A stretch of 42,479 nucleotides of DNA from Rubritepida sp. (lineage in GTDB: Bacteria; Pseudomonadota; Alphaproteobacteria; Acetobacterales; Acetobacteraceae): NCBI GenBank assembly GCA_028291455.1, contig JAQGHY010000245.1, positions 1 to 42,479 on the forward strand. The letters run 5' to 3'. The notes under the pieces are model-generated. The model was not told where the DNA came from and ran no database searches. It saw nothing but the letters and a program-made list of their open reading frames with translations. The position numbers and the translations under genes were made by a program. Every line of letters begins with the position of its first letter. Positions within the stretch are counted from its first letter, which is position 1. Below are positions 1 to 42,479 of the stretch, piece after piece.

Positions 1-164
1 GCCGGATGGGCGGGCGAACGGGCGCGGCAACCTGGCGCGGCTGCTGGTTGGGTCGGAGGGGACGCTCGCCTTCTCGGCGGCGCTGGACCTCAAGCTCTGG
101 CCGATCAAGCCGCGCAAGGTTCTGGGCATTTGCCAGTTCCCGACCTTCCGGCGCGCCATGGACG
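1..164 (+). pseudogene. Fragment of a second FAD-linked oxidase copy
   Basis: Read on the + strand from base 2, this stretch encodes a piece of an FAD-binding oxidase, including the motif LLVGSEGTLAF and the phrase WPIKPRKVLGICQFPTFR. It is nearly the same protein segment as the minus-strand oxidase beside it, but the DNA differs at several mostly synonymous positions, so it is a diverged copy and not a simple duplicate. It ends abruptly near base 164, where the sequence folds back into the other copy. It is open at the window start, so its upstream part is not visible. It may be a real rearranged remnant or an assembly junction. Confidence 0.6.
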
Positions 165-328
165 CCTCCATCGCGCGCCGGAAGGTCGGGAACTGGCAAA
201 TGCCGACGACCTTGCGCGGCTTGATCGGCCAAAGCTTCAGGTCGAGCGCCGCCGAGAAGGCCAGCGTCCCCTCCGAACCCACCAGCAGCCGCGCCAGGTT
301 GCCGCGGCCATTGGCCCGTGCGTCCGGC
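1..328. repeat. Diverged inverted repeat centred near base 164
   Basis: Bases 1-160 and 168-328 are imperfect reverse complements of each other. The innermost arms, including CCAGTTCCCGACCTTCCG and its complement, match perfectly. Farther out the arms differ at scattered, mostly synonymous, positions. Both arms encode the same segment of the oxidase in tail-to-tail orientation. Confidence 0.8.
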
Positions 329-1011
329 GTCAGCGCATCGAGGTTGTAGCCGCCCACACGGCGAAGCTGCTCGGGGAACTTCGCCGCGATTTCCGCCGCC
401 TCGCGCTCGCCCAGCGAGAGCAGCCGCGCGACGAGATCGGTGTTGGGCGCGCTTTCGCCGAAGACGTGCCGCGATCCATCGGCCAGGATCGCGTCGATCG
501 CGCGCACATTGTCGGCCATCAGCCCGTAGCGGATGGACTTCGACCCGCAGGAATTGTTCCCCGCCATGCCGCCGATGGTGCAGCGCTGCCAGGTGCTGGG
601 ATCCACCGGGAAGAACTTTCCCGTGCTCTTCAGCGCCTCGTTCAGCGCGCCGAGCGTGATGCCCGGCTCGACTCGCGCCGTATCGCCCTCGACGTTGATC
701 ACCTTCCGCAGATGTTTGGAGCAGTCCAGCACCAGCGCCGTGTTCACCGTCTGACCGCACTGGCTGGTCCCGCCGCCGCGCGCCAGGATGGGGATGCCCT
801 CCTCGCGGCAGATGGCCATGGCGGCCTCCACATCGGCGGCGGTCTTGGGCACCAGCACGCCGATCGGCTCGACCTGGTAGATGCTGGCATCGGTCGCGTA
901 GCGACCACGATCGGCGGGGGCGAAGCGGACCTCGCCTTCCGTCTCGCGCCGCAGCCGCTCGGCCAGGCGGGAATCTCCGATTCGGTTCTTGGGCAGGGTG
1001 ATGGCGTTCAT
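165..1011 (-). CDS. FAD-binding oxidase (YdiJ/D-2-hydroxyacid dehydrogenase type), truncated
   Basis: The visible ~280 residues form the N-terminal FAD-binding domain of the GlcD/YdiJ family, which oxidises 2-hydroxyacids such as glycolate or D-lactate. Visible motifs are ARGGGTSQCGQ (FAD pyrophosphate loop, near residue 60), GGMAGNNSCGSKSIRYG (near 135) and LLVGSEGTLAF (near 235). Family members are 460-1000 residues long, often with a C-terminal Fe-S domain, so this copy lacks its C-terminal half. It starts at ATG 1011 (MNAITLPKNRIGDSRL). The frame stays open past base 165, but there it reads the antisense of the + strand copy. It is divergent from the serine/glyoxylate operon, which suggests a role in supplying glyoxylate; that link is inferred. 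The exact substrate cannot be told. Confidence 0.75.
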
Positions 1012-1137
1012 GCCATCTATTTAGCCCCGGTATCGCCGCGCCGTCAGATGGATAATCCTCATGCTCCGCACGAGCGGAACTCATTGGCGCCCCGGCCGGG
1101 ATCAGGGCATAGGGCGACAAGCATAGAGGAACCGCAC
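1012..1137. promoter_or_regulatory. Divergent intergenic region between oxidase and sgaA
   Basis: This 126-base gap separates two genes that start away from each other, so it should hold both promoters. It is more AT-rich than the flanking genes (for example CATCTATTTAGCC near 1014 and GATGGATAATCCTCATG near 1048). TAGAGGAACCGC just before the aminotransferase ATG includes a weak AGAGG ribosome site. No convincing operator palindrome was seen. Confidence 0.45.
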
Positions 1138-2322
1138 ATGGCCTATTTCCAGTCCAAGCCGTCTTCCGGCCGTCATTTCCTGCAGATCCCCGGCCCGTCC
1201 AACGTGCCGGACCGCGTGCTGCGCGCGATGGACAACCCGACGATGGACCATCGCGGACCGGATTTCGGCAAGATGGGCAGCGCGATCCTGCAGAAGGTGA
1301 AGCACATCTTCCAGACGAAGAGCCATGTGGTCATCTACCCGGCGTCAGGCACCGGCGCCTGTGAAGCGGCGCTGGTCAACACGCTGAGCCCCGGTGACCG
1401 CGTGCTCATGTGCGAGACCGGCTGGTTCGCCAGCCTCTGGCGCGAGATGGCCGAGCGGCTGAACATCCGCCCCGAATTCCTCCAGGGCGACTGGCGCCGC
1501 GGCGTCGAGCCGGCCGACATCGAGGCCCATCTGCGCGCCGACAAGGCCCACGAAATCAAGGCCGTCTGCGTGGTCCACAACGAGACGAGCACGGGCTGCA
1601 CCAGCCGCGTGGACGAGGTCCGCCGCGCAATCGACGCCGCCGGCCACCCGGCCCTGCTGCTGGTGGACACGATCAGCAGCCTCGGCTCCATGGAATATAA
1701 GCACGACGAATGGGGCGTGGACGTCACCATCGCCGGTTCGCAGAAGGGGTTGATGCTGCCGCCCGGCCTCTCCTTCAACGCGATCAGCGCCAAGGCGCTG
1801 AAGGCGAGCGAGACGGCCAAGCTGATGCGCAGCTACTGGGACTGGAAGCCGATGATCGCGTCCAACGCGACCGGCTTCTTCCCCTACACGCCGGCGACGA
1901 ACATGCTCTATGCGCTCGACACCGCGCTCGACATGATTTTCTCCGAGGGGCTGGAGAACGTCTTCGCCCGGCACGACCGCGTCGCCGAAGCCACCCGCCG
2001 CGCCGTGCGCGCCTGGGGGCTGGAGGTGCAATGCGCCGAGCCCCGGCACTACTCCTCCGTGCTGACGGCAGTGCGCCTGCCCGAGGGCCATAGCGCCAAC
2101 GGGCTGCGCAGCGCCATCCTGGAGAGGTTCAACATGTCGCTCGGCAACGGCCTCGGCCAGTTGAACGACAAGGTGTTCCGCATCGGCCATCTGGGCGACA
2201 TCGGCGACCTGCACCTCATGGGCTCGCTCTCCGGCGTGGAGATGGGGCTTCGCCTAGCGGGCGTGCCGCATAAGCCGGAAGGCGCCAAGGCCGCGATGGA
2301 TTATTTGTCCGGCAACGCCTGA
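1138..2322 (+). CDS. sgaA: Serine--glyoxylate aminotransferase (class V, PLP)
   Basis: This 394-residue class V aminotransferase transfers the amino group of serine to glyoxylate, giving hydroxypyruvate and glycine. The N-terminus has the family signature IPGPSNVPDRVLRAM and NPTMDHRGPDF. A PASGTGACEAAL motif near residue 67 contacts the cofactor phosphate. The PLP lysine is K203 in GSQKGLMLPPG, preceded by DTISSLGSMEY. The ATG at 1138 fits the family N-terminus; the frame is open upstream, but that part reads antisense to the oxidase. It is followed at 88 bases by hyi and then glxR, which take the product hydroxypyruvate to glycerate, so the neighbours support this specificity over alanine-glyoxylate aminotransferase. 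Confidence 0.93.
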   Translation: MAYFQSKPSSGRHFLQIPGPSNVPDRVLRAMDNPTMDHRGPDFGKMGSAILQKVKHIFQTKSHVVIYPASGTGACEAALVNTLSPGDRVLMCETGWFASLWREMAERLNIRPEFLQGDWRRGVEPADIEAHLRADKAHEIKAVCVVHNETSTGCTSRVDEVRRAIDAAGHPALLLVDTISSLGSMEYKHDEWGVDVTIAGSQKGLMLPPGLSFNAISAKALKASETAKLMRSYWDWKPMIASNATGFFPYTPATNMLYALDTALDMIFSEGLENVFARHDRVAEATRRAVRAWGLEVQCAEPRHYSSVLTAVRLPEGHSANGLRSAILERFNMSLGNGLGQLNDKVFRIGHLGDIGDLHLMGSLSGVEMGLRLAGVPHKPEGAKAAMDYLSGNA

Positions 2323-2409
2323 GCCTTTGCAGCGGGCCGAACCTCCGGCACTCTGACATCAAGTGGAGCATCCGGGCGCGTCGCGCCCGGCGCCTGAGGG
2401 AGAAAGCCA

Positions 2410-3189
2410 ATTCCAAAATTCGCGGCGAACATCTCGATGATGTTCAACGAAGTGCCCTTCCTCGACCGCTTCGCCGCCGCGCGCGCGGCCGGCTTCGAGG
2501 CAGTGGAATTCCTTTTCCCCTACGAGCATCCGGCCGAGGAGATCGCCAAGCGGCTGGAGGGGAACGGCATTGCCAACGTCCTCTTCAACGCGCCGCCCGG
2601 CGACTGGAATGCGGGCGAGCGCGGCATGGCCTGCCTGCCGGAGCGCCGCGCGGAATTTCGTGAGAGCATCAAGCGCGCGCTCGAATACAGCGCCGCGCTC
2701 AAGTGCCCGCGCCTGCATGTGATGGCGGGCCTCACGCCGGCCGGCGTCCCGCGCGACACGCTGCTCTCCACCTACGCCGCCAACCTCGACTTCGCCGCCG
2801 AGGAATGCGCGAAGCTGGGCGTGAAGCCGATCATCGAGCCGATCAACCACCGCGACATTCCCGGCTTCTTCCTGAACACCACGAAGGAAGCGACCAGCAT
2901 CATCGACGCGATCGGGCCTGAGCGGCTGGGCCTGCAATTCGACCTTTATCACTGCCAGATCACCGAGGGCGACGTTTCCCGCAAGGCTGCGGAACTGCTG
3001 CCCTACATCACGCATATGCAGGTGGCCGACACGCCCGGCCGCAACGAGCCCGGCACCGGCGAGGTGAACTGGCCTTTCGTCTTCGACGCCATCGACGCCA
3101 GCGGCTATCGCGGCTGGATCGGCTGCGAATACCGTCCCAAGGGTGAAACACTGGCCGGCCTGGGCTGGTTCGCGCCCTATCGTTCCTGA
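2410..3189 (+). CDS. hyi: Hydroxypyruvate isomerase, apparent ATT start
   Basis: Hyi interconverts hydroxypyruvate and tartronate semialdehyde in a TIM barrel of the xylose-isomerase-like family. From the ATT at 2410 the protein starts IPKFAANISMMF, the family's usual N-terminus (PxFAANLSMLF), and is 259 residues, the length of the Escherichia coli enzyme. With this start the two active-site glutamates fall at E143 (IIEPINHRD) and E240 (GCEYRPKG), the positions I recall for the E. coli protein. A GGGAGAAAG ribosome site lies just upstream. The first ATG, at 2437, would remove the first beta strand. There is no in-frame ATG, GTG or TTG near 2410, so either ATT is used or one base is wrong. Confidence 0.9.
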   Translation: MPKFAANISMMFNEVPFLDRFAAARAAGFEAVEFLFPYEHPAEEIAKRLEGNGIANVLFNAPPGDWNAGERGMACLPERRAEFRESIKRALEYSAALKCPRLHVMAGLTPAGVPRDTLLSTYAANLDFAAEECAKLGVKPIIEPINHRDIPGFFLNTTKEATSIIDAIGPERLGLQFDLYHCQITEGDVSRKAAELLPYITHMQVADTPGRNEPGTGEVNWPFVFDAIDASGYRGWIGCEYRPKGETLAGLGWFAPYRS

Positions 3190-3201
3190 GGAAACACAGA
3201 C

Positions 3202-4077
3202 ATGAAAATCGGATTCGTTGGCCTCGGCATCATGGGCCTGCCCATGGCCCAAAATCTCGCCAAGGCGGGGCATGAGATTTTCGCGCCGGAGCGCGCATCG
3301 CTCTCCGCCGAAGCGCGCGCCGCGTTCAAGATCGTCGCCGACGCCACCGCCGTGGCGCAGGCCGCCGAGATCATCATCCTGATGGTGCCCGACACCCCCG
3401 ATGTGGAGCGCGCGCTGTTCGGCGCCGGTGGCATCGCGGCGGGGCTGAGCAAGGGCAAGCTCGTCATCGACATGAGCTCCATCAGCCCGACGGCAACCAA
3501 GGATTTCGCGGTCAAGGTCAACGCGCTCGGCTGCGACTATATCGACGCCCCGGTCTCGGGCGGCGAAGTCGGCGCGAAGAACGCGGCGCTGACCATCATG
3601 ATCGGCGCCTCGCAGGCCGCTTTCGACCGCGCGCTGCCGCTCTTCGAGCTGATGGGCAAGAACATCACCCTGGTCGGCGAGAACGGTGCGGGCCAGGTGA
3701 CCAAGGTCGCCAACCAGATCATCGTCGCGCTGAACATCGAGGCCGTGGCCGAGGCACTGGTCTTCGCCAGCAAGGCCGGCGCGGATCCCGCCAAGGTGCG
3801 GTTGGCGCTGATGGGCGGCTTCGCCAATTCGCGGATCCTGGAAGTCCATGCGGAGCGGATGATCAACCGAACCTTCAACCCGGGCTTCCGCATCGAGCTG
3901 CACCAGAAGGACCTCAACCTGGCGCTGCAATCGGCCAAGGAGCTTGGCGTGGCCCTGCCGAACACGGCCTCGGCCCAGCAGCTCTTCTCCGCCTGTGCGG
4001 CGATGGGCGGCGGGGGCTGGGATCATTCGGGCTTGGTGCAGGCGCTGGAGAAGCTGGCGAACCACAAGATCGGGTAA
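3202..4077 (+). CDS. glxR: 2-hydroxy-3-oxopropionate (tartronate semialdehyde) reductase
   Basis: This 291-residue beta-hydroxyacid dehydrogenase reduces tartronate semialdehyde to D-glycerate with NAD(P)H. The N-terminal Rossmann motif is IGFVGLGIMGLPMA, the substrate loop is DAPVSGGEVGA (residues 115-125), and the catalytic lysine is K168 in GAGQVTKVANQ. The C-terminal helical domain has the usual FxLxLHQKDLNLAL-type segment. It begins 12 bases after hyi, with GAGGAAA as ribosome site. Together with sgaA and hyi it completes a serine to glycerate route. GarR and 3-hydroxyisobutyrate dehydrogenase are close relatives, but the operon favours GlxR. Confidence 0.92.
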   Translation: MKIGFVGLGIMGLPMAQNLAKAGHEIFAPERASLSAEARAAFKIVADATAVAQAAEIIILMVPDTPDVERALFGAGGIAAGLSKGKLVIDMSSISPTATKDFAVKVNALGCDYIDAPVSGGEVGAKNAALTIMIGASQAAFDRALPLFELMGKNITLVGENGAGQVTKVANQIIVALNIEAVAEALVFASKAGADPAKVRLALMGGFANSRILEVHAERMINRTFNPGFRIELHQKDLNLALQSAKELGVALPNTASAQQLFSACAAMGGGGWDHSGLVQALEKLANHKIG

Positions 4078-4082
4078 GGCGT

Positions 4083-4110
4083 ACCGGCCGGCCCTTGTAA
4101 GGCCGGCCGT
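4083..4110. terminator. Hairpin between convergent glxR and Bug gene
   Basis: GGCCGGCC at 4086-4093 pairs with GGCCGGCC at 4101-4108, with TT/AA pairs extending into a short loop. It sits six bases after the glxR stop and 14 bases before the stop of the convergent gene, so it could terminate both. There is no long T tract on either side. Confidence 0.6.
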
Positions 4111-4123
4111 ATTCCACCGGCTG

Positions 4124-5086
4124 TCAGCTTGGCTCCAGCCCGACTTCCCGCGCCAGCTGGGTCAGGCTTGTGATCTGGCTTTGCAGGAAGTCGCGCCATT
4201 GCTCCGGCGGCATGGAGCGCGGCGCATAACCCAGCCGACCGAGCCGCTCCCGTACATCCGGCAGCGCCAGCACCTTCTCCAGCGCCGCATTGAAGCGCGC
4301 GACGACCGGCGCCGGCACGCCCGCAGGGCCGGCTAGCCCGAACCACACGACCAACTCGTAACCCGGAACCGCCACGGAAATCGGCGGGATTTCCGGCGCC
4401 AGCGGAAAGGCGTTCGGCGAGGTCACGCCCAGGGCCCGCACCCGTCCCTCGCGCACCTGGGCTAGGCCCGCCGCGAAGTCGGTCAGCGTGCTGTCGATAC
4501 GCCCTGCCAGGACCTCGGTCAGCGCCTCCGGCCCGCCGCGCGAGGGCACGGCCAGCATGTGCGTTCCCGTCATGCGGCACAGCCGCTCGCTGCCGATCAG
4601 CGCGCTCGAATTGCCGTGGCTGAAGGTCAGTTCACCCGGCCGCCGCCTCGCGAGCTCGATGAATTCCGCGGTGTTGCGCACGGGCAGCTCGTTCGGCACC
4701 ACGAGCAGATACGGCGCCTCCGCGAGGAAGCCCGTATGCGTGAAGTCCCGGATCGGATCGTAGGCGAGGTTGCGCACCAGGTACGTGTTCAGCGCACCGT
4801 TGGTCACGCTCAGGATGGCCTGAGTATAGCCATCCGGCGCCGCCCCCTTCACCGCCATCGTGCCGACCACGCCGCTGCCGCCGGGCCGGTTGTCGATGAT
4901 CACCGACTGCCCCAGCTCGCGCGAAAGCGGCTCGACCAGGTTGCGCATCAGGCTGTCCGTCACGCTACCGGCCGGGAAGCCGATGACGACACGGATTGGC
5001 CGCTCCGGCCAAGAGGCCTGGGCGTTGGCGGCAAGCGGCGCCAAAAGCGCGGGCGCAGCCAGGACGCCGCGGCGCGTGATCGTCAT
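4124..5086 (-). CDS. Bug-family (TctC) solute-binding protein
   Basis: A 320-residue periplasmic receptor of the tripartite tricarboxylate transporter family. It has an N-terminal export signal MTITRRGVLAAPALLAPLAANAQA with a twin arginine, so Tat export is possible. The mature part opens with SWPERPIRVVIGFPAGS, typical of Bug proteins, followed by IDNRPGGSGVVG and GAAPDGYT. Ligands of the family are usually carboxylates; the ligand here is unknown and no membrane TctA/TctB genes are adjacent. The start ATG overlaps the stop of the upstream reductase by four bases (ATGA), so the two are co-translated. Orphan Bug genes beside catabolic enzymes are common in this group of bacteria. Confidence 0.9.
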   Translation of the reverse strand: MTITRRGVLAAPALLAPLAANAQASWPERPIRVVIGFPAGSVTDSLMRNLVEPLSRELGQSVIIDNRPGGSGVVGTMAVKGAAPDGYTQAILSVTNGALNTYLVRNLAYDPIRDFTHTGFLAEAPYLLVVPNELPVRNTAEFIELARRRPGELTFSHGNSSALIGSERLCRMTGTHMLAVPSRGGPEALTEVLAGRIDSTLTDFAAGLAQVREGRVRALGVTSPNAFPLAPEIPPISVAVPGYELVVWFGLAGPAGVPAPVVARFNAALEKVLALPDVRERLGRLGYAPRSMPPEQWRDFLQSQITSLTQLAREVGLEPS

Positions 5087-5937
5087 GATTGTTTCCTCCC
5101 GGTGATGAAGCGATGGATTTCCGTGTTGTCCGCGCGGGGTCCGAGGTCCGCCATCGCCGCAGTCCACTTCGCGCGGCACAGTTGCAGCAGTTCGGCCTTC
5201 ACGCCTGTGTCGGCCGAGATACTGCCCGCCGTCTCCAGGTCCTTGCGCATCAGCCCAAGCTGGAATCCGCCCGCATAACGGCCCGAGGTAATCTCCTGCG
5301 CCAGCTTGGTCTCGGAGGCGATGTTGCGGCCCGAGCTGGCATTCAGCACGGATGCGAAGATGCCGAGGTCGAGTCCCTGCGCCTCGGCCATCCGCGCGGC
5401 CTCGCTGACGGCCAGCAGCCCCGCGGCATAGACGTAGTTGTTCAGCGCCTTCATCGCATGCGCGCTGCCCACTGCGCCGGTGCGGATGATCGCCTCGCCC
5501 ATCGCGCGCAGCACGGGCTCGGCCCGGGCGAAATCCGCATCCTCGCCACCGACGATGATGGCCAGCGTCCCGGTGCGGGCCTTTGGCACGGAGCCGGAGA
5601 CCGGGCCGTCCAGCATCCCGCAGCCCTTGGCCTTCAGCGCCGCGGCCCAGCGCCGCGTCTCGCCCGGATCGCTGCTGCTCATGTCGATGATCAGCGAACC
5701 AGCCTGCAGCACCGGCATCAGCGCTTCCATCACCGATGCGACCGCGCGGCTGTCGGGCAGCATCAGGATGATCAGCTTGCTTGTCTTCGCCAGCGCGGCC
5801 GCGTCCGTGGCCGTCGCAGCGCCATCGAGCGTCACGCCAGCGGCATCGAAGCTCGTCAGCGGAAATTTCTTGGCCACAAGATTCACGGCCATCGGCCGGC
5901 CCATCATGCCAAGCCCGATGAAACCCACATGTTCCAT
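5083..5937 (-). CDS. NAD(P)-dependent 3-hydroxyisobutyrate dehydrogenase-family oxidoreductase
   Basis: A 284-residue beta-hydroxyacid dehydrogenase with Rossmann motif VGFIGLGMMGRPMA, substrate loop LDGPVSGSVPKA (109-120), catalytic K163 and the following N167 in AMKALNNYV. It is a paralogue of the reductase at 3202-4077 but clearly diverged from it. Co-transcription with the Bug receptor suggests it acts on an imported carboxylate or its breakdown product; this is inference. The substrate could be 3-hydroxyisobutyrate, tartronate semialdehyde or a related 2- or 3-hydroxyacid. A 69-base divergent gap separates its start from the DUF2848 gene and should hold both promoters. Confidence 0.88.
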   Translation of the reverse strand: MEHVGFIGLGMMGRPMAVNLVAKKFPLTSFDAAGVTLDGAATATDAAALAKTSKLIILMLPDSRAVASVMEALMPVLQAGSLIIDMSSSDPGETRRWAAALKAKGCGMLDGPVSGSVPKARTGTLAIIVGGEDADFARAEPVLRAMGEAIIRTGAVGSAHAMKALNNYVYAAGLLAVSEAARMAEAQGLDLGIFASVLNASSGRNIASETKLAQEITSGRYAGGFQLGLMRKDLETAGSISADTGVKAELLQLCRAKWTAAMADLGPRADNTEIHRFITGRKQS

Positions 5938-6006
5938 GAAACGCCCACTCCCCTTTTTCTGCCGCGCATGTTCGGATGCGCCTCAGCAATTGTCTAGGAT
6001 GCCCCG

Positions 6007-6672
6007 ATGCGCGAATTCGAGTTCACCACGCCCCAGGGCCCGCTCCGCGCGGCCGTCACGGAAGTCGTCATTGCGGGCTGGACCGGCCGCGACGCGCATA
6101 AGGTGCAGGAGCACATAGAGGAGCTCGCGGCCCTCGGCGTCGCGCCCCCCGCCACGGTGCCCTGCTTCTACCGCGCCGGCATCGAGACCCTCACGCAATC
6201 CGCCCTGGTCGATGTCCTGGGCGTAGACAGCAGCGGCGAAGGCGAGTGGTTCCTGCTCGAAACCCCGGAGGGCCGCTTCGTCGGCTGCGGCTCCGACCAC
6301 ACGGACCGCGTCGTGGAGGCCTATTCCATCGCTGTCTCGAAGCAGATGTGTCCCAAGCCCATTGGCGACCACCTCTGGCCCTGGGCCGAGGTCGCGGACC
6401 ACTGGGACCTGATCGAGATCCACAGCGAAATCCTGGAGGCCGGCACCTGGGTCACCTACCAGCAGGGCCCCATCAGCGCGATGCGCCACCCCGACGACCT
6501 CGTGGACAAAGCCCGCGCCCTGGGCGTCCCGAACGGCGCCGGCACCCTGATGTTCGGCGGCACCCTGCCCGTCCATGGCGGCATCCGCCCCGCCGCGCAG
6601 TTCCGCGTGACGCTGCACGATCCCGTCCTGGGACGCAGCCTGGGACATGCCTACGCGGCCCGATCGGTCTGA
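6007..6672 (+). CDS. DUF2848 domain protein (fumarylacetoacetase-fold hydrolase)
   Basis: A 221-residue protein matching the DUF2848 family over its full length: VIAGWTGRDAHKVQEHIEEL near residue 22, PPATVPCFYR near 50, then GSDHTDR and KQMCPKPIGDHLWPW. The family is related to fumarylacetoacetate hydrolases and is typically found in catabolic clusters; the reaction is not established. No signal peptide is seen, so it should be cytoplasmic. It begins 69 bases from the divergent dehydrogenase start. The next gene follows after 36 bases on the same strand. Confidence 0.82.
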   Translation: MREFEFTTPQGPLRAAVTEVVIAGWTGRDAHKVQEHIEELAALGVAPPATVPCFYRAGIETLTQSALVDVLGVDSSGEGEWFLLETPEGRFVGCGSDHTDRVVEAYSIAVSKQMCPKPIGDHLWPWAEVADHWDLIEIHSEILEAGTWVTYQQGPISAMRHPDDLVDKARALGVPNGAGTLMFGGTLPVHGGIRPAAQFRVTLHDPVLGRSLGHAYAARSV

Positions 6673-6708
6673 AGCTACCGCTCGCCCGGCGGCCCGCTTA
6701 AAGACGAG

Positions 6709-7854
6709 ATGAGCCGCGCCGATCCAACGGCGCCGCCTGTCGGGAGAGACAACGTGGATCGCAAGAACATCAGGCCGGGCCGGGGCTCCGGCCGCCGGGC
6801 CATGCTCGGGACCGGCATGCTGGCTGCTGCCACCCTGCCGGCCGCCGCGCAAACGCCCGCTGGCCAAACCTCCACTGGGCCCGCGCCGCTGCAGATCGCC
6901 GCCATCGGCAGCTTTCACATTGGGGGAGAGGTCCGCACACTGAGCGGCCTCCCTGCCCGCGAGGTCCGGATGACCGCCACCGGGCCGGTTCGCCGCATCG
7001 AGGTCAACGGCGACTACATGGTCGGCCAGATGTACGTGCAATATGTGAAGCTGGCCGCCCCCAAGGCGCGCCAACCGCTGATGCTCTGGCATGGCGGCGG
7101 CCTTTCCGGCGCCTGCTGGGAGGACACGCCGGACGGGCGCCCCGGCTGGCAATCCTTCTTCCTGCGCGCCGGCCACGACGTCTATGTCAGTGACGCCTTC
7201 GAGCGCGGCCGCGCCTCCTGGCCGCGCTACCCGGAGATCCTGCCCGACGAGCCGGTCTTCCGCAGCCTCTTCGAGGCCTGGCGCACCTTCCGCTTCGGCC
7301 CGCCGGACGGCTTCGACGTCGATCCCGCTAAGCGCCGCCCCTATCCGGGTGCGCGTTTCTCGCCCGCCATGCTGGAGAATCTGGGCCGCCAGGCGATCCC
7401 GCGCTGGGCCAGCTCGGACGCCTATGTGCAGCGTGCCTATGCCGCCTTTCTCGCGAAGATGACTGAGCCCTCGGTGATCGTGGTGCATAGCCAGGGTGTC
7501 GCCTTCGCGCTGCGTGCCGCGCTCGACGCGCCGGACAAGGTGGCGGCGATTGTGGCGGTAGAGGGCACCGGCGCGCCGGACCCGGCGACGGTGGACATGG
7601 CGCGCATGCGCAACATCCCGCTGCTGATGGTCTGGGGCGATTTCCTCGACCAGGCGCCCTGGCCGGCCTACCGCGTCGCCATCGACCGCTTTGCGACGGT
7701 GATGGCAGCCGCGGGCGGCACGGTTGAGGTGCTGGAGATGCCGGCGCGCGGCGTCACCGGCAACACGCATATGCTCATGCACGACAACAATTCCGATGAT
7801 GTCGCCGGGCTGATCCAGGGTTGGCTCGCAGCGAAGGGGCTGATGAAGGTCTGA
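6709..7854 (+). CDS. Exported alpha/beta hydrolase
   Basis: An alpha/beta-hydrolase-fold protein of 381 residues from ATG 6709, or 366 from GTG 6754. The GTG start has the better ribosome site (GGGAGAGAC) and still keeps the twin-arginine signal RRAMLGTGMLAAATLPAAAQ. Strand and loop motifs include LMLWHGGGLSGACWE (oxyanion hole region), the nucleophile elbow VVHSQGVAF with its serine, and a late histidine in GNTHMLMHDN. This resembles exported esterases of the alphaproteobacteria that act on esters or lactones; the substrate is unknown. The export signal places it in the periplasm. Confidence 0.85.
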   Translation: MSRADPTAPPVGRDNVDRKNIRPGRGSGRRAMLGTGMLAAATLPAAAQTPAGQTSTGPAPLQIAAIGSFHIGGEVRTLSGLPAREVRMTATGPVRRIEVNGDYMVGQMYVQYVKLAAPKARQPLMLWHGGGLSGACWEDTPDGRPGWQSFFLRAGHDVYVSDAFERGRASWPRYPEILPDEPVFRSLFEAWRTFRFGPPDGFDVDPAKRRPYPGARFSPAMLENLGRQAIPRWASSDAYVQRAYAAFLAKMTEPSVIVVHSQGVAFALRAALDAPDKVAAIVAVEGTGAPDPATVDMARMRNIPLLMVWGDFLDQAPWPAYRVAIDRFATVMAAAGGTVEVLEMPARGVTGNTHMLMHDNNSDDVAGLIQGWLAAKGLMKV

Positions 7855-7891
7855 CGGCCAGCTTGCGCCGCAAGTGAAAGGGCATAGGTCT

Positions 7892-7911
7892 GGGCGGCAA
7901 TTCCGCCGCCC
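7892..7911 (+). terminator. Hairpin between hydrolase and monooxygenase genes
   Basis: GGGCGGC (7892-7898) and GCCGCCC (7905-7911) form a perfect 7-bp stem with a 6-base loop AATTCC. It lies 38 bases after the hydrolase stop and 12 bases before the next ATG. There is no T tract, so it may be a weak terminator or a leader structure. Confidence 0.4.
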
Positions 7912-7923
7912 AATGGAGACCTG

Positions 7924-8955
7924 ATGACTGCGCCTCTCGAGTTTGGACTGGATACCTTCGGCGATGTCACGGCGGGGCCGGACGGCGCTCTCCTACCGCA
8001 CGCCCAGGTGATCCGCGACGTGATTGCCGAAGGGGCTCTGGCCGACAGCCTTGGGGTCGACTTCTTCGGCGTAGGCGAGCACCACCGCGAGGACTTCGCG
8101 GTATCCGCGCCTGAAGTCGTGCTGGCGGCGATCGCCGGCTGCACGAAGCGCATCAAGCTGGGCTCGGCGGTGACGGTGCTGAGCTCCGATGATTCGATCC
8201 GCGTGTTCCAGCGTTTTGCGACGCTGGATGCCGCCTCGAACGGGCGCGCGGAGGTGATCCTGGGGCGCGGCTCCTTCACGGAATCCTTCCCGCTCTTCGG
8301 CTTCGAGCTGGATCAGTACGAAATGCTGTTCGAGGAGAAGCTGGGCCTCTTCGTGAAGCTGCTGCCGCAGGAGCCCGTCACCTGGAGCGGCATGACGCGA
8401 GCGGCGCTAAAGAACCAGCGAGTCTTCCCGACGGTGGAGAACCCGCCGCTGAAGACGTGGATCGGCGTGGGCGGGAGCCCTGAGTCGGTGATCCGCGCGG
8501 CACGGCATGGGCTGCCGATGATGCTGGCGATCATCGGCGGCGATCCCGAGCGCTTCCTGCCCTATGCCGATCTTTTTCGGCAAGCATTCGAAAAGCTGGA
8601 GAAGCCGCTGCAGCCGATCGGCGTGCATTCGCCGGGCTACGTTGCCGAGACCGACGCGCAGGCCCGCGAGGAGCTCTGGCCTGACTACAAGCGCATGCGG
8701 GACCGTATTGGTGCCGAGCGCGGCTGGGGCCCGATGAACCATGCGGAGTTCGACCGCGAGGCCGACACCGGGTCGCTCTATGTCGGATCGCCGGAGACGG
8801 TCGCGCGCAAGATCGCCGCGACGGTGAAGACCTTGGGGGTCCAACGCTTCCAAATGAAGTACAGCGCCGGCGCCCTGCCGCATGAGAAGCTCATGCGCAG
8901 CATCGAGCTCTATGCGACGAAGGTGATCCCGATGGTGCGGGAGATCCTGGCTTGA
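7924..8955 (+). CDS. LLM-class flavin-dependent oxidoreductase
   Basis: A 343-residue luciferase-like monooxygenase with the (beta/alpha)8 fold, expected to use reduced FMN or F420. The N-terminus EFGLDTFGDV, the VDFFGVGEHHREDF segment (around residues 45-58) and KRIKLGSAVTVLSSDDSIRV (around 77) are typical of the family. GGSPESVIRAARHGLPMML and a C-terminal GSPETVARKIA are also characteristic. A GGAGACCTG ribosome site precedes the ATG. The substrate cannot be inferred. The stop lies only four bases from the convergent trpA stop, so the two transcripts must overlap or share a termination zone. Confidence 0.9.
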   Translation: MTAPLEFGLDTFGDVTAGPDGALLPHAQVIRDVIAEGALADSLGVDFFGVGEHHREDFAVSAPEVVLAAIAGCTKRIKLGSAVTVLSSDDSIRVFQRFATLDAASNGRAEVILGRGSFTESFPLFGFELDQYEMLFEEKLGLFVKLLPQEPVTWSGMTRAALKNQRVFPTVENPPLKTWIGVGGSPESVIRAARHGLPMMLAIIGGDPERFLPYADLFRQAFEKLEKPLQPIGVHSPGYVAETDAQAREELWPDYKRMRDRIGAERGWGPMNHAEFDREADTGSLYVGSPETVARKIAATVKTLGVQRFQMKYSAGALPHEKLMRSIELYATKVIPMVREILA

Positions 8956-8959
8956 GAGA

Positions 8960-9781
8960 CTAGCTGCCCGCCCGCACGGCCTCGGCCAGGCCGCGCACCT
9001 GATCCAACACGCGGCGCACGCTGTCCGGCTTCGCCCGGCCGTGTTCGTCCAGCGACTTCGCCAGGGTCTCGATGAGGGCGCTGGCCACCACCGCCCCGTC
9101 CGCGATCCGCGAGGCTTCGCCGGCCTGTTCCGGCGTGCGGACGCCAAAGCCGATGGCGATGGGCAGGTCGGTGTGGCGGCGGATGCGCGGGATCGCCGCG
9201 CGCAGCGCCTCGGGATCGGCGCTCCGGGTGCCGGTGATGCCGGTGATCGCCACATAGTAGACGAAGCCGGAGGAGGCCTCGAGCACGATCGGCAGGCGCG
9301 CGTCGTCGGTGGTGGGGGCGACGAGCCTGATGATGTCCAGGCCGGCGGCCAGGGCGTGCGGCGCCAGGACCTCGGCTTCCTCGGGCGGCATGTCGACCAC
9401 GATGAGGCCGTCCACGCCGCTCGCCTGCGCATCGATGATGAAGCGTTCGGCGCCGTAGGAGAGAATCGGGTTGAGGTAGCCCATCAGGATGACGGGGGTC
9501 GCGCCGTCCTCGGTGCGGAAGTCGCGCACCATGGCGAGGGTGCCGGCCATGGTGGCGCCGGCCTTCAACCCGCGCTGGCTGGCGAGTTGGATGGTGGGGC
9601 CGTCCGCCATCGGGTCGGAGAAGGGAACGCCGATCTCGATGAGGTCGGCGCCGGCGCCGGGCATGCCTCGGAGGATGGCCATGCTCGTGGCGGGATCGGG
9701 GTCATAGGCTTCGAGGAAGGGGATCAGGGCGCCGCGGCCCTGTTCCTTCAGCAGCGCGAAGCGCGCCGCGATGCGGCTCAT
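8960..9781 (-). CDS. trpA: Tryptophan synthase alpha subunit
   Basis: TrpA cleaves indole-3-glycerol phosphate to indole and glyceraldehyde 3-phosphate and passes indole to TrpB. The 273-residue protein places catalytic E49 ([11 protein letters not shown]) and D60 (MADGP) at exactly the standard positions. Late motifs are GFGVRTPEQ and [10 protein letters not shown]. The usual FITAGDP at the end of strand 1 is replaced by FLEAYDPDP. The start ATG overlaps the trpB stop by four bases, giving the coupled translation typical of trpBA pairs. Confidence 0.97.
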
Positions 9782-11034
9782 ATCGTGACCCCAAGATGGC
9801 CGGCGACGGTGAAGATGTCCTTGTCGCCCCGGCCGCTCATGTTCAACACGATGAGCTTGTCGGCCGGTAGGGTCGGCGCCAGCCGCAGCACATGCGCCAG
9901 GGCATGCGCGGGCTCCAGAGCGGGAATGATGCCCTCCAGCTTCGAGCAGAGCTGAAAGGCGTCCAGCGCCTCCTTATCCGTCGCGTTCACGTAGCTGACG
10001 CGGCCGAGCTCGTGCAGCCAGGAATGCTCCGGCCCGACGCCGGGATAGTCGAGGCCGGCGCTGATCGAGTGGCCCTCCTGGATCTGGCCGTGCTCGTCCT
10101 GCAGCAGGTAGGTGCGGTTGCCGTGCAACACGCCGGGACGCCCGCCGGTGAGGCTGGCGGCATGCTCAGGCGTGTCGATGCCGTGGCCGCCGGCCTCGAC
10201 GCCGTGCATCTCCACCGAGGGATCGTCCAGGAAGGGGAAGAACAGCCCCATGGCATTCGAGCCGCCGCCGATGGCGGCAACCAGCGCATCCGGCAGCCGG
10301 CCCTCCGCCTCCTGCATCTGCCAGCGGACCTCCTCGCCGATGATCGACTGGAAGTCGCGCACCATCACGGGATAGGGGTGCGGACCCGCGACCGTGCCGA
10401 TGCAGTAGTAGGTGTCCTCGATATTGGCGACCCAATAGCGCAGCGCCTCGTTCATCGCGTCCTTGAGAGTCGCGGCGCCGGAGGTCACGGGAATCACCTC
10501 GGCGCCGAGGAGCTTCATGCGAAAGACGTTGGGCTGCTGCCGCTCGACGTCGGTTGCGCCCATGAAGACGGTGCAAGGCAGGTTGAAGAGCGCGCAGGCG
10601 GTGGCGGTCGCGACGCCGTGCTGCCCAGCGCCGGTCTCGGCGATGATGCGCGTCTTGCCCATGCGCCTGGCCAGCAGGATCTGGCCGAGCACCGCGTTGA
10701 TCTTGTGCGCGCCCGTGTGGTTCAGATCCTCGCGCTTGAAGTAGACCTTCGCTCCGTCGCCGGGGCGCGGCGCCAGGGCTGCGCAATGCTTCGTGATGCG
10801 CTCGGCAAACCAGAGCGGGCTGGGGCGACCCACGTAATCCTTCAGCAGGAGACGCCATTCCTTGTCAAAACCAGGATCCTTCTTCGCGGCCGAATATGCG
10901 GCCTCGACTTCGAGGATCAACGGCATGAGGGTTTCGGCGACGTAGCGGCCGCCGAACGTCCCGAACCTGCCGGCGGCGTCGGGGCCGCCCTTGAAGGTGT
11001 TGGGCCGCAGGGGCGGCGTGAAGGGCGTGTTCAA
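9778..11034 (-). CDS. trpB: Tryptophan synthase beta subunit
   Basis: TrpB is the PLP enzyme that condenses indole with serine to make tryptophan. The PLP lysine lies in [13 protein letters not shown] (K111 from the start used here), with [10 protein letters not shown], a GGGSNAMG phosphate loop and a C-terminal SGRGDKD. The start is uncertain because no ATG fits. The TTG at 11034 ([14 protein letters not shown], 418 residues, TGGGAA seven bases upstream) matches the family N-terminus. A TTG at 11094 would add 20 residues of no family resemblance. The gene is 69 bases downstream of trpF. Confidence 0.96.
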
Positions 11035-11103
11035 CTGTGCGTTCCCAGGTCTGGCGTTGGCAGTCTTGATAGCGAAAAGGGCCGGCTTCCCCAAGCCTGC
11101 CCG

Positions 11104-11739
11104 TCACATTCCCCTCGCGGCCCTGACGAAATCCCGGATCAGCCCGGCATCCTTCGCGCCCCGCACGAGCTCGACGCCCGAAGAGACGTCGACGCCGGGC
11201 GCGCCGCTGGCCGCGATGGCCTCGGCCACATTGCCCGGCGTGAGGCCACCAGCCAGCAGCCAGGGCACTGGAATCGCGGCGAGCCGCGCCAACCGCCACT
11301 CGAAGGGCGCGGCATTACCGCCCGGCAGTTCGGCCCCGACGGGGGGCTTGGCGTCGAGCAGCAAGCGGTCCGCGACCTCGGCGTAATCCGCGATAGCGGC
11401 CAGATCCGCCTCGGTCGCGATGCCGATGGCCTTCATCACCGGGCCGAACCGGGCGCGGATCTCGGCAACGCGGGCGGGGGTCTCCTCGCCATGGAGCTGG
11501 ATCAGGTCCAGCGGCGTGGTCGCCAATGCGGCCGCCAGCAGCTCGTCATCGGGGTCCACGAAGAGGCCCACCCGGCGCGGCCCGCCCTCCAGCGAGGCCG
11601 AAAGCGGGCCGGATTGCGCGGGCGTCACAGCGCGAGGCGAGGCGGGGAAGAAGACGAAACCGACGAAATCCGCGCCCGCCTTGGCCGCAACGCGCAGCGC
11701 TTCGGGCGTGCTGATGCCGCAGATCTTGACCTCGATCAT
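11104..11739 (-). CDS. trpF: Phosphoribosylanthranilate isomerase
   Basis: TrpF converts N-(5-phosphoribosyl)anthranilate to the carboxyphenylamino-deoxyribulose phosphate, the third step of the tryptophan branch. It is a 211-residue TIM barrel with N-terminal VKICGIST (catalytic Cys), [17 protein letters not shown], a LLDAK catalytic-Asp strand and the C-terminal GVDVSSGVE phosphate loop. The start ATG overlaps the pyrF stop by four bases. Placement ahead of trpB-trpA is usual in alphaproteobacteria. Confidence 0.96.
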
Positions 11740-12449
11740 CGGGGCAGGCTGCTGACGATGGCTCGGGCCGCGGCCGCGGGATCGGCGGCCTCGGTGATGG
11801 GCCGGCCGACCACGATCCAATCCGCGCCGGCCGCCACGGCATCCTGCGGGGTGGCGATGCGCGCCTGATCGCCCGCCGCACTGCCGGCCGGACGGATGCC
11901 CGGCACGACCAGCATCGGGGTCTCGCCCAGCGCATCGCGGATTAGCGCCACCTCGCGCGGCGAGCACACCAGCCCATCCGCGCCGGAGTCCATCGCCATT
12001 CGGGCGAGGCGCAGCACCTGCTGGGCGGGGCTATCCATGACGCCGATGGCGCCCAGCGTCTCGGCATCCATGCTGGTCAGCACCGTGACGGCGAGCAGGA
12101 TAGGTCTCGCGGCGCCGGCGAGCTCCGCGGCCCGCCGGGCGGCCGTAATCATCGCAGGGCCGCCGCTGGCATGCAGGGTGAGCATCGCGGCACCAAGCGG
12201 CGCCAGCGAGCCGACGGCGCCGGCGACCGTGTTCGGGATGTCGTGCAGCTTGAGGTCGAGAAACACCGGCGCCCTGGCGCGCAGCCGCTCCAGCGCGGGC
12301 GGGCCCGCGGCGCAGAACAGCTCCAGCCCCAGCTTCAGCAGTCCGGCGGCGGGTGCCACCTGCATGGCCAACGCCTCCGCCCGCGCCAGATCGGGCGTGT
12401 CGAGGGCGACGATGAGCCGGCCCTGGGGGCCTATGGGACGCGACAGCAT
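11736..12449 (-). CDS. pyrF: Orotidine 5'-phosphate decarboxylase
   Basis: PyrF makes UMP by decarboxylating OMP, the last step of pyrimidine synthesis. The 237-residue protein starts at ATG 12449 ([20 protein letters not shown]); a longer reading to 12500 adds residues with no family similarity. The active-site D-x-K-x-x-D motif is [13 protein letters not shown] (D65, K67, D70), and the C-terminus has VPGIRPAG and VVGRPIT. It is translationally coupled to trpF, linking pyrimidine and tryptophan synthesis in one transcript, an arrangement seen elsewhere in alphaproteobacteria. Confidence 0.96.
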
Positions 12450-12459
12450 GGGATTCAGC

Positions 12460-12738
12460 TCAGTGGGTTTTAGTGGGTTCGCGGCTGGCCAGCTCGGCAT
12501 CGAGCAGCGAGGCCGCCTGCCGCAGCCGCGCCATGTTCCGCTTCTGCGGGAGGTGCGAAATCCAGACGATCGCCGCGCCTAGCAGGAAGGATACCAGACA
12601 AGGCCCGAGGACCGCTTGCCACAAGGGCAGCTCCGCGAGCCAGCCGCCCGGCCACAGCGCCACCGTGACGATTTGGTGATTGGCCACCGCGAAGATGCCG
12701 AGAAGCAGGGCGACGATGGCGGGAGGGAGATAGGCCAT
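12460..12738 (-). CDS. lapA: LapA-domain inner membrane protein
   Basis: A 92-residue protein with two predicted membrane helices (residues ~3-21 and ~37-58) and a basic, helical C-terminal tail ([21 protein letters not shown]). This is the layout of LapA/YciS (DUF1049), which in enterobacteria works with LapB in controlling lipopolysaccharide synthesis. The LapA identification rests on size, topology and context: lapA-like genes commonly sit next to ihfB and pyrF. A lapB gene is not in the window. The start at ATG 12738 is preceded by GGGAGGGAG. Confidence 0.82.
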
Positions 12739-12739
12739 G

Positions 12740-13042
12740 TCAGGCGTTCTCGCCGGGGTCCTGGCCGCCATTGACCCGGCTGCGCAATTCCTTGCCCGGC
12801 CGGAAATGCGGCATGCCCTTGCCGGCGACGGCCACCGCCTCGCCCGTGCGGGGGTTACGGCCCTGGCGGGGATCGCGCTTGCGAGTGGTGAAGGCGCCGA
12901 AGCCGCGCAGTTCCACCCGGTCGCCGCGGGCCAGGGCGCCGCTGACCTCCTCGAAAATGGTTCCCACCATCAGTTCGATGTCCGGCTGCCGCAGATGCGG
13001 ATTCTGCGCCGCCAGATGTGCGATAAGCTCACTTTTGGTCAT
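12740..13042 (-). CDS. ihfB: Integration host factor beta subunit
   Basis: A 100-residue HU/IHF-family DNA-bending protein. It shows [27 protein letters not shown], the DNA-binding arm [10 protein letters not shown] and the [10 protein letters not shown] end specific to IHF-beta type proteins. The start at ATG 13042 gives the standard length. IHF is often a host factor for site-specific recombination by lambda-type integrases, so its closeness to the integrated prophage is worth noting, although ihfB is a normal resident of this operon. Confidence 0.95.
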
Positions 13043-13112
13043 GCAAATCCCCACATCTTCCCAGTGTCATAGCAGGCTGAAGCTTTCGGATTTGCAAGCC
13101 CAGATGTGCGGT

Positions 13113-14030
13113 TCAGCGTGGAAGATTTGTCCCCGGCCACCATCCTTCGGCGCGCAGCGTTGCAATCCCGGCCTGCCAGAGACTGGCCGAGGCACGGGAA
13201 AACGCCCGTTCCGCCAAGCCCCGCGCTTCGATGTCGTGCATTTCGAGGCCGGCTGGTACGCCATGCGTCTCGGAGAGCCAGCGGCGGGCCTCGGCCTCGC
13301 CGCCGATGGCATCCACCAGCCCCGCAGCGACCGCCTGGCGGCCCGTCATCACGCGGCCATCGGCCAGCGCGCGCACCTGCTCCTCCGGCATATGGCGCCC
13401 GCTGGCGACCATCGCGACGAACTGGCGGTACATGTCGTCCACCACGGCCGCGAGCGAGGTGCGGCCTTGCTCCGTCAGCGGGCGGAAGGGGCTGGGCTGG
13501 TCCTTCAGGGGGCCCGAGGTCAGGCTTTCGGCGTGCAAGCCTAGTCGGCCCATCAGCTCCGACACCTCGAAGGATTGCAGGATGACCCCGATGGAGCCGG
13601 TCAGCGTCGCCTCGCGAGCGAAAATCCGCTCGGCTGGAAGGGCCACCATGTAGCCCGCCGAAGCGGCGGTGCCGCCCATTACCGCGACCACCGGCTTGCC
13701 TGCGGCGCGTGCGGCCAGCAGGGCGGCGTGCAGCCCCTCGCCGCCGGCGACGGTGCCGCCGGGGCTGTCGATCGCAACCAGGATGGCGCGGACCTGAGGA
13801 TCGCGGCTGGCGCTCTCGATTTGGCGGAGCAGCTTGGCGTCATCGGTGATGGTGCCCGACAGCGGGAGTCGGGCGATGTATTCGCCCCCCAGCATGCCGC
13901 TGGGCGTCAACTTGCCGCCCCAGAGGAAGGCCGCCGCGAGAAGTACGCCGAGGATGAGCGCTCCTCGCCAAAAACCAAGCTGCCGCTTGAGGCGGCGACG
14001 ATCGAGAAGGAGGTCGGGCTCCAGCGCCAT
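13113..14030 (-). CDS. sppA: Signal peptide peptidase SppA (36K type)
   Basis: SppA is a membrane-bound serine/lysine protease that degrades cleaved signal peptides. This 305-residue short form has one N-terminal membrane anchor (residues ~21-38). S124 in GGTAASAGYM is the nucleophile and K176 in LTSGPLKDQPSPFRP the general base. Their spacing of 52 residues equals that of the Bacillus SppA. It is followed by ihfB after 70 bases. In many alphaproteobacteria rpsA lies just upstream; here the tRNA and prophage occupy that side. Confidence 0.94.
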   Translation of the reverse strand: MALEPDLLLDRRRLKRQLGFWRGALILGVLLAAAFLWGGKLTPSGMLGGEYIARLPLSGTITDDAKLLRQIESASRDPQVRAILVAIDSPGGTVAGGEGLHAALLAARAAGKPVVAVMGGTAASAGYMVALPAERIFAREATLTGSIGVILQSFEVSELMGRLGLHAESLTSGPLKDQPSPFRPLTEQGRTSLAAVVDDMYRQFVAMVASGRHMPEEQVRALADGRVMTGRQAVAAGLVDAIGGEAEARRWLSETHGVPAGLEMHDIEARGLAERAFSRASASLWQAGIATLRAEGWWPGTNLPR

Positions 14031-14056
14031 GGATGTGGGGCATTCCGTGATGAGGT

Positions 14057-14095
14057 TTCGCAGGAGGAGATAGGGCGTATGTGCCCTTCTGCGAA
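14057..14095. other. Two-part hairpin upstream of sppA
   Basis: TTCGCAG (14057-14063) pairs with CTGCGAA (14089-14095), and inside it AGGGC (14072-14076) pairs with GCCCT (14083-14087), separated by an internal loop. It lies between the sppA start and the tRNA gene, in the expected sppA promoter or leader. Function is unknown; it could be a leader structure or the terminator of a displaced upstream gene. Confidence 0.4.
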
Positions 14096-14146
14096 GGCAT
14101 GCGGTTGCAAGGCGGCGAACGGGGCGCTATGGCACGCGCCACAGGG

Positions 14147-14221
<75 letters not shown>

Positions 14222-14283
14222 GTACCCTTCCCTAGCGTTAACAAAGGCATCCGAACGAAATCTCGGTTGTCTGACCGCCATTT

Positions 14284-14337
14284 TTCCAACTCCGTTCCAA
14301 CAAGCTGTTCCAACTCGATGGGAACGGGTCGGGAACG
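14284..14337. repeat. Short direct and inverted repeats before int (possible arm-type sites)
   Basis: TTCCAAC occurs at 14284, 14295 and 14308, and the oppositely oriented GGGAACG at 14320 and 14331. Spacings of about 11-13 bases place them on one face of the helix. They lie between the tRNA and the integrase stop, where arm-type integrase or directionality-factor sites would be expected. They could also form a hairpin (GTTCCAAC/GGGAAC) that terminates the early operon. Confidence 0.5.
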
Positions 14338-14342
14338 AAGCC

Positions 14343-15563
14343 TCACGCCTCTTCAGCCTCGGCCCGAATTCGCTGCTTAAAAGAGCGCGCGGCGGCTTTT
14401 TCGGTGCGAATCAAATAATGCCGGTCCAGCACCGCCCTGACGCTCTTGGGCGTGTGGCCGGTGATGCTGGCGATGCCGAGGTCATCCACGCCAGCTTCGT
14501 GGTTGCGCGTCACTGCCGTGTGGCGGAGCTCCATAAACCAGAGCGTGGCGATCTCCGGCATGCCGGGCATCTCCGGCAGTCCCCTCGCCGGGTCCGCCGG
14601 CAGGCCCTCGGCCGCGATGGCGCGGATGTCAGCGAATGTGTGAACGAAGGTGAATGAATTCCACGGCTTGCCTGTGCGCTCATTGAGCAGCAGCCGGGTC
14701 AGAGACTGCACGCGGCCTGGACGTGCCTGCTCGGCCTCGAGCCTCACGACCAGGTGAGGGACATGCTGGATCGGCAGGGCGATTCGCCGCTGGCTTTTGC
14801 CCTGCCGGAACACCAGCGCTCCCTGCTCCTTGGCCCAGGGCCCGAGGGAGATCACGTCCATCTCCCGCTGGCCGATCCATTCGTTAAGCATCACGGCCGT
14901 GCCTACGCTGTGCCAGCCGAGCCGATCGGCCACCGCGACATAATGCGTGACGGCCGCGGGCGACCAGAGCTGCGGGTCGCGCTGCCGCTGGACCTTGATC
15001 TTGGGGTTGGCGGCCGGGTTGGTGCCGGATTTCAGATAGCCCAGGCGCTCGCCTGACTGCAGCAGCAGGCGGAGCACGCGAATCGCCGCGGCAGCTCGGG
15101 CTGGCGTGCGGATGACGCGCCGCGCCTTCCCAGTCCCTTCCGTCCGCTCCAGGCATGCCTTGTAGAAGGCCTGGACGGCGGGGCCGGTGATGGCCCGTGC
15201 ATGCACGTCGCCAGACCATTTCTCGATCAGATCGAGATAGACGCCGTATTCGGCCCGCGTCCGCTCGGCGAGATCCTCCCACCAAGAGGAGGCTTTGTAG
15301 TCGCGGATGAGCGCGGAGACGGATCCGGGTACCGCTTGCTTGCTGCGCTCCAGCGCCGCCGGCGGCGCGTTGGGGCCCGCCACGCCATGGCGCCAGGCAT
15401 CGACCTCATCGTTCAGCTCTTCGGCTTTGATGCAGGCCGCCGCGGTGTCCTCAGGCAGGCTCATGGGCCTCCAGCCGAAGCCACGAAGCACTGCCGATGG
15501 CTGCCAATAGTAGAGCGTGCGGCCCTTTCTGGTCTTCCCAACGTGATGGAGAACCTTCGGCAC
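14343..15563 (-). CDS. int: Phage tyrosine integrase
   Basis: A 406-residue site-specific recombinase. From the GTG at 15563 (GGGGAGAG ribosome site just upstream) it has an arm-binding N-terminus (KTRKGRTLYYW), a core-binding domain (~80-190) and a C-terminal catalytic domain. Catalytic residues are R233 (GQREMDVISL), K256, R347 (MELRHTAV), H370 (SITGHTPKSV) and the nucleophile Y383 (DRHYLIR). The first His of the usual HxxR motif is Met here. It is the last gene of the leftward early operon and lies next to the tRNA target. A longer reading upstream of 15563 only covers the previous gene antisense. Confidence 0.93.
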   Translation of the reverse strand: MPKVLHHVGKTRKGRTLYYWQPSAVLRGFGWRPMSLPEDTAAACIKAEELNDEVDAWRHGVAGPNAPPAALERSKQAVPGSVSALIRDYKASSWWEDLAERTRAEYGVYLDLIEKWSGDVHARAITGPAVQAFYKACLERTEGTGKARRVIRTPARAAAAIRVLRLLLQSGERLGYLKSGTNPAANPKIKVQRQRDPQLWSPAAVTHYVAVADRLGWHSVGTAVMLNEWIGQREMDVISLGPWAKEQGALVFRQGKSQRRIALPIQHVPHLVVRLEAEQARPGRVQSLTRLLLNERTGKPWNSFTFVHTFADIRAIAAEGLPADPARGLPEMPGMPEIATLWFMELRHTAVTRNHEAGVDDLGIASITGHTPKSVRAVLDRHYLIRTEKAAARSFKQRIRAEAEEA

Positions 15564-15589
15564 GTCGCTCTCCCCTGCCCCGAGCAAGA

Positions 15590-15856
15590 CTATCGCACGC
15601 CGGCGGCTGCCCTGCGAAGGAGAAGTCCCTCGGTCTCCTCCTCCGCCGAGGCGGCGGCCGGCATCTGCTGGTTGAGCCAGGCGTCGATCGCCCGTGGATC
15701 CCAGCGAGTGCCACAACCCCGGATGGTCTTCGGGAAGCTGTGATCCTCCTCGAGCTCCGTTCGGTGCCGGTAGAACCAGTTGAGCGAGCGGCCGAGCGCT
15801 TTCGCCACGAGCGGGGCCGTCAAGAGATCGCGGGATGCTCCGAAGCCGTCAGGCAT
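15590..15856 (-). CDS. AlpA/excisionase-like DNA-binding protein
   Basis: An 88-residue protein with a MerR-type winged helix-turn-helix. LLTAPLVAKALGRSLNWFYRHR forms the helix pair, then SFPKTIRGCGTRWDPRAIDAWL gives the wing and final helix. This is the layout of AlpA regulators and recombination directionality factors, and the position directly upstream of int fits an excisionase. Its start overlaps the upstream gene by eight bases. A host-type AlpA transcription activator is the alternative. Confidence 0.72.
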   Translation of the reverse strand: MPDGFGASRDLLTAPLVAKALGRSLNWFYRHRTELEEDHSFPKTIRGCGTRWDPRAIDAWLNQQMPAAASAEEETEGLLLRRAAAGVR

Positions 15857-16112
15857 CTGGCTTGCGCCTCAACTGTGCCGGTCCGGCGCCAAGGCGGCCG
15901 TGACGGACCTCAGGAAGTCTTTCGCCCGTCAGCTCGAAGCGCAAGGATCCGATGGCTGCCCAAGCGTCGGCCGTCGTGCAGACGACGGTCCCCGCCGAAA
16001 GACAGGCCATCACGCCTTTGGCGGCGGCGGACAGTTGCTCGTACGCTCGCCTTCGGAGGGCGTCCGCGATCTCCCGCGAGGCATCTTGCGTCATGCCGCT
16101 GCCCTCAGGCAT
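15849..16112 (-). CDS. Hypothetical early phage protein (87 aa)
   Basis: A small, helix-rich protein with no domain I recognise (REIADALRRRAYEQLSAAAKG, then a stretch ending VRHGRLGAGPAQLRRKPDA). The ATG at 16112 has a good GGAG site seven bases away; an internal ATG at 16094 is also possible. It overlaps its neighbours on both sides by eight bases, consistent with a real member of the coupled operon. Confidence 0.6.
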   Translation of the reverse strand: MPEGSGMTQDASREIADALRRRAYEQLSAAAKGVMACLSAGTVVCTTADAWAAIGSLRFELTGERLPEVRHGRLGAGPAQLRRKPDA

Positions 16113-16464
16113 TTGAGATCTCCAGCAGCACGTCGGCGTGGCAGGCCTGGTCGAGGCGGCACCAGCAGGCGAGGTTCTTTCCCCGCAGGGTTTGGTGCGC
16201 GGCGATGCGGTAAGCGGTCTCTCGGGCGGTGAAGCGGCGAAACAGCCTCACGGCTTCCTCCGCGTTCGCGACGGGCCCGCAGCCCTTTGTGCCGCCGCCT
16301 GGCTCTATGCGATCTCGCGTCCACATGTGGCCGATGCGGAACGGGTTGCCCCACCGGCCGGGCCGCGCGACCACGACCGCAGGCAGGCCGTTGGCGCTGC
16401 GGCTGCGCTGGGCGAGGCTGGACCCGCGCTCCCGGGAGAGGCGGAGGCGGACGGGTGCCGTCAT
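16105..16464 (-). CDS. DUF4326 domain protein
   Basis: A 119-residue phage protein with the DUF4326 signature: VVVARPGRWGNPFRIG near residue 29 and the C-terminal LRGKNLACWCRLDQACHADVLLE, with two close cysteines and Cys-His. The family is widespread in phages; its biochemical role is not established. The ATG at 16464 has a GGGAGGAAG ribosome site; a reading frame extending upstream to 16542 only runs antisense in the preceding gene. It sits in a run with ASCH and DUF5131 genes. Confidence 0.82.
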   Translation of the reverse strand: MTAPVRLRLSRERGSSLAQRSRSANGLPAVVVARPGRWGNPFRIGHMWTRDRIEPGGGTKGCGPVANAEEAVRLFRRFTARETAYRIAAHQTLRGKNLACWCRLDQACHADVLLEISNA

Positions 16465-16727
16465 GCCTGCTTCCTCCCGTAGCCCATGCCGCGCAGCGCC
16501 TCGGCGACGAGGTTCCAGACGTGCGCCTGTTCGCTTGGCCAATTCGTGACGGTGCCCTGGCGCTGGATGACGTTCTGGTCGAGCGCGGCCTTACTCCGGC
16601 CCCGGAGCACGTGGATCTCGTAGTTCCGGCGCTGCATCGTGCCGCCGACGTTGCAGATGTGCATGCGGGCGAGCTCGGTCACCGCGCCCGTGATGGCTGA
16701 GTGCAGCTCGAAGCGAACGACGATCAT
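16461..16727 (-). CDS. Hypothetical early phage protein (88 aa)
   Basis: An 88-residue protein starting MIVVRFELHSAITGAVTELA and containing MHICNVGGTMQRRNYEIHVLRG. The pattern of alternating strands resembles small phage proteins often found in this gene neighbourhood, but I cannot name a family. It has a strong GGAGG ribosome site and overlaps both neighbours by four bases (ATGA junctions). Confidence 0.7.
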   Translation of the reverse strand: MIVVRFELHSAITGAVTELARMHICNVGGTMQRRNYEIHVLRGRSKAALDQNVIQRQGTVTNWPSEQAHVWNLVAEALRGMGYGRKQA

Positions 16728-17176
16728 GCCTCCGCCCTCCAGGTCCAGAAGCCCTGCATGCCTGTCGCCGGCGCCGGTGGCTCAAGCCGCTGGATCTCGG
16801 TGATCGGCCATCCCCATTTACTGTGATCGATGCGATCAGAATCGGCCTCCAGGCCGGGTATATCTCCCGCGCGGATGGGCGTTCCGAGCACCCCGGTGCA
16901 GACGATCGCGGAGCGCGGGAGCGTCATGCCGGCCAGCACCCGCTCCAGCAGCGCGATACTGCCGTGCACCACGAGGCCAGTGCCGAAGCTGCCTTCCTTC
17001 TGGAGCATCAGCAGCAGCTCCTTTACCTCGCCGCTCTTGATCGGGCGGGCTCCAGCATGGATGGCGATGCGCTGGCCCTGGACGTAGGCCGGTGCCGCCC
17101 ACCCTCGAAATTCGTAAGGCTTCAGACCTTCGGCGATCAGCGTCGCCCAGGGCTGCCAGATGGTGAGGGCTCTCAT
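16724..17176 (-). CDS. ASCH domain protein
   Basis: A 150-residue ASCH-domain (PUA-like fold) protein. MRALTIWQPWATLIAEGLKPYEFRGW is the diagnostic start, with the K and E of the cleft, followed by RIAIHAG and a CTGVLGTPIRAG strand. ASCH proteins bind RNA or act on modified nucleosides; some are amidohydrolases of N4-acetylcytidine. It starts at ATG 17176 with a GAGG site and overlaps the DUF5131 gene by four bases. The adjacency of ASCH, DUF4326 and DUF5131 suggests one nucleic-acid or nucleotide-related module; that is inference. Confidence 0.85.
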   Translation of the reverse strand: MRALTIWQPWATLIAEGLKPYEFRGWAAPAYVQGQRIAIHAGARPIKSGEVKELLLMLQKEGSFGTGLVVHGSIALLERVLAGMTLPRSAIVCTGVLGTPIRAGDIPGLEADSDRIDHSKWGWPITEIQRLEPPAPATGMQGFWTWRAEA

Positions 17177-18138
17177 GCCGGCACCTCGTTGTGCTCTACG
17201 CCATCGAGGAGGCGGCCGGCGGCCTTCTTGCCGACATGCTCCAGAACCGAACTGCCGAACGAGGTGAATTGCCGTGGGTAGTGATCGATCTGTGTGATCG
17301 GGCCGTCCCATTCACGCGGCGCAAGCGCAAAGCGCCCAGGTGTCTCAGATGGACGAGGATGGGCGTGGACCCATTCGCCCCACTGCTTGAAGAGGAACGG
17401 GACGCCTGCCGCCGCGCATTGATCGCGCAGGCTTCTGGCCCATTTCGGATTCATGGGACGGGCGTGCGGGCCGCTCTCGCCGCCGCAGATCACCCAGTCG
17501 ATCTCGGGCTTGGGCTGACCCGATTGGCGGCGCCACCCCCCATCTCCCGGAAGGTCGGTCTTCCACAAGTGCAGCGGGCCCGACCCGGTGTAGTGGATGC
17601 CGCACCGGCTCAAATCCACGGGCTCCAGCATCGGCTCGCAAGACAGAAAACGCTTCGCTGCGGGTACCGCCAGCAGCTGGGGGATGCGGCGGCTGGCCTC
17701 CGCTTGGTTCTCGACGGTCGTGCCGAGCCAGACGTTCCGCATCGGCGTGAGCAGCCAGGGCTCCGGCAGCATCTTGGCGATGTTCTGCGGCCGCTTCGTC
17801 AGCAGCAGCCAATCCAGGTTCTCGCAGGCGCCGATGAGAGCCCACAGGTCACGCCGCCACTCTGGCGGCACCTGGTTATCGAACACGTCCGCGAGGCTCG
17901 CGCAGAACACCTTGGCACGGCGGTCGTCGCGCTCGGCCTTGCGGTTCCAGGCGAGGGGCTGCCGCCAGTTGGCCTCGCTGGTGCGGTGCCGCTCGTGCGC
18001 CCCCCACTTCACGCCGAGGGCGCGGGCCGGCGTCGAGACCTCCGCATAGCAATGATCGCAGGCGGGTGAGACGGCGGTGCAGCCGATCCACGGGTTAAAC
18101 GTGTGGTTAGCCCATTCGATCTTCGTATCAGCGCCCAT
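17173..18138 (-). CDS. DUF5131 (phage Gp37/Gp68) three-Cys-motif protein
   Basis: A 321-residue protein of the phage Gp37/Gp68 family. It opens with IEWANHTFNPWIGC and has the diagnostic Cys cluster C20-x6-C27-x2-C30 (CTAVSPACDHCYAE). Further family marks are VFCASLADVFDN, WLLLTKRPQNI, VWLGTTVENQ, LSCEPMLEP and VICGGESGPHARP. The TIM-barrel-like pattern and Cys cluster resemble radical-SAM enzymes, but activity is unproven. Family members often have a partner gene (TcmP); none is seen here, and the ASCH gene occupies the neighbouring place. A GGAG site precedes the ATG. Confidence 0.9.
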   Translation of the reverse strand: MGADTKIEWANHTFNPWIGCTAVSPACDHCYAEVSTPARALGVKWGAHERHRTSEANWRQPLAWNRKAERDDRRAKVFCASLADVFDNQVPPEWRRDLWALIGACENLDWLLLTKRPQNIAKMLPEPWLLTPMRNVWLGTTVENQAEASRRIPQLLAVPAAKRFLSCEPMLEPVDLSRCGIHYTGSGPLHLWKTDLPGDGGWRRQSGQPKPEIDWVICGGESGPHARPMNPKWARSLRDQCAAAGVPFLFKQWGEWVHAHPRPSETPGRFALAPREWDGPITQIDHYPRQFTSFGSSVLEHVGKKAAGRLLDGVEHNEVPA

Positions 18139-18748
18139 CGGTCGGGGCTCCTAGGGCGGCGCGTCTCTCCATCCAGTCCTGGACCGCATCCAGGCCGATG
18201 CGGCGGAAGAGCGCCTCGGTGTCGTTGTTAGACACCTCGAGCGTCTCGACGCTGGGCAGCTCGATGTACGAGCGGCTGTCGCCGGAGAAGTCGTGCCCTG
18301 ACCGCCAGATCCGCAGCAGCAGGCAGTTGATCGCACCGAAGCGCTCCACGACGGGAGCGGCCTCGGCAGCGAAGCCGCTGTCCGAGACGATGAAGCCAGC
18401 GGCGAGCTTATGAAATAGCATGTCGTCGAGCAGCATCCGGCCGAACACGCCGGCCCCGTGCAGCGGCTTCATCATCTGCTCGGAGAAGGCGATGTAAGCC
18501 TGGCGCGGCGTGATCCCCAAGAACTCATCGCGCGGCTGGTCCTTGCATGCCTCGAAGTGGCCGTGGGGTGCGTAGTGCAGCCCATAGGCGGCATGCGTCC
18601 GCTCTTTCAGCACGCCGGCGAACTTCACCGGCCGGGCGCCCAGCCGGTTCGCCACGGCGTTCGCCAAGGTGTCCTTGCCCGCGCGCGGCGGGCCGTTCAC
18701 GAAGACGACGTAGGGCGTCTCCGGCGAACTCGCCTCCTCATCGAGCAC
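18128..18748 (-). CDS. P-loop kinase, deoxynucleoside monophosphate kinase-like
   Basis: A 206-residue P-loop protein. From GTG 18748 (ribosome site GGAGAAAG) the Walker A motif is NGPPRAGKDTLAN at residues 18-30, placed as in phage dNMP kinases. The middle region has FLGITPRQAYIAFSEQMMKP and FIVSDSGFAAEA, the latter being the usual Walker B-like strand. Such enzymes phosphorylate dNMPs for phage DNA synthesis, sometimes modified ones. Reading upstream of 18748 only enters the preceding gene in another frame. It overlaps both neighbours. Confidence 0.78.
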   Translation of the reverse strand: MLDEEASSPETPYVVFVNGPPRAGKDTLANAVANRLGARPVKFAGVLKERTHAAYGLHYAPHGHFEACKDQPRDEFLGITPRQAYIAFSEQMMKPLHGAGVFGRMLLDDMLFHKLAAGFIVSDSGFAAEAAPVVERFGAINCLLLRIWRSGHDFSGDSRSYIELPSVETLEVSNNDTEALFRRIGLDAVQDWMERRAALGAPTDGR

Positions 18749-18941
18749 GGGCTTTCTCCATCGCTTCGAGGCAGCGGACGCAGTGCCGCGCTGTCGGCAT
18801 CGTCTCGCGACGGCGAGCGGGGATGTCCTCGCCGCAGACAACGCAGGTTGGGGAGCCTTCGCCGCGCGGGCGCGCGGCCTGAATGGCATCGGCCGTCAGG
18901 GCCTCGGTGAGCGCGGTGGCGCGGTCCATGTCGTCGGGCAT
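18738..18941 (-). CDS. TraR/DksA-type zinc finger protein
   Basis: A 67-residue protein with a C4 zinc finger, C33-x2-C36 and C54-x2-C57 (PTCVVCGEDIPARRR and ARHCVRCLEAME), as in TraR and the C-terminal part of DksA. TraR binds the secondary channel of RNA polymerase and mimics DksA plus ppGpp. Short phage homologues are common. The N-terminal helix MPDDMDRATALTEALTADAI fits this. It begins at ATG 18941, sharing one base with the stop of the upstream gene (TGATG). Confidence 0.85.
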   Translation of the reverse strand: MPDDMDRATALTEALTADAIQAARPRGEGSPTCVVCGEDIPARRRETMPTARHCVRCLEAMEKARAR

Positions 18942-19741
18942 CACGCGGCCGCCTTCTCGGCGCGGACGGCGCGGGCGAACTCTTGGGCGTATCGCTCCGG
19001 CCAATCGAATTCCTCGATCAGATCCTTCGCGCCCTTGCCGTTGAGGATCATCGCTCGTCCCGCGACGCGATCCTCCTCAGATGGCGGTTGATTGGCGAGG
19101 AGAATGGGGGCTCGCTGCGCCGTCGTCGCGGGGCGCGAGACAGGCTCGGGCGGCGGCTGTCTCTCGACCTCTACGGCTCGGAAGCGCGCAGGGATGGACC
19201 TGCCCTCCCGCTCGAGCTTCCGCTTGATGCCCTGCTGCTTGAGTGCGTTAACCCCAGAGCAAGGTATTCCCTCCAGCGCATTGATCTGCTGCAGAACGAT
19301 GTCCATGGGCATTTCGGTAGGCCACAGCTCGCAGAACAGTTGCTTGCGCTCCGCCGTCCAGACCGCCGGATATGGCCCTCGATGGGATCCCGGCGCGCGC
19401 TTTACCAGTGGCTCCCGCCGCTTCGCCTTGAGGCGTTGCAGCGCACCGCCCGCGCTTGTTCCTACCGCGGTTGCGGCCGGCGCTTCGTGGCTCGGCTCAA
19501 CCAGGCGCGGGAACTGCCGCGCCACCTCCTCGGCCTCGGCCCTCTCGAAGTTGGCGAACAGCCCCTCGGCGATCGAGACCTCGCCCTCGATGCGCAGCCG
19601 CAGCTGCTCCACCACCTTGGAGAAGGGAGAGAGGAGGAAGGCATCGAGGTCGCCGATCAACGCGGCCGCATGCCGGCCCATGGCGATGTAGCCGGGCAGC
19701 TCGACGCCCTGGAGCGTTGGGAGGACGTGTGGGGCGCTCAT
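18941..19741 (-). CDS. Hypothetical phage protein with GcrA/Myb-like HTH
   Basis: A 266-residue protein in three parts. An N-terminal region of about 90 residues is helix-rich (VEQLRLRIEGEVSIAEGLF). The middle segment around residues 130-180 resembles a GcrA- or Myb-like DNA-binding helix set, reading VWTAERKQLFCELWPTEM and then SGVNALKQQGIKRKL. The tail contains AGRAMILNGKGAKDLIEEF. I do not recognise the whole protein. GcrA is a methylation-dependent regulator in alphaproteobacteria, so a regulatory role is possible but unproven. Confidence 0.65.
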   Translation of the reverse strand: MSAPHVLPTLQGVELPGYIAMGRHAAALIGDLDAFLLSPFSKVVEQLRLRIEGEVSIAEGLFANFERAEAEEVARQFPRLVEPSHEAPAATAVGTSAGGALQRLKAKRREPLVKRAPGSHRGPYPAVWTAERKQLFCELWPTEMPMDIVLQQINALEGIPCSGVNALKQQGIKRKLEREGRSIPARFRAVEVERQPPPEPVSRPATTAQRAPILLANQPPSEEDRVAGRAMILNGKGAKDLIEEFDWPERYAQEFARAVRAEKAAA

Positions 19742-19845
19742 GGCAGGATCCCGGTTCGGAAGGCGGTCACCACCCATGCGGTCAGCAGGCCGAGGGCTGC
19801 CGCGATCGCGTGCTGGGTGAGGCTGGGAAGCGGGCGGCGGAGCAT
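19738..19845 (-). CDS. Small membrane protein (35 aa)
   Basis: A 35-residue peptide, MLRRPLPSLTQHAIAAALGL and onward, with one predicted membrane helix over residues ~12-34. Its ATG shares a base with the stop of the HD hydrolase gene (TGATG), and its stop overlaps the start of the next gene (ATGA). This exact fit between two coupled genes is the main evidence that it is translated. Function unknown. Confidence 0.6.
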   Translation of the reverse strand: MLRRPLPSLTQHAIAAALGLLTAWVVTAFRTGILP

Positions 19846-20426
19846 CAGATCAGCCCCAGCCGCTCGGCGCGGTTCAGGAACTCCATGTAGGCCTCGTTGG
19901 CCGCCCACGGCTCCAGCGTCGGCATGGATGCGGGCTCCGGCAGTTCGCCCCAGGCCCAGGCGGAGCGGCGCATCAGGTCGCGGCGTTCAGTGGCGAGCAT
20001 GATGAGGTCCACCTGCTTGATGAGCGGGTGATCCATCAGCTCGGCGGAGAGGCCGAAGCGCGCGAACATTGCGATGTGGACCGCGCTCTCGGCCCCGCGC
20101 ACTAGGTCGCGGCCGAGCAGCTGCTTAACCGGCGTGGGAAGATCGCCGATCAGCGCCTCGTGTGCGTCATGCAGCAGGCCGGCGCGCCGCACGGCCAGCG
20201 GCTGATCGGCCAGCAGATCCGCAACGTGGCAGGAGTGCTGCGCCACACTGTAGGCGCAGGGCCCGTGGGTATGGCCGAGGAAGCGCGCGATGCGGGAGAG
20301 GCTGGTGGCGATCTCCGTCAGGCGAAGCATTTCGAGATCCGGCGCGTGCAGGTCGACACAATAGCCGGACGCAGTCTGCATCCAGGCGCCGTGGCGCGGC
20401 GGATCGAGCGGGCGGATCGCGTTCAT
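19845..20426 (-). CDS. HD-domain phosphohydrolase (YfbR-like)
   Basis: A 193-residue HD-family metal-dependent hydrolase. Metal ligands are H64 (SVAQHSCHVAD), H86 and D87 (LLHDAHEALIGDLP) and D140 (KQVDLIML). Phage relatives resemble the 5'-deoxynucleotidase YfbR and are thought to act on dNMPs. With the dNMP-kinase-like gene downstream it suggests remodelling of the nucleotide pool during infection. It overlaps the upstream gene by four bases and has no clear ribosome site of its own, so translation is probably coupled. Confidence 0.88.
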   Translation of the reverse strand: MNAIRPLDPPRHGAWMQTASGYCVDLHAPDLEMLRLTEIATSLSRIARFLGHTHGPCAYSVAQHSCHVADLLADQPLAVRRAGLLHDAHEALIGDLPTPVKQLLGRDLVRGAESAVHIAMFARFGLSAELMDHPLIKQVDLIMLATERRDLMRRSAWAWGELPEPASMPTLEPWAANEAYMEFLNRAERLGLI

Positions 20427-20833
20427 GCAATCCAGTCCATGGCTTTGGCCAGGCAGAAGCCCGCTGCCAGGATCATCGCCATGACGCAGGCCATCGCGCC
20501 CCGCATCCGCCAGTCTGGAAGCTGAGCCTCAATTTCCGCAGCGAGCGACCGGGCGCGTTCGGGCGTAATGGCTCGGCTAAGGCGACGCTCGAAGACGTGG
20601 CCCGTCTTGTCGTCCACCGCTTCGGCAAGGGCGTCCCGCAAGGCGGCAACCTGGAAGCGGTCGAAGCGGAACGGGGTGACCCGTCCCGAGGGCGTCAGGA
20701 CGATCGCGCCGTCGCTCTCTCGCGAGATCAGCACCACTCGCCCGTGATCGGCGATCACCTTCGCGAAGGCGGGCGGACCGTCCGGCTTGGCGGTCTCCGG
20801 CGCCGGCGGCGCAGCCTCGGTGACATCGCTCAT
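20423..20833 (-). CDS. Hypothetical protein with C-terminal membrane helix
   Basis: A 136-residue protein starting MSDVTEAAPPAPETAKPDG. A compact N-terminal domain (residues ~25-75, VVLISRESDGAIVLTPSGRV) is followed by a charged helix (DALAEAVDDKTGHVFERRLS, ERARSLAAEIEAQL) and one membrane helix near the C-terminus (GAMACVMAMILAAGF). This suggests a tail-anchored membrane protein facing the cytoplasm. No family recognised. It overlaps both neighbours by four bases. Confidence 0.68.
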   Translation of the reverse strand: MSDVTEAAPPAPETAKPDGPPAFAKVIADHGRVVLISRESDGAIVLTPSGRVTPFRFDRFQVAALRDALAEAVDDKTGHVFERRLSRAITPERARSLAAEIEAQLPDWRMRGAMACVMAMILAAGFCLAKAMDWIA

Positions 20834-20964
20834 GCGAGCCACCCGAGGCTGCTGGCGATGAAGGCAATGGCCAGCAGGATCATGCCGGCGGCGACGATCG
20901 CGGCGACGGCGTTAAACCAGCCGAGCGGCTGCGGCTGCGCTGAGTGGTCGGGAATGAGGGCCAT
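20830..20964 (-). CDS. Small membrane protein (44 aa)
   Basis: A 44-residue peptide starting MALIPDHSAQPQPLGWF with one long hydrophobic segment, AVAAIVAAGMILLAIAFIAS. Its start shares a base with the upstream stop (TAATG) and its stop overlaps the next start (ATGA), so it fits exactly between two genes. One of three consecutive or near-consecutive membrane-helix genes in this operon. Function unknown. Confidence 0.62.
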   Translation of the reverse strand: MALIPDHSAQPQPLGWFNAVAAIVAAGMILLAIAFIASSLGWLA

Positions 20965-21170
20965 TACGCGGCCACCTGCAGTTCGGGGCCGGTCCGCCGG
21001 TCGCACGACTGGAGAGTCCAGTCGGCGGGCTCGCCGCCCTCCATGTCCGCGGCTTCAGTACGCGCCTGGCTGATCGCCAAGGGGCGGCTCAGCGCGAGCA
21101 GGACCGAGACGTGGGATAATGCCGGCCGCGCGTGCCGGAGGGCGACGCGGTATTCTTGCTTGATGGGCAT
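20964..21170 (-). CDS. First gene of leftward early operon, hypothetical (68 aa)
   Basis: A 68-residue protein starting MPIKQEYRVALRHARPALSH at ATG 21170 with GGAGAG upstream; an in-frame ATG at 21182 is the alternative. The sequence has no recognised domain. It is the first gene after the repressor-controlled promoter and so would be expressed first upon induction, a position often used for host-takeover or regulatory proteins. Confidence 0.62.
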   Translation of the reverse strand: MPIKQEYRVALRHARPALSHVSVLLALSRPLAISQARTEAADMEGGEPADWTLQSCDRRTGPELQVAA

Positions 21171-21209
21171 CGTGCTCTCCATCCGCCATGTGCGGCGACG
21201 GACCGAGTG

Positions 21210-21257
21210 TGCATCACATGCATACTTTAGAGCAAGCTTCTAATTGCGGTAAATGCA
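21210..21257 (-). promoter_or_regulatory. Leftward early promoter with two operators
   Basis: On the minus strand, TTTACC (21253-21248) and TAAAGT (21229-21224), 18 bases apart, form a plausible sigma-70 promoter reading toward the early operon. A perfect palindrome TGCAT-CAC-ATGCA (21210-21222) covers the expected start point, and an imperfect one, TGCGG-TAA-ATGCA (21245-21257), covers the -35. The same perfect 13-mer recurs beside the repressor gene, which points to repression by the CI-like protein. Confidence 0.65.
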
Positions 21258-21328
21258 TATTGCTTGCGCTCGGCAAGCCGGGCTAGAACCATAGTTCTTC
21301 ATATGTTCTCACTGAAGGGTTGCAGGAA

Positions 21329-21700
21329 ATGCGGCACGGCGTCACCCGAGACGAGGTCCCGAAGGCTCCAATCCCGGATCTCGGTCATGCCTCGGCGATG
21401 CGTGGCGCAGAGCGAGTCGCCAAGATGGCAATGAAGGGGGATGTCGCTCAGCGGGTCACGGCGGCAACGCGCGACCTCGTAGCGTCATGGCGTGCGGAGG
21501 ATATCTCGGGAGCAAGCCTCCGCCGGCGCATAGAGGCGCTTCAGACCGAGATTGATTGCGCCCTACCTGGCGTCGAGCAATTCGTGGTGGATGCGGAGGG
21601 GCTGGAGGCTCGGCGCCATGCCGAATGTCAGTTCGCCGCTGTCAGGGCTATGTCCGACGTCATTGGCGGCGAGCTGCAGGAAATGGGGCTTCTACTCTAG
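21329..21700 (+). CDS. Hypothetical protein convergent with repressor
   Basis: A helical protein of 123 residues from ATG 21329 (126 from TTG 21320), starting MRHGVTRDEVPKAPIPDLGH and containing DLVASWRAEDISGASLRRRIE and QFAAVRAMSDVIGGEL. No family recognised. It faces away from the leftward early promoter and its stop overlaps that of the CI-like gene by four bases, so it is antisense-adjacent to the repressor. In this place other phages carry immunity or exclusion genes. Reality of the gene is supported mainly by protein-like composition. Confidence 0.55.
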   Translation: MRHGVTRDEVPKAPIPDLGHASAMRGAERVAKMAMKGDVAQRVTAATRDLVASWRAEDISGASLRRRIEALQTEIDCALPGVEQFVVDAEGLEARRHAECQFAAVRAMSDVIGGELQEMGLLL

Positions 21701-22272
21701 GCTCTCGTCCGCGCCCGCTTCACCCACTCAACAGGGGTGGCCCAGTCGAGCGCGAGATCCTCGCTCTCTTCCTGCGTGTCGTAGCTAAAAAGCCGATAAT
21801 GGCCGCGGGCCAGGCCGCGTAGAACCCGCTTCACCAAGATGCGACCGTCGGCGACCTTGACCATGCAGTCTTCGCCTATCACGTCATCATCGACGCGGGT
21901 CCGCCGGTTGAAGAAGAGGATGTCGTTCGGCCGATAAACCGGAAGCATCGACTTCCCGATAACCTCGGCTGCGATCGGGTCGATCAAGCCAGGCGGACCA
22001 TCGAGCCAGATGGTCTCCTCGTCCAGCGGGATGACTTCAGCTCCGGCACCGACGTTTCCGAAGAGCCGGACCGGTTCCGGAAAGCTCGATAGAAGTTGCT
22101 CTGGAGCTGACAGGCCAAGGTACTTCGCCATTTCGACGAAGGCCTTCGGGAACAGCTCCATCGTTCCAGACTCGTACCGCCAGATAGTCGATTTATCGAC
22201 CGAAATGCGATCGGCCAAATCCTGCTGGGACATGCCAGAGGCTTTGCGCAACGCCTTGATACGATTGTGCAT
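21697..22272 (-). CDS. cI: CI-like repressor (XRE HTH plus S24 peptidase)
   Basis: A 191-residue LexA/CI-type repressor. The N-terminal helix-turn-helix is GMSQQDLADRISVDKSTIWRYESG (residues 13-36). A linker leads to the self-cleavage domain, with the probable Ala-Gly site in NVGAGAEV (~76-77), S108 in GKSMLPVYRPND and K148 in RILVKRV. DNA damage should trigger RecA-assisted cleavage and induction. The ATG at 22272 is preferred: it lies just past the predicted promoter, and the earlier ATG at 22293 overlaps the -10. It should bind the TGCAT-N3-ATGCA operators. Confidence 0.92.
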   Translation of the reverse strand: MHNRIKALRKASGMSQQDLADRISVDKSTIWRYESGTMELFPKAFVEMAKYLGLSAPEQLLSSFPEPVRLFGNVGAGAEVIPLDEETIWLDGPPGLIDPIAAEVIGKSMLPVYRPNDILFFNRRTRVDDDVIGEDCMVKVADGRILVKRVLRGLARGHYRLFSYDTQEESEDLALDWATPVEWVKRARTRA

Positions 22273-22283
22273 GTCGGAATTTA

Positions 22284-22366
22284 GGCAGCGCATGCATACC
22301 GCCGTGAGTGCATCACATGCAATTTCGCGCTTTCATGGACGTTGCATTTAATGCATACTCGTCCGC
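22284..22366. promoter_or_regulatory. CI/Cro intergenic control region with operators
   Basis: Two perfect palindromes lie 34 bases apart: TGCAT-CAC-ATGCA (22309-22321) and TGCAT-TTA-ATGCA (22343-22355). A half-conserved site follows at 22284-22296. Toward the repressor, TTGCAT (22322-22317) and TATGCA (22298-22293) with an 18-base spacer form a promoter overlapped by the first operator. Toward the Cro-like gene, TTTCAT (22331-22336) and CATACT (22354-22359), 17 bases apart, are overlapped by the second. The Cro ATG lies about eight bases past that -10, so its message may be leaderless. Confidence 0.7.
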
Positions 22367-22615
22367 ATGCAGCTTTCCCTGTGGCTTTCACAAGCGAAAA
22401 TGACCGACGCCGAATTCGCTGCGGCGGTCGGCCGAGATCAGGCGACGATCAACCGCACGCGACGCGGTTTGACGATGCCTGGCCCGTCGCTCGTGGCCAG
22501 GATCGTCGCCGTCACGAAGGGCGAGGTGCAGCCGGCGGATATCTACGCGGCTTACACGGGGCGACATGCGGTTTCTCCGGAGCCCGTCCAGCCCGTTGAA
22601 GCGGCGGCATCGTGA
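22367..22615 (+). CDS. Cro-like HTH regulator
   Basis: An 82-residue protein with an N-terminal helix-turn-helix (MQLSLWLSQAKMTDAEFAAA, then VGRDQATINRTRRGLTMP), a layout typical of Cro/YdaS-type phage regulators. The C-terminal part includes KGEVQPADIYAAYTG. It is divergent from the CI-like gene across the operator region and heads the rightward early operon. No ribosome site is visible before the ATG, in line with a leaderless message. Confidence 0.8.
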   Translation: MQLSLWLSQAKMTDAEFAAAVGRDQATINRTRRGLTMPGPSLVARIVAVTKGEVQPADIYAAYTGRHAVSPEPVQPVEAAAS

Positions 22616-22809
22616 TGTCGCGTCGTTTGCCCGGCCTGCGTGATGCGCGCCCGGTCCCCATTGCGGAACTGATGGCCCGCGCCGTCATGCGACTGTCGGA
22701 GGCAATGGCGCGGCGGACCGGGGCGTCTGTTCATGCCCGCACCCTGCCGCAGCCCAGCACGGCTCGCACCTTGCACCCTACAACCCCCGCAGGAGCCGCG
22801 CGTCCATGA
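22615..22809 (+). CDS. Hypothetical protein (64 aa)
   Basis: A small basic protein, MSRRLPGLRDARPVPIAELM followed by a helix (ARAVMRLSEAMARRTGASVH) and a low-complexity Pro/Thr tail. The ATG shares a base with the Cro-like stop (TGATG) and its stop overlaps the next start (ATGA), supporting translation. No family recognised. Confidence 0.5.
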   Translation: MSRRLPGLRDARPVPIAELMARAVMRLSEAMARRTGASVHARTLPQPSTARTLHPTTPAGAARP

Positions 22810-23279
22810 GCGCCAGCCTCGATCTCACGCCGCAGCAGCGGATCTTCGAAGCCCTGACCCACCAGCTCGTGCAGACCTGCGGCGGCTACGAAGCGGCGGC
22901 CGCCATCCCCGGTGTGCGTGTCAGCTGGCAGCAGCTCCAGAACTACTGCTCGATGGACAAGCCACTCGTCGCGCCGATCGATGTCGTTGCCGCGCTCGAG
23001 GTAGTGGCCGGCAAGCCGCTGGTCACCGCCGAACTCGCGCGGCTTTCCGGACACGGCCTAATCCGGCGCGTCGTCATGGCCTCAGGCGAGCTGGCGACGC
23101 GCATGGCCCGCATCGGCTGCGAGTGCGGCGAGGCCTTCGCGACCTGGGCCACCGCGATGGCGGACGGCAAGCTGACGGGCCCGGAGCTGATCAAGCTCTG
23201 GCACGACCTGGCCGATATCGAGGACGCCGCCGCCGCAGGCATGGGCGCCCTCCAACACATGCTGACAGAGGCCGAGTGA
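22806..23279 (+). CDS. CII-like phage regulatory protein (CP76-type)
   Basis: A 157-residue protein with features of the CP76/CII-type phage regulators: GGYEAAAAIPGVRVSWQQLQ, then a paired-helix segment PIDVVAALEVVAGKPLVTAE and ARLSGHGLI. The C-terminal half is helical and acidic (GKLTGPELIKLWHDLADIED). These proteins regulate lysogeny or early genes in other phages; here the role is inferred from similarity and from position after Cro. It overlaps the upstream gene by four bases. Confidence 0.7.
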   Translation: MSASLDLTPQQRIFEALTHQLVQTCGGYEAAAAIPGVRVSWQQLQNYCSMDKPLVAPIDVVAALEVVAGKPLVTAELARLSGHGLIRRVVMASGELATRMARIGCECGEAFATWATAMADGKLTGPELIKLWHDLADIEDAAAAGMGALQHMLTEAE

Positions 23280-23443
23280 TGCCCGGTCCTTCCCCTTCCC
23301 GCATCGCCCCCGGCGCCCTTGTGGCCGGCGATGCGGGCCAGCGCGACGGCGAGCGATACGCGCCGAGCTTCTCTCCCGTTTTGCAATCAACTGCGGGCCG
23401 CGCCGGGCGGCCTCGCTCTCTTTGCATGGGGGAACTCGGGTGA
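23279..23443 (+). CDS. Small hypothetical protein (54 aa)
   Basis: A 54-residue reading frame, MPGPSPSRIAPGALVAGDAG and onward, whose ATG shares a base with the upstream stop (TGATG) and whose stop overlaps the next GTG start. The sequence itself is low in predicted structure, so the junctions are the main support. It may simply bridge translation to the next gene. Confidence 0.4.
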   Translation: MPGPSPSRIAPGALVAGDAGQRDGERYAPSFSPVLQSTAGRAGRPRSLCMGELG

Positions 23444-23676
23444 GCGGCCGTCCAGGGCGTGCCGCCTATGCCGCAGCCGCCAAGTCCGGGCTGACCATGG
23501 CCCAGGCCGCGCGGCGGCTCGGCGTCCATGCCTCGGCCGTCGCGCGGATGGCCAAGCGCCATAGCCTCCGCTTCGTGCGGGGCGTGGGCAAGCCCGGCCC
23601 CGAGATCTGGACGCCGGAGCGGCGCGCCGTCCAGCGCCAGGCGATGTGCCGCTGGCATGTTGAGAATCGCGCATGA
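23440..23676 (+). CDS. Small HTH protein (78 aa)
   Basis: A 78-residue protein starting at GTG 23440 (GGGGGAA upstream) with a helix-turn-helix: KSGLTMAQAARRLGVHASAV and ARMAKRHSLRF. A C-terminal helix PERRAVQRQAMCRWHVEN follows. It resembles small Hin/homeodomain-like phage DNA-binding proteins. It overlaps the GTG/TGA of its upstream neighbour and the ATG of the next gene, so it is part of the same coupled early operon. Confidence 0.68.
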   Translation: MSGRPGRAAYAAAAKSGLTMAQAARRLGVHASAVARMAKRHSLRFVRGVGKPGPEIWTPERRAVQRQAMCRWHVENRA

Positions 23677-23894
23677 TCGGAGACGTCCTCACCCTCGGCC
23701 AGATCTACGGCCTCCTGGGCAAGGCGTGTGTGGAAGCCGGCGGGCAGAAGGCATGGGGCGCGCTTCACGGCATCTCGCCCTCGCACGTTTGCGACGTGTT
23801 GAACGCTCGCCGCGATCCTGGCCCCGCCATCCTTCAAGCCCTCGGCCTGGAGCGCGTCACCCGCTACGTCAAAGTGAGTATTCCCAACGGATGA
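23673..23894 (+). CDS. Small phage regulator-like protein (73 aa)
   Basis: A 73-residue protein: LTLGQIYGLLGKACVEAGGQ, then KAWGALHGISPSHVCDVLNA and DPGPAILQALGLERV. The helix-turn-helix over ~24-44 and the final GLERVTRY resemble a small XRE-like family often seen ahead of replication genes in alphaproteobacterial prophages. Target unknown. Overlaps both neighbours by four bases. Confidence 0.65.
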   Translation: MIGDVLTLGQIYGLLGKACVEAGGQKAWGALHGISPSHVCDVLNARRDPGPAILQALGLERVTRYVKVSIPNG

Positions 23895-25393
23895 GCGTCC
23901 CCGCCCCCTTTCTCGGCACGCCCATTCGGCTGCCGCCCGCCAATCTCGCGGCGGAACAAGCGCTGCTCGGCGCCCTGCTGGCGAACAACAAGGCCTATGA
24001 CCGCTTCGGCGGCCTGCTGGAGGCGCGGCACTTCGCCGATGCGATCCACGGCAGGATCTTCGATGGCATACGCCGGCGTATAGAGTCTGGCCGTGTGGCC
24101 GATGCCTTATCAATGCGGCAGGAGTTCGAGGGCAATGCCGCTTTCGATGAGGTCGGCGGGGCGGCCTATATCGCTCAGCTGCTGAGCTCGATGACCGGCA
24201 TCGTCAACGCGGGCGAGTACGCCAAGGAGATCCGTGAGCTCTGGATGCGGCGCGAGATCATCGGCACATGCATCGCGGCAGCCGAGCGCGCCTTCGTCTA
24301 TGATCCGGAGCTGCCCGCCCCCGCAATTCTCGCCTCCCTCGATAGCGACCTGGCCGAGCTCTCGCGCGACGGCGCCGGCGGCGGGGAAGCTCGGGACAGC
24401 GCGACGGTCGTGCGTGAGGTCATGGACGGCTTCACGGCGGCTGCGGCGCGCCAGGGCGGGCTCGCCGGCGTCACCACCGGCTATGCCGGCTTCGACCGCA
24501 TGACGGGCGGCATGATGGGCGGGCAGCTCCTCCTCTGCGGTGCTCGGCCTGGCATGGGCAAGACGGCGCTCTCGCTCGGCATCGCGGCGCGCTCGGCGGC
24601 GGCCGGCACAAGGATCTTCTACGCTTCGGCCGAGATGCTGGCCGCGCAGGTTCTGGCGCGCGCGGTTGCGGCCCAGGCGGGGCAGCCGATCACGGCCGCC
24701 CTGCGCGCCGGTGTGGAGGGCGAGGGCGGCGCCTGGCGCCAGCTCGCCGCCGGCGGGCCGGAGGCACATGAGATGGCCCTTGCCGCCCGGCGCATTGGCC
24801 AGCTGCCGATCCATTGGGATGACAGCGCACGGCACACCGCCGCCTCCGTCCGGCAGAAGGCGCGCCTGATGAAGCGGCGCATGGGGCTCGATGCCATCGT
24901 GGTCGACTACCTCGGCCGCATGCAGCCGAGCCAGCGCGCCACCGGCTTCAAGAACCGCGTGATCGAAGTCGGCGAGATGGCGCGGGATCTGAAGTGCCTC
25001 GCCATGGAGCTGGATGTTCCCGTCTTCCTGCTCGCGCAGCTCTCGCGCGGCGTGGAATCGCGGGAGAACAAGCGGCCCATGCTGAGCGACCTGCGCGACA
25101 GCGGCGAGATCGAGCAGGAGGCCGACGTCGTCACCTTCCTGTACCGCGAGCACTACTACCTCCTGCAGAACAAGCCGGAGCGCGGCCCGAAGGAAGGCGA
25201 GGAGGCGTGGAACAACCGCCTGGACGCCTGGGCGAACGCGCTGGCGGCTAGCGAGGGCAAGGCCGAGCTCATCATCGCCAAGCAGCGCCAGGGGCCCGTA
25301 GGGCCCGTCCGGCTGCGCTTCGATGGCCCGCGCACCTGGTTCTACAACGACATCGCCGGGGGCGAACCCGCCATCCCCGGCCTGCCGGAGTGA
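23891..25393 (+). CDS. dnaB: Replicative DNA helicase, DnaB-like
   Basis: A 500-residue phage DnaB. The N-terminal domain (residues ~16-125) begins PPANLAAEQALLGALLANNK. The RecA-like ATPase domain starts near 190 (TGYAGFDRMTGGMMGGQLLL) with Walker A CGARPGMGKTALS (216-228), Walker B in DAIVVDYLGRM, and the conserved AQLSRGVE and LSDLRDSGEIEQEADVV. It should unwind the phage fork, bypassing or competing for host DnaB loading. It starts at ATG 23891, overlapping the upstream stop by four bases. The gene order helicase then winged-helix proteins fits a phage replication module. Confidence 0.95.
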   Translation: MSVPAPFLGTPIRLPPANLAAEQALLGALLANNKAYDRFGGLLEARHFADAIHGRIFDGIRRRIESGRVADALSMRQEFEGNAAFDEVGGAAYIAQLLSSMTGIVNAGEYAKEIRELWMRREIIGTCIAAAERAFVYDPELPAPAILASLDSDLAELSRDGAGGGEARDSATVVREVMDGFTAAAARQGGLAGVTTGYAGFDRMTGGMMGGQLLLCGARPGMGKTALSLGIAARSAAAGTRIFYASAEMLAAQVLARAVAAQAGQPITAALRAGVEGEGGAWRQLAAGGPEAHEMALAARRIGQLPIHWDDSARHTAASVRQKARLMKRRMGLDAIVVDYLGRMQPSQRATGFKNRVIEVGEMARDLKCLAMELDVPVFLLAQLSRGVESRENKRPMLSDLRDSGEIEQEADVVTFLYREHYYLLQNKPERGPKEGEEAWNNRLDAWANALAASEGKAELIIAKQRQGPVGPVRLRFDGPRTWFYNDIAGGEPAIPGLPE

Positions 25394-25403
25394 GGGGGAC
25401 GTC

Positions 25404-25838
25404 ATGGGGCGTATGAGCAAGGCGAACCGCGCAGCGATGGTGGCGGCCGCAGGCATGGTTGGGCCGCCGTCGGGCGGGCGCATGGCGCCATCGACGATCA
25501 GCATCAACGGTGGGCCGGAGGTTCCGTTCCCGGTGTTGAAGGCCGCCCTCGACACCGTGAGGGGGCGCGATGCGCCTCCGCCGCCGCGAGACGACGACAA
25601 TGACGTCGGCGGCATCGCGGTCGATCGACTGCGCTCCATCATCGATCGCATCGAGCGGCTGGAGGAGGAGCGCAAGGCGCTCGGCTCCGACATCACCGAC
25701 ATCTACACCGAGGCGAAGTCCGCGGGCTTCAACGTGAAGGTGGTCCGCCAGGTCATCCGCCTTCGCAAGATGGAGCCGGCCGAGGTGGAGGAGCTGGAAA
25801 CCCTGCTCGACCTGTACCGCCGCGCCCTGGGGATGTGA
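25404..25838 (+). CDS. GapR-like (DUF2312) DNA-binding protein with N-terminal extension
   Basis: A 144-residue protein whose last ~80 residues match GapR/DUF2312: RLRSIIDRIERLEEERKALG, DITDIYTEAKSAGFNVKVVR and QVIRLRKMEPAEVEELETLL, ending in DLYRRALGM. GapR of Caulobacter binds overtwisted DNA ahead of forks and polymerases and stimulates topoisomerases. Here the domain follows about 60 residues of Gly/Pro-rich sequence not found in the ~90-residue host protein. Position beside DnaB suggests help with phage replication. A GGGGGACGTC ribosome region precedes ATG 25404. Confidence 0.88.
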   Translation: MGRMSKANRAAMVAAAGMVGPPSGGRMAPSTISINGGPEVPFPVLKAALDTVRGRDAPPPPRDDDNDVGGIAVDRLRSIIDRIERLEEERKALGSDITDIYTEAKSAGFNVKVVRQVIRLRKMEPAEVEELETLLDLYRRALGM

Positions 25839-25858
25839 GGCCGCGCGCCTCCACCGAA

Positions 25859-26217
25859 ACCCAAGAAACCGAAAGCTGATCCCATGACGCCCGATGCCAC
25901 GCGCCACGCTCCCGCTATCCTCGGCCACATGCTGAAGGATCCGCGCCTCGCCACCCTGCCGCTCTCCGTGCGCGGCGTATGGCTGCAGCTGAGCCTCGCA
26001 ATGCTCGACCGCAAGCACACGGCCTACGGCGTCACGGGAGAGCCGGAGCGCCTGGCGGAGATCGTGGTCTGCCCCCTGGCGGAGCTCAACGCCGCGGTGG
26101 GCGTTCTGCTCGATGAGCGGCTGCTGGAATGGAGCGCCGACACCTACCTGCGCAGCCCCTTCGTCACGGCCCTCATGCGCCCCGCCAGCGCGCGCTGATA
26201 ACCCAAGAAACCGAAAG
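25859..26217 (+). repeat. 17-bp direct repeat in two leaders (25859-25875, 26201-26217)
   Basis: ACCCAAGAAACCGAAAG occurs exactly at 25859-25875 and 26201-26217. Both copies end eight bases before an ATG (25884 and 26226), and the ATGs begin structurally similar proteins. Neither copy contains a standard Shine-Dalgarno sequence. Only the repeat units, not the whole interval, are repetitive. Confidence 0.85.
25884..26198 (+). CDS. Winged-helix-like phage replication protein, short copy
   Basis: A 104-residue protein, LGHMLKDPRLATLPLSVRGV followed by WLQLSLAMLDRKHTAYGVTG and ERLAEIVVCPLAELNAAVGV, then LLDERLLEWS. The pattern resembles the N-terminal winged helix of phage replisome organisers. 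Segment for segment it aligns with the start of the next gene (a DPRL.TL..S.RG.W / PWFKTLEGSARWL opening, a CxLAEL / DGTEVQTHL recognition region, LLDERLLEWS / LVETGLLARD). The two look like ancient tandem duplicates, this one lacking the C-terminal part. Confidence 0.65.
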   Translation: MTPDATRHAPAILGHMLKDPRLATLPLSVRGVWLQLSLAMLDRKHTAYGVTGEPERLAEIVVCPLAELNAAVGVLLDERLLEWSADTYLRSPFVTALMRPASAR

Positions 26218-26225
26218 TCGAACCC

Positions 26226-27110
26226 ATGGGAAGCCGCTGCTCGTGCGACCGGATCGAGGCGATGCTGGAAGGCACGCCCTGGTTCAAGACGTTGGAAGGG
26301 AGCGCGCGCTGGCTTTGCTTCAAGCTCGTGAAGCTGATGTCCACGCCCTCCTACGCCGGCGCGATACCCTTTTCGGATACCCGTCGGGTTTCGCTGTTGG
26401 TTTCGATGGACGGAACCGAAGTGCAAACCCATCTCGAAACCCTGGTGGAAACCGGCCTGCTGGCCCGCGACGATCGCGGCTATCTCTCCTGCCCCATGCT
26501 CGGCGACGTGGCGGCGCGGACCGTGGCGGCGCGCCAGAACGGCACGCGCGGCGGCCGTCCACGCAAGGGAGAGACACCGGAGCAATACGCGGCGCGGCGG
26601 CGCCAGGGCGAGATGCTGCTGCCCATCGGGGGCATGGCGGAGAAACCCAGCGAAACCCAGCAATGGGAAACCTCGTCGGCCGGCGCGGCGCCGCGTACTA
26701 CTAGTAGTTCTTCTCTTAGGTCAGAGACTACTCAACCAGTCGCGCACGAAGGCGAATGGCAGAAGCTCGCATCGCTCGCCATCGCAGCGGCGGCGCTTCC
26801 CGGCAAGCGCATCGCCTGGACGCCAGCGCAGCAATGGGAGGCGTGGGGTGCGACGCCCGAGCTGGTGGAGCGTGTCGTCGGCGACGTGATGCGGCGCGGC
26901 ACGAAGGCGCCCTCGGAGATCAGCTCCATCCAGTACTTCTCCAATGCGATCAAGCGCGCGGTGGATGAGGCTGGCGGCACCTCCGCGCCATCTGCGGCGA
27001 GCATCGTGCGTCACCAGCTCACCGGGCTCGAAGCACGAATGCGCACATGGGAGGAGAGCGGTCATCACGGCCCGCCGCCCCGCCTGCACGACCAGCACCA
27101 CGCAGCATGA
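26226..27110 (+). CDS. Winged-helix-like phage replication protein, long copy
   Basis: A 294-residue protein. The N-terminal ~90 residues are winged-helix-like (WFKTLEGSARWLCFKLVKLM; LLARDDRGYLSCPML). A basic linker follows (NGTRGGRPRKGETPEQYAAR), then a Ser/Thr-rich stretch around the palindrome ACTACTAGTAGT, and a C-terminal helical domain (LASLAIAAAALPGKRIAWTP, SSIQYFSNAIKRAVDEAGG). It is probably the phage replication initiator or helicase loader partner of DnaB, by position. Its stop overlaps the next ATG by four bases. Confidence 0.6.
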   Translation: MGSRCSCDRIEAMLEGTPWFKTLEGSARWLCFKLVKLMSTPSYAGAIPFSDTRRVSLLVSMDGTEVQTHLETLVETGLLARDDRGYLSCPMLGDVAARTVAARQNGTRGGRPRKGETPEQYAARRRQGEMLLPIGGMAEKPSETQQWETSSAGAAPRTTSSSSLRSETTQPVAHEGEWQKLASLAIAAAALPGKRIAWTPAQQWEAWGATPELVERVVGDVMRRGTKAPSEISSIQYFSNAIKRAVDEAGGTSAPSAASIVRHQLTGLEARMRTWEESGHHGPPPRLHDQHHAA

Positions 27111-27826
27111 TGGAGGCCAGAAAGATGCTTGACGGAATCAACGCGGCGGTGGCAGACAGCAGCTTCAAAGTGGAAGCGATAGGGCGTCGTGCGGCGGGCC
27201 CTGTCACTCTGCCGGAGATGCCTCGGCACTCCGAACAACTGGATGAGGCTCCGGCCCCTCCAGTGCGGCGCACATCTTCTCTCATCGCGGAACGCTGGTA
27301 CTGCATCCAGCATGAGAAATATCAGGGCGCTCGTGCGCGGCTGAACATCCGGCGTGCTGGCTTTGGTCCCGACGATGTCCACTGGCCCCGCGCCATCATT
27401 CGCGATCCTCGCAAGGATGACGTGCTGGAGCCGCTCTTCCCCGGTTACCTGTTCGTCCGCTTCGATGTTCGACGCTCCGGCTGGGGTAAGATCCGGCATG
27501 CGGGCAACGTGCTCGCCATCCTTGGCGTCAGGGAGATCGGCTCTCCCATCGCCATTCCCGTCGGCGAGGTCGAGCGATTGATCGACCTGGCTCAAGGCGC
27601 AATCGGCGGCGCGATCGACAAGACGGGTGACCAGCTGGAGGAGGACCGTCTCGCCTCCATCCTCGCCTCCGGCACGAAGCTAACTTTCCTGGACGAGGCT
27701 CTCTTCGCCAACCCCGTGATGCTCCGTGCCGATCGAGGCCGCGAGCGGGTCGAGATCATGATGACCTGGTTCGGTGAGGAGCGGATCGTCAGCGCTCGCC
27801 GCGACGCTATGAAGCACGCTGGATGA
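27107..27826 (+). CDS. NusG/RfaH-like transcription elongation factor
   Basis: A 239-residue protein. After a ~55-residue N-terminal extension it has a NusG N-terminal domain: ERWYCIQHEKYQGARARLNI, then VLEPLFPGYLFVRFDVRRSG and GWGKIRHAGNVLAILGV. A C-terminal segment (SGTKLTFLDEALFANPVMLR, EERIVSARRDAMK) is KOW-like but diverged. Such proteins bind the RNA polymerase clamp and suppress pausing or termination. Coming last before the packaging and head genes, it is a good candidate for a late-gene antiterminator acting like Q or RfaH; that role is inferred. Confidence 0.85.
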   Translation: MMEARKMLDGINAAVADSSFKVEAIGRRAAGPVTLPEMPRHSEQLDEAPAPPVRRTSSLIAERWYCIQHEKYQGARARLNIRRAGFGPDDVHWPRAIIRDPRKDDVLEPLFPGYLFVRFDVRRSGWGKIRHAGNVLAILGVREIGSPIAIPVGEVERLIDLAQGAIGGAIDKTGDQLEEDRLASILASGTKLTFLDEALFANPVMLRADRGRERVEIMMTWFGEERIVSARRDAMKHAG

Positions 27827-28140
27827 TGGCTCGCGTTCCTATGCTCCGCCCGCGCCTGGCTGTCATCGACACCCGCACGGCCAAGCCGGGCCCCAAGCTG
27901 CGCGCTGCCCACTACGGCACGCCCGAGCACGTCGAGTGGAGCAGGGCCGTCATCCGCCGCGCCGGCGGCATGTGCCAAGGCAAGGGCTGCGGCCGCACCG
28001 ACACTCGTTTCTTCGCCGACCACATCGCCGAGCTGAAGGATGGCGGCGCCGCCCTCGACCTGGCCAACGGCCAAGCCCTCTGCGGCACCTGCCACGGCAC
28101 CAAGACTGCCGCCGCCCGGGCCGCCCGCCAGCAGGGGTAG
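27823..28140 (+). CDS. HNH endonuclease
   Basis: A 105-residue HNH nuclease: RRAGGMCQGKGCGRTDTRFF provides the first Cys pair, ADHIAELKDGG the catalytic His, and NGQALCGTCHGTKTA the Asn and second Cys pair. HNH proteins encoded next to terminase are needed for DNA packaging in several cos phages, where they nick with the terminase. Start is ATG 27823 or 27826, overlapping the NusG-like stop. Confidence 0.9.
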   Translation: MMARVPMLRPRLAVIDTRTAKPGPKLRAAHYGTPEHVEWSRAVIRRAGGMCQGKGCGRTDTRFFADHIAELKDGGAALDLANGQALCGTCHGTKTAAARAARQQG

Positions 28141-28155
28141 GGGGGGGTTGAAACT

Positions 28156-28216
28156 CTGGTCGGCCAAGGGACCCTGACCACTATGGGTCTCAGTCAGAGG
28201 TTTTTTTCCCGACCAG
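28156..28216. promoter_or_regulatory. Structured non-coding gap before terminase (terminator or cos candidate)
   Basis: CTGGTCGG (28156-28163) and CCGACCAG (28209-28216) are perfect inverted repeats. Between them GACCC (28170-28174) pairs with GGGTC (28185-28189), and a run of seven T (28201-28207) follows. This could be an intrinsic terminator for early transcripts, one a NusG-like antiterminator would need to pass. It could also be part of the packaging site, since cos sites usually lie beside the small terminase gene. Confidence 0.5.
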
Positions 28217-28225
28217 AAATTCAGG

Positions 28226-28858
28226 ATGGTCGCCATGGATCAGCCGCCGCCTCGCGGCCCGGGCCGACCGGCTCACGAACCGACCGCTCAGCTCCGCCAA
28301 CAGGTCGCCGATCTCGTCGGGGAGGGCCGATCCGTCGCGCAGGTGGCGGAAGATATCGGACTTTCTGAGCCCACCGTCCGGCTCCACTACGCTGATGAGC
28401 TTCGCGACGCGCGCCCTCAGCTATTTTTTCCTTTTCCGGAAATCAGGGGCGCCGTGAAGAAGCAGAAGCGCGCCGACCCCGGCGGGCGCCCGGCCCACAA
28501 GCCGACCGACGAAACCCGCCAGCGCGTTCAGATCCTGACGGCCAGCGGCATGCCCGCCTGGCAGATCGCTTCGGTGATGCTCATCTCGGAGCCCACCTTG
28601 CGGCTCCACTACGAGGGGGATCTGCAGCTCGGCCGCGCCAGCAAGACGGCCGAGGTGATCGAGGCACTCTTCCTCTCGGCCAAGGGCGGCAACGTCTCGG
28701 CGCAGAAGGCTTGGCTGGCCCAGTTTCGCCAGCTCAACGATCCACCGCAGTCCGACGCCCCTCCGGCGAATCAGCCCGTCGGGAAAAAGGACGCGACCAG
28801 GGCGGCCGCGCTCAGCGCCGAGATGGGGACCGGCTGGGATGGCCTGCTTCCTAACTGA
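28226..28858 (+). CDS. Terminase small subunit-like protein with two HTH repeats
   Basis: A 210-residue protein directly upstream of the large terminase, overlapping it by one base (TGATG). It contains two copies of one unit: GRPAHEPTAQLRQQVADLVG with SVAQVAEDIGLSEPTVRLHY, and GRPAHKPTDETRQRVQILTA with PAWQIASVMLISEPTLRLHY. Each is a homeodomain-like helix-turn-helix of ~45 residues. A third region (KTAEVIEALFLSAKGGNVSA) resembles the oligomerisation part of small terminases. It would recognise the packaging site. ATG 28235 is an alternative start with a better ribosome site. Confidence 0.8.
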   Translation: MVAMDQPPPRGPGRPAHEPTAQLRQQVADLVGEGRSVAQVAEDIGLSEPTVRLHYADELRDARPQLFFPFPEIRGAVKKQKRADPGGRPAHKPTDETRQRVQILTASGMPAWQIASVMLISEPTLRLHYEGDLQLGRASKTAEVIEALFLSAKGGNVSAQKAWLAQFRQLNDPPQSDAPPANQPVGKKDATRAAALSAEMGTGWDGLLPN

Positions 28859-30561
28859 TGGTTCAGTGGGATTTCTCCTGCCCGGACTGGGAGGCCCGCC
28901 TTCGGGAGGGCCGCTCCCTGGTGCCTCCGCTGCCGCTGAACCAGGTCGAGGCCGATCGCGCAGTGGCGGTGTTCAATCGGCTCCGGCTGCCGGACGTCGA
29001 GGGCACGCCGACCATGGCGGATGCCGCGGGCGACTGGTTCCGCGACCTGGTGGCCGCTCTCTTCGGATCGGTCGATCCGGTCACCGGCATGCGCATGGTG
29101 CGCGAGCTGTTCTGCCTGGTGCCCAAAAAGAATAGCAAGACGAGCAACGGCGCTCTGCTCATGCTCGCTGCGCTGCTGCTGAACACCACGCCCCGCGGCA
29201 AGTTCATCATGACCGGCCCGACCCAGGACGTCGCGCAGCTGGCGTTCAACCAAGCGAAGGGCGCCATCGAGCTCGACGAGGTGCTCAGCTCCAAGCTCCA
29301 CGTCCGCGACCACCTGAAGACCATCGTGCACCGCGTCAGCGGAGCCGAGCTCGAGATCATGACCTTCGATCCCAACGTGCTCACCGGCCAGAAGCCGGCG
29401 GGCATCCTGATCGATGAGCTGCATGTCAGCGCGAAGATGTCGAAGGCCGCCTCGGCGCTCCGCCAGCTGCGCGGCGGCATGATCTCCAACAAGAAATCGT
29501 TCCTCGTCATCATCACGACGCAGAGCGAGGAGCCGCCGGTCGGCATCTTCCGCGCCGAGCTGATGAAGGCGAGGGCGATCCGTGACGGCCGGCTGAAGGC
29601 GGCGATGCTGCCGGTACTCTACGAATTCCCGGAAGCCATCCAGAAGAAGGCCGAGACGTGGCGCGACCCCGCCAACTGGCCGATGGTGACGCCGAATGCC
29701 GGCCGCAGTATCACCATCGAGCGGCTCCAGGAGGAGTTCGCCACGGCGGAAGCCACCGGGCCCGACGAACTCCGCGCCTGGGCCTCTCAGCATCTCAACA
29801 TCGAGATCGGCCTGGCGCTGCACACCGACCGCTGGGCCGGCGTCGACTATTGGGAAGGCGCGGCGGAAGCCGTGTTCACTTACGAAGATCTGATCCGCCG
29901 CTGCGATGTTATTACCGCAGGAATCGACGGCGGCGGCCTGGACGATCTCCTCGCCCTCTGCCTCCTCGGCCGCGAGCGTGAGACGGGCCGCTGGCTGGTC
30001 TGGATCCGGGCCTGGGCGCATCCGATCGTGCTGGACCGCCGCAAGAGCGAAGCGTCCCGCCTGGAGGACTTCTCCAAGCAGGACGACCTGATCTTCTCCA
30101 CGGAGATCGGCGACGACGTGCGTGATGCCGTGGCTATCGTCGCGCAGGTCCACAAGGCCGGGATCCTGGGCGCCGTCGGCCTGGACACTTACGGGATCCG
30201 CGACATCGAAGCCGAGCTCACCGCTCGCGGCATCACTGGCGAGGTTCTGTTCGGCGACCAGCTCGCGCCCATCGTCCAGGGCATTCCCCAGGGCTGGAAG
30301 ATGTCCGGCGCGATCAAGACCACGGAACGGGCACTGGCGTCCGGCACCATGGGGCACGCCGACCAGCCGCTCATGGCCTGGTGCGTCGGCAATGCGAAGG
30401 CCGAGCCGCGCGGTAACGCCGTCTCGATCACCAAGCAGGCGGCGGGCACCGCGAAGATTGACCCGGTTATCGCGCTCTTCAACGCCGTCGAGCTGATGAC
30501 GCGTGACCCAACGCCGCGCCGCCCCTCGGTTTACGAGAAGCGCGGCATCCTGATGATCTGA
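28858..30561 (+). CDS. terL: Terminase large subunit
   Basis: A 567-residue packaging motor. The ATPase domain has Walker A LVPKKNSKTSNGA (87-99), the adenine-side segment GPTQDVAQLAFNQAK and Walker B AGILIDELHVS (181-191), followed by ITTQSEEPP (coupling motif). The nuclease domain begins near residue 345 with ITAGIDGGGLDDLLAL carrying the first catalytic Asp. Later acidic residues lie in AVGLDTYGIRDIE. This is the Terminase_1 (HK97-like) type. It would cut concatemers and pump DNA into the prohead through the portal encoded next. Confidence 0.95.
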   Translation: MVQWDFSCPDWEARLREGRSLVPPLPLNQVEADRAVAVFNRLRLPDVEGTPTMADAAGDWFRDLVAALFGSVDPVTGMRMVRELFCLVPKKNSKTSNGALLMLAALLLNTTPRGKFIMTGPTQDVAQLAFNQAKGAIELDEVLSSKLHVRDHLKTIVHRVSGAELEIMTFDPNVLTGQKPAGILIDELHVSAKMSKAASALRQLRGGMISNKKSFLVIITTQSEEPPVGIFRAELMKARAIRDGRLKAAMLPVLYEFPEAIQKKAETWRDPANWPMVTPNAGRSITIERLQEEFATAEATGPDELRAWASQHLNIEIGLALHTDRWAGVDYWEGAAEAVFTYEDLIRRCDVITAGIDGGGLDDLLALCLLGRERETGRWLVWIRAWAHPIVLDRRKSEASRLEDFSKQDDLIFSTEIGDDVRDAVAIVAQVHKAGILGAVGLDTYGIRDIEAELTARGITGEVLFGDQLAPIVQGIPQGWKMSGAIKTTERALASGTMGHADQPLMAWCVGNAKAEPRGNAVSITKQAAGTAKIDPVIALFNAVELMTRDPTPRRPSVYEKRGILMI

Positions 30562-30571
30562 GGGAGAAGCT

Positions 30572-31849
30572 ATGGCCAACTGGCTTTCATCCCTCTGGCG
30601 CCGTGGCTCCGGAGTGCAGCCCGCGGCGTCGGCCGATTACTCGACGATCGACACGCCAGCAGGCCTAGAATCCGCGTTCAGCGGCGGCGAAACCGCTGCC
30701 GGCGCGCCGGTCTCGGCCTCCTCGGCCATGCGCGTTGCGGCGGTCTATCGCTGCGTCGACCTGCGCGCGACGGCGCTGGCCTGCCTGCCGATCCACGTCT
30801 ACGCCGAACAGGCGGGGGGCGGCGTCGGCAAGAAAGTCTCTGATCATCCGCTCGCCATCCTGCTCGGCAAGCGGCCCAATCGGCGGCACACCGGCTTTGA
30901 GTTCCGGCGCCTGCTGTCGGTCCATGTCCTGCTCCGCGGCAACGCCTATGCGCTGAAGGTCTGGTCGCGCGGCCGCGTGGTGGAGCTGCTGCCGATGCAC
31001 CCCGACCGCGTGCGGGTCGAGGAGCTGGCCGACCAGTCGCTACGCTACACCTACACCCGCGCCAATGGCGGCCAGGCTGTCTTCAGCGAGGAAGACGTCT
31101 TCCACCTCCGCGACCTCTCGACCGACGGCATCGTCGGCCTATCCCGCATCACCATGATGCGCGAGGCGGTGGGCATGGCGGTGCAGGCCGAGCGATTCGG
31201 CGCCCGCATGTTCAAGAACGGCATCGGCGCCGGCGGTGCGATCAAGCACCCGAACAGCATCGGCGATGTCGCCTATGGCCGGCTGAAGGCCGATATGTCG
31301 GAGCGCTACTCCGGCGCCGACAACGCCCACAAATGGATGATCCTCGAAGAGGGGATGGACGTCGCGAAGCTTGGCCTCACCAGCGAGGACATGCAGTTCA
31401 TCGAGAGCCGCAAGTTCCAGCGCAGTGAGATCGCCATGTTCTTCGGCGTGCCGCCGCATCTGATCGGCGACGTCGAGAAGACGACGAGCTGGGGCACCGG
31501 CATCGAGCAGCAGAACCTGGGCTTCCTGCAGTACACGCTCGGCGGCGACATCGCGATGTGGGAACAGCGCATCGAGCGCGACCTCATCCCCGACAGCGAG
31601 CCAGCGAAGATCTACGTGAAGCTGAACGTCTCCGGCTTCCTTCGCGCGGCGTCAAAGGATCGCGCGGAGTACCTCTCCCGCGCTCTCGGATCGGGCGGCC
31701 AGCAAGCCTGGATGACACCGAACGAGGCCCGCGCCCTCGAAGATCTGCCGCCCGTCCCGGACGGCGACAAACTGCCCCAACCCATGGGGGCCAGCGCGCC
31801 CCCGCCCAAGCCGGCGCCAGCGCCAGCGCCCGAAGAGGTGATCGCATGA
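30572..31849 (+). CDS. Portal protein, HK97 family
   Basis: A 425-residue HK97-type portal that forms the dodecameric channel at the head vertex. Characteristic segments are VAAVYRCVDLRATALACLPI, LLSVHVLLRGNAYALKV, VFHLRDLSTDGIVGLSRI and RSEIAMFFGVPPHLIGDVEK followed by TSWGTGIEQQ. The C-terminus is a Pro/Ala tail (PPPKPAPAPAPEE). It begins ten bases after terL with GAGGGAGAAG as ribosome site and overlaps the protease gene by four bases. Confidence 0.96.
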   Translation: MANWLSSLWRRGSGVQPAASADYSTIDTPAGLESAFSGGETAAGAPVSASSAMRVAAVYRCVDLRATALACLPIHVYAEQAGGGVGKKVSDHPLAILLGKRPNRRHTGFEFRRLLSVHVLLRGNAYALKVWSRGRVVELLPMHPDRVRVEELADQSLRYTYTRANGGQAVFSEEDVFHLRDLSTDGIVGLSRITMMREAVGMAVQAERFGARMFKNGIGAGGAIKHPNSIGDVAYGRLKADMSERYSGADNAHKWMILEEGMDVAKLGLTSEDMQFIESRKFQRSEIAMFFGVPPHLIGDVEKTTSWGTGIEQQNLGFLQYTLGGDIAMWEQRIERDLIPDSEPAKIYVKLNVSGFLRAASKDRAEYLSRALGSGGQQAWMTPNEARALEDLPPVPDGDKLPQPMGASAPPPKPAPAPAPEEVIA

Positions 31850-32697
31850 GCCTTCGTCAGCTTCCGGCCGTGCAGGCCCTCGCCCGCCCTGAGGGCGTCA
31901 CCTGGGATGCTCCCGCCGGTGCCCTGGCCCGCTGGTCGCCCGGCATCCAGGCTGCGGACGCGGAGGATACCGCCTCCATCAGCATCTACGACTTCATCGG
32001 CGAGGATCCCTGGAGCGGCGGCGGCTGGACCGCCAAGCGCGTGGCCGGTCTGCTCCGGACCTTCGGGGATCGGGCCGTCGCGGTCTCGATCAACAGCCCG
32101 GGCGGAGACGTCTTCGAGGGCATCGCGATCTACAACCTGCTTCGCGAGCACAAGGCAGCCGTGAACGTGCGCGTGATGGGCCTGGCCGCCTCAGCCGCCT
32201 CGCTGATCGCCATGGCCGGCGATGAGATCCTGATGGGCGAGGGCGCCATGCTGATGGTGCACAACGCCTGGGGCGTCGCTCTGGGCAACCGCCACGACCT
32301 TCGCGCTGCCGCCGACGTGCTGGAGCCGATCGACGATGCCATGGCGGGGATCTACGCCGCGCGCAGCGGGCAGGACCGGAAGAAGGTCGGCAAGATGCTC
32401 GATGATGAGACCTGGATGTCCTCCGCGCAGGCGGTGGAGAAGGGTTTCGCCGACGGCGTTCTGGCCGGCGGATCGCCCGCCCAGGCGAGCGCCAAGCTCG
32501 ATGCGCCCATGCAGGCGCGCCACCAACTCGATATCGTTCTCGCCAAGGCGGGCATGCCGCGCTCCCAGCGCCGCAACCTCCTTCGCGACCTCGCCTCCGG
32601 CACGCCCAGCGCTGCCGTCGACCCGGCCACGCATGACGCTGGCCTCTCCGGTGCGGCAGCTGAGCTGCGGCGCCTCATCAACACCCTGACACCCTGA
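31846..32697 (+). CDS. Head maturation protease, ClpP-related
   Basis: A 283-residue ClpP-fold prohead protease that trims the capsid protein. SINSPGGDVFEGIAIYN opens the fold, the nucleophile is S116 in VMGLAASAASLIAM, and the general base is H139 in LMVHNAWG. A Asp/Glu cluster at 186-188 (LDDETWMSSAQAVEKGFAD) supplies the third position. The C-terminal ~70 residues are a helical extension that may act as an internal scaffold. It overlaps the portal stop. Confidence 0.93.
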   Translation: MSLRQLPAVQALARPEGVTWDAPAGALARWSPGIQAADAEDTASISIYDFIGEDPWSGGGWTAKRVAGLLRTFGDRAVAVSINSPGGDVFEGIAIYNLLREHKAAVNVRVMGLAASAASLIAMAGDEILMGEGAMLMVHNAWGVALGNRHDLRAAADVLEPIDDAMAGIYAARSGQDRKKVGKMLDDETWMSSAQAVEKGFADGVLAGGSPAQASAKLDAPMQARHQLDIVLAKAGMPRSQRRNLLRDLASGTPSAAVDPATHDAGLSGAAAELRRLINTLTP

Positions 32698-32706
32698 GAG
32701 GGCATC

Positions 32707-34002
32707 ATGCATATTCAGAATCGTAACCTTCTGCTCGCCGGCGTAGGCGCCCGCGGCCTCATGTCGGCCCGTGCCGAAGGCGCGCCCGGTCTGGTCGAGA
32801 TCAAGGCCCTCATCGAGGGCGTGAACAAGACCTTCGAGGAATTCAAGGCGGCGAACAACGCGCGCCTGGCCGAGATGGAGAAGAAGGGCTCCGTCGATCC
32901 GGTCCTCGCCGAGAAGGTCGACAAGCTCAACGCGGCAATGACCGACCAGCAGAAGGCGCTGGACGACACGACCAAGCGCATGGCCAGCCTGGTGCTCGGC
33001 GGCGGCGGCGGTGGGACGGAGACGCCCGAGGCCAAGCAGCACAAGGAGCAGTTCCAGGGCTGGCTGCGCGGTCGCATCGAGGCCCGCACCACGACCTACT
33101 CGGATCCCGATGGCGGCTTCCTGGCGCCGCCGACGCTGGACTTGGCAATCACGCGCATCGTCTCCCAGACGGTGGCGATGCGGCGCCTGGCGCAGGCCAT
33201 GACCATCAGCGGCTCGAGCTTCGTGAAGTTCAAGTCGCTGGGTGGGGCCAGCTCCGGCTGGGTCGGCGAGAGCGACACGGGAAGCACCGGCCGTCCGGAG
33301 ACTTCCACGCCCACCCTGGCCCGCATGGAATTCACGCCCGGCGAGATCTATGCCGAGCCCTATGCGACCCAGCAGGCGCTGGACGACATGGCGATCGACG
33401 TCGAGGCCTGGCTGTCCGGCGAGGTTGCGATCACGTTCGCGGAGCGCGAGGGCCAGGCGTTCCTGCTGGGCGACGGCGTGAAGAAGCCGCGCGGCCTGCT
33501 GACCTATCCCACGGCGCTGAACGCCTCCTACGCCTGGGGCTCGCTCGGCTATGTGAAGACCGGCGCCGCGTCGAACTTCATCGCCGCCAGCACCACGGCG
33601 GGCCCGGCCGACTGCCTGATCGACCTCGTCTACTCGCTGAAGGCCGCCTACCGGACCGGCGCCTCCTGGCTCGCGAACGACCTGACGGCCGCGACCATGC
33701 GTAAGTTCCGCGACGGCCAGGGCAACTACCTCTGGCAGCCCTCGATCGTCGCCGGCCAGCCGAGCACCTTCCTCGGCTACGCCGTCGATACGGACGACAA
33801 TATGCCCGATGTCGGCGCGAACAACTTTCCGGTGGCCTTCGGCAATTTCAAGCAGGCCTACCTGATCGTCGACCGCGCCGGCGTTCGCGTGCTCCGCAAC
33901 CCCTACAAGGTGAATGGCTTGGTGGCCTTCTACACCACAAAGCGGGTCGGCGGCGGCGTGCAGAACTTCGAGGCCGTGAAGCTGCTGAAGGTCGAGGCCT
34001 GA
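32707..34002 (+). CDS. Major capsid protein, HK97 fold
   Basis: A 431-residue HK97-type capsid protein. Residues ~25-105 form a coiled-coil delta domain (KALIEGVNKTFEEFKAANNA, ending in a Gly run) expected to scaffold assembly and be removed by the adjacent protease. The mature part starts near TYSDPDGGFLAPPTLDLAIT and has the usual AEPYATQQALDDMAIDVEAW, GVKKPRGLLTYP, VVGQP-like AGQPSTFLGYAV and a C-terminal YKVNGLVAFYTTKRVGGGV. It lacks a separate scaffold gene, as is usual for this type. Confidence 0.95.
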   Translation: MHIQNRNLLLAGVGARGLMSARAEGAPGLVEIKALIEGVNKTFEEFKAANNARLAEMEKKGSVDPVLAEKVDKLNAAMTDQQKALDDTTKRMASLVLGGGGGGTETPEAKQHKEQFQGWLRGRIEARTTTYSDPDGGFLAPPTLDLAITRIVSQTVAMRRLAQAMTISGSSFVKFKSLGGASSGWVGESDTGSTGRPETSTPTLARMEFTPGEIYAEPYATQQALDDMAIDVEAWLSGEVAITFAEREGQAFLLGDGVKKPRGLLTYPTALNASYAWGSLGYVKTGAASNFIAASTTAGPADCLIDLVYSLKAAYRTGASWLANDLTAATMRKFRDGQGNYLWQPSIVAGQPSTFLGYAVDTDDNMPDVGANNFPVAFGNFKQAYLIVDRAGVRVLRNPYKVNGLVAFYTTKRVGGGVQNFEAVKLLKVEA

Positions 34003-34008
34003 GCCTCT

Positions 34009-34032
34009 GCGGGCGGGCTTCGGTCCGCCCGC
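34009..34032 (+). terminator. Hairpin after major capsid gene
   Basis: GCGGGCGG (34009-34016) and CCGCCCGC (34025-34032) make a perfect 8-bp stem with loop GCTTCGGT, starting six bases after the capsid stop. No T tract follows, so it may be a partial terminator or a 3' stabiliser that keeps capsid message abundant. Confidence 0.55.
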
Positions 34033-34097
34033 CTCTCCGGCCCGCGCGTCTCGCGCTCGCCACCCCCATCCGGAACCCAACAGAAGGAACCATCGCC

Positions 34098-34526
34098 ATG
34101 CGCGACCAGGTCAACCGCATTCACCCCGTCATGGGGCTCGCGCCGCTCGCCGCGGCTATCACCGACAACACGGCCCAGGTCTCGGCCATCATCGATCGCC
34201 GGGGATACGAAGCCCTGACCTTCCTGATTGCCACCGGCATCCTGGCCGATGTCGACGCCACCTTCGCAGTGACGATGGATCACGGCGATGCGTCGAACCT
34301 CTCCGACGCGGTGGCCGTGCCTGCCGCCTCGATGATCGGCACGCTCGCCAATGCCAGCTTCACCTTCGCCAATGACGGTGTGCTCCGGAAGATCGGCTAC
34401 GCCGGCGACAAGCGCTATGCGCGCCTCACCATCACGCCCGCCGCCAACACGGGCAATGCCCCGCTGGCGATCGTCGCGCTGCTCGGCCATCCGGTCCTCG
34501 CGCCGACGTCCAACCCCCCGGCCTGA
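34098..34526 (+). CDS. Putative phage structural protein (142 aa)
   Basis: A 142-residue protein between capsid and head-tail connector genes: MRDQVNRIHPVMGLAPLAAA, ISIIDRRGYEALTF-like text (SAIIDRRGYEALTFLIATGI), then beta-rich sequence (DATFAVTMDHGDASNLSD; YARLTITPAANTGNAPLAIV). It resembles small virion proteins found at this position in alphaproteobacterial phages, perhaps a head decoration or stabilising protein. No enzyme motif. An AGAAGGAAC ribosome site precedes the ATG. Confidence 0.75.
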   Translation: MRDQVNRIHPVMGLAPLAAAITDNTAQVSAIIDRRGYEALTFLIATGILADVDATFAVTMDHGDASNLSDAVAVPAASMIGTLANASFTFANDGVLRKIGYAGDKRYARLTITPAANTGNAPLAIVALLGHPVLAPTSNPPA

Positions 34527-34529
34527 TCC

Positions 34530-35162
34530 ATGCCGGACAGCATCCTCACCGTCACTGTCGCCGCGACCGTGCGCAACTTGGCCGAGCTCGTCTCGGTCAA
34601 GGCTGAGCTCGACCTCGGCGATGGCGCCGATGGGGCGGATCTCCTGCGGCGCATTCGCGCGGTCAGCACGGCCATCGACCGCTTCTGCGGCCGGACCTTG
34701 GCGCGCGAGACGCTGCAGGAGGTCGTGAGGCCGGTTCGCGCCCTCGATGTTCTGGTTCTCTCGCGGTACCCGGTCGCCAGCATCACCAGCATCGTCGCCG
34801 ATGGCGCGACGCTGGTCGCAGGGACCGATTTCGAGGCCGATCTCGAAACCGGGCGGATCTGGCGGCTCTCGGGCGACGTGCGCTGCTGCTGGCGCTGCCG
34901 CAAGATCACCGCGCTCTACGCGGCCGGTTACCTGCTGCCTGGCCAGGTTGGCGCGAACCTCCCCGAAGACATCACCCGCGCCTGCATCGTGGCGGTGACG
35001 GCATCGTATCAAGCCAAGGGCCGCGACCCCCTTCTGCGCAGCGAGGCCTCCCAGGACGTCGGTCAGAAGTCATACATGGACCCGCGCGCCCACAGCTCTG
35101 GCCTGCCTCCCCAGGCGATCGACCTGCTGCGCGACGGCGGCTACGTCTCGGTGCGCGTATGA
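34530..35162 (+). CDS. Head-tail connector protein (gp6-like)
   Basis: A 210-residue protein with the connector pattern of HK97 gp6: an N-terminal helical part with LVSVKAELDLGDGADGADLL and STAIDRFCGRTLARETLQE, a beta segment VLSRYPVASITSIVADG, then ITRACIVAVTASYQAKGRDP. These proteins form a ring below the portal. Three cysteines in DVRCCWRCRKI are unusual for the family. It overlaps the next gene by four bases. Confidence 0.82.
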   Translation: MPDSILTVTVAATVRNLAELVSVKAELDLGDGADGADLLRRIRAVSTAIDRFCGRTLARETLQEVVRPVRALDVLVLSRYPVASITSIVADGATLVAGTDFEADLETGRIWRLSGDVRCCWRCRKITALYAAGYLLPGQVGANLPEDITRACIVAVTASYQAKGRDPLLRSEASQDVGQKSYMDPRAHSSGLPPQAIDLLRDGGYVSVRV

Positions 35163-35485
35163 GCCTCGCCGGCGTCACTTCGCGCATGCTGGCGAGCCAC
35201 GGCCGCCCGATCGTCCTGCAGCGCCGCATCGGGAAAACCGATGCCTTCACCTCGGCGACGGTCCAGGGCAAGGAATCGGCCTACAAGCCGAACGAGCTGG
35301 TCGGCCTGGTGCAGCAAGGCGATCTGAAAGTCGTCATCGGCCCGGATCTCGGCGCCGTGGCCGCCCCCCTCAGAAAGCCCGACCGGATCCTGATCGACGA
35401 TCGCGCCTTCACGATCCAAGGCGCGACGCCCCGGTACGCCGGCGCCGCGATCGACGGTTATGAGCTCTGGGTTCGCGGCGCATGA
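35159..35485 (+). CDS. Head-tail joining (head closure) protein
   Basis: A 108-residue protein of the size and pattern of phage head closure proteins: VTSRMLASHGRPIVLQRRIG, a central LKVVIGPDLGAVAAPLRKPD, then RILIDDRAFTIQGATPRYAG. Position between the gp6-like connector and the tail terminator supports the role. It overlaps both neighbours by four bases. Confidence 0.75.
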   Translation: MSLAGVTSRMLASHGRPIVLQRRIGKTDAFTSATVQGKESAYKPNELVGLVQQGDLKVVIGPDLGAVAAPLRKPDRILIDDRAFTIQGATPRYAGAAIDGYELWVRGA

Positions 35486-35913
35486 CGTCGACCGCCCCCT
35501 GGGATGATGCCCGCGCCCGCCTCCAGGCGGCCATCGCTGGGCCGAACGCCCCGCTCGCTGGCCTTCCCATCGAATGGCCGAACGAGGATCTCGCCCCCCT
35601 GCCGCCCTCCGGTGCCTGGCTCTCCGTCGAGACCTCCGGAGAGGGCATGTCCCCCATCGAGATGGGCCAGCTCGGCGCCTGGACCGAGCGCGGCAATCAC
35701 ACGATCCACGTCATGACGCGGGTCGGCACGGGCTGTGAGCTCGGCCTCACCATCGCCAAGGCCCTGAGCAACCTCTTCCGCAACGTCTCGGCCGAGGGCG
35801 GCGCGCTGCTCTACGAGCGCCAGCTGACGCTGCCAGGCGGCCAGTTGGAAGACGGCAACTGGTGGATCACCCCCTTCGTCGTCCGCTGGCAATACACCGA
35901 CCGGCCGGCCTGA
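35482..35913 (+). CDS. Tail terminator protein
   Basis: A 143-residue protein starting MTSTAPWDDARARLQAAIAG, with IEWPNEDLAPLPPSGAWLSV and GNHTIHVMTRVGTGCELGLT. This is the DUF4128/tail-terminator pattern: an N-terminal helix, then a beta sandwich ending WITPFVVRWQYTD. It would cap the tail tube and join it to the head. It precedes the tail tube gene, the usual order. Confidence 0.78.
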   Translation: MTSTAPWDDARARLQAAIAGPNAPLAGLPIEWPNEDLAPLPPSGAWLSVETSGEGMSPIEMGQLGAWTERGNHTIHVMTRVGTGCELGLTIAKALSNLFRNVSAEGGALLYERQLTLPGGQLEDGNWWITPFVVRWQYTDRPA

Positions 35914-35948
35914 CGCCGACCCCCTCGCGCCTCGGCGCGTGCCCCAAC

Positions 35949-35967
35949 CGGCCCTTGGGCAAGGCCG
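35949..35967 (+). terminator. Hairpin before tail tube gene
   Basis: CGGCC (35949-35953) pairs with GGCCG (35963-35967) with TT/AA extension across a bulged C, similar in design to the hairpin at 4083-4110. It is preceded by a second small palindrome CGCGCC-TC-GGCGCG. Both lie in the 82-base gap between the tail terminator and tail tube genes. Confidence 0.4.
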
Positions 35968-35995
35968 ACCACATCCATGAGATGGAGCACCAATC

Positions 35996-37195
35996 ATGCC
36001 CAGCGTGACCGGCTATTCCGCAGGTACGGAAACCACCGACGTCGTTCTCTCCTACGGCCTCGAGACGGCCTGGGGCGTCCTGCCCGCCGTGGCCTTCAAG
36101 GATCTTCGCATCACCAGCGAGACCCTGGCCCGCAACAAGCAGCGCGCCCGCTTCAACGAGATCCAGGGCAAGCGCCAGGTCTCGCCGAGCGTGACCCAGC
36201 AGGAGAGCGCCGCCGGCGCCATCAACTTCAACCTCTCCTACGGCACGCAGGACGATCTCTTCGCCTGCCTCCTCGGCAACGACTGGACGACCGCGCTGGC
36301 GATCGATGGCATAGGCGCCGACATCTCGACGGTCGCCGCCGGCAACAAGCTCACCAGCACCCTCGCGGGCAAGTTCACCAATATCGTCGCTGGCCAGTAC
36401 ATCCGCCTCTACGGCTTCACGGCCTCGGCCGGAGCGAACAACGGTATCTACCGAGTGGCCGCAAAGAACAGCGCCATCGACCTCACCCTGGCGGGCAAGA
36501 CGGTCGCGAACGAGACGCCCGCCGGCACCACCGCCAAGGTCCGCGGCTCCATGCTGCGCAACGGCGACCTGGTGATGAGCGCCTATGTGCAGAAGCGGCT
36601 CGCGAGCACGCGTCTCTTCACCTATCCGGGCACCGTCTTCAGCAGCGGCACCCTGCGCGGTGGCGTCGGACAGGCCTTCACCGGCAGCGTCAACGCCATG
36701 GCGCAGCAGGAGGGCTTCGTCACAGTCGACCAGTCCACCGGCGCTCACACAGCGGCACCGACGGGCGGCTTCTTCAACGCCGTGGCGTCCTTTGGCGGCG
36801 TGCAGCTGAACGACACGGCCATCGATGCCGTGGTGCAGAACATCAACCTCTCCCTCAACCGCGAGGGCGCGGAGATGGACTACGGCATGGGGAGCGCATT
36901 CGGGCAGGGAGCCCGCTGGGGCCAGCTGAACCCCGGCGGCACGCTGGAGGTGCTCTTCCGCAATGAGAGCATCTACACGCTCTTCGCGGCCGAGACGCAG
37001 CGCCTGATCTCCTGGACCATGCGCGACCCGCAGGACAACGCCTATGCGGTCTCCATGCCCGCCGCCGTCCTGATGAACGGCTCGCCCCAGGCGGGCGGCC
37101 CCAACCAGACGGTGCGGAGCTCCTTCACCATCGAAGGCGCGCAGGACCTCTCCACCTTCGCCATCCAGATCGATCGCTTTCCGGCTGTGCCGTAA
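35996..37195 (+). CDS. Phage tail tube (major tail) protein
   Basis: A 399-residue beta-rich tail tube protein. MPSVTGYSAGTETTDVVLSY and LETAWGVLPAVAFKDLRITS begin the tube domain, with ARFNEIQGKRQVSPSVTQQE and NFNLSYGTQDDLFACLLGND. The middle ~70 residues (TLAGKFTNIVAGQYIRLYGF) form an extra insert domain. The end is SFTIEGAQDLSTFAIQIDRF. Position before the tail chaperones fits. No sheath gene is nearby, which supports a non-contractile tail. Confidence 0.88.
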   Translation: MPSVTGYSAGTETTDVVLSYGLETAWGVLPAVAFKDLRITSETLARNKQRARFNEIQGKRQVSPSVTQQESAAGAINFNLSYGTQDDLFACLLGNDWTTALAIDGIGADISTVAAGNKLTSTLAGKFTNIVAGQYIRLYGFTASAGANNGIYRVAAKNSAIDLTLAGKTVANETPAGTTAKVRGSMLRNGDLVMSAYVQKRLASTRLFTYPGTVFSSGTLRGGVGQAFTGSVNAMAQQEGFVTVDQSTGAHTAAPTGGFFNAVASFGGVQLNDTAIDAVVQNINLSLNREGAEMDYGMGSAFGQGARWGQLNPGGTLEVLFRNESIYTLFAAETQRLISWTMRDPQDNAYAVSMPAAVLMNGSPQAGGPNQTVRSSFTIEGAQDLSTFAIQIDRFPAVP

Positions 37196-37231
37196 CGCCA
37201 TCACGCCGTCGGCATCAGCCGCCGCGTGCCA

Positions 37232-37267
37232 GGGCCGCTCCGCGCTTGCGGGAGAGCGGAGCGGCCC
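37232..37267 (+). terminator. Strong hairpin after tail tube gene
   Basis: GGGCCGCTCCGC (37232-37243) and GCGGAGCGGCCC (37256-37267) form a perfect 12-bp GC-rich stem with a 12-base loop, followed by TTCTCCC. It lies between the tail tube stop (37195) and the chaperone start (37298). It is the strongest hairpin seen in the late genes and may limit expression of the downstream tail assembly genes. Confidence 0.68.
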
Positions 37268-37297
37268 TTCTCCCGCACCTCCCGCAGGATCTCCAAC

Positions 37298-37783
37298 ATG
37301 AAATTGACCACACTCGCGGCGCCTCTCGCCGCCGCCGCCGATGGCCTTTGGCTGCCCTGCGGCCCCGGATGGGGCGATATCGAGCTCCGGGTGCGCCCCT
37401 ACACCGAGGGCTACCAGACGCTGCTCTCCCGCGCCCAGGCCGAGGCGGTGCGCGCAGCTCGCGCGGACGGCCGGCTCAAGCCGCGTGAGAGCTTCGAGGA
37501 TCTGCCCCTCGACGCCCGCCTCGCTCTCGCCCGCGACCTGCTGCTGAAGCACCTGGTGGCCGATATCCGCAAATCCGAGGACGACGACGGCAAGGCGACC
37601 ACGGTCGAGACCTTCCGCGCCCACGCCATGGATCTCGACAACTGGGGGCCCGGCCTGGCCGACAAGGCCTTCGAGCTGGTGTCGGAAGTCACCACCGACC
37701 GTGATGCCCTGCGCAAGGCCGCGGGGGGAAACTCCGGGCGGTCCTCCGGCAGCGGGCTCGTCCCGGCGAAGCCGACGCAATAG
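37298..37783 (+). CDS. Tail assembly chaperone (G-type, zero frame)
   Basis: A 161-residue protein in the place of lambda gpG: MKLTTLAAPLAAAADGLWLP, GWGDIELRVRPYTEGYQTLL and FEDLPLDARLALARDLLLKH. It should help load the tape measure protein before tube assembly and is not part of the finished tail. Close to its 3' end lies the slippery site GGGAAAC; ribosomes that do not slip finish with NSGRSSGSGLVPAKPTQ at the TAG at 37781. Confidence 0.82.
   Translation: MKLTTLAAPLAAAADGLWLPCGPGWGDIELRVRPYTEGYQTLLSRAQAEAVRAARADGRLKPRESFEDLPLDARLALARDLLLKHLVADIRKSEDDDGKATTVETFRAHAMDLDNWGPGLADKAFELVSEVTTDRDALRKAAGGNSGRSSGSGLVPAKPTQ
37726..37732 (+). promoter_or_regulatory. Predicted -1 ribosomal frameshift site GGGAAAC
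   Basis: The zero-frame codons GGA AAC, preceded by G, give the X-XXY-YYZ heptamer G-GGA-AAC, closely like GGGAAAG of lambda G/GT. Slipping back one base lets GGA and AAC re-pair as GGG and AAA. The -1 frame is open from here to 38052. CCGGG (37734-37738) and CCCGG (37762-37766) just downstream could form a stimulating stem. Confidence 0.8.
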
Positions 37784-38052
37784 ACGCCCTCGGCTGGGGC
37801 GACGAGGCCGCCACGGTCACGCTGATGCCCGAATGGGCCTGGGTGTGGCGCGCATGGCAGCAGCTGGACAGCGGGCGCGCCTGGCTGTCGGGCATGGCGG
37901 CGGCACCCCGGCGTATTTCCTGGGCCTCGCTCCTGCACTGGGCCTCGGTGAACGGCCTCACGGGCAGCGAAAGCGATGACCTGCAGCACCTGATCGGCGA
38001 GATGGAGGCCGAGTATGCCTCGATCGAGGCGGAACGGAGGGCGGCACCATGA
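37732..38052 (+). CDS. Tail assembly chaperone extension (T-type, made by -1 frameshift)
   Basis: This -1 frame continues the chaperone after slippage and adds 106 residues, giving a fusion of about 251. It includes DALGWGDEAATVTLMPEWAW, VWRAWQQLDSGRAWLSGMAA and DDLQHLIGEMEAEYASIEAE. The Trp-rich segment is typical of the T domain of such fusions, which binds the tape measure protein. An internal ATG at 37825 exists but lacks a ribosome site, so frameshifting is the likelier route. Its stop overlaps the next ATG. Confidence 0.8.
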   Translation, partial: LRAVLRQRARPGEADAIDALGWGDEAATVTLMPEWAWVWRAWQQLDSGRAWLSGMAAAPRRISWASLLHWASVNGLTGSESDDLQHLIGEMEAEYASIEAERRAAP

Positions 38053-38699
38053 GGCTGGCGCAACACCTCCAGGTGCTGATCGACCGGGCGCTGCCGGAAT
38101 CGCGGCAGCGCCAGATCGCCGCCGACTATGCCCGCGGCGTCCGCGACGGCCTGATCGCCTCCGGCCGAGCGCCGCCGCATTTCACCACGGCCGTCGACGG
38201 CCGAGAGGGCGTGGCGGAGGAGGCGGTTCGGCTTGACGGCGGGCACATCCGTTATGAGTTCGGCTCGCTCGCGAATGCGGTGCAATTCGCTCTCGACTAT
38301 CTGCGCGAGCGCAGTCCCGTGCTGACGGGCGACTACCGGGCGTCCTGGATGGTGCTGGTGAACGGCTCCCCCTGGCGCCAGGCGGTCTCCGAGATCCCCG
38401 GCGATGCGGAGGCCGTGGTCGTGAACGACAGGCCCTTCGCCCGGCTGCTGGAGGTGGGCAGCAACGGCAAGGCCAGTGCCCGCCGCGTCCGGCGGGTGAA
38501 GTACAAGAACCGCCGAGGGCACGAGCGCACGAAGTTGCTCACCTCGACGACGGATTGCGCGGCTGAGGTGCAAAAGCGCTGGCCGGACCTCTTTGTGGCC
38601 CGCCAGTTCGTGCGGCTCTCGGGCGGAAAGAACGACGTCCCCTACATCGCGAAGAGCGGTGAGATCACCTATCCGGCGGTGATCATTCGGGCGAATTAA
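38049..38699 (+). CDS. Putative virion or tail-associated protein (216 aa)
   Basis: A 216-residue protein: MRLAQHLQVLIDRALPESRQ, YARGVRDGLIASGRAPPHFT, FALDYLRERSPVLTGDYRAS and RPFARLLEVGSNGKASARRV. The arrangement SPVLTGDYRAS followed by a LLEVGSN-type motif resembles HK97 gp10-like neck or tail-completion proteins, but its place after the chaperones is not the usual one. It overlaps the chaperone stop by four bases and has its own GAGG-rich leader. Confidence 0.6.
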   Translation: MRLAQHLQVLIDRALPESRQRQIAADYARGVRDGLIASGRAPPHFTTAVDGREGVAEEAVRLDGGHIRYEFGSLANAVQFALDYLRERSPVLTGDYRASWMVLVNGSPWRQAVSEIPGDAEAVVVNDRPFARLLEVGSNGKASARRVRRVKYKNRRGHERTKLLTSTTDCAAEVQKRWPDLFVARQFVRLSGGKNDVPYIAKSGEITYPAVIIRAN

Positions 38700-38714
38700 G
38701 CTGGAGCCTTGGCC

Positions 38715-39329
38715 TCATTGCCGGCCTCGCTGATAATTTGCCCAGCAGGTATCCCGAGCCTGCGCGCCCGTGGCGGCCGCTTCGAGATTCAGTATGGCCC
38801 GCCGGTTATACATAGAGGCTTCGATTTGCTGACCCTGATTGATGCAATTAGCGGCGGCCTGCTGGTCCTGTTGCCCCTGCCTTTGGCCTGCCTGATCGGC
38901 AAGCCGGCGACGGCGTCTGGCCTCAACGGCTTCCGATAGTCGAGACTCCTCGGCAGCAATGGCTGCGTCGCGGGCCCTTAGATTTGTTGAAGTTCCTCTG
39001 GGAAGCATCGGTGCTGAGTTCACACCATCGACATTCGCGATCGCGGCTCGGCGAACGGCGGCTGTGTAATCCGGCGAAGACGTGATCGCGCGTTCAAGTA
39101 GCTCATTCTCGCGGGCAGCCCTCGCATCGTCGGAATAACGCTGGGCTCGTTGCGGCGGCGTGAGGGCGGCGAGCTCAAGCTGAGCGTCAGTGGGCGGGCC
39201 GCGTCCTGCCCTGTGCTGCGCGTCTGCTATCCGCATGCGTTCAATCGCAGCCTGTTGATCGTACTGCAGCGATCCGACGGGGGCACAACCTACCAGAGCA
39301 GCTAGCGCCGCCAGCATCAAACTTCGCAT
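38715..39329 (-). CDS. Lipoprotein moron on the opposite strand
   Basis: A 204-residue predicted outer- or inner-membrane lipoprotein. The signal peptide is MRSLMLAALAALVGCAPVGS with lipobox LVGC and lipidated C15. The start at ATG 39329 has AGGGGATGGAA upstream; ATG 39335 is an alternative. The mature part is Ala/Arg/Gln-rich and helical (ARAARENELLERAITSSPDY, QAGQRQGQQDQQAAANCINQ) with few cysteines. It is the only minus-strand gene inside the late operon, is visibly less GC-rich than its neighbours and separates two tail genes. These are marks of a moron expressed from the lysogen. Function unknown; superinfection exclusion or surface change are typical moron roles. Confidence 0.8.
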   Translation of the reverse strand: MRSLMLAALAALVGCAPVGSLQYDQQAAIERMRIADAQHRAGRGPPTDAQLELAALTPPQRAQRYSDDARAARENELLERAITSSPDYTAAVRRAAIANVDGVNSAPMLPRGTSTNLRARDAAIAAEESRLSEAVEARRRRRLADQAGQRQGQQDQQAAANCINQGQQIEASMYNRRAILNLEAAATGAQARDTCWANYQRGRQ

Positions 39330-39386
39330 TTCCATCCCCTGATCAGTCTCGACGGCTCGACCTTAGCGAAAGGGAGGCGACCACGC

Positions 39387-42300
39387 ATGACTGCTTTGTC
39401 CGAAGTCGCCGCCCTCGAAATCACCGTTCGCAACCAGGTCTCCGAAGGAGCCGCCGCAGCAGCTCGAGATCTTGACAAGGTCGAGGCTGCCGCCGATCGC
39501 GCGGCTGCAGCGCTGAAGGTGGTCGAGAGCGGCACGCGCCTCGCCGGCGACACCTTCGATAAGACCGCTGCCCGATCGGACGGGCTGGCCCGCGCCGAGC
39601 AGCGCCGGACGGAAATCACAGCCCGGGCCCAGCGCGAAATCACGGCTCTAACGGCCGCCGCCCAGACGGAGGGCCTCGCCGAGGATCGCCTGGCCGCTGC
39701 CATCGAGGCCGTCACCCTAAAGCGCGACGCGGACATCATCAGGGTCCAGCGCCAGGCCGAGGTTCAGCGGGCGCAGCAGCTCGCGCTGGTCGGTGGTGCT
39801 TCGGCGCAGACCCAGGCCATGGCGGCCGGCACGGGCGCGATCGACAAGTACGTCGCATCGAACGACAACGCCTCGCGCGGTGCTGGCAAGTTCTCCCAGG
39901 CGATCGGCCAGGCTGGCTTCCAGCTGCAGGACTTCGTCGTCCAGGTTTCCTCCGGCCAGAGCGCGTTAACGGCTCTGGGCCAGCAGGGAAGCCAGATGCT
40001 GGGCGTCTTCGGCACGGGCGGTGCGATCGCCGGTGCGGCCCTTGCTGTCGGCGTGCTGATCGCGCAACTCACGCTCGGCGCCACGGCCGGAGCGCAGCTC
40101 ACGGCCGAGATCGAGCGCCAGAAGACGCAGTTCGAGGAGAGCGTCACCCGCGCGACCGCCTATGTCGGCGCGCTGCGCGCGCAGGGCGAGCAGTACCGCA
40201 GCATGACCGCGGCCGGTCAGCTGTATCGGGACGGCCTTCGCGGTGAAGGCGAGAGCCTCGTCGCGCTCACTCGCCTCTACCAGGGCATGACCGAGGCGCG
40301 CCGGGCCCTGGAGCAGCAGGGCGTGACAACCTCGACGCGCCTCAACAGCTACAACCAGGTGCTGGTGAACCGGCAGGTGGACAGCGCCCTTGGGGCGAAC
40401 CTCACCCGGGCATCCACCTCCGTCGGCGCCGCCGACATCATGTCGGGTCTGGCCGCGACGGAGGCTCCGACCGCCACTCCTGATTACGATGTTGCGACCG
40501 CCGCGCTGGCGCGATACCGCAACGAGAACGACCGATCCGTCGAGGCTGTTCTGCGGCTGTGGAACGGGCTGCGTGATGCCGCCAACATGAATGGCGACTA
40601 TGGCGCCTCGATCGGCCGCATGATGGGCGACATCGAAAAACTGATCCCGACGCTCGATCGGCTAGACGAGGCGACGCGCCGGGTAACCACGCGCCAGCTT
40701 GCCCTGTCCGGCCAGGCGAGTTCGCTGCAGCTTCGTGCCCTTTCCGACCAGGCCTCAGGCGAAGTGGGTGGGCGCTCCCAGCAGATGGAGCGCATCCGCG
40801 ATCTTCGGGGCGACCTGCAAGGCGGGCTGGCGGGCGCCTCGCCGGAGCAGACGGGCCGGATCCGCTCTTCGCTCCAGCAGCTCAACCAGCAGCAGGAAGG
40901 CCTGACGCCCGCCACGTCTCAGCAGCTCCGCGCGCTCCAGGAGCAGGCGACGCTCTCCCGCACGGCCGAGGGAGCGGCAAAGGATCTTGCGACGGCAGAG
41001 CTGGAGTTGGACCGTGCGGCCCGCGCGGCAGGTGCCGGGCAGGCCTCGGCCGGCGAAAAGATCGAGGCGCGCCGCCGGGTCCAGGAGCGGCTGATCCAGA
41101 CCCTGAATAACTCTTTGGTCGTGCTGAACGCGCAGATTACGGGCGAGCAGCGCATCGGCCAGGCCTATGGGGACAGCGCCGCGGCTGGCCGCGAGATGGA
41201 AGCGCAGGTGAAGGCCGAGGCCGACGCGCTCAAGACGGCCGCCGAGGGCACCACGCTGTACAACCAGGTCGTCGCGACCCTGACGGTTCGCTACCGCGAG
41301 CTCACCGCCGCTCAGGCCGAGCGGCAGCTTGGCCAGCGCAATAGCCAGTCCCGCGACGAGCTCGCCTATCTCCAGCGCGAGGGCGAGTTGGTCGGCGTCA
41401 ACGCGGATCAGCGCGAGCGAGAGCTGGCGGCACTGCGGGCCCGCCAGTCTGCCGGCGCAGCTGCGGGGTCTGACGCGGCAAAGGAAGCCGAGCGGCTGGC
41501 CGTGCAGCTGGTGGACGTCCGGCGAAACACCGAGCAGCTCACCAACTCCTGGACCGAGCTGACCAGCCTTGGCGAGCGCGCCTTCGATAAGATCGGAACC
41601 GCGATCACCTCTGCCTTCGCGGATGGCTCTTTGAAAGCAATCAACTTTGGCAATATCGCCAAGGCAGTGATGTCGGAGATCGTGCAGTCAGCGCTGAAGC
41701 TCGCCGTGGTGAACCCACTACTGAACACGATGTTCGGCGGAAGCCGGGGCACCCTGGGGGGCGTCTCACAAGTCGCGGGACTAGGGGGTATGGGCTTGGG
41801 CGGGTCCAGCTCGGGCGGCACGATTACCGACACCAGCGGCAACGTCATCGGGCAGATCGGCAACATGAGCAGCGGCCAGACCGTCATGGGCGGTCTGCGC
41901 GGGGTAAACCCGAGCGACTATATGAGCGGTGCCACCCCGTTCAATACCGGCTGGGGCTCTGCGGACAGCGTACTAAACACATCAGTTTGGGGTAACGCTA
42001 TAGGTGAAGGCACGGCGCAATTTGGAGCGACTAACTCCGCAATCGGAGCCATGGGTGGCGGCGCATACGGCCCCGCGCTCCCTTCTGCCGTGACTGAAGC
42101 TGGTGGGTCCGCAAGTGGCGTAGCGGGTGGAACCATCGGCAGTATAGGAGCCGGGGCAGTCGGCGTAGCCGGCGGCCTCTATGGCATCTACTCCGGCATC
42201 CAGAAGGGCGGCGTCGGTGGCGCGGTCGGCGCTGTTGGCGGTGCCGCCACGACCGCAATGGCGGGCGCATCCTTGTATGCATCCTTGGCCGGTACCGCCG

Positions 42301-42479
42301 CTGTTATCCCTGTCTGGGGCTGGATTGCGGCCGCCGTCATCACGATCATCGGCGCACTCCTGCCTGGCCAGAAGGCCTCGGGCAAAGGCCAGGAGACCCG
42401 CGTCGATCTTGCCAGTGGATCGCTCGAGCGCAATGGCCTGACGGGCGATCGCTACAGCGCCGAAAACGCCAGCCAGTCG
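39387..42479 (+). CDS. Tail length tape measure protein (partial, open at window end)
   Basis: An open frame of 1031 codons with no stop before the window ends. It starts MTALSEVAALEITVRNQVSE at ATG 39387 with AGGGAGG nine bases upstream. Long coiled-coil stretches rich in Ala, Gln, Glu and Arg fill residues ~20-140 and ~300-720. A hydrophobic segment at ~209-232 (GTGGAIAGAALAVGVLIAQL) and another at ~960-992 (VIPVWGWIAAAVITIIGALL) would help DNA cross the membrane. Near 731 AFDKIGTAITSAFADGSLKA and SALKLAVVNPLLNTMFGG match the C-terminal region of lambda gpH-type proteins. Its length sets tail length. Confidence 0.93.
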   Translation, partial: MTALSEVAALEITVRNQVSEGAAAAARDLDKVEAAADRAAAALKVVESGTRLAGDTFDKTAARSDGLARAEQRRTEITARAQREITALTAAAQTEGLAEDRLAAAIEAVTLKRDADIIRVQRQAEVQRAQQLALVGGASAQTQAMAAGTGAIDKYVASNDNASRGAGKFSQAIGQAGFQLQDFVVQVSSGQSALTALGQQGSQMLGVFGTGGAIAGAALAVGVLIAQLTLGATAGAQLTAEIERQKTQFEESVTRATAYVGALRAQGEQYRSMTAAGQLYRDGLRGEGESLVALTRLYQGMTEARRALEQQGVTTSTRLNSYNQVLVNRQVDSALGANLTRASTSVGAADIMSGLAATEAPTATPDYDVATAALARYRNENDRSVEAVLRLWNGLRDAANMNGDYGASIGRMMGDIEKLIPTLDRLDEATRRVTTRQLALSGQASSLQLRALSDQASGEVGGRSQQMERIRDLRGDLQGGLAGASPEQTGRIRSSLQQLNQQQEGLTPATSQQLRALQEQATLSRTAEGAAKDLATAELELDRAARAAGAGQASAGEKIEARRRVQERLIQTLNNSLVVLNAQITGEQRIGQAYGDSAAAGREMEAQVKAEADALKTAAEGTTLYNQVVATLTVRYRELTAAQAERQLGQRNSQSRDELAYLQREGELVGVNADQRERELAALRARQSAGAAAGSDAAKEAERLAVQLVDVRRNTEQLTNSWTELTSLGERAFDKIGTAITSAFADGSLKAINFGNIAKAVMSEIVQSALKLAVVNPLLNTMFGGSRGTLGGVSQVAGLGGMGLGGSSSGGTITDTSGNVIGQIGNMSSGQTVMGGLRGVNPSDYMSGATPFNTGWGSADSVLNTSVWGNAIGEGTAQFGATNSAIGAMGGGAYGPALPSAVTEAGGSASGVAGGTIGSIGAGAVGVAGGLYGIYSGIQKGGVGGAVGAVGGAATTAMAGASLYASLAGTAAVIPVWGWIAAAVITIIGALLPGQKASGKGQETRVDLASGSLERNGLTGDRYSAENASQS

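Follow-up and report, generated by a model that had tools for sequence, protein, structure and literature searches.

A phage operon places a putative radical-SAM-type DUF5131 protein beside ASCH and DUF4326 proteins, a grouping that recurs in other viruses

What brings a DUF5131 protein, an ASCH protein and a DUF4326 protein together with putative nucleotide enzymes in one tightly packed phage operon? We addressed this question for a prophage of Rubritepida sp., carried on a 42,479-nucleotide stretch (assembly GCA_028291455.1, contig JAQGHY010000245.1) that is called the window here. A minus-strand run of 14 open reading frames (ORFs) occupies 14343-21182 within the prophage, which lies at tRNA-Thr. 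The att core (14177..14223, plus strand) comprises 47 bases, mostly the 3′ part of tRNA-Thr, and has an exact repeat at G000:C193:15551-15597. Twelve of the 13 ORF junctions overlap or are at most 2 nt apart: 11 overlap, six by 4 nt (ATGA or GTGA) and the rest by 1, 8 or 11 nt, and the junction between the excisionase and integrase candidates is a 2-nt gap or an overlap, according to the start chosen. The single wide gap, 67 nt, separates the HD ORF from the 278-aa ORF. A preliminary description of this locus had reported fifteen coupled genes; the coupling is borne out, while the number is 14. The families it had listed (DUF5131, ASCH, DUF4326, HD nucleotidase and dNMP-kinase-like protein) were all recovered by profile.

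The layout, leftward from repressor to integrase and ending at the att site, suggests that this is an early operon. Upstream of it, also on the minus strand, is an HTH repressor candidate (21697..22272; NCBIfam RstR-type HTH, 2.9e-8, below cut-off). The first ORF of the operon (20964..21182) and a small coupled ORF (20830..20964) are assigned by position and coupling, and the small protein that follows (20423..20833) has no convincing family in NCBIfam, PHROGs or PADLOC. Next come an HD-type 5′-deoxynucleotidase-like protein (19845..20426; phrog_318, 5e-55), the 278-aa protein (18941..19777), for which scans of Pfam, NCBIfam and PHROGs gave only a sub-threshold match to DUF3275 (E 0.013), a TraR/DksA-type zinc-finger protein (18738..18944; PF01258, 2.5e-9) and a dNMP-kinase-like P-loop protein (18128..18748; phrog_139, 6e-33) that overlaps each neighbor by 11 nt. 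The genes for DUF5131 (17173..18138) and ASCH (16724..17176) overlap by 4 nt, and an 88-aa protein (16461..16727; phrog_8231, function unknown) lies between ASCH and DUF4326 (16105..16464) with a 4-nt overlap on each side. The neighbor-coupled starts of ASCH (17176) and DUF4326 (16464) both give shorter proteins than the longest ORFs. The run ends with an 87-aa protein (15849..16112) without a convincing family in Pfam, NCBIfam or PHROGs, a small HTH_17-like excisionase candidate (15590..15856; HTH_17 at 14.8 bits, cut-off 27) adjoining the integrase, and the integrase candidate itself (14343..15716), which has tyrosine-recombinase residues near its C-terminus, by eye, and no match in a Pfam scan.

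To ask what kind of enzyme DUF5131 might be, we compared its sequence and predicted structure with known families. The 321-aa protein (Gp37/Gp68 family) matches PF07505 at 304.3 bits (8e-91; cut-off 28.9). When NCBIfam, which presumably includes a spore photoproduct lyase (SPL) family profile, was scanned to E = 1, the only match was TIGR04471 (rSAM_mob_pairA; 6e-11) and no SPL profile matched. Since neither the window protein (42 bits) nor any protein in 299 genomes (best 8e-30) reaches the TIGR04471 cut-off of 355 bits, this homologous family is a neighbor rather than one to which DUF5131 belongs. The name DUF5131 was not found in the 5.39 million papers searched; as a related radical SAM family has already been named, the radical SAM idea is not new. 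In a Foldseek search of the PDB with an AF2 model (pLDDT 85.7), the top six matches were SPL (E 4e-4 to 4e-3, probability 1.00), with moderate E-values and a TM-score, normalized to model length, of 0.42. VIA also placed SPL first (SplB; PDB 4fhc, 4rh0; Z 14.1 over 209 aligned residues, 11-12% identity) and viperin-like proteins next (Z 11.4), with SPL, viperin-like proteins, lysine aminomutase and lipoyl synthase spanning Z 14.1 to 10.0. We take rows 1-28 of this list to be radical SAM enzymes, partly on the basis of their titles; the first fold outside that group scored Z 8.1.

SPL uses radical chemistry to repair a thymine dimer, and its cluster motif is CX3CX2C. In contrast, the window DUF5131 lacks this canonical spacing and has an exact C-x6-C-x2-C (C20, C27 and C30; 18049..18081, minus strand). 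Among distinct DUF5131 proteins, this motif is retained by 45 of 46 from genomes and by 104 of 105 from viruses; among 187 aligned rows, 185 have CX6CX2C, one has CX7CX2C and one is broken. Alignment by hhalign placed DUF5131 FNPWIGCTAVSPACDHCYA on LNPYRGCEH---GCVYCYA of PA0069-family radical SAM proteins, which we take to be SplB-like, with three residues inserted (probability 77.5, E 1.9e-5, over only 28 columns). Across 140 dereplicated DUF5131 proteins, C20, C27, D84, K115, R116, S166, E168, P169 and E221 are invariant, and C30, R227, K251 and Q252 are each present in 139. A further conserved cysteine, C241 (134 of 140), could by analogy be a hydrogen donor, as C140 is in SPL. Because some accepted radical SAM families also depart from the canonical spacing, CX6CX2C marks a variant, and we file DUF5131 as radical-SAM-type only. 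Thus, from its predicted fold and the alignment of its three cysteines with CX3CX2C, DUF5131 looks like a divergent radical-SAM-type enzyme, in agreement with the preliminary description.

Its two partners were characterized in the same way. The window ASCH protein (150 aa) taken singly scores 19.0 bits against PF04266, just below the cut-off of 21.2. However, a profile built from 33 of its relatives found human ASC-1 (4e-16) and EOLA1 (2.5e-9). The protein carries GxKxxExR (G17, K19, E22 and R24; K, E and R are invariant in the 33 rows), named as the ASCH motif in extracts of PMC6803910. The best fold matches of its model, which has the PUA-like fold, include ASC-1/TRIP4, among them TRIP4-dsDNA complexes. 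It resembles ASC-1/TRIP4 and EOLA1 in motif, profile and fold, differs from both in being a stand-alone phage protein, and is a probable DNA-binding protein. DUF4326 matches PF14216 at 68.3 bits (9e-19; cut-off 25), and an ADP-ribose role for this family is, in the published extracts available, a prediction.

Whether these three families are linked beyond the window phage had been named beforehand as part of the test on which the idea of a module could fail. DUF5131 was present in 26 of the 80 viral loci anchored on DUF4326 and in 10 of the 28 anchored on ASCH, compared with 1 of 58 DnaB-anchored control loci. When anchors were clustered at 80% identity to reduce redundancy, DUF5131 remained at 11 of 41 DUF4326 anchors (P 0.004) and 8 of 21 ASCH anchors (P 0.001), compared with 1 of 34 controls. 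Reciprocally, ASCH of the window type was found at 11 of 69 DUF5131 clusters (control 0/34, P 0.009); DUF4326, at 6 of 69 (control 0/34), was not significant (P 0.08). In a placement test, which counts related loci as independent, the families were nearer than expected at random for DUF5131 in DUF4326-anchored loci (20/26; 8.1 expected), DUF5131 in ASCH-anchored loci (8/10; 2.7 expected) and ASCH with DUF4326 (5/6; 1.4 expected). Rhizobium phage PPF1, whose recorded host is Rhizobium leguminosarum F1, has all three in a single run of genes, and they co-occur in six further viral contigs. Within 1.5 kb of DUF5131, 17 of 80 loci have an ASCH-type protein (six are of the window type, and the other 11 belong to a second family, which is ASCH-like by motif only, has no match in a Pfam scan and appears in 1 of 58 control loci), and 7 of 80 have DUF4326. 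The linkage of the three families thereby extends beyond the window phage, although to a minority of DUF5131 loci.

Its recurrence in other viruses makes it probable that this grouping is a genuine means of dealing with altered bases in DNA or RNA. The explanation we favor, tentatively, is that the phage genes form a module that carries out radical chemistry on a nucleobase, in repair or counter-defense. The computed evidence is the predicted fold, the cysteine motif with likely homology, the ASCH fold and motif, the gene coupling and the recurrent linkage. In such a module, DUF5131 would hold a [4Fe-4S] cluster on C-x6-C-x2-C, cleave SAM and direct the radical at a nucleobase of phage or host nucleic acid; binding of the duplex or of the altered base would fall to ASCH, and an associated product, of phosphate or ADP-ribose type, would be the target of DUF4326. 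Such a module would most likely serve to repair a base lesion or adduct or to act as counter-defense against it. Among radical SAM enzymes there are also some with small-molecule or protein substrates, which weakens the case for a nucleic-acid substrate. DUF5131 relatives occur in 152 of 50,697 phage records, and a sample of 150 genomes from the taxonomic family of the host contains 18 that carry DUF5131. The favored explanation would give this unnamed family a testable role as a base-chemistry enzyme, placed beside a DNA repair radical enzyme and tied to a DNA-binding-type ASCH and DUF4326, with PPF1 as a named phage in which to test it.

Most DUF5131 loci lack ASCH or DUF4326 partners. One alternative is that the three genes are loose cargo: small accessory genes accumulate in the early regions of phages, and these three would be independently useful and often share operons without working together. 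Among the 105 distinct viral DUF5131 proteins, a set partly fetched via DUF4326 or ASCH, 41 have none of seven tracked neighbor families within 1.5 kb. The Dcm methylase is also close to DUF5131 (15/23; 6.5 expected) yet equally common in controls (19/58), so that proximity by itself says little. A 140-row DUF5131 tree shows 23 changes of the ASCH-type label and 16 of the DUF4326 label, indicating that partners come and go. However, repeated independent joining is also compatible with a functional link, co-occurrence is far rarer in control loci, all three families meet in PPF1 and the six further contigs, and the three window genes show translational coupling. We consider loose cargo unlikely, though still a serious contender.

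The module reading would also bear on a candidate defense pair defined in PADLOC. Of 46 distinct genome DUF5131 proteins, a set that includes the window's own and was partly fetched with TIGR04471, which favors the TcmP-linked type, 26 have TcmP at a distance of at most 1.5 kb, compared with none of the 105 distinct viral proteins. PADLOC matches both partners (DUF5131 as PDC-M41B/M30B, TcmP as PDC-M30A/M41A), and the window genome carries such a pair on another contig. At the window locus the B gene matches and TcmP is absent within 1.5 kb, leaving the PDC-M30/M41 pair incomplete. TcmP-linked DUF5131 (pair partner TIGR04474) shares the conserved enzyme core with phage copies and is shorter (223-244 aligned residues, compared with 320 for the window copy). 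These data could mean that phage DUF5131 counters or exploits a host defense formed by chromosomal DUF5131 and TcmP. However, the tree leaves the direction of transfer unsettled, and extracts of PMC10855318 describe the pair as candidate defense only; we regard this explanation as quite improbable. A specific form of the nucleobase module is likewise a long shot: the CX6CX2C radical SAM branch, with a duplex-binding ASCH reader to guide it and DUF4326 to assist, would use radical chemistry to reverse a base adduct placed by the host on phage DNA, such as an ADP-ribosylated base, as direct-reversal counter-defense, with the chromosomal TcmP-paired form as the host counterpart.

An RNA target was also considered, in which DUF5131 would, as other radical SAM enzymes of RNA do, modify tRNA or rRNA with ASCH as its RNA-binding partner. 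Five of the 60 phage records listed carry an RNA methyltransferase annotation under the match, and extracts of PMC5615036 and PMC6972931 report that a Zymomonas ASCH protein is a single-stranded RNase and that E. coli YqfB, also ASCH, acts on N4-acetylcytidine. However, the closest fold to DUF5131 is that of a DNA repair enzyme, SPL, with the RNA enzyme MiaB at only Z 7.5, and the closest ASCH structures include dsDNA complexes, making an RNA target rather doubtful.

Finally, the preliminary description had taken the nucleotidase and kinase as the hallmark of a base-replacing phage. In a pathway of this kind, the two enzymes would clear and feed nucleotides, and DUF5131 would help to make the replaced or hypermodified base of the phage DNA. 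Both enzymes lie in the same operon; the proposed module itself comprises DUF5131, ASCH and DUF4326. Against Pfam, the nucleotidase reaches 22.9 bits with YfbR-like (cut-off 25.9) and the kinase-like protein only 13.7 bits with DNMK. Of the 80 DUF5131 loci, 9 contain HD, compared with 0 of 58 control loci, but after clustering the difference was 6/69 versus 0/34 (P 0.08), HD was not significantly close (within 1.5 kb in 4 of 9 loci; 2.3 expected, P 0.19), and DUF5131 was near none of seven HD-anchored loci. The kinase was found in none of the DUF5131 loci, by a single-sequence profile that makes this a weak test. Pseudomonas phage M6 hypermodifies thymidine by a pathway that includes a radical SAM step, and the window phage resembles it in encoding a radical-SAM-type enzyme that is possibly base-directed; none of that pathway's other enzymes was noticed among the window-phage proteins scanned. 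Likewise, a Pfam scan that covered 39 proteins encoded on the window and on the attR contig, between which sequence is possibly missing, revealed no thymidylate-synthase-like hydroxymethylase, base glycosyltransferase or deazaguanine enzyme, and thus no base-building enzyme beside the nucleotide enzymes as in a base-hypermodification cassette. With HD not significantly close, the kinase not found elsewhere in that weak test and no hypermodification enzyme among the 39 proteins, base replacement is unsupported and very improbable.

As a separate observation, the 39 scanned proteins include a D12-type N6-adenine methylase.

The window carries the left end of a prophage adjoining a tRNA-Thr gene (14147-14221, plus strand). 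A 47-base stretch at the 3′ part of this gene (14177-14223) is repeated exactly at positions 15551-15597 of contig C193 of the same genome, and we read the repeat pair as attL and attR. Since the repeat is shared, C193 would be the other end of the same prophage. From 21182 to 14343, 14 ORFs run leftward on the minus strand, 11 of their 13 junctions overlapping (six by 4 nt). One junction is either a 2-nt space or an overlap, depending on the start, and another is a 67-nt gap. The preliminary description, which counted 15 genes here, was thus right about the operon. In order, there are three small ORFs and genes for an HD nucleotidase, a 278-aa protein, a TraR-type zinc finger, a dNMP-kinase-like protein, DUF5131, ASCH, an 88-aa protein, DUF4326, an 87-aa protein, an excisionase candidate and an integrase candidate. 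As the operon lies between the repressor and the integrase, it is presumably early; a promoter scan found none, with 0.9 expected. The integrase candidate (14343-15716, minus strand) shows signature residues of a tyrosine recombinase on visual inspection; Pfam gave no match up to E = 1, and a scan of the viral collection returned no relative.

We modeled DUF5131 from 66 aligned relatives (mean pLDDT 85.7), namely the window protein and 65 of 75 sequences kept after near-copy removal; locus L013, which has a broken motif, and the window's own copy were excluded beforehand. Comparison with solved structures using Foldseek revealed that the six best matches were all spore photoproduct lyase (SPL), with E values of 4e-4 to 4e-3. 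A second structural aligner, which compared only Foldseek's own candidates, gave Z scores of 14.1 for SPL, 11.4 for viperin-like proteins and ~10 for lysine aminomutase and lipoyl synthase. The first other fold appeared only at Z 8.1, after rows 1-28, all of which we take to be radical SAM enzymes. In profile alignment, the DUF5131 motif N-P-W-x-G-C-x6-C-x2-C-Y-A fell onto N-P-Y-x-G-C-x3-C-x2-C-Y-A of PA0069-family radical SAM proteins, presumably SplB-like, from 30 genomes including the window's own (28 columns, probability 77.5, E 1.9e-5). Judging from sequence, the two cysteine motifs are probably homologous, and DUF5131 is predicted to be a radical-SAM-type enzyme. The predicted SPL-like fold and the motif alignment thus bear out the likeness to radical SAM proteins first proposed from the cysteine cluster alone.

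The assignment is not new in itself, since NCBIfam TIGR04471, which is named radical SAM and matches the window protein at 6e-11, below its cut-off, precedes it, as does the radical SAM annotation of the DUF5131 gene of Erythrobacter phage ZS04 among the phage records listed. In the literature searched, partly through a noisy query that listed 30 of 395 papers, we found neither the kinship to SPL nor the linkage with ASCH and DUF4326, and further literature searches returned nothing on DUF5131. By sequence, the protein had no solved relative (best E 0.5). A viral structure library gave two matches below 0.001, neither with a function.

Of the distinct DUF5131 proteins, 45 of 46 from genomes and 104 of 105 from viruses retain the C-x6-C-x2-C spacing; these are collapsed sets, as the underlying 70 and 116 rows, like the 187-row motif set, count some places repeatedly. 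L013 encodes (7785-8921, plus strand) a DUF5131 that is 63% identical to the window's and lacks the third cysteine. Core residues are common to phage copies and to those linked to TcmP, a chromosomal partner found near 26 of the 46 distinct genome proteins but none of the 105 viral ones (43/70 and 0/116 before collapsing). PADLOC lists TcmP and DUF5131 as candidate defence proteins PDC-M30/M41, and an excerpt of a Pseudomonas survey reports PDC-M30 in 32 strains, 68.8% of these resistant (PMC10855318). The window's genome has a second, TcmP-paired DUF5131 (contig C51, 5759-7665, minus strand), a PADLOC candidate defence pair. TcmP had no convincing solved relative by sequence (best catechol O-methyltransferase, E 0.056). 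In locus L124, DUF5131 is split over two ORFs adjoining a conjugative relaxase gene.

The ASCH protein of the window is genuine, as the preliminary description had it. From the start coupled to DUF5131, it is 150 aa long and contains GxKxxExR, named as the ASCH motif in PMC6803910; its K, E and R do not vary across an alignment of 33 sequences. A profile of its relatives matched human ASC-1 (4e-16) and EOLA1 (2.5e-9) among PDB sequences. The best structural match of the model (pLDDT 92.6) was ASC-1/TRIP4, including the dsDNA crystal structures 8yfi, 8yfj and 9kyl, with the RNase ZmASCH behind (E 3e-3 and weaker). DUF4326, likewise proposed earlier, is clear by Pfam profile. In excerpts of two papers, this family is predicted, untested, to process ADP-ribose-linked phosphates (PMC9503650) and to bridge NAD-based signalling and DNA modification (PMC7824862).

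We determined whether DUF5131, ASCH and DUF4326 are adjacent in other viral loci. Partners were located by profile searches, as Pfam scans of immediate neighbours on de novo gene calls were thin, the gene caller having overlooked 6 of 100 anchors; near denotes a same-strand distance of at most 1.5 kb. The control was 58 loci, of similar mean length but possibly different hosts, anchored on relatives of this phage's DnaB helicase. DUF5131 occurred in 26 of 80 DUF4326-anchored loci (20 near; best 80 of 534 relatives, a sample that these counts describe), two of these partners being a fragment (L238) and a copy near a contig end (L275). Among the 28 loci anchored on ASCH, 10 also contained DUF5131 (8 near), compared to 1 of 58 control loci, so the adjacency recurs. 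DUF4326 accompanied 6 of the 28 ASCH anchors (5 near), and ASCH accompanied 6 of the 80 DUF4326 anchors (3 near; best 80 of 534). Around DUF5131 itself (best 80 of 136, the counts again describing that sample), window-type ASCH was near in 6 loci, DUF4326 in 7 and a second ASCH-like family, recognized by motif and with no Pfam match, in 11. Control loci contained window-type ASCH, DUF4326 and HD in none and the second ASCH-like family in one.

The loci include near-copies (for example L044, L045 and L047; L255 and L257). We also grouped anchors at 80% identity. DUF5131 was found in 11 of 41 DUF4326 clusters (P 0.004) and 8 of 21 ASCH clusters (P 0.001) versus 1 of 34 control clusters. Window-type ASCH was found in 11 of 69 DUF5131 clusters (P 0.009), and DUF4326 and HD in 6 of 69 each (P 0.08), versus 0 of 34. 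Within contigs, the nearest copies were closer than under random placement, related loci being counted as independent: near in 20 of 26 cases for DUF4326-DUF5131 (8.1 expected), 8 of 10 for ASCH-DUF5131 (2.7), 5 of 6 for ASCH-DUF4326 (1.4) and 11 of 14 for the second ASCH-like family and DUF5131 (3.5).

All three families occur in one fetched stretch in six further viral contigs. Two (L259 and L201) are compact and keep the window's order, DUF5131, ASCH, DUF4326, with DUF5131 only 34% identical to the window's. One member is separated from the others by roughly 3 to 6 kb in L003 (the same as L203), L195 and L251, while L218 has its ASCH gene at a distance of about 2 kb. In Rhizobium phage vB_RleM_PPF1, a single run of overlapping genes carries DUF5131 (PPF1_62), then two others, then DUF4326 (PPF1_59) and ASCH (PPF1_58), and in mycobacteriophage Melissauren88 the DUF5131 and DUF4326 genes overlap beside recombination and replication genes. 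On a quick tree of 140 DUF5131 proteins, labels changed 23 times for ASCH-type, 16 for DUF4326 and 7 for TcmP; the anchored sets were mixed and partly chosen by these labels, which biases label frequencies. Another family, marked by AYPLxWP...PRT close to its N-terminus (for example in L003, L016, L039 and L068), lies no more than 1.5 kb from DUF5131 in 10 of 80 loci (best 80 of 136) and is in 0 of 58 control loci; the one member scanned had no more than faint DnaJ and MCM matches.

These data suggest that DUF5131, ASCH and DUF4326 may perform chemistry on a nucleic-acid base, as repair or counter-defence, because a predicted radical enzyme, a probable duplex binder and a putative phosphate or ADP-ribose enzyme occur together. 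DUF5131, resembling a lesion-repair enzyme, would act on the base, with ASCH as its probable duplex-binding partner and DUF4326 as the predicted phosphate or ADP-ribose enzyme. The preliminary description, which took nucleotidase and kinase as the hallmark of a base-changing phage, thus stands for the radical-SAM-type DUF5131 and the three-family linkage, and not for base replacement. A nucleotide-pool core was rejected: HD, near DUF5131 in 4 of the 80 loci (best 80 of 136), was not significantly closer than random placement (4 of 9 near, 2.3 expected, P 0.19) and was never near it in HD-anchored loci (DUF5131 in 2 of 7), while the kinase was not found in the loci searched (0/80), a weak negative given a single-sequence profile with nothing to iterate from and a collection scan of its own without relatives. 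Wholesale base replacement is unsupported, as Pfam scans of 39 proteins detected no base-building enzyme. Dcm was also closer to DUF5131 than random placement (15 of 23 near, 6.5 expected), yet is equally common in control loci (19/58). Although an excerpt of PMC3765255 associates SplB-like photolyases with SOS-linked SRAP and ImuB-C genes, a SRAP link was dropped, with SRAP in 0 of 80 DUF5131 (best 80 of 136), 0 of 28 ASCH and 1 of 80 DUF4326 loci (best 80 of 534).

Inside attR, C193 encodes a D12-type N6-adenine methylase, a TIR protein and SRAP. The SRAP gene (14243-14965, plus strand; an open frame, with an MC start inside; PF02586, 1e-17) is near attR and would sit near the integrase in the excised circle. 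The TIR protein, of the CAP12/Pycsar effector type (10063-10785, plus strand; PF10137, 4e-32), lies between lysozyme and methylase genes and is likely defence cargo of the prophage. The prophage also encodes a GapR-like DNA-binding protein (window 25482-25838, plus strand; PF10073, 2.8e-30) and, in its rightward arm, a NusG-domain protein (27107-27823, plus strand; PF02357, 3.7e-10) that is possibly a phage antiterminator.
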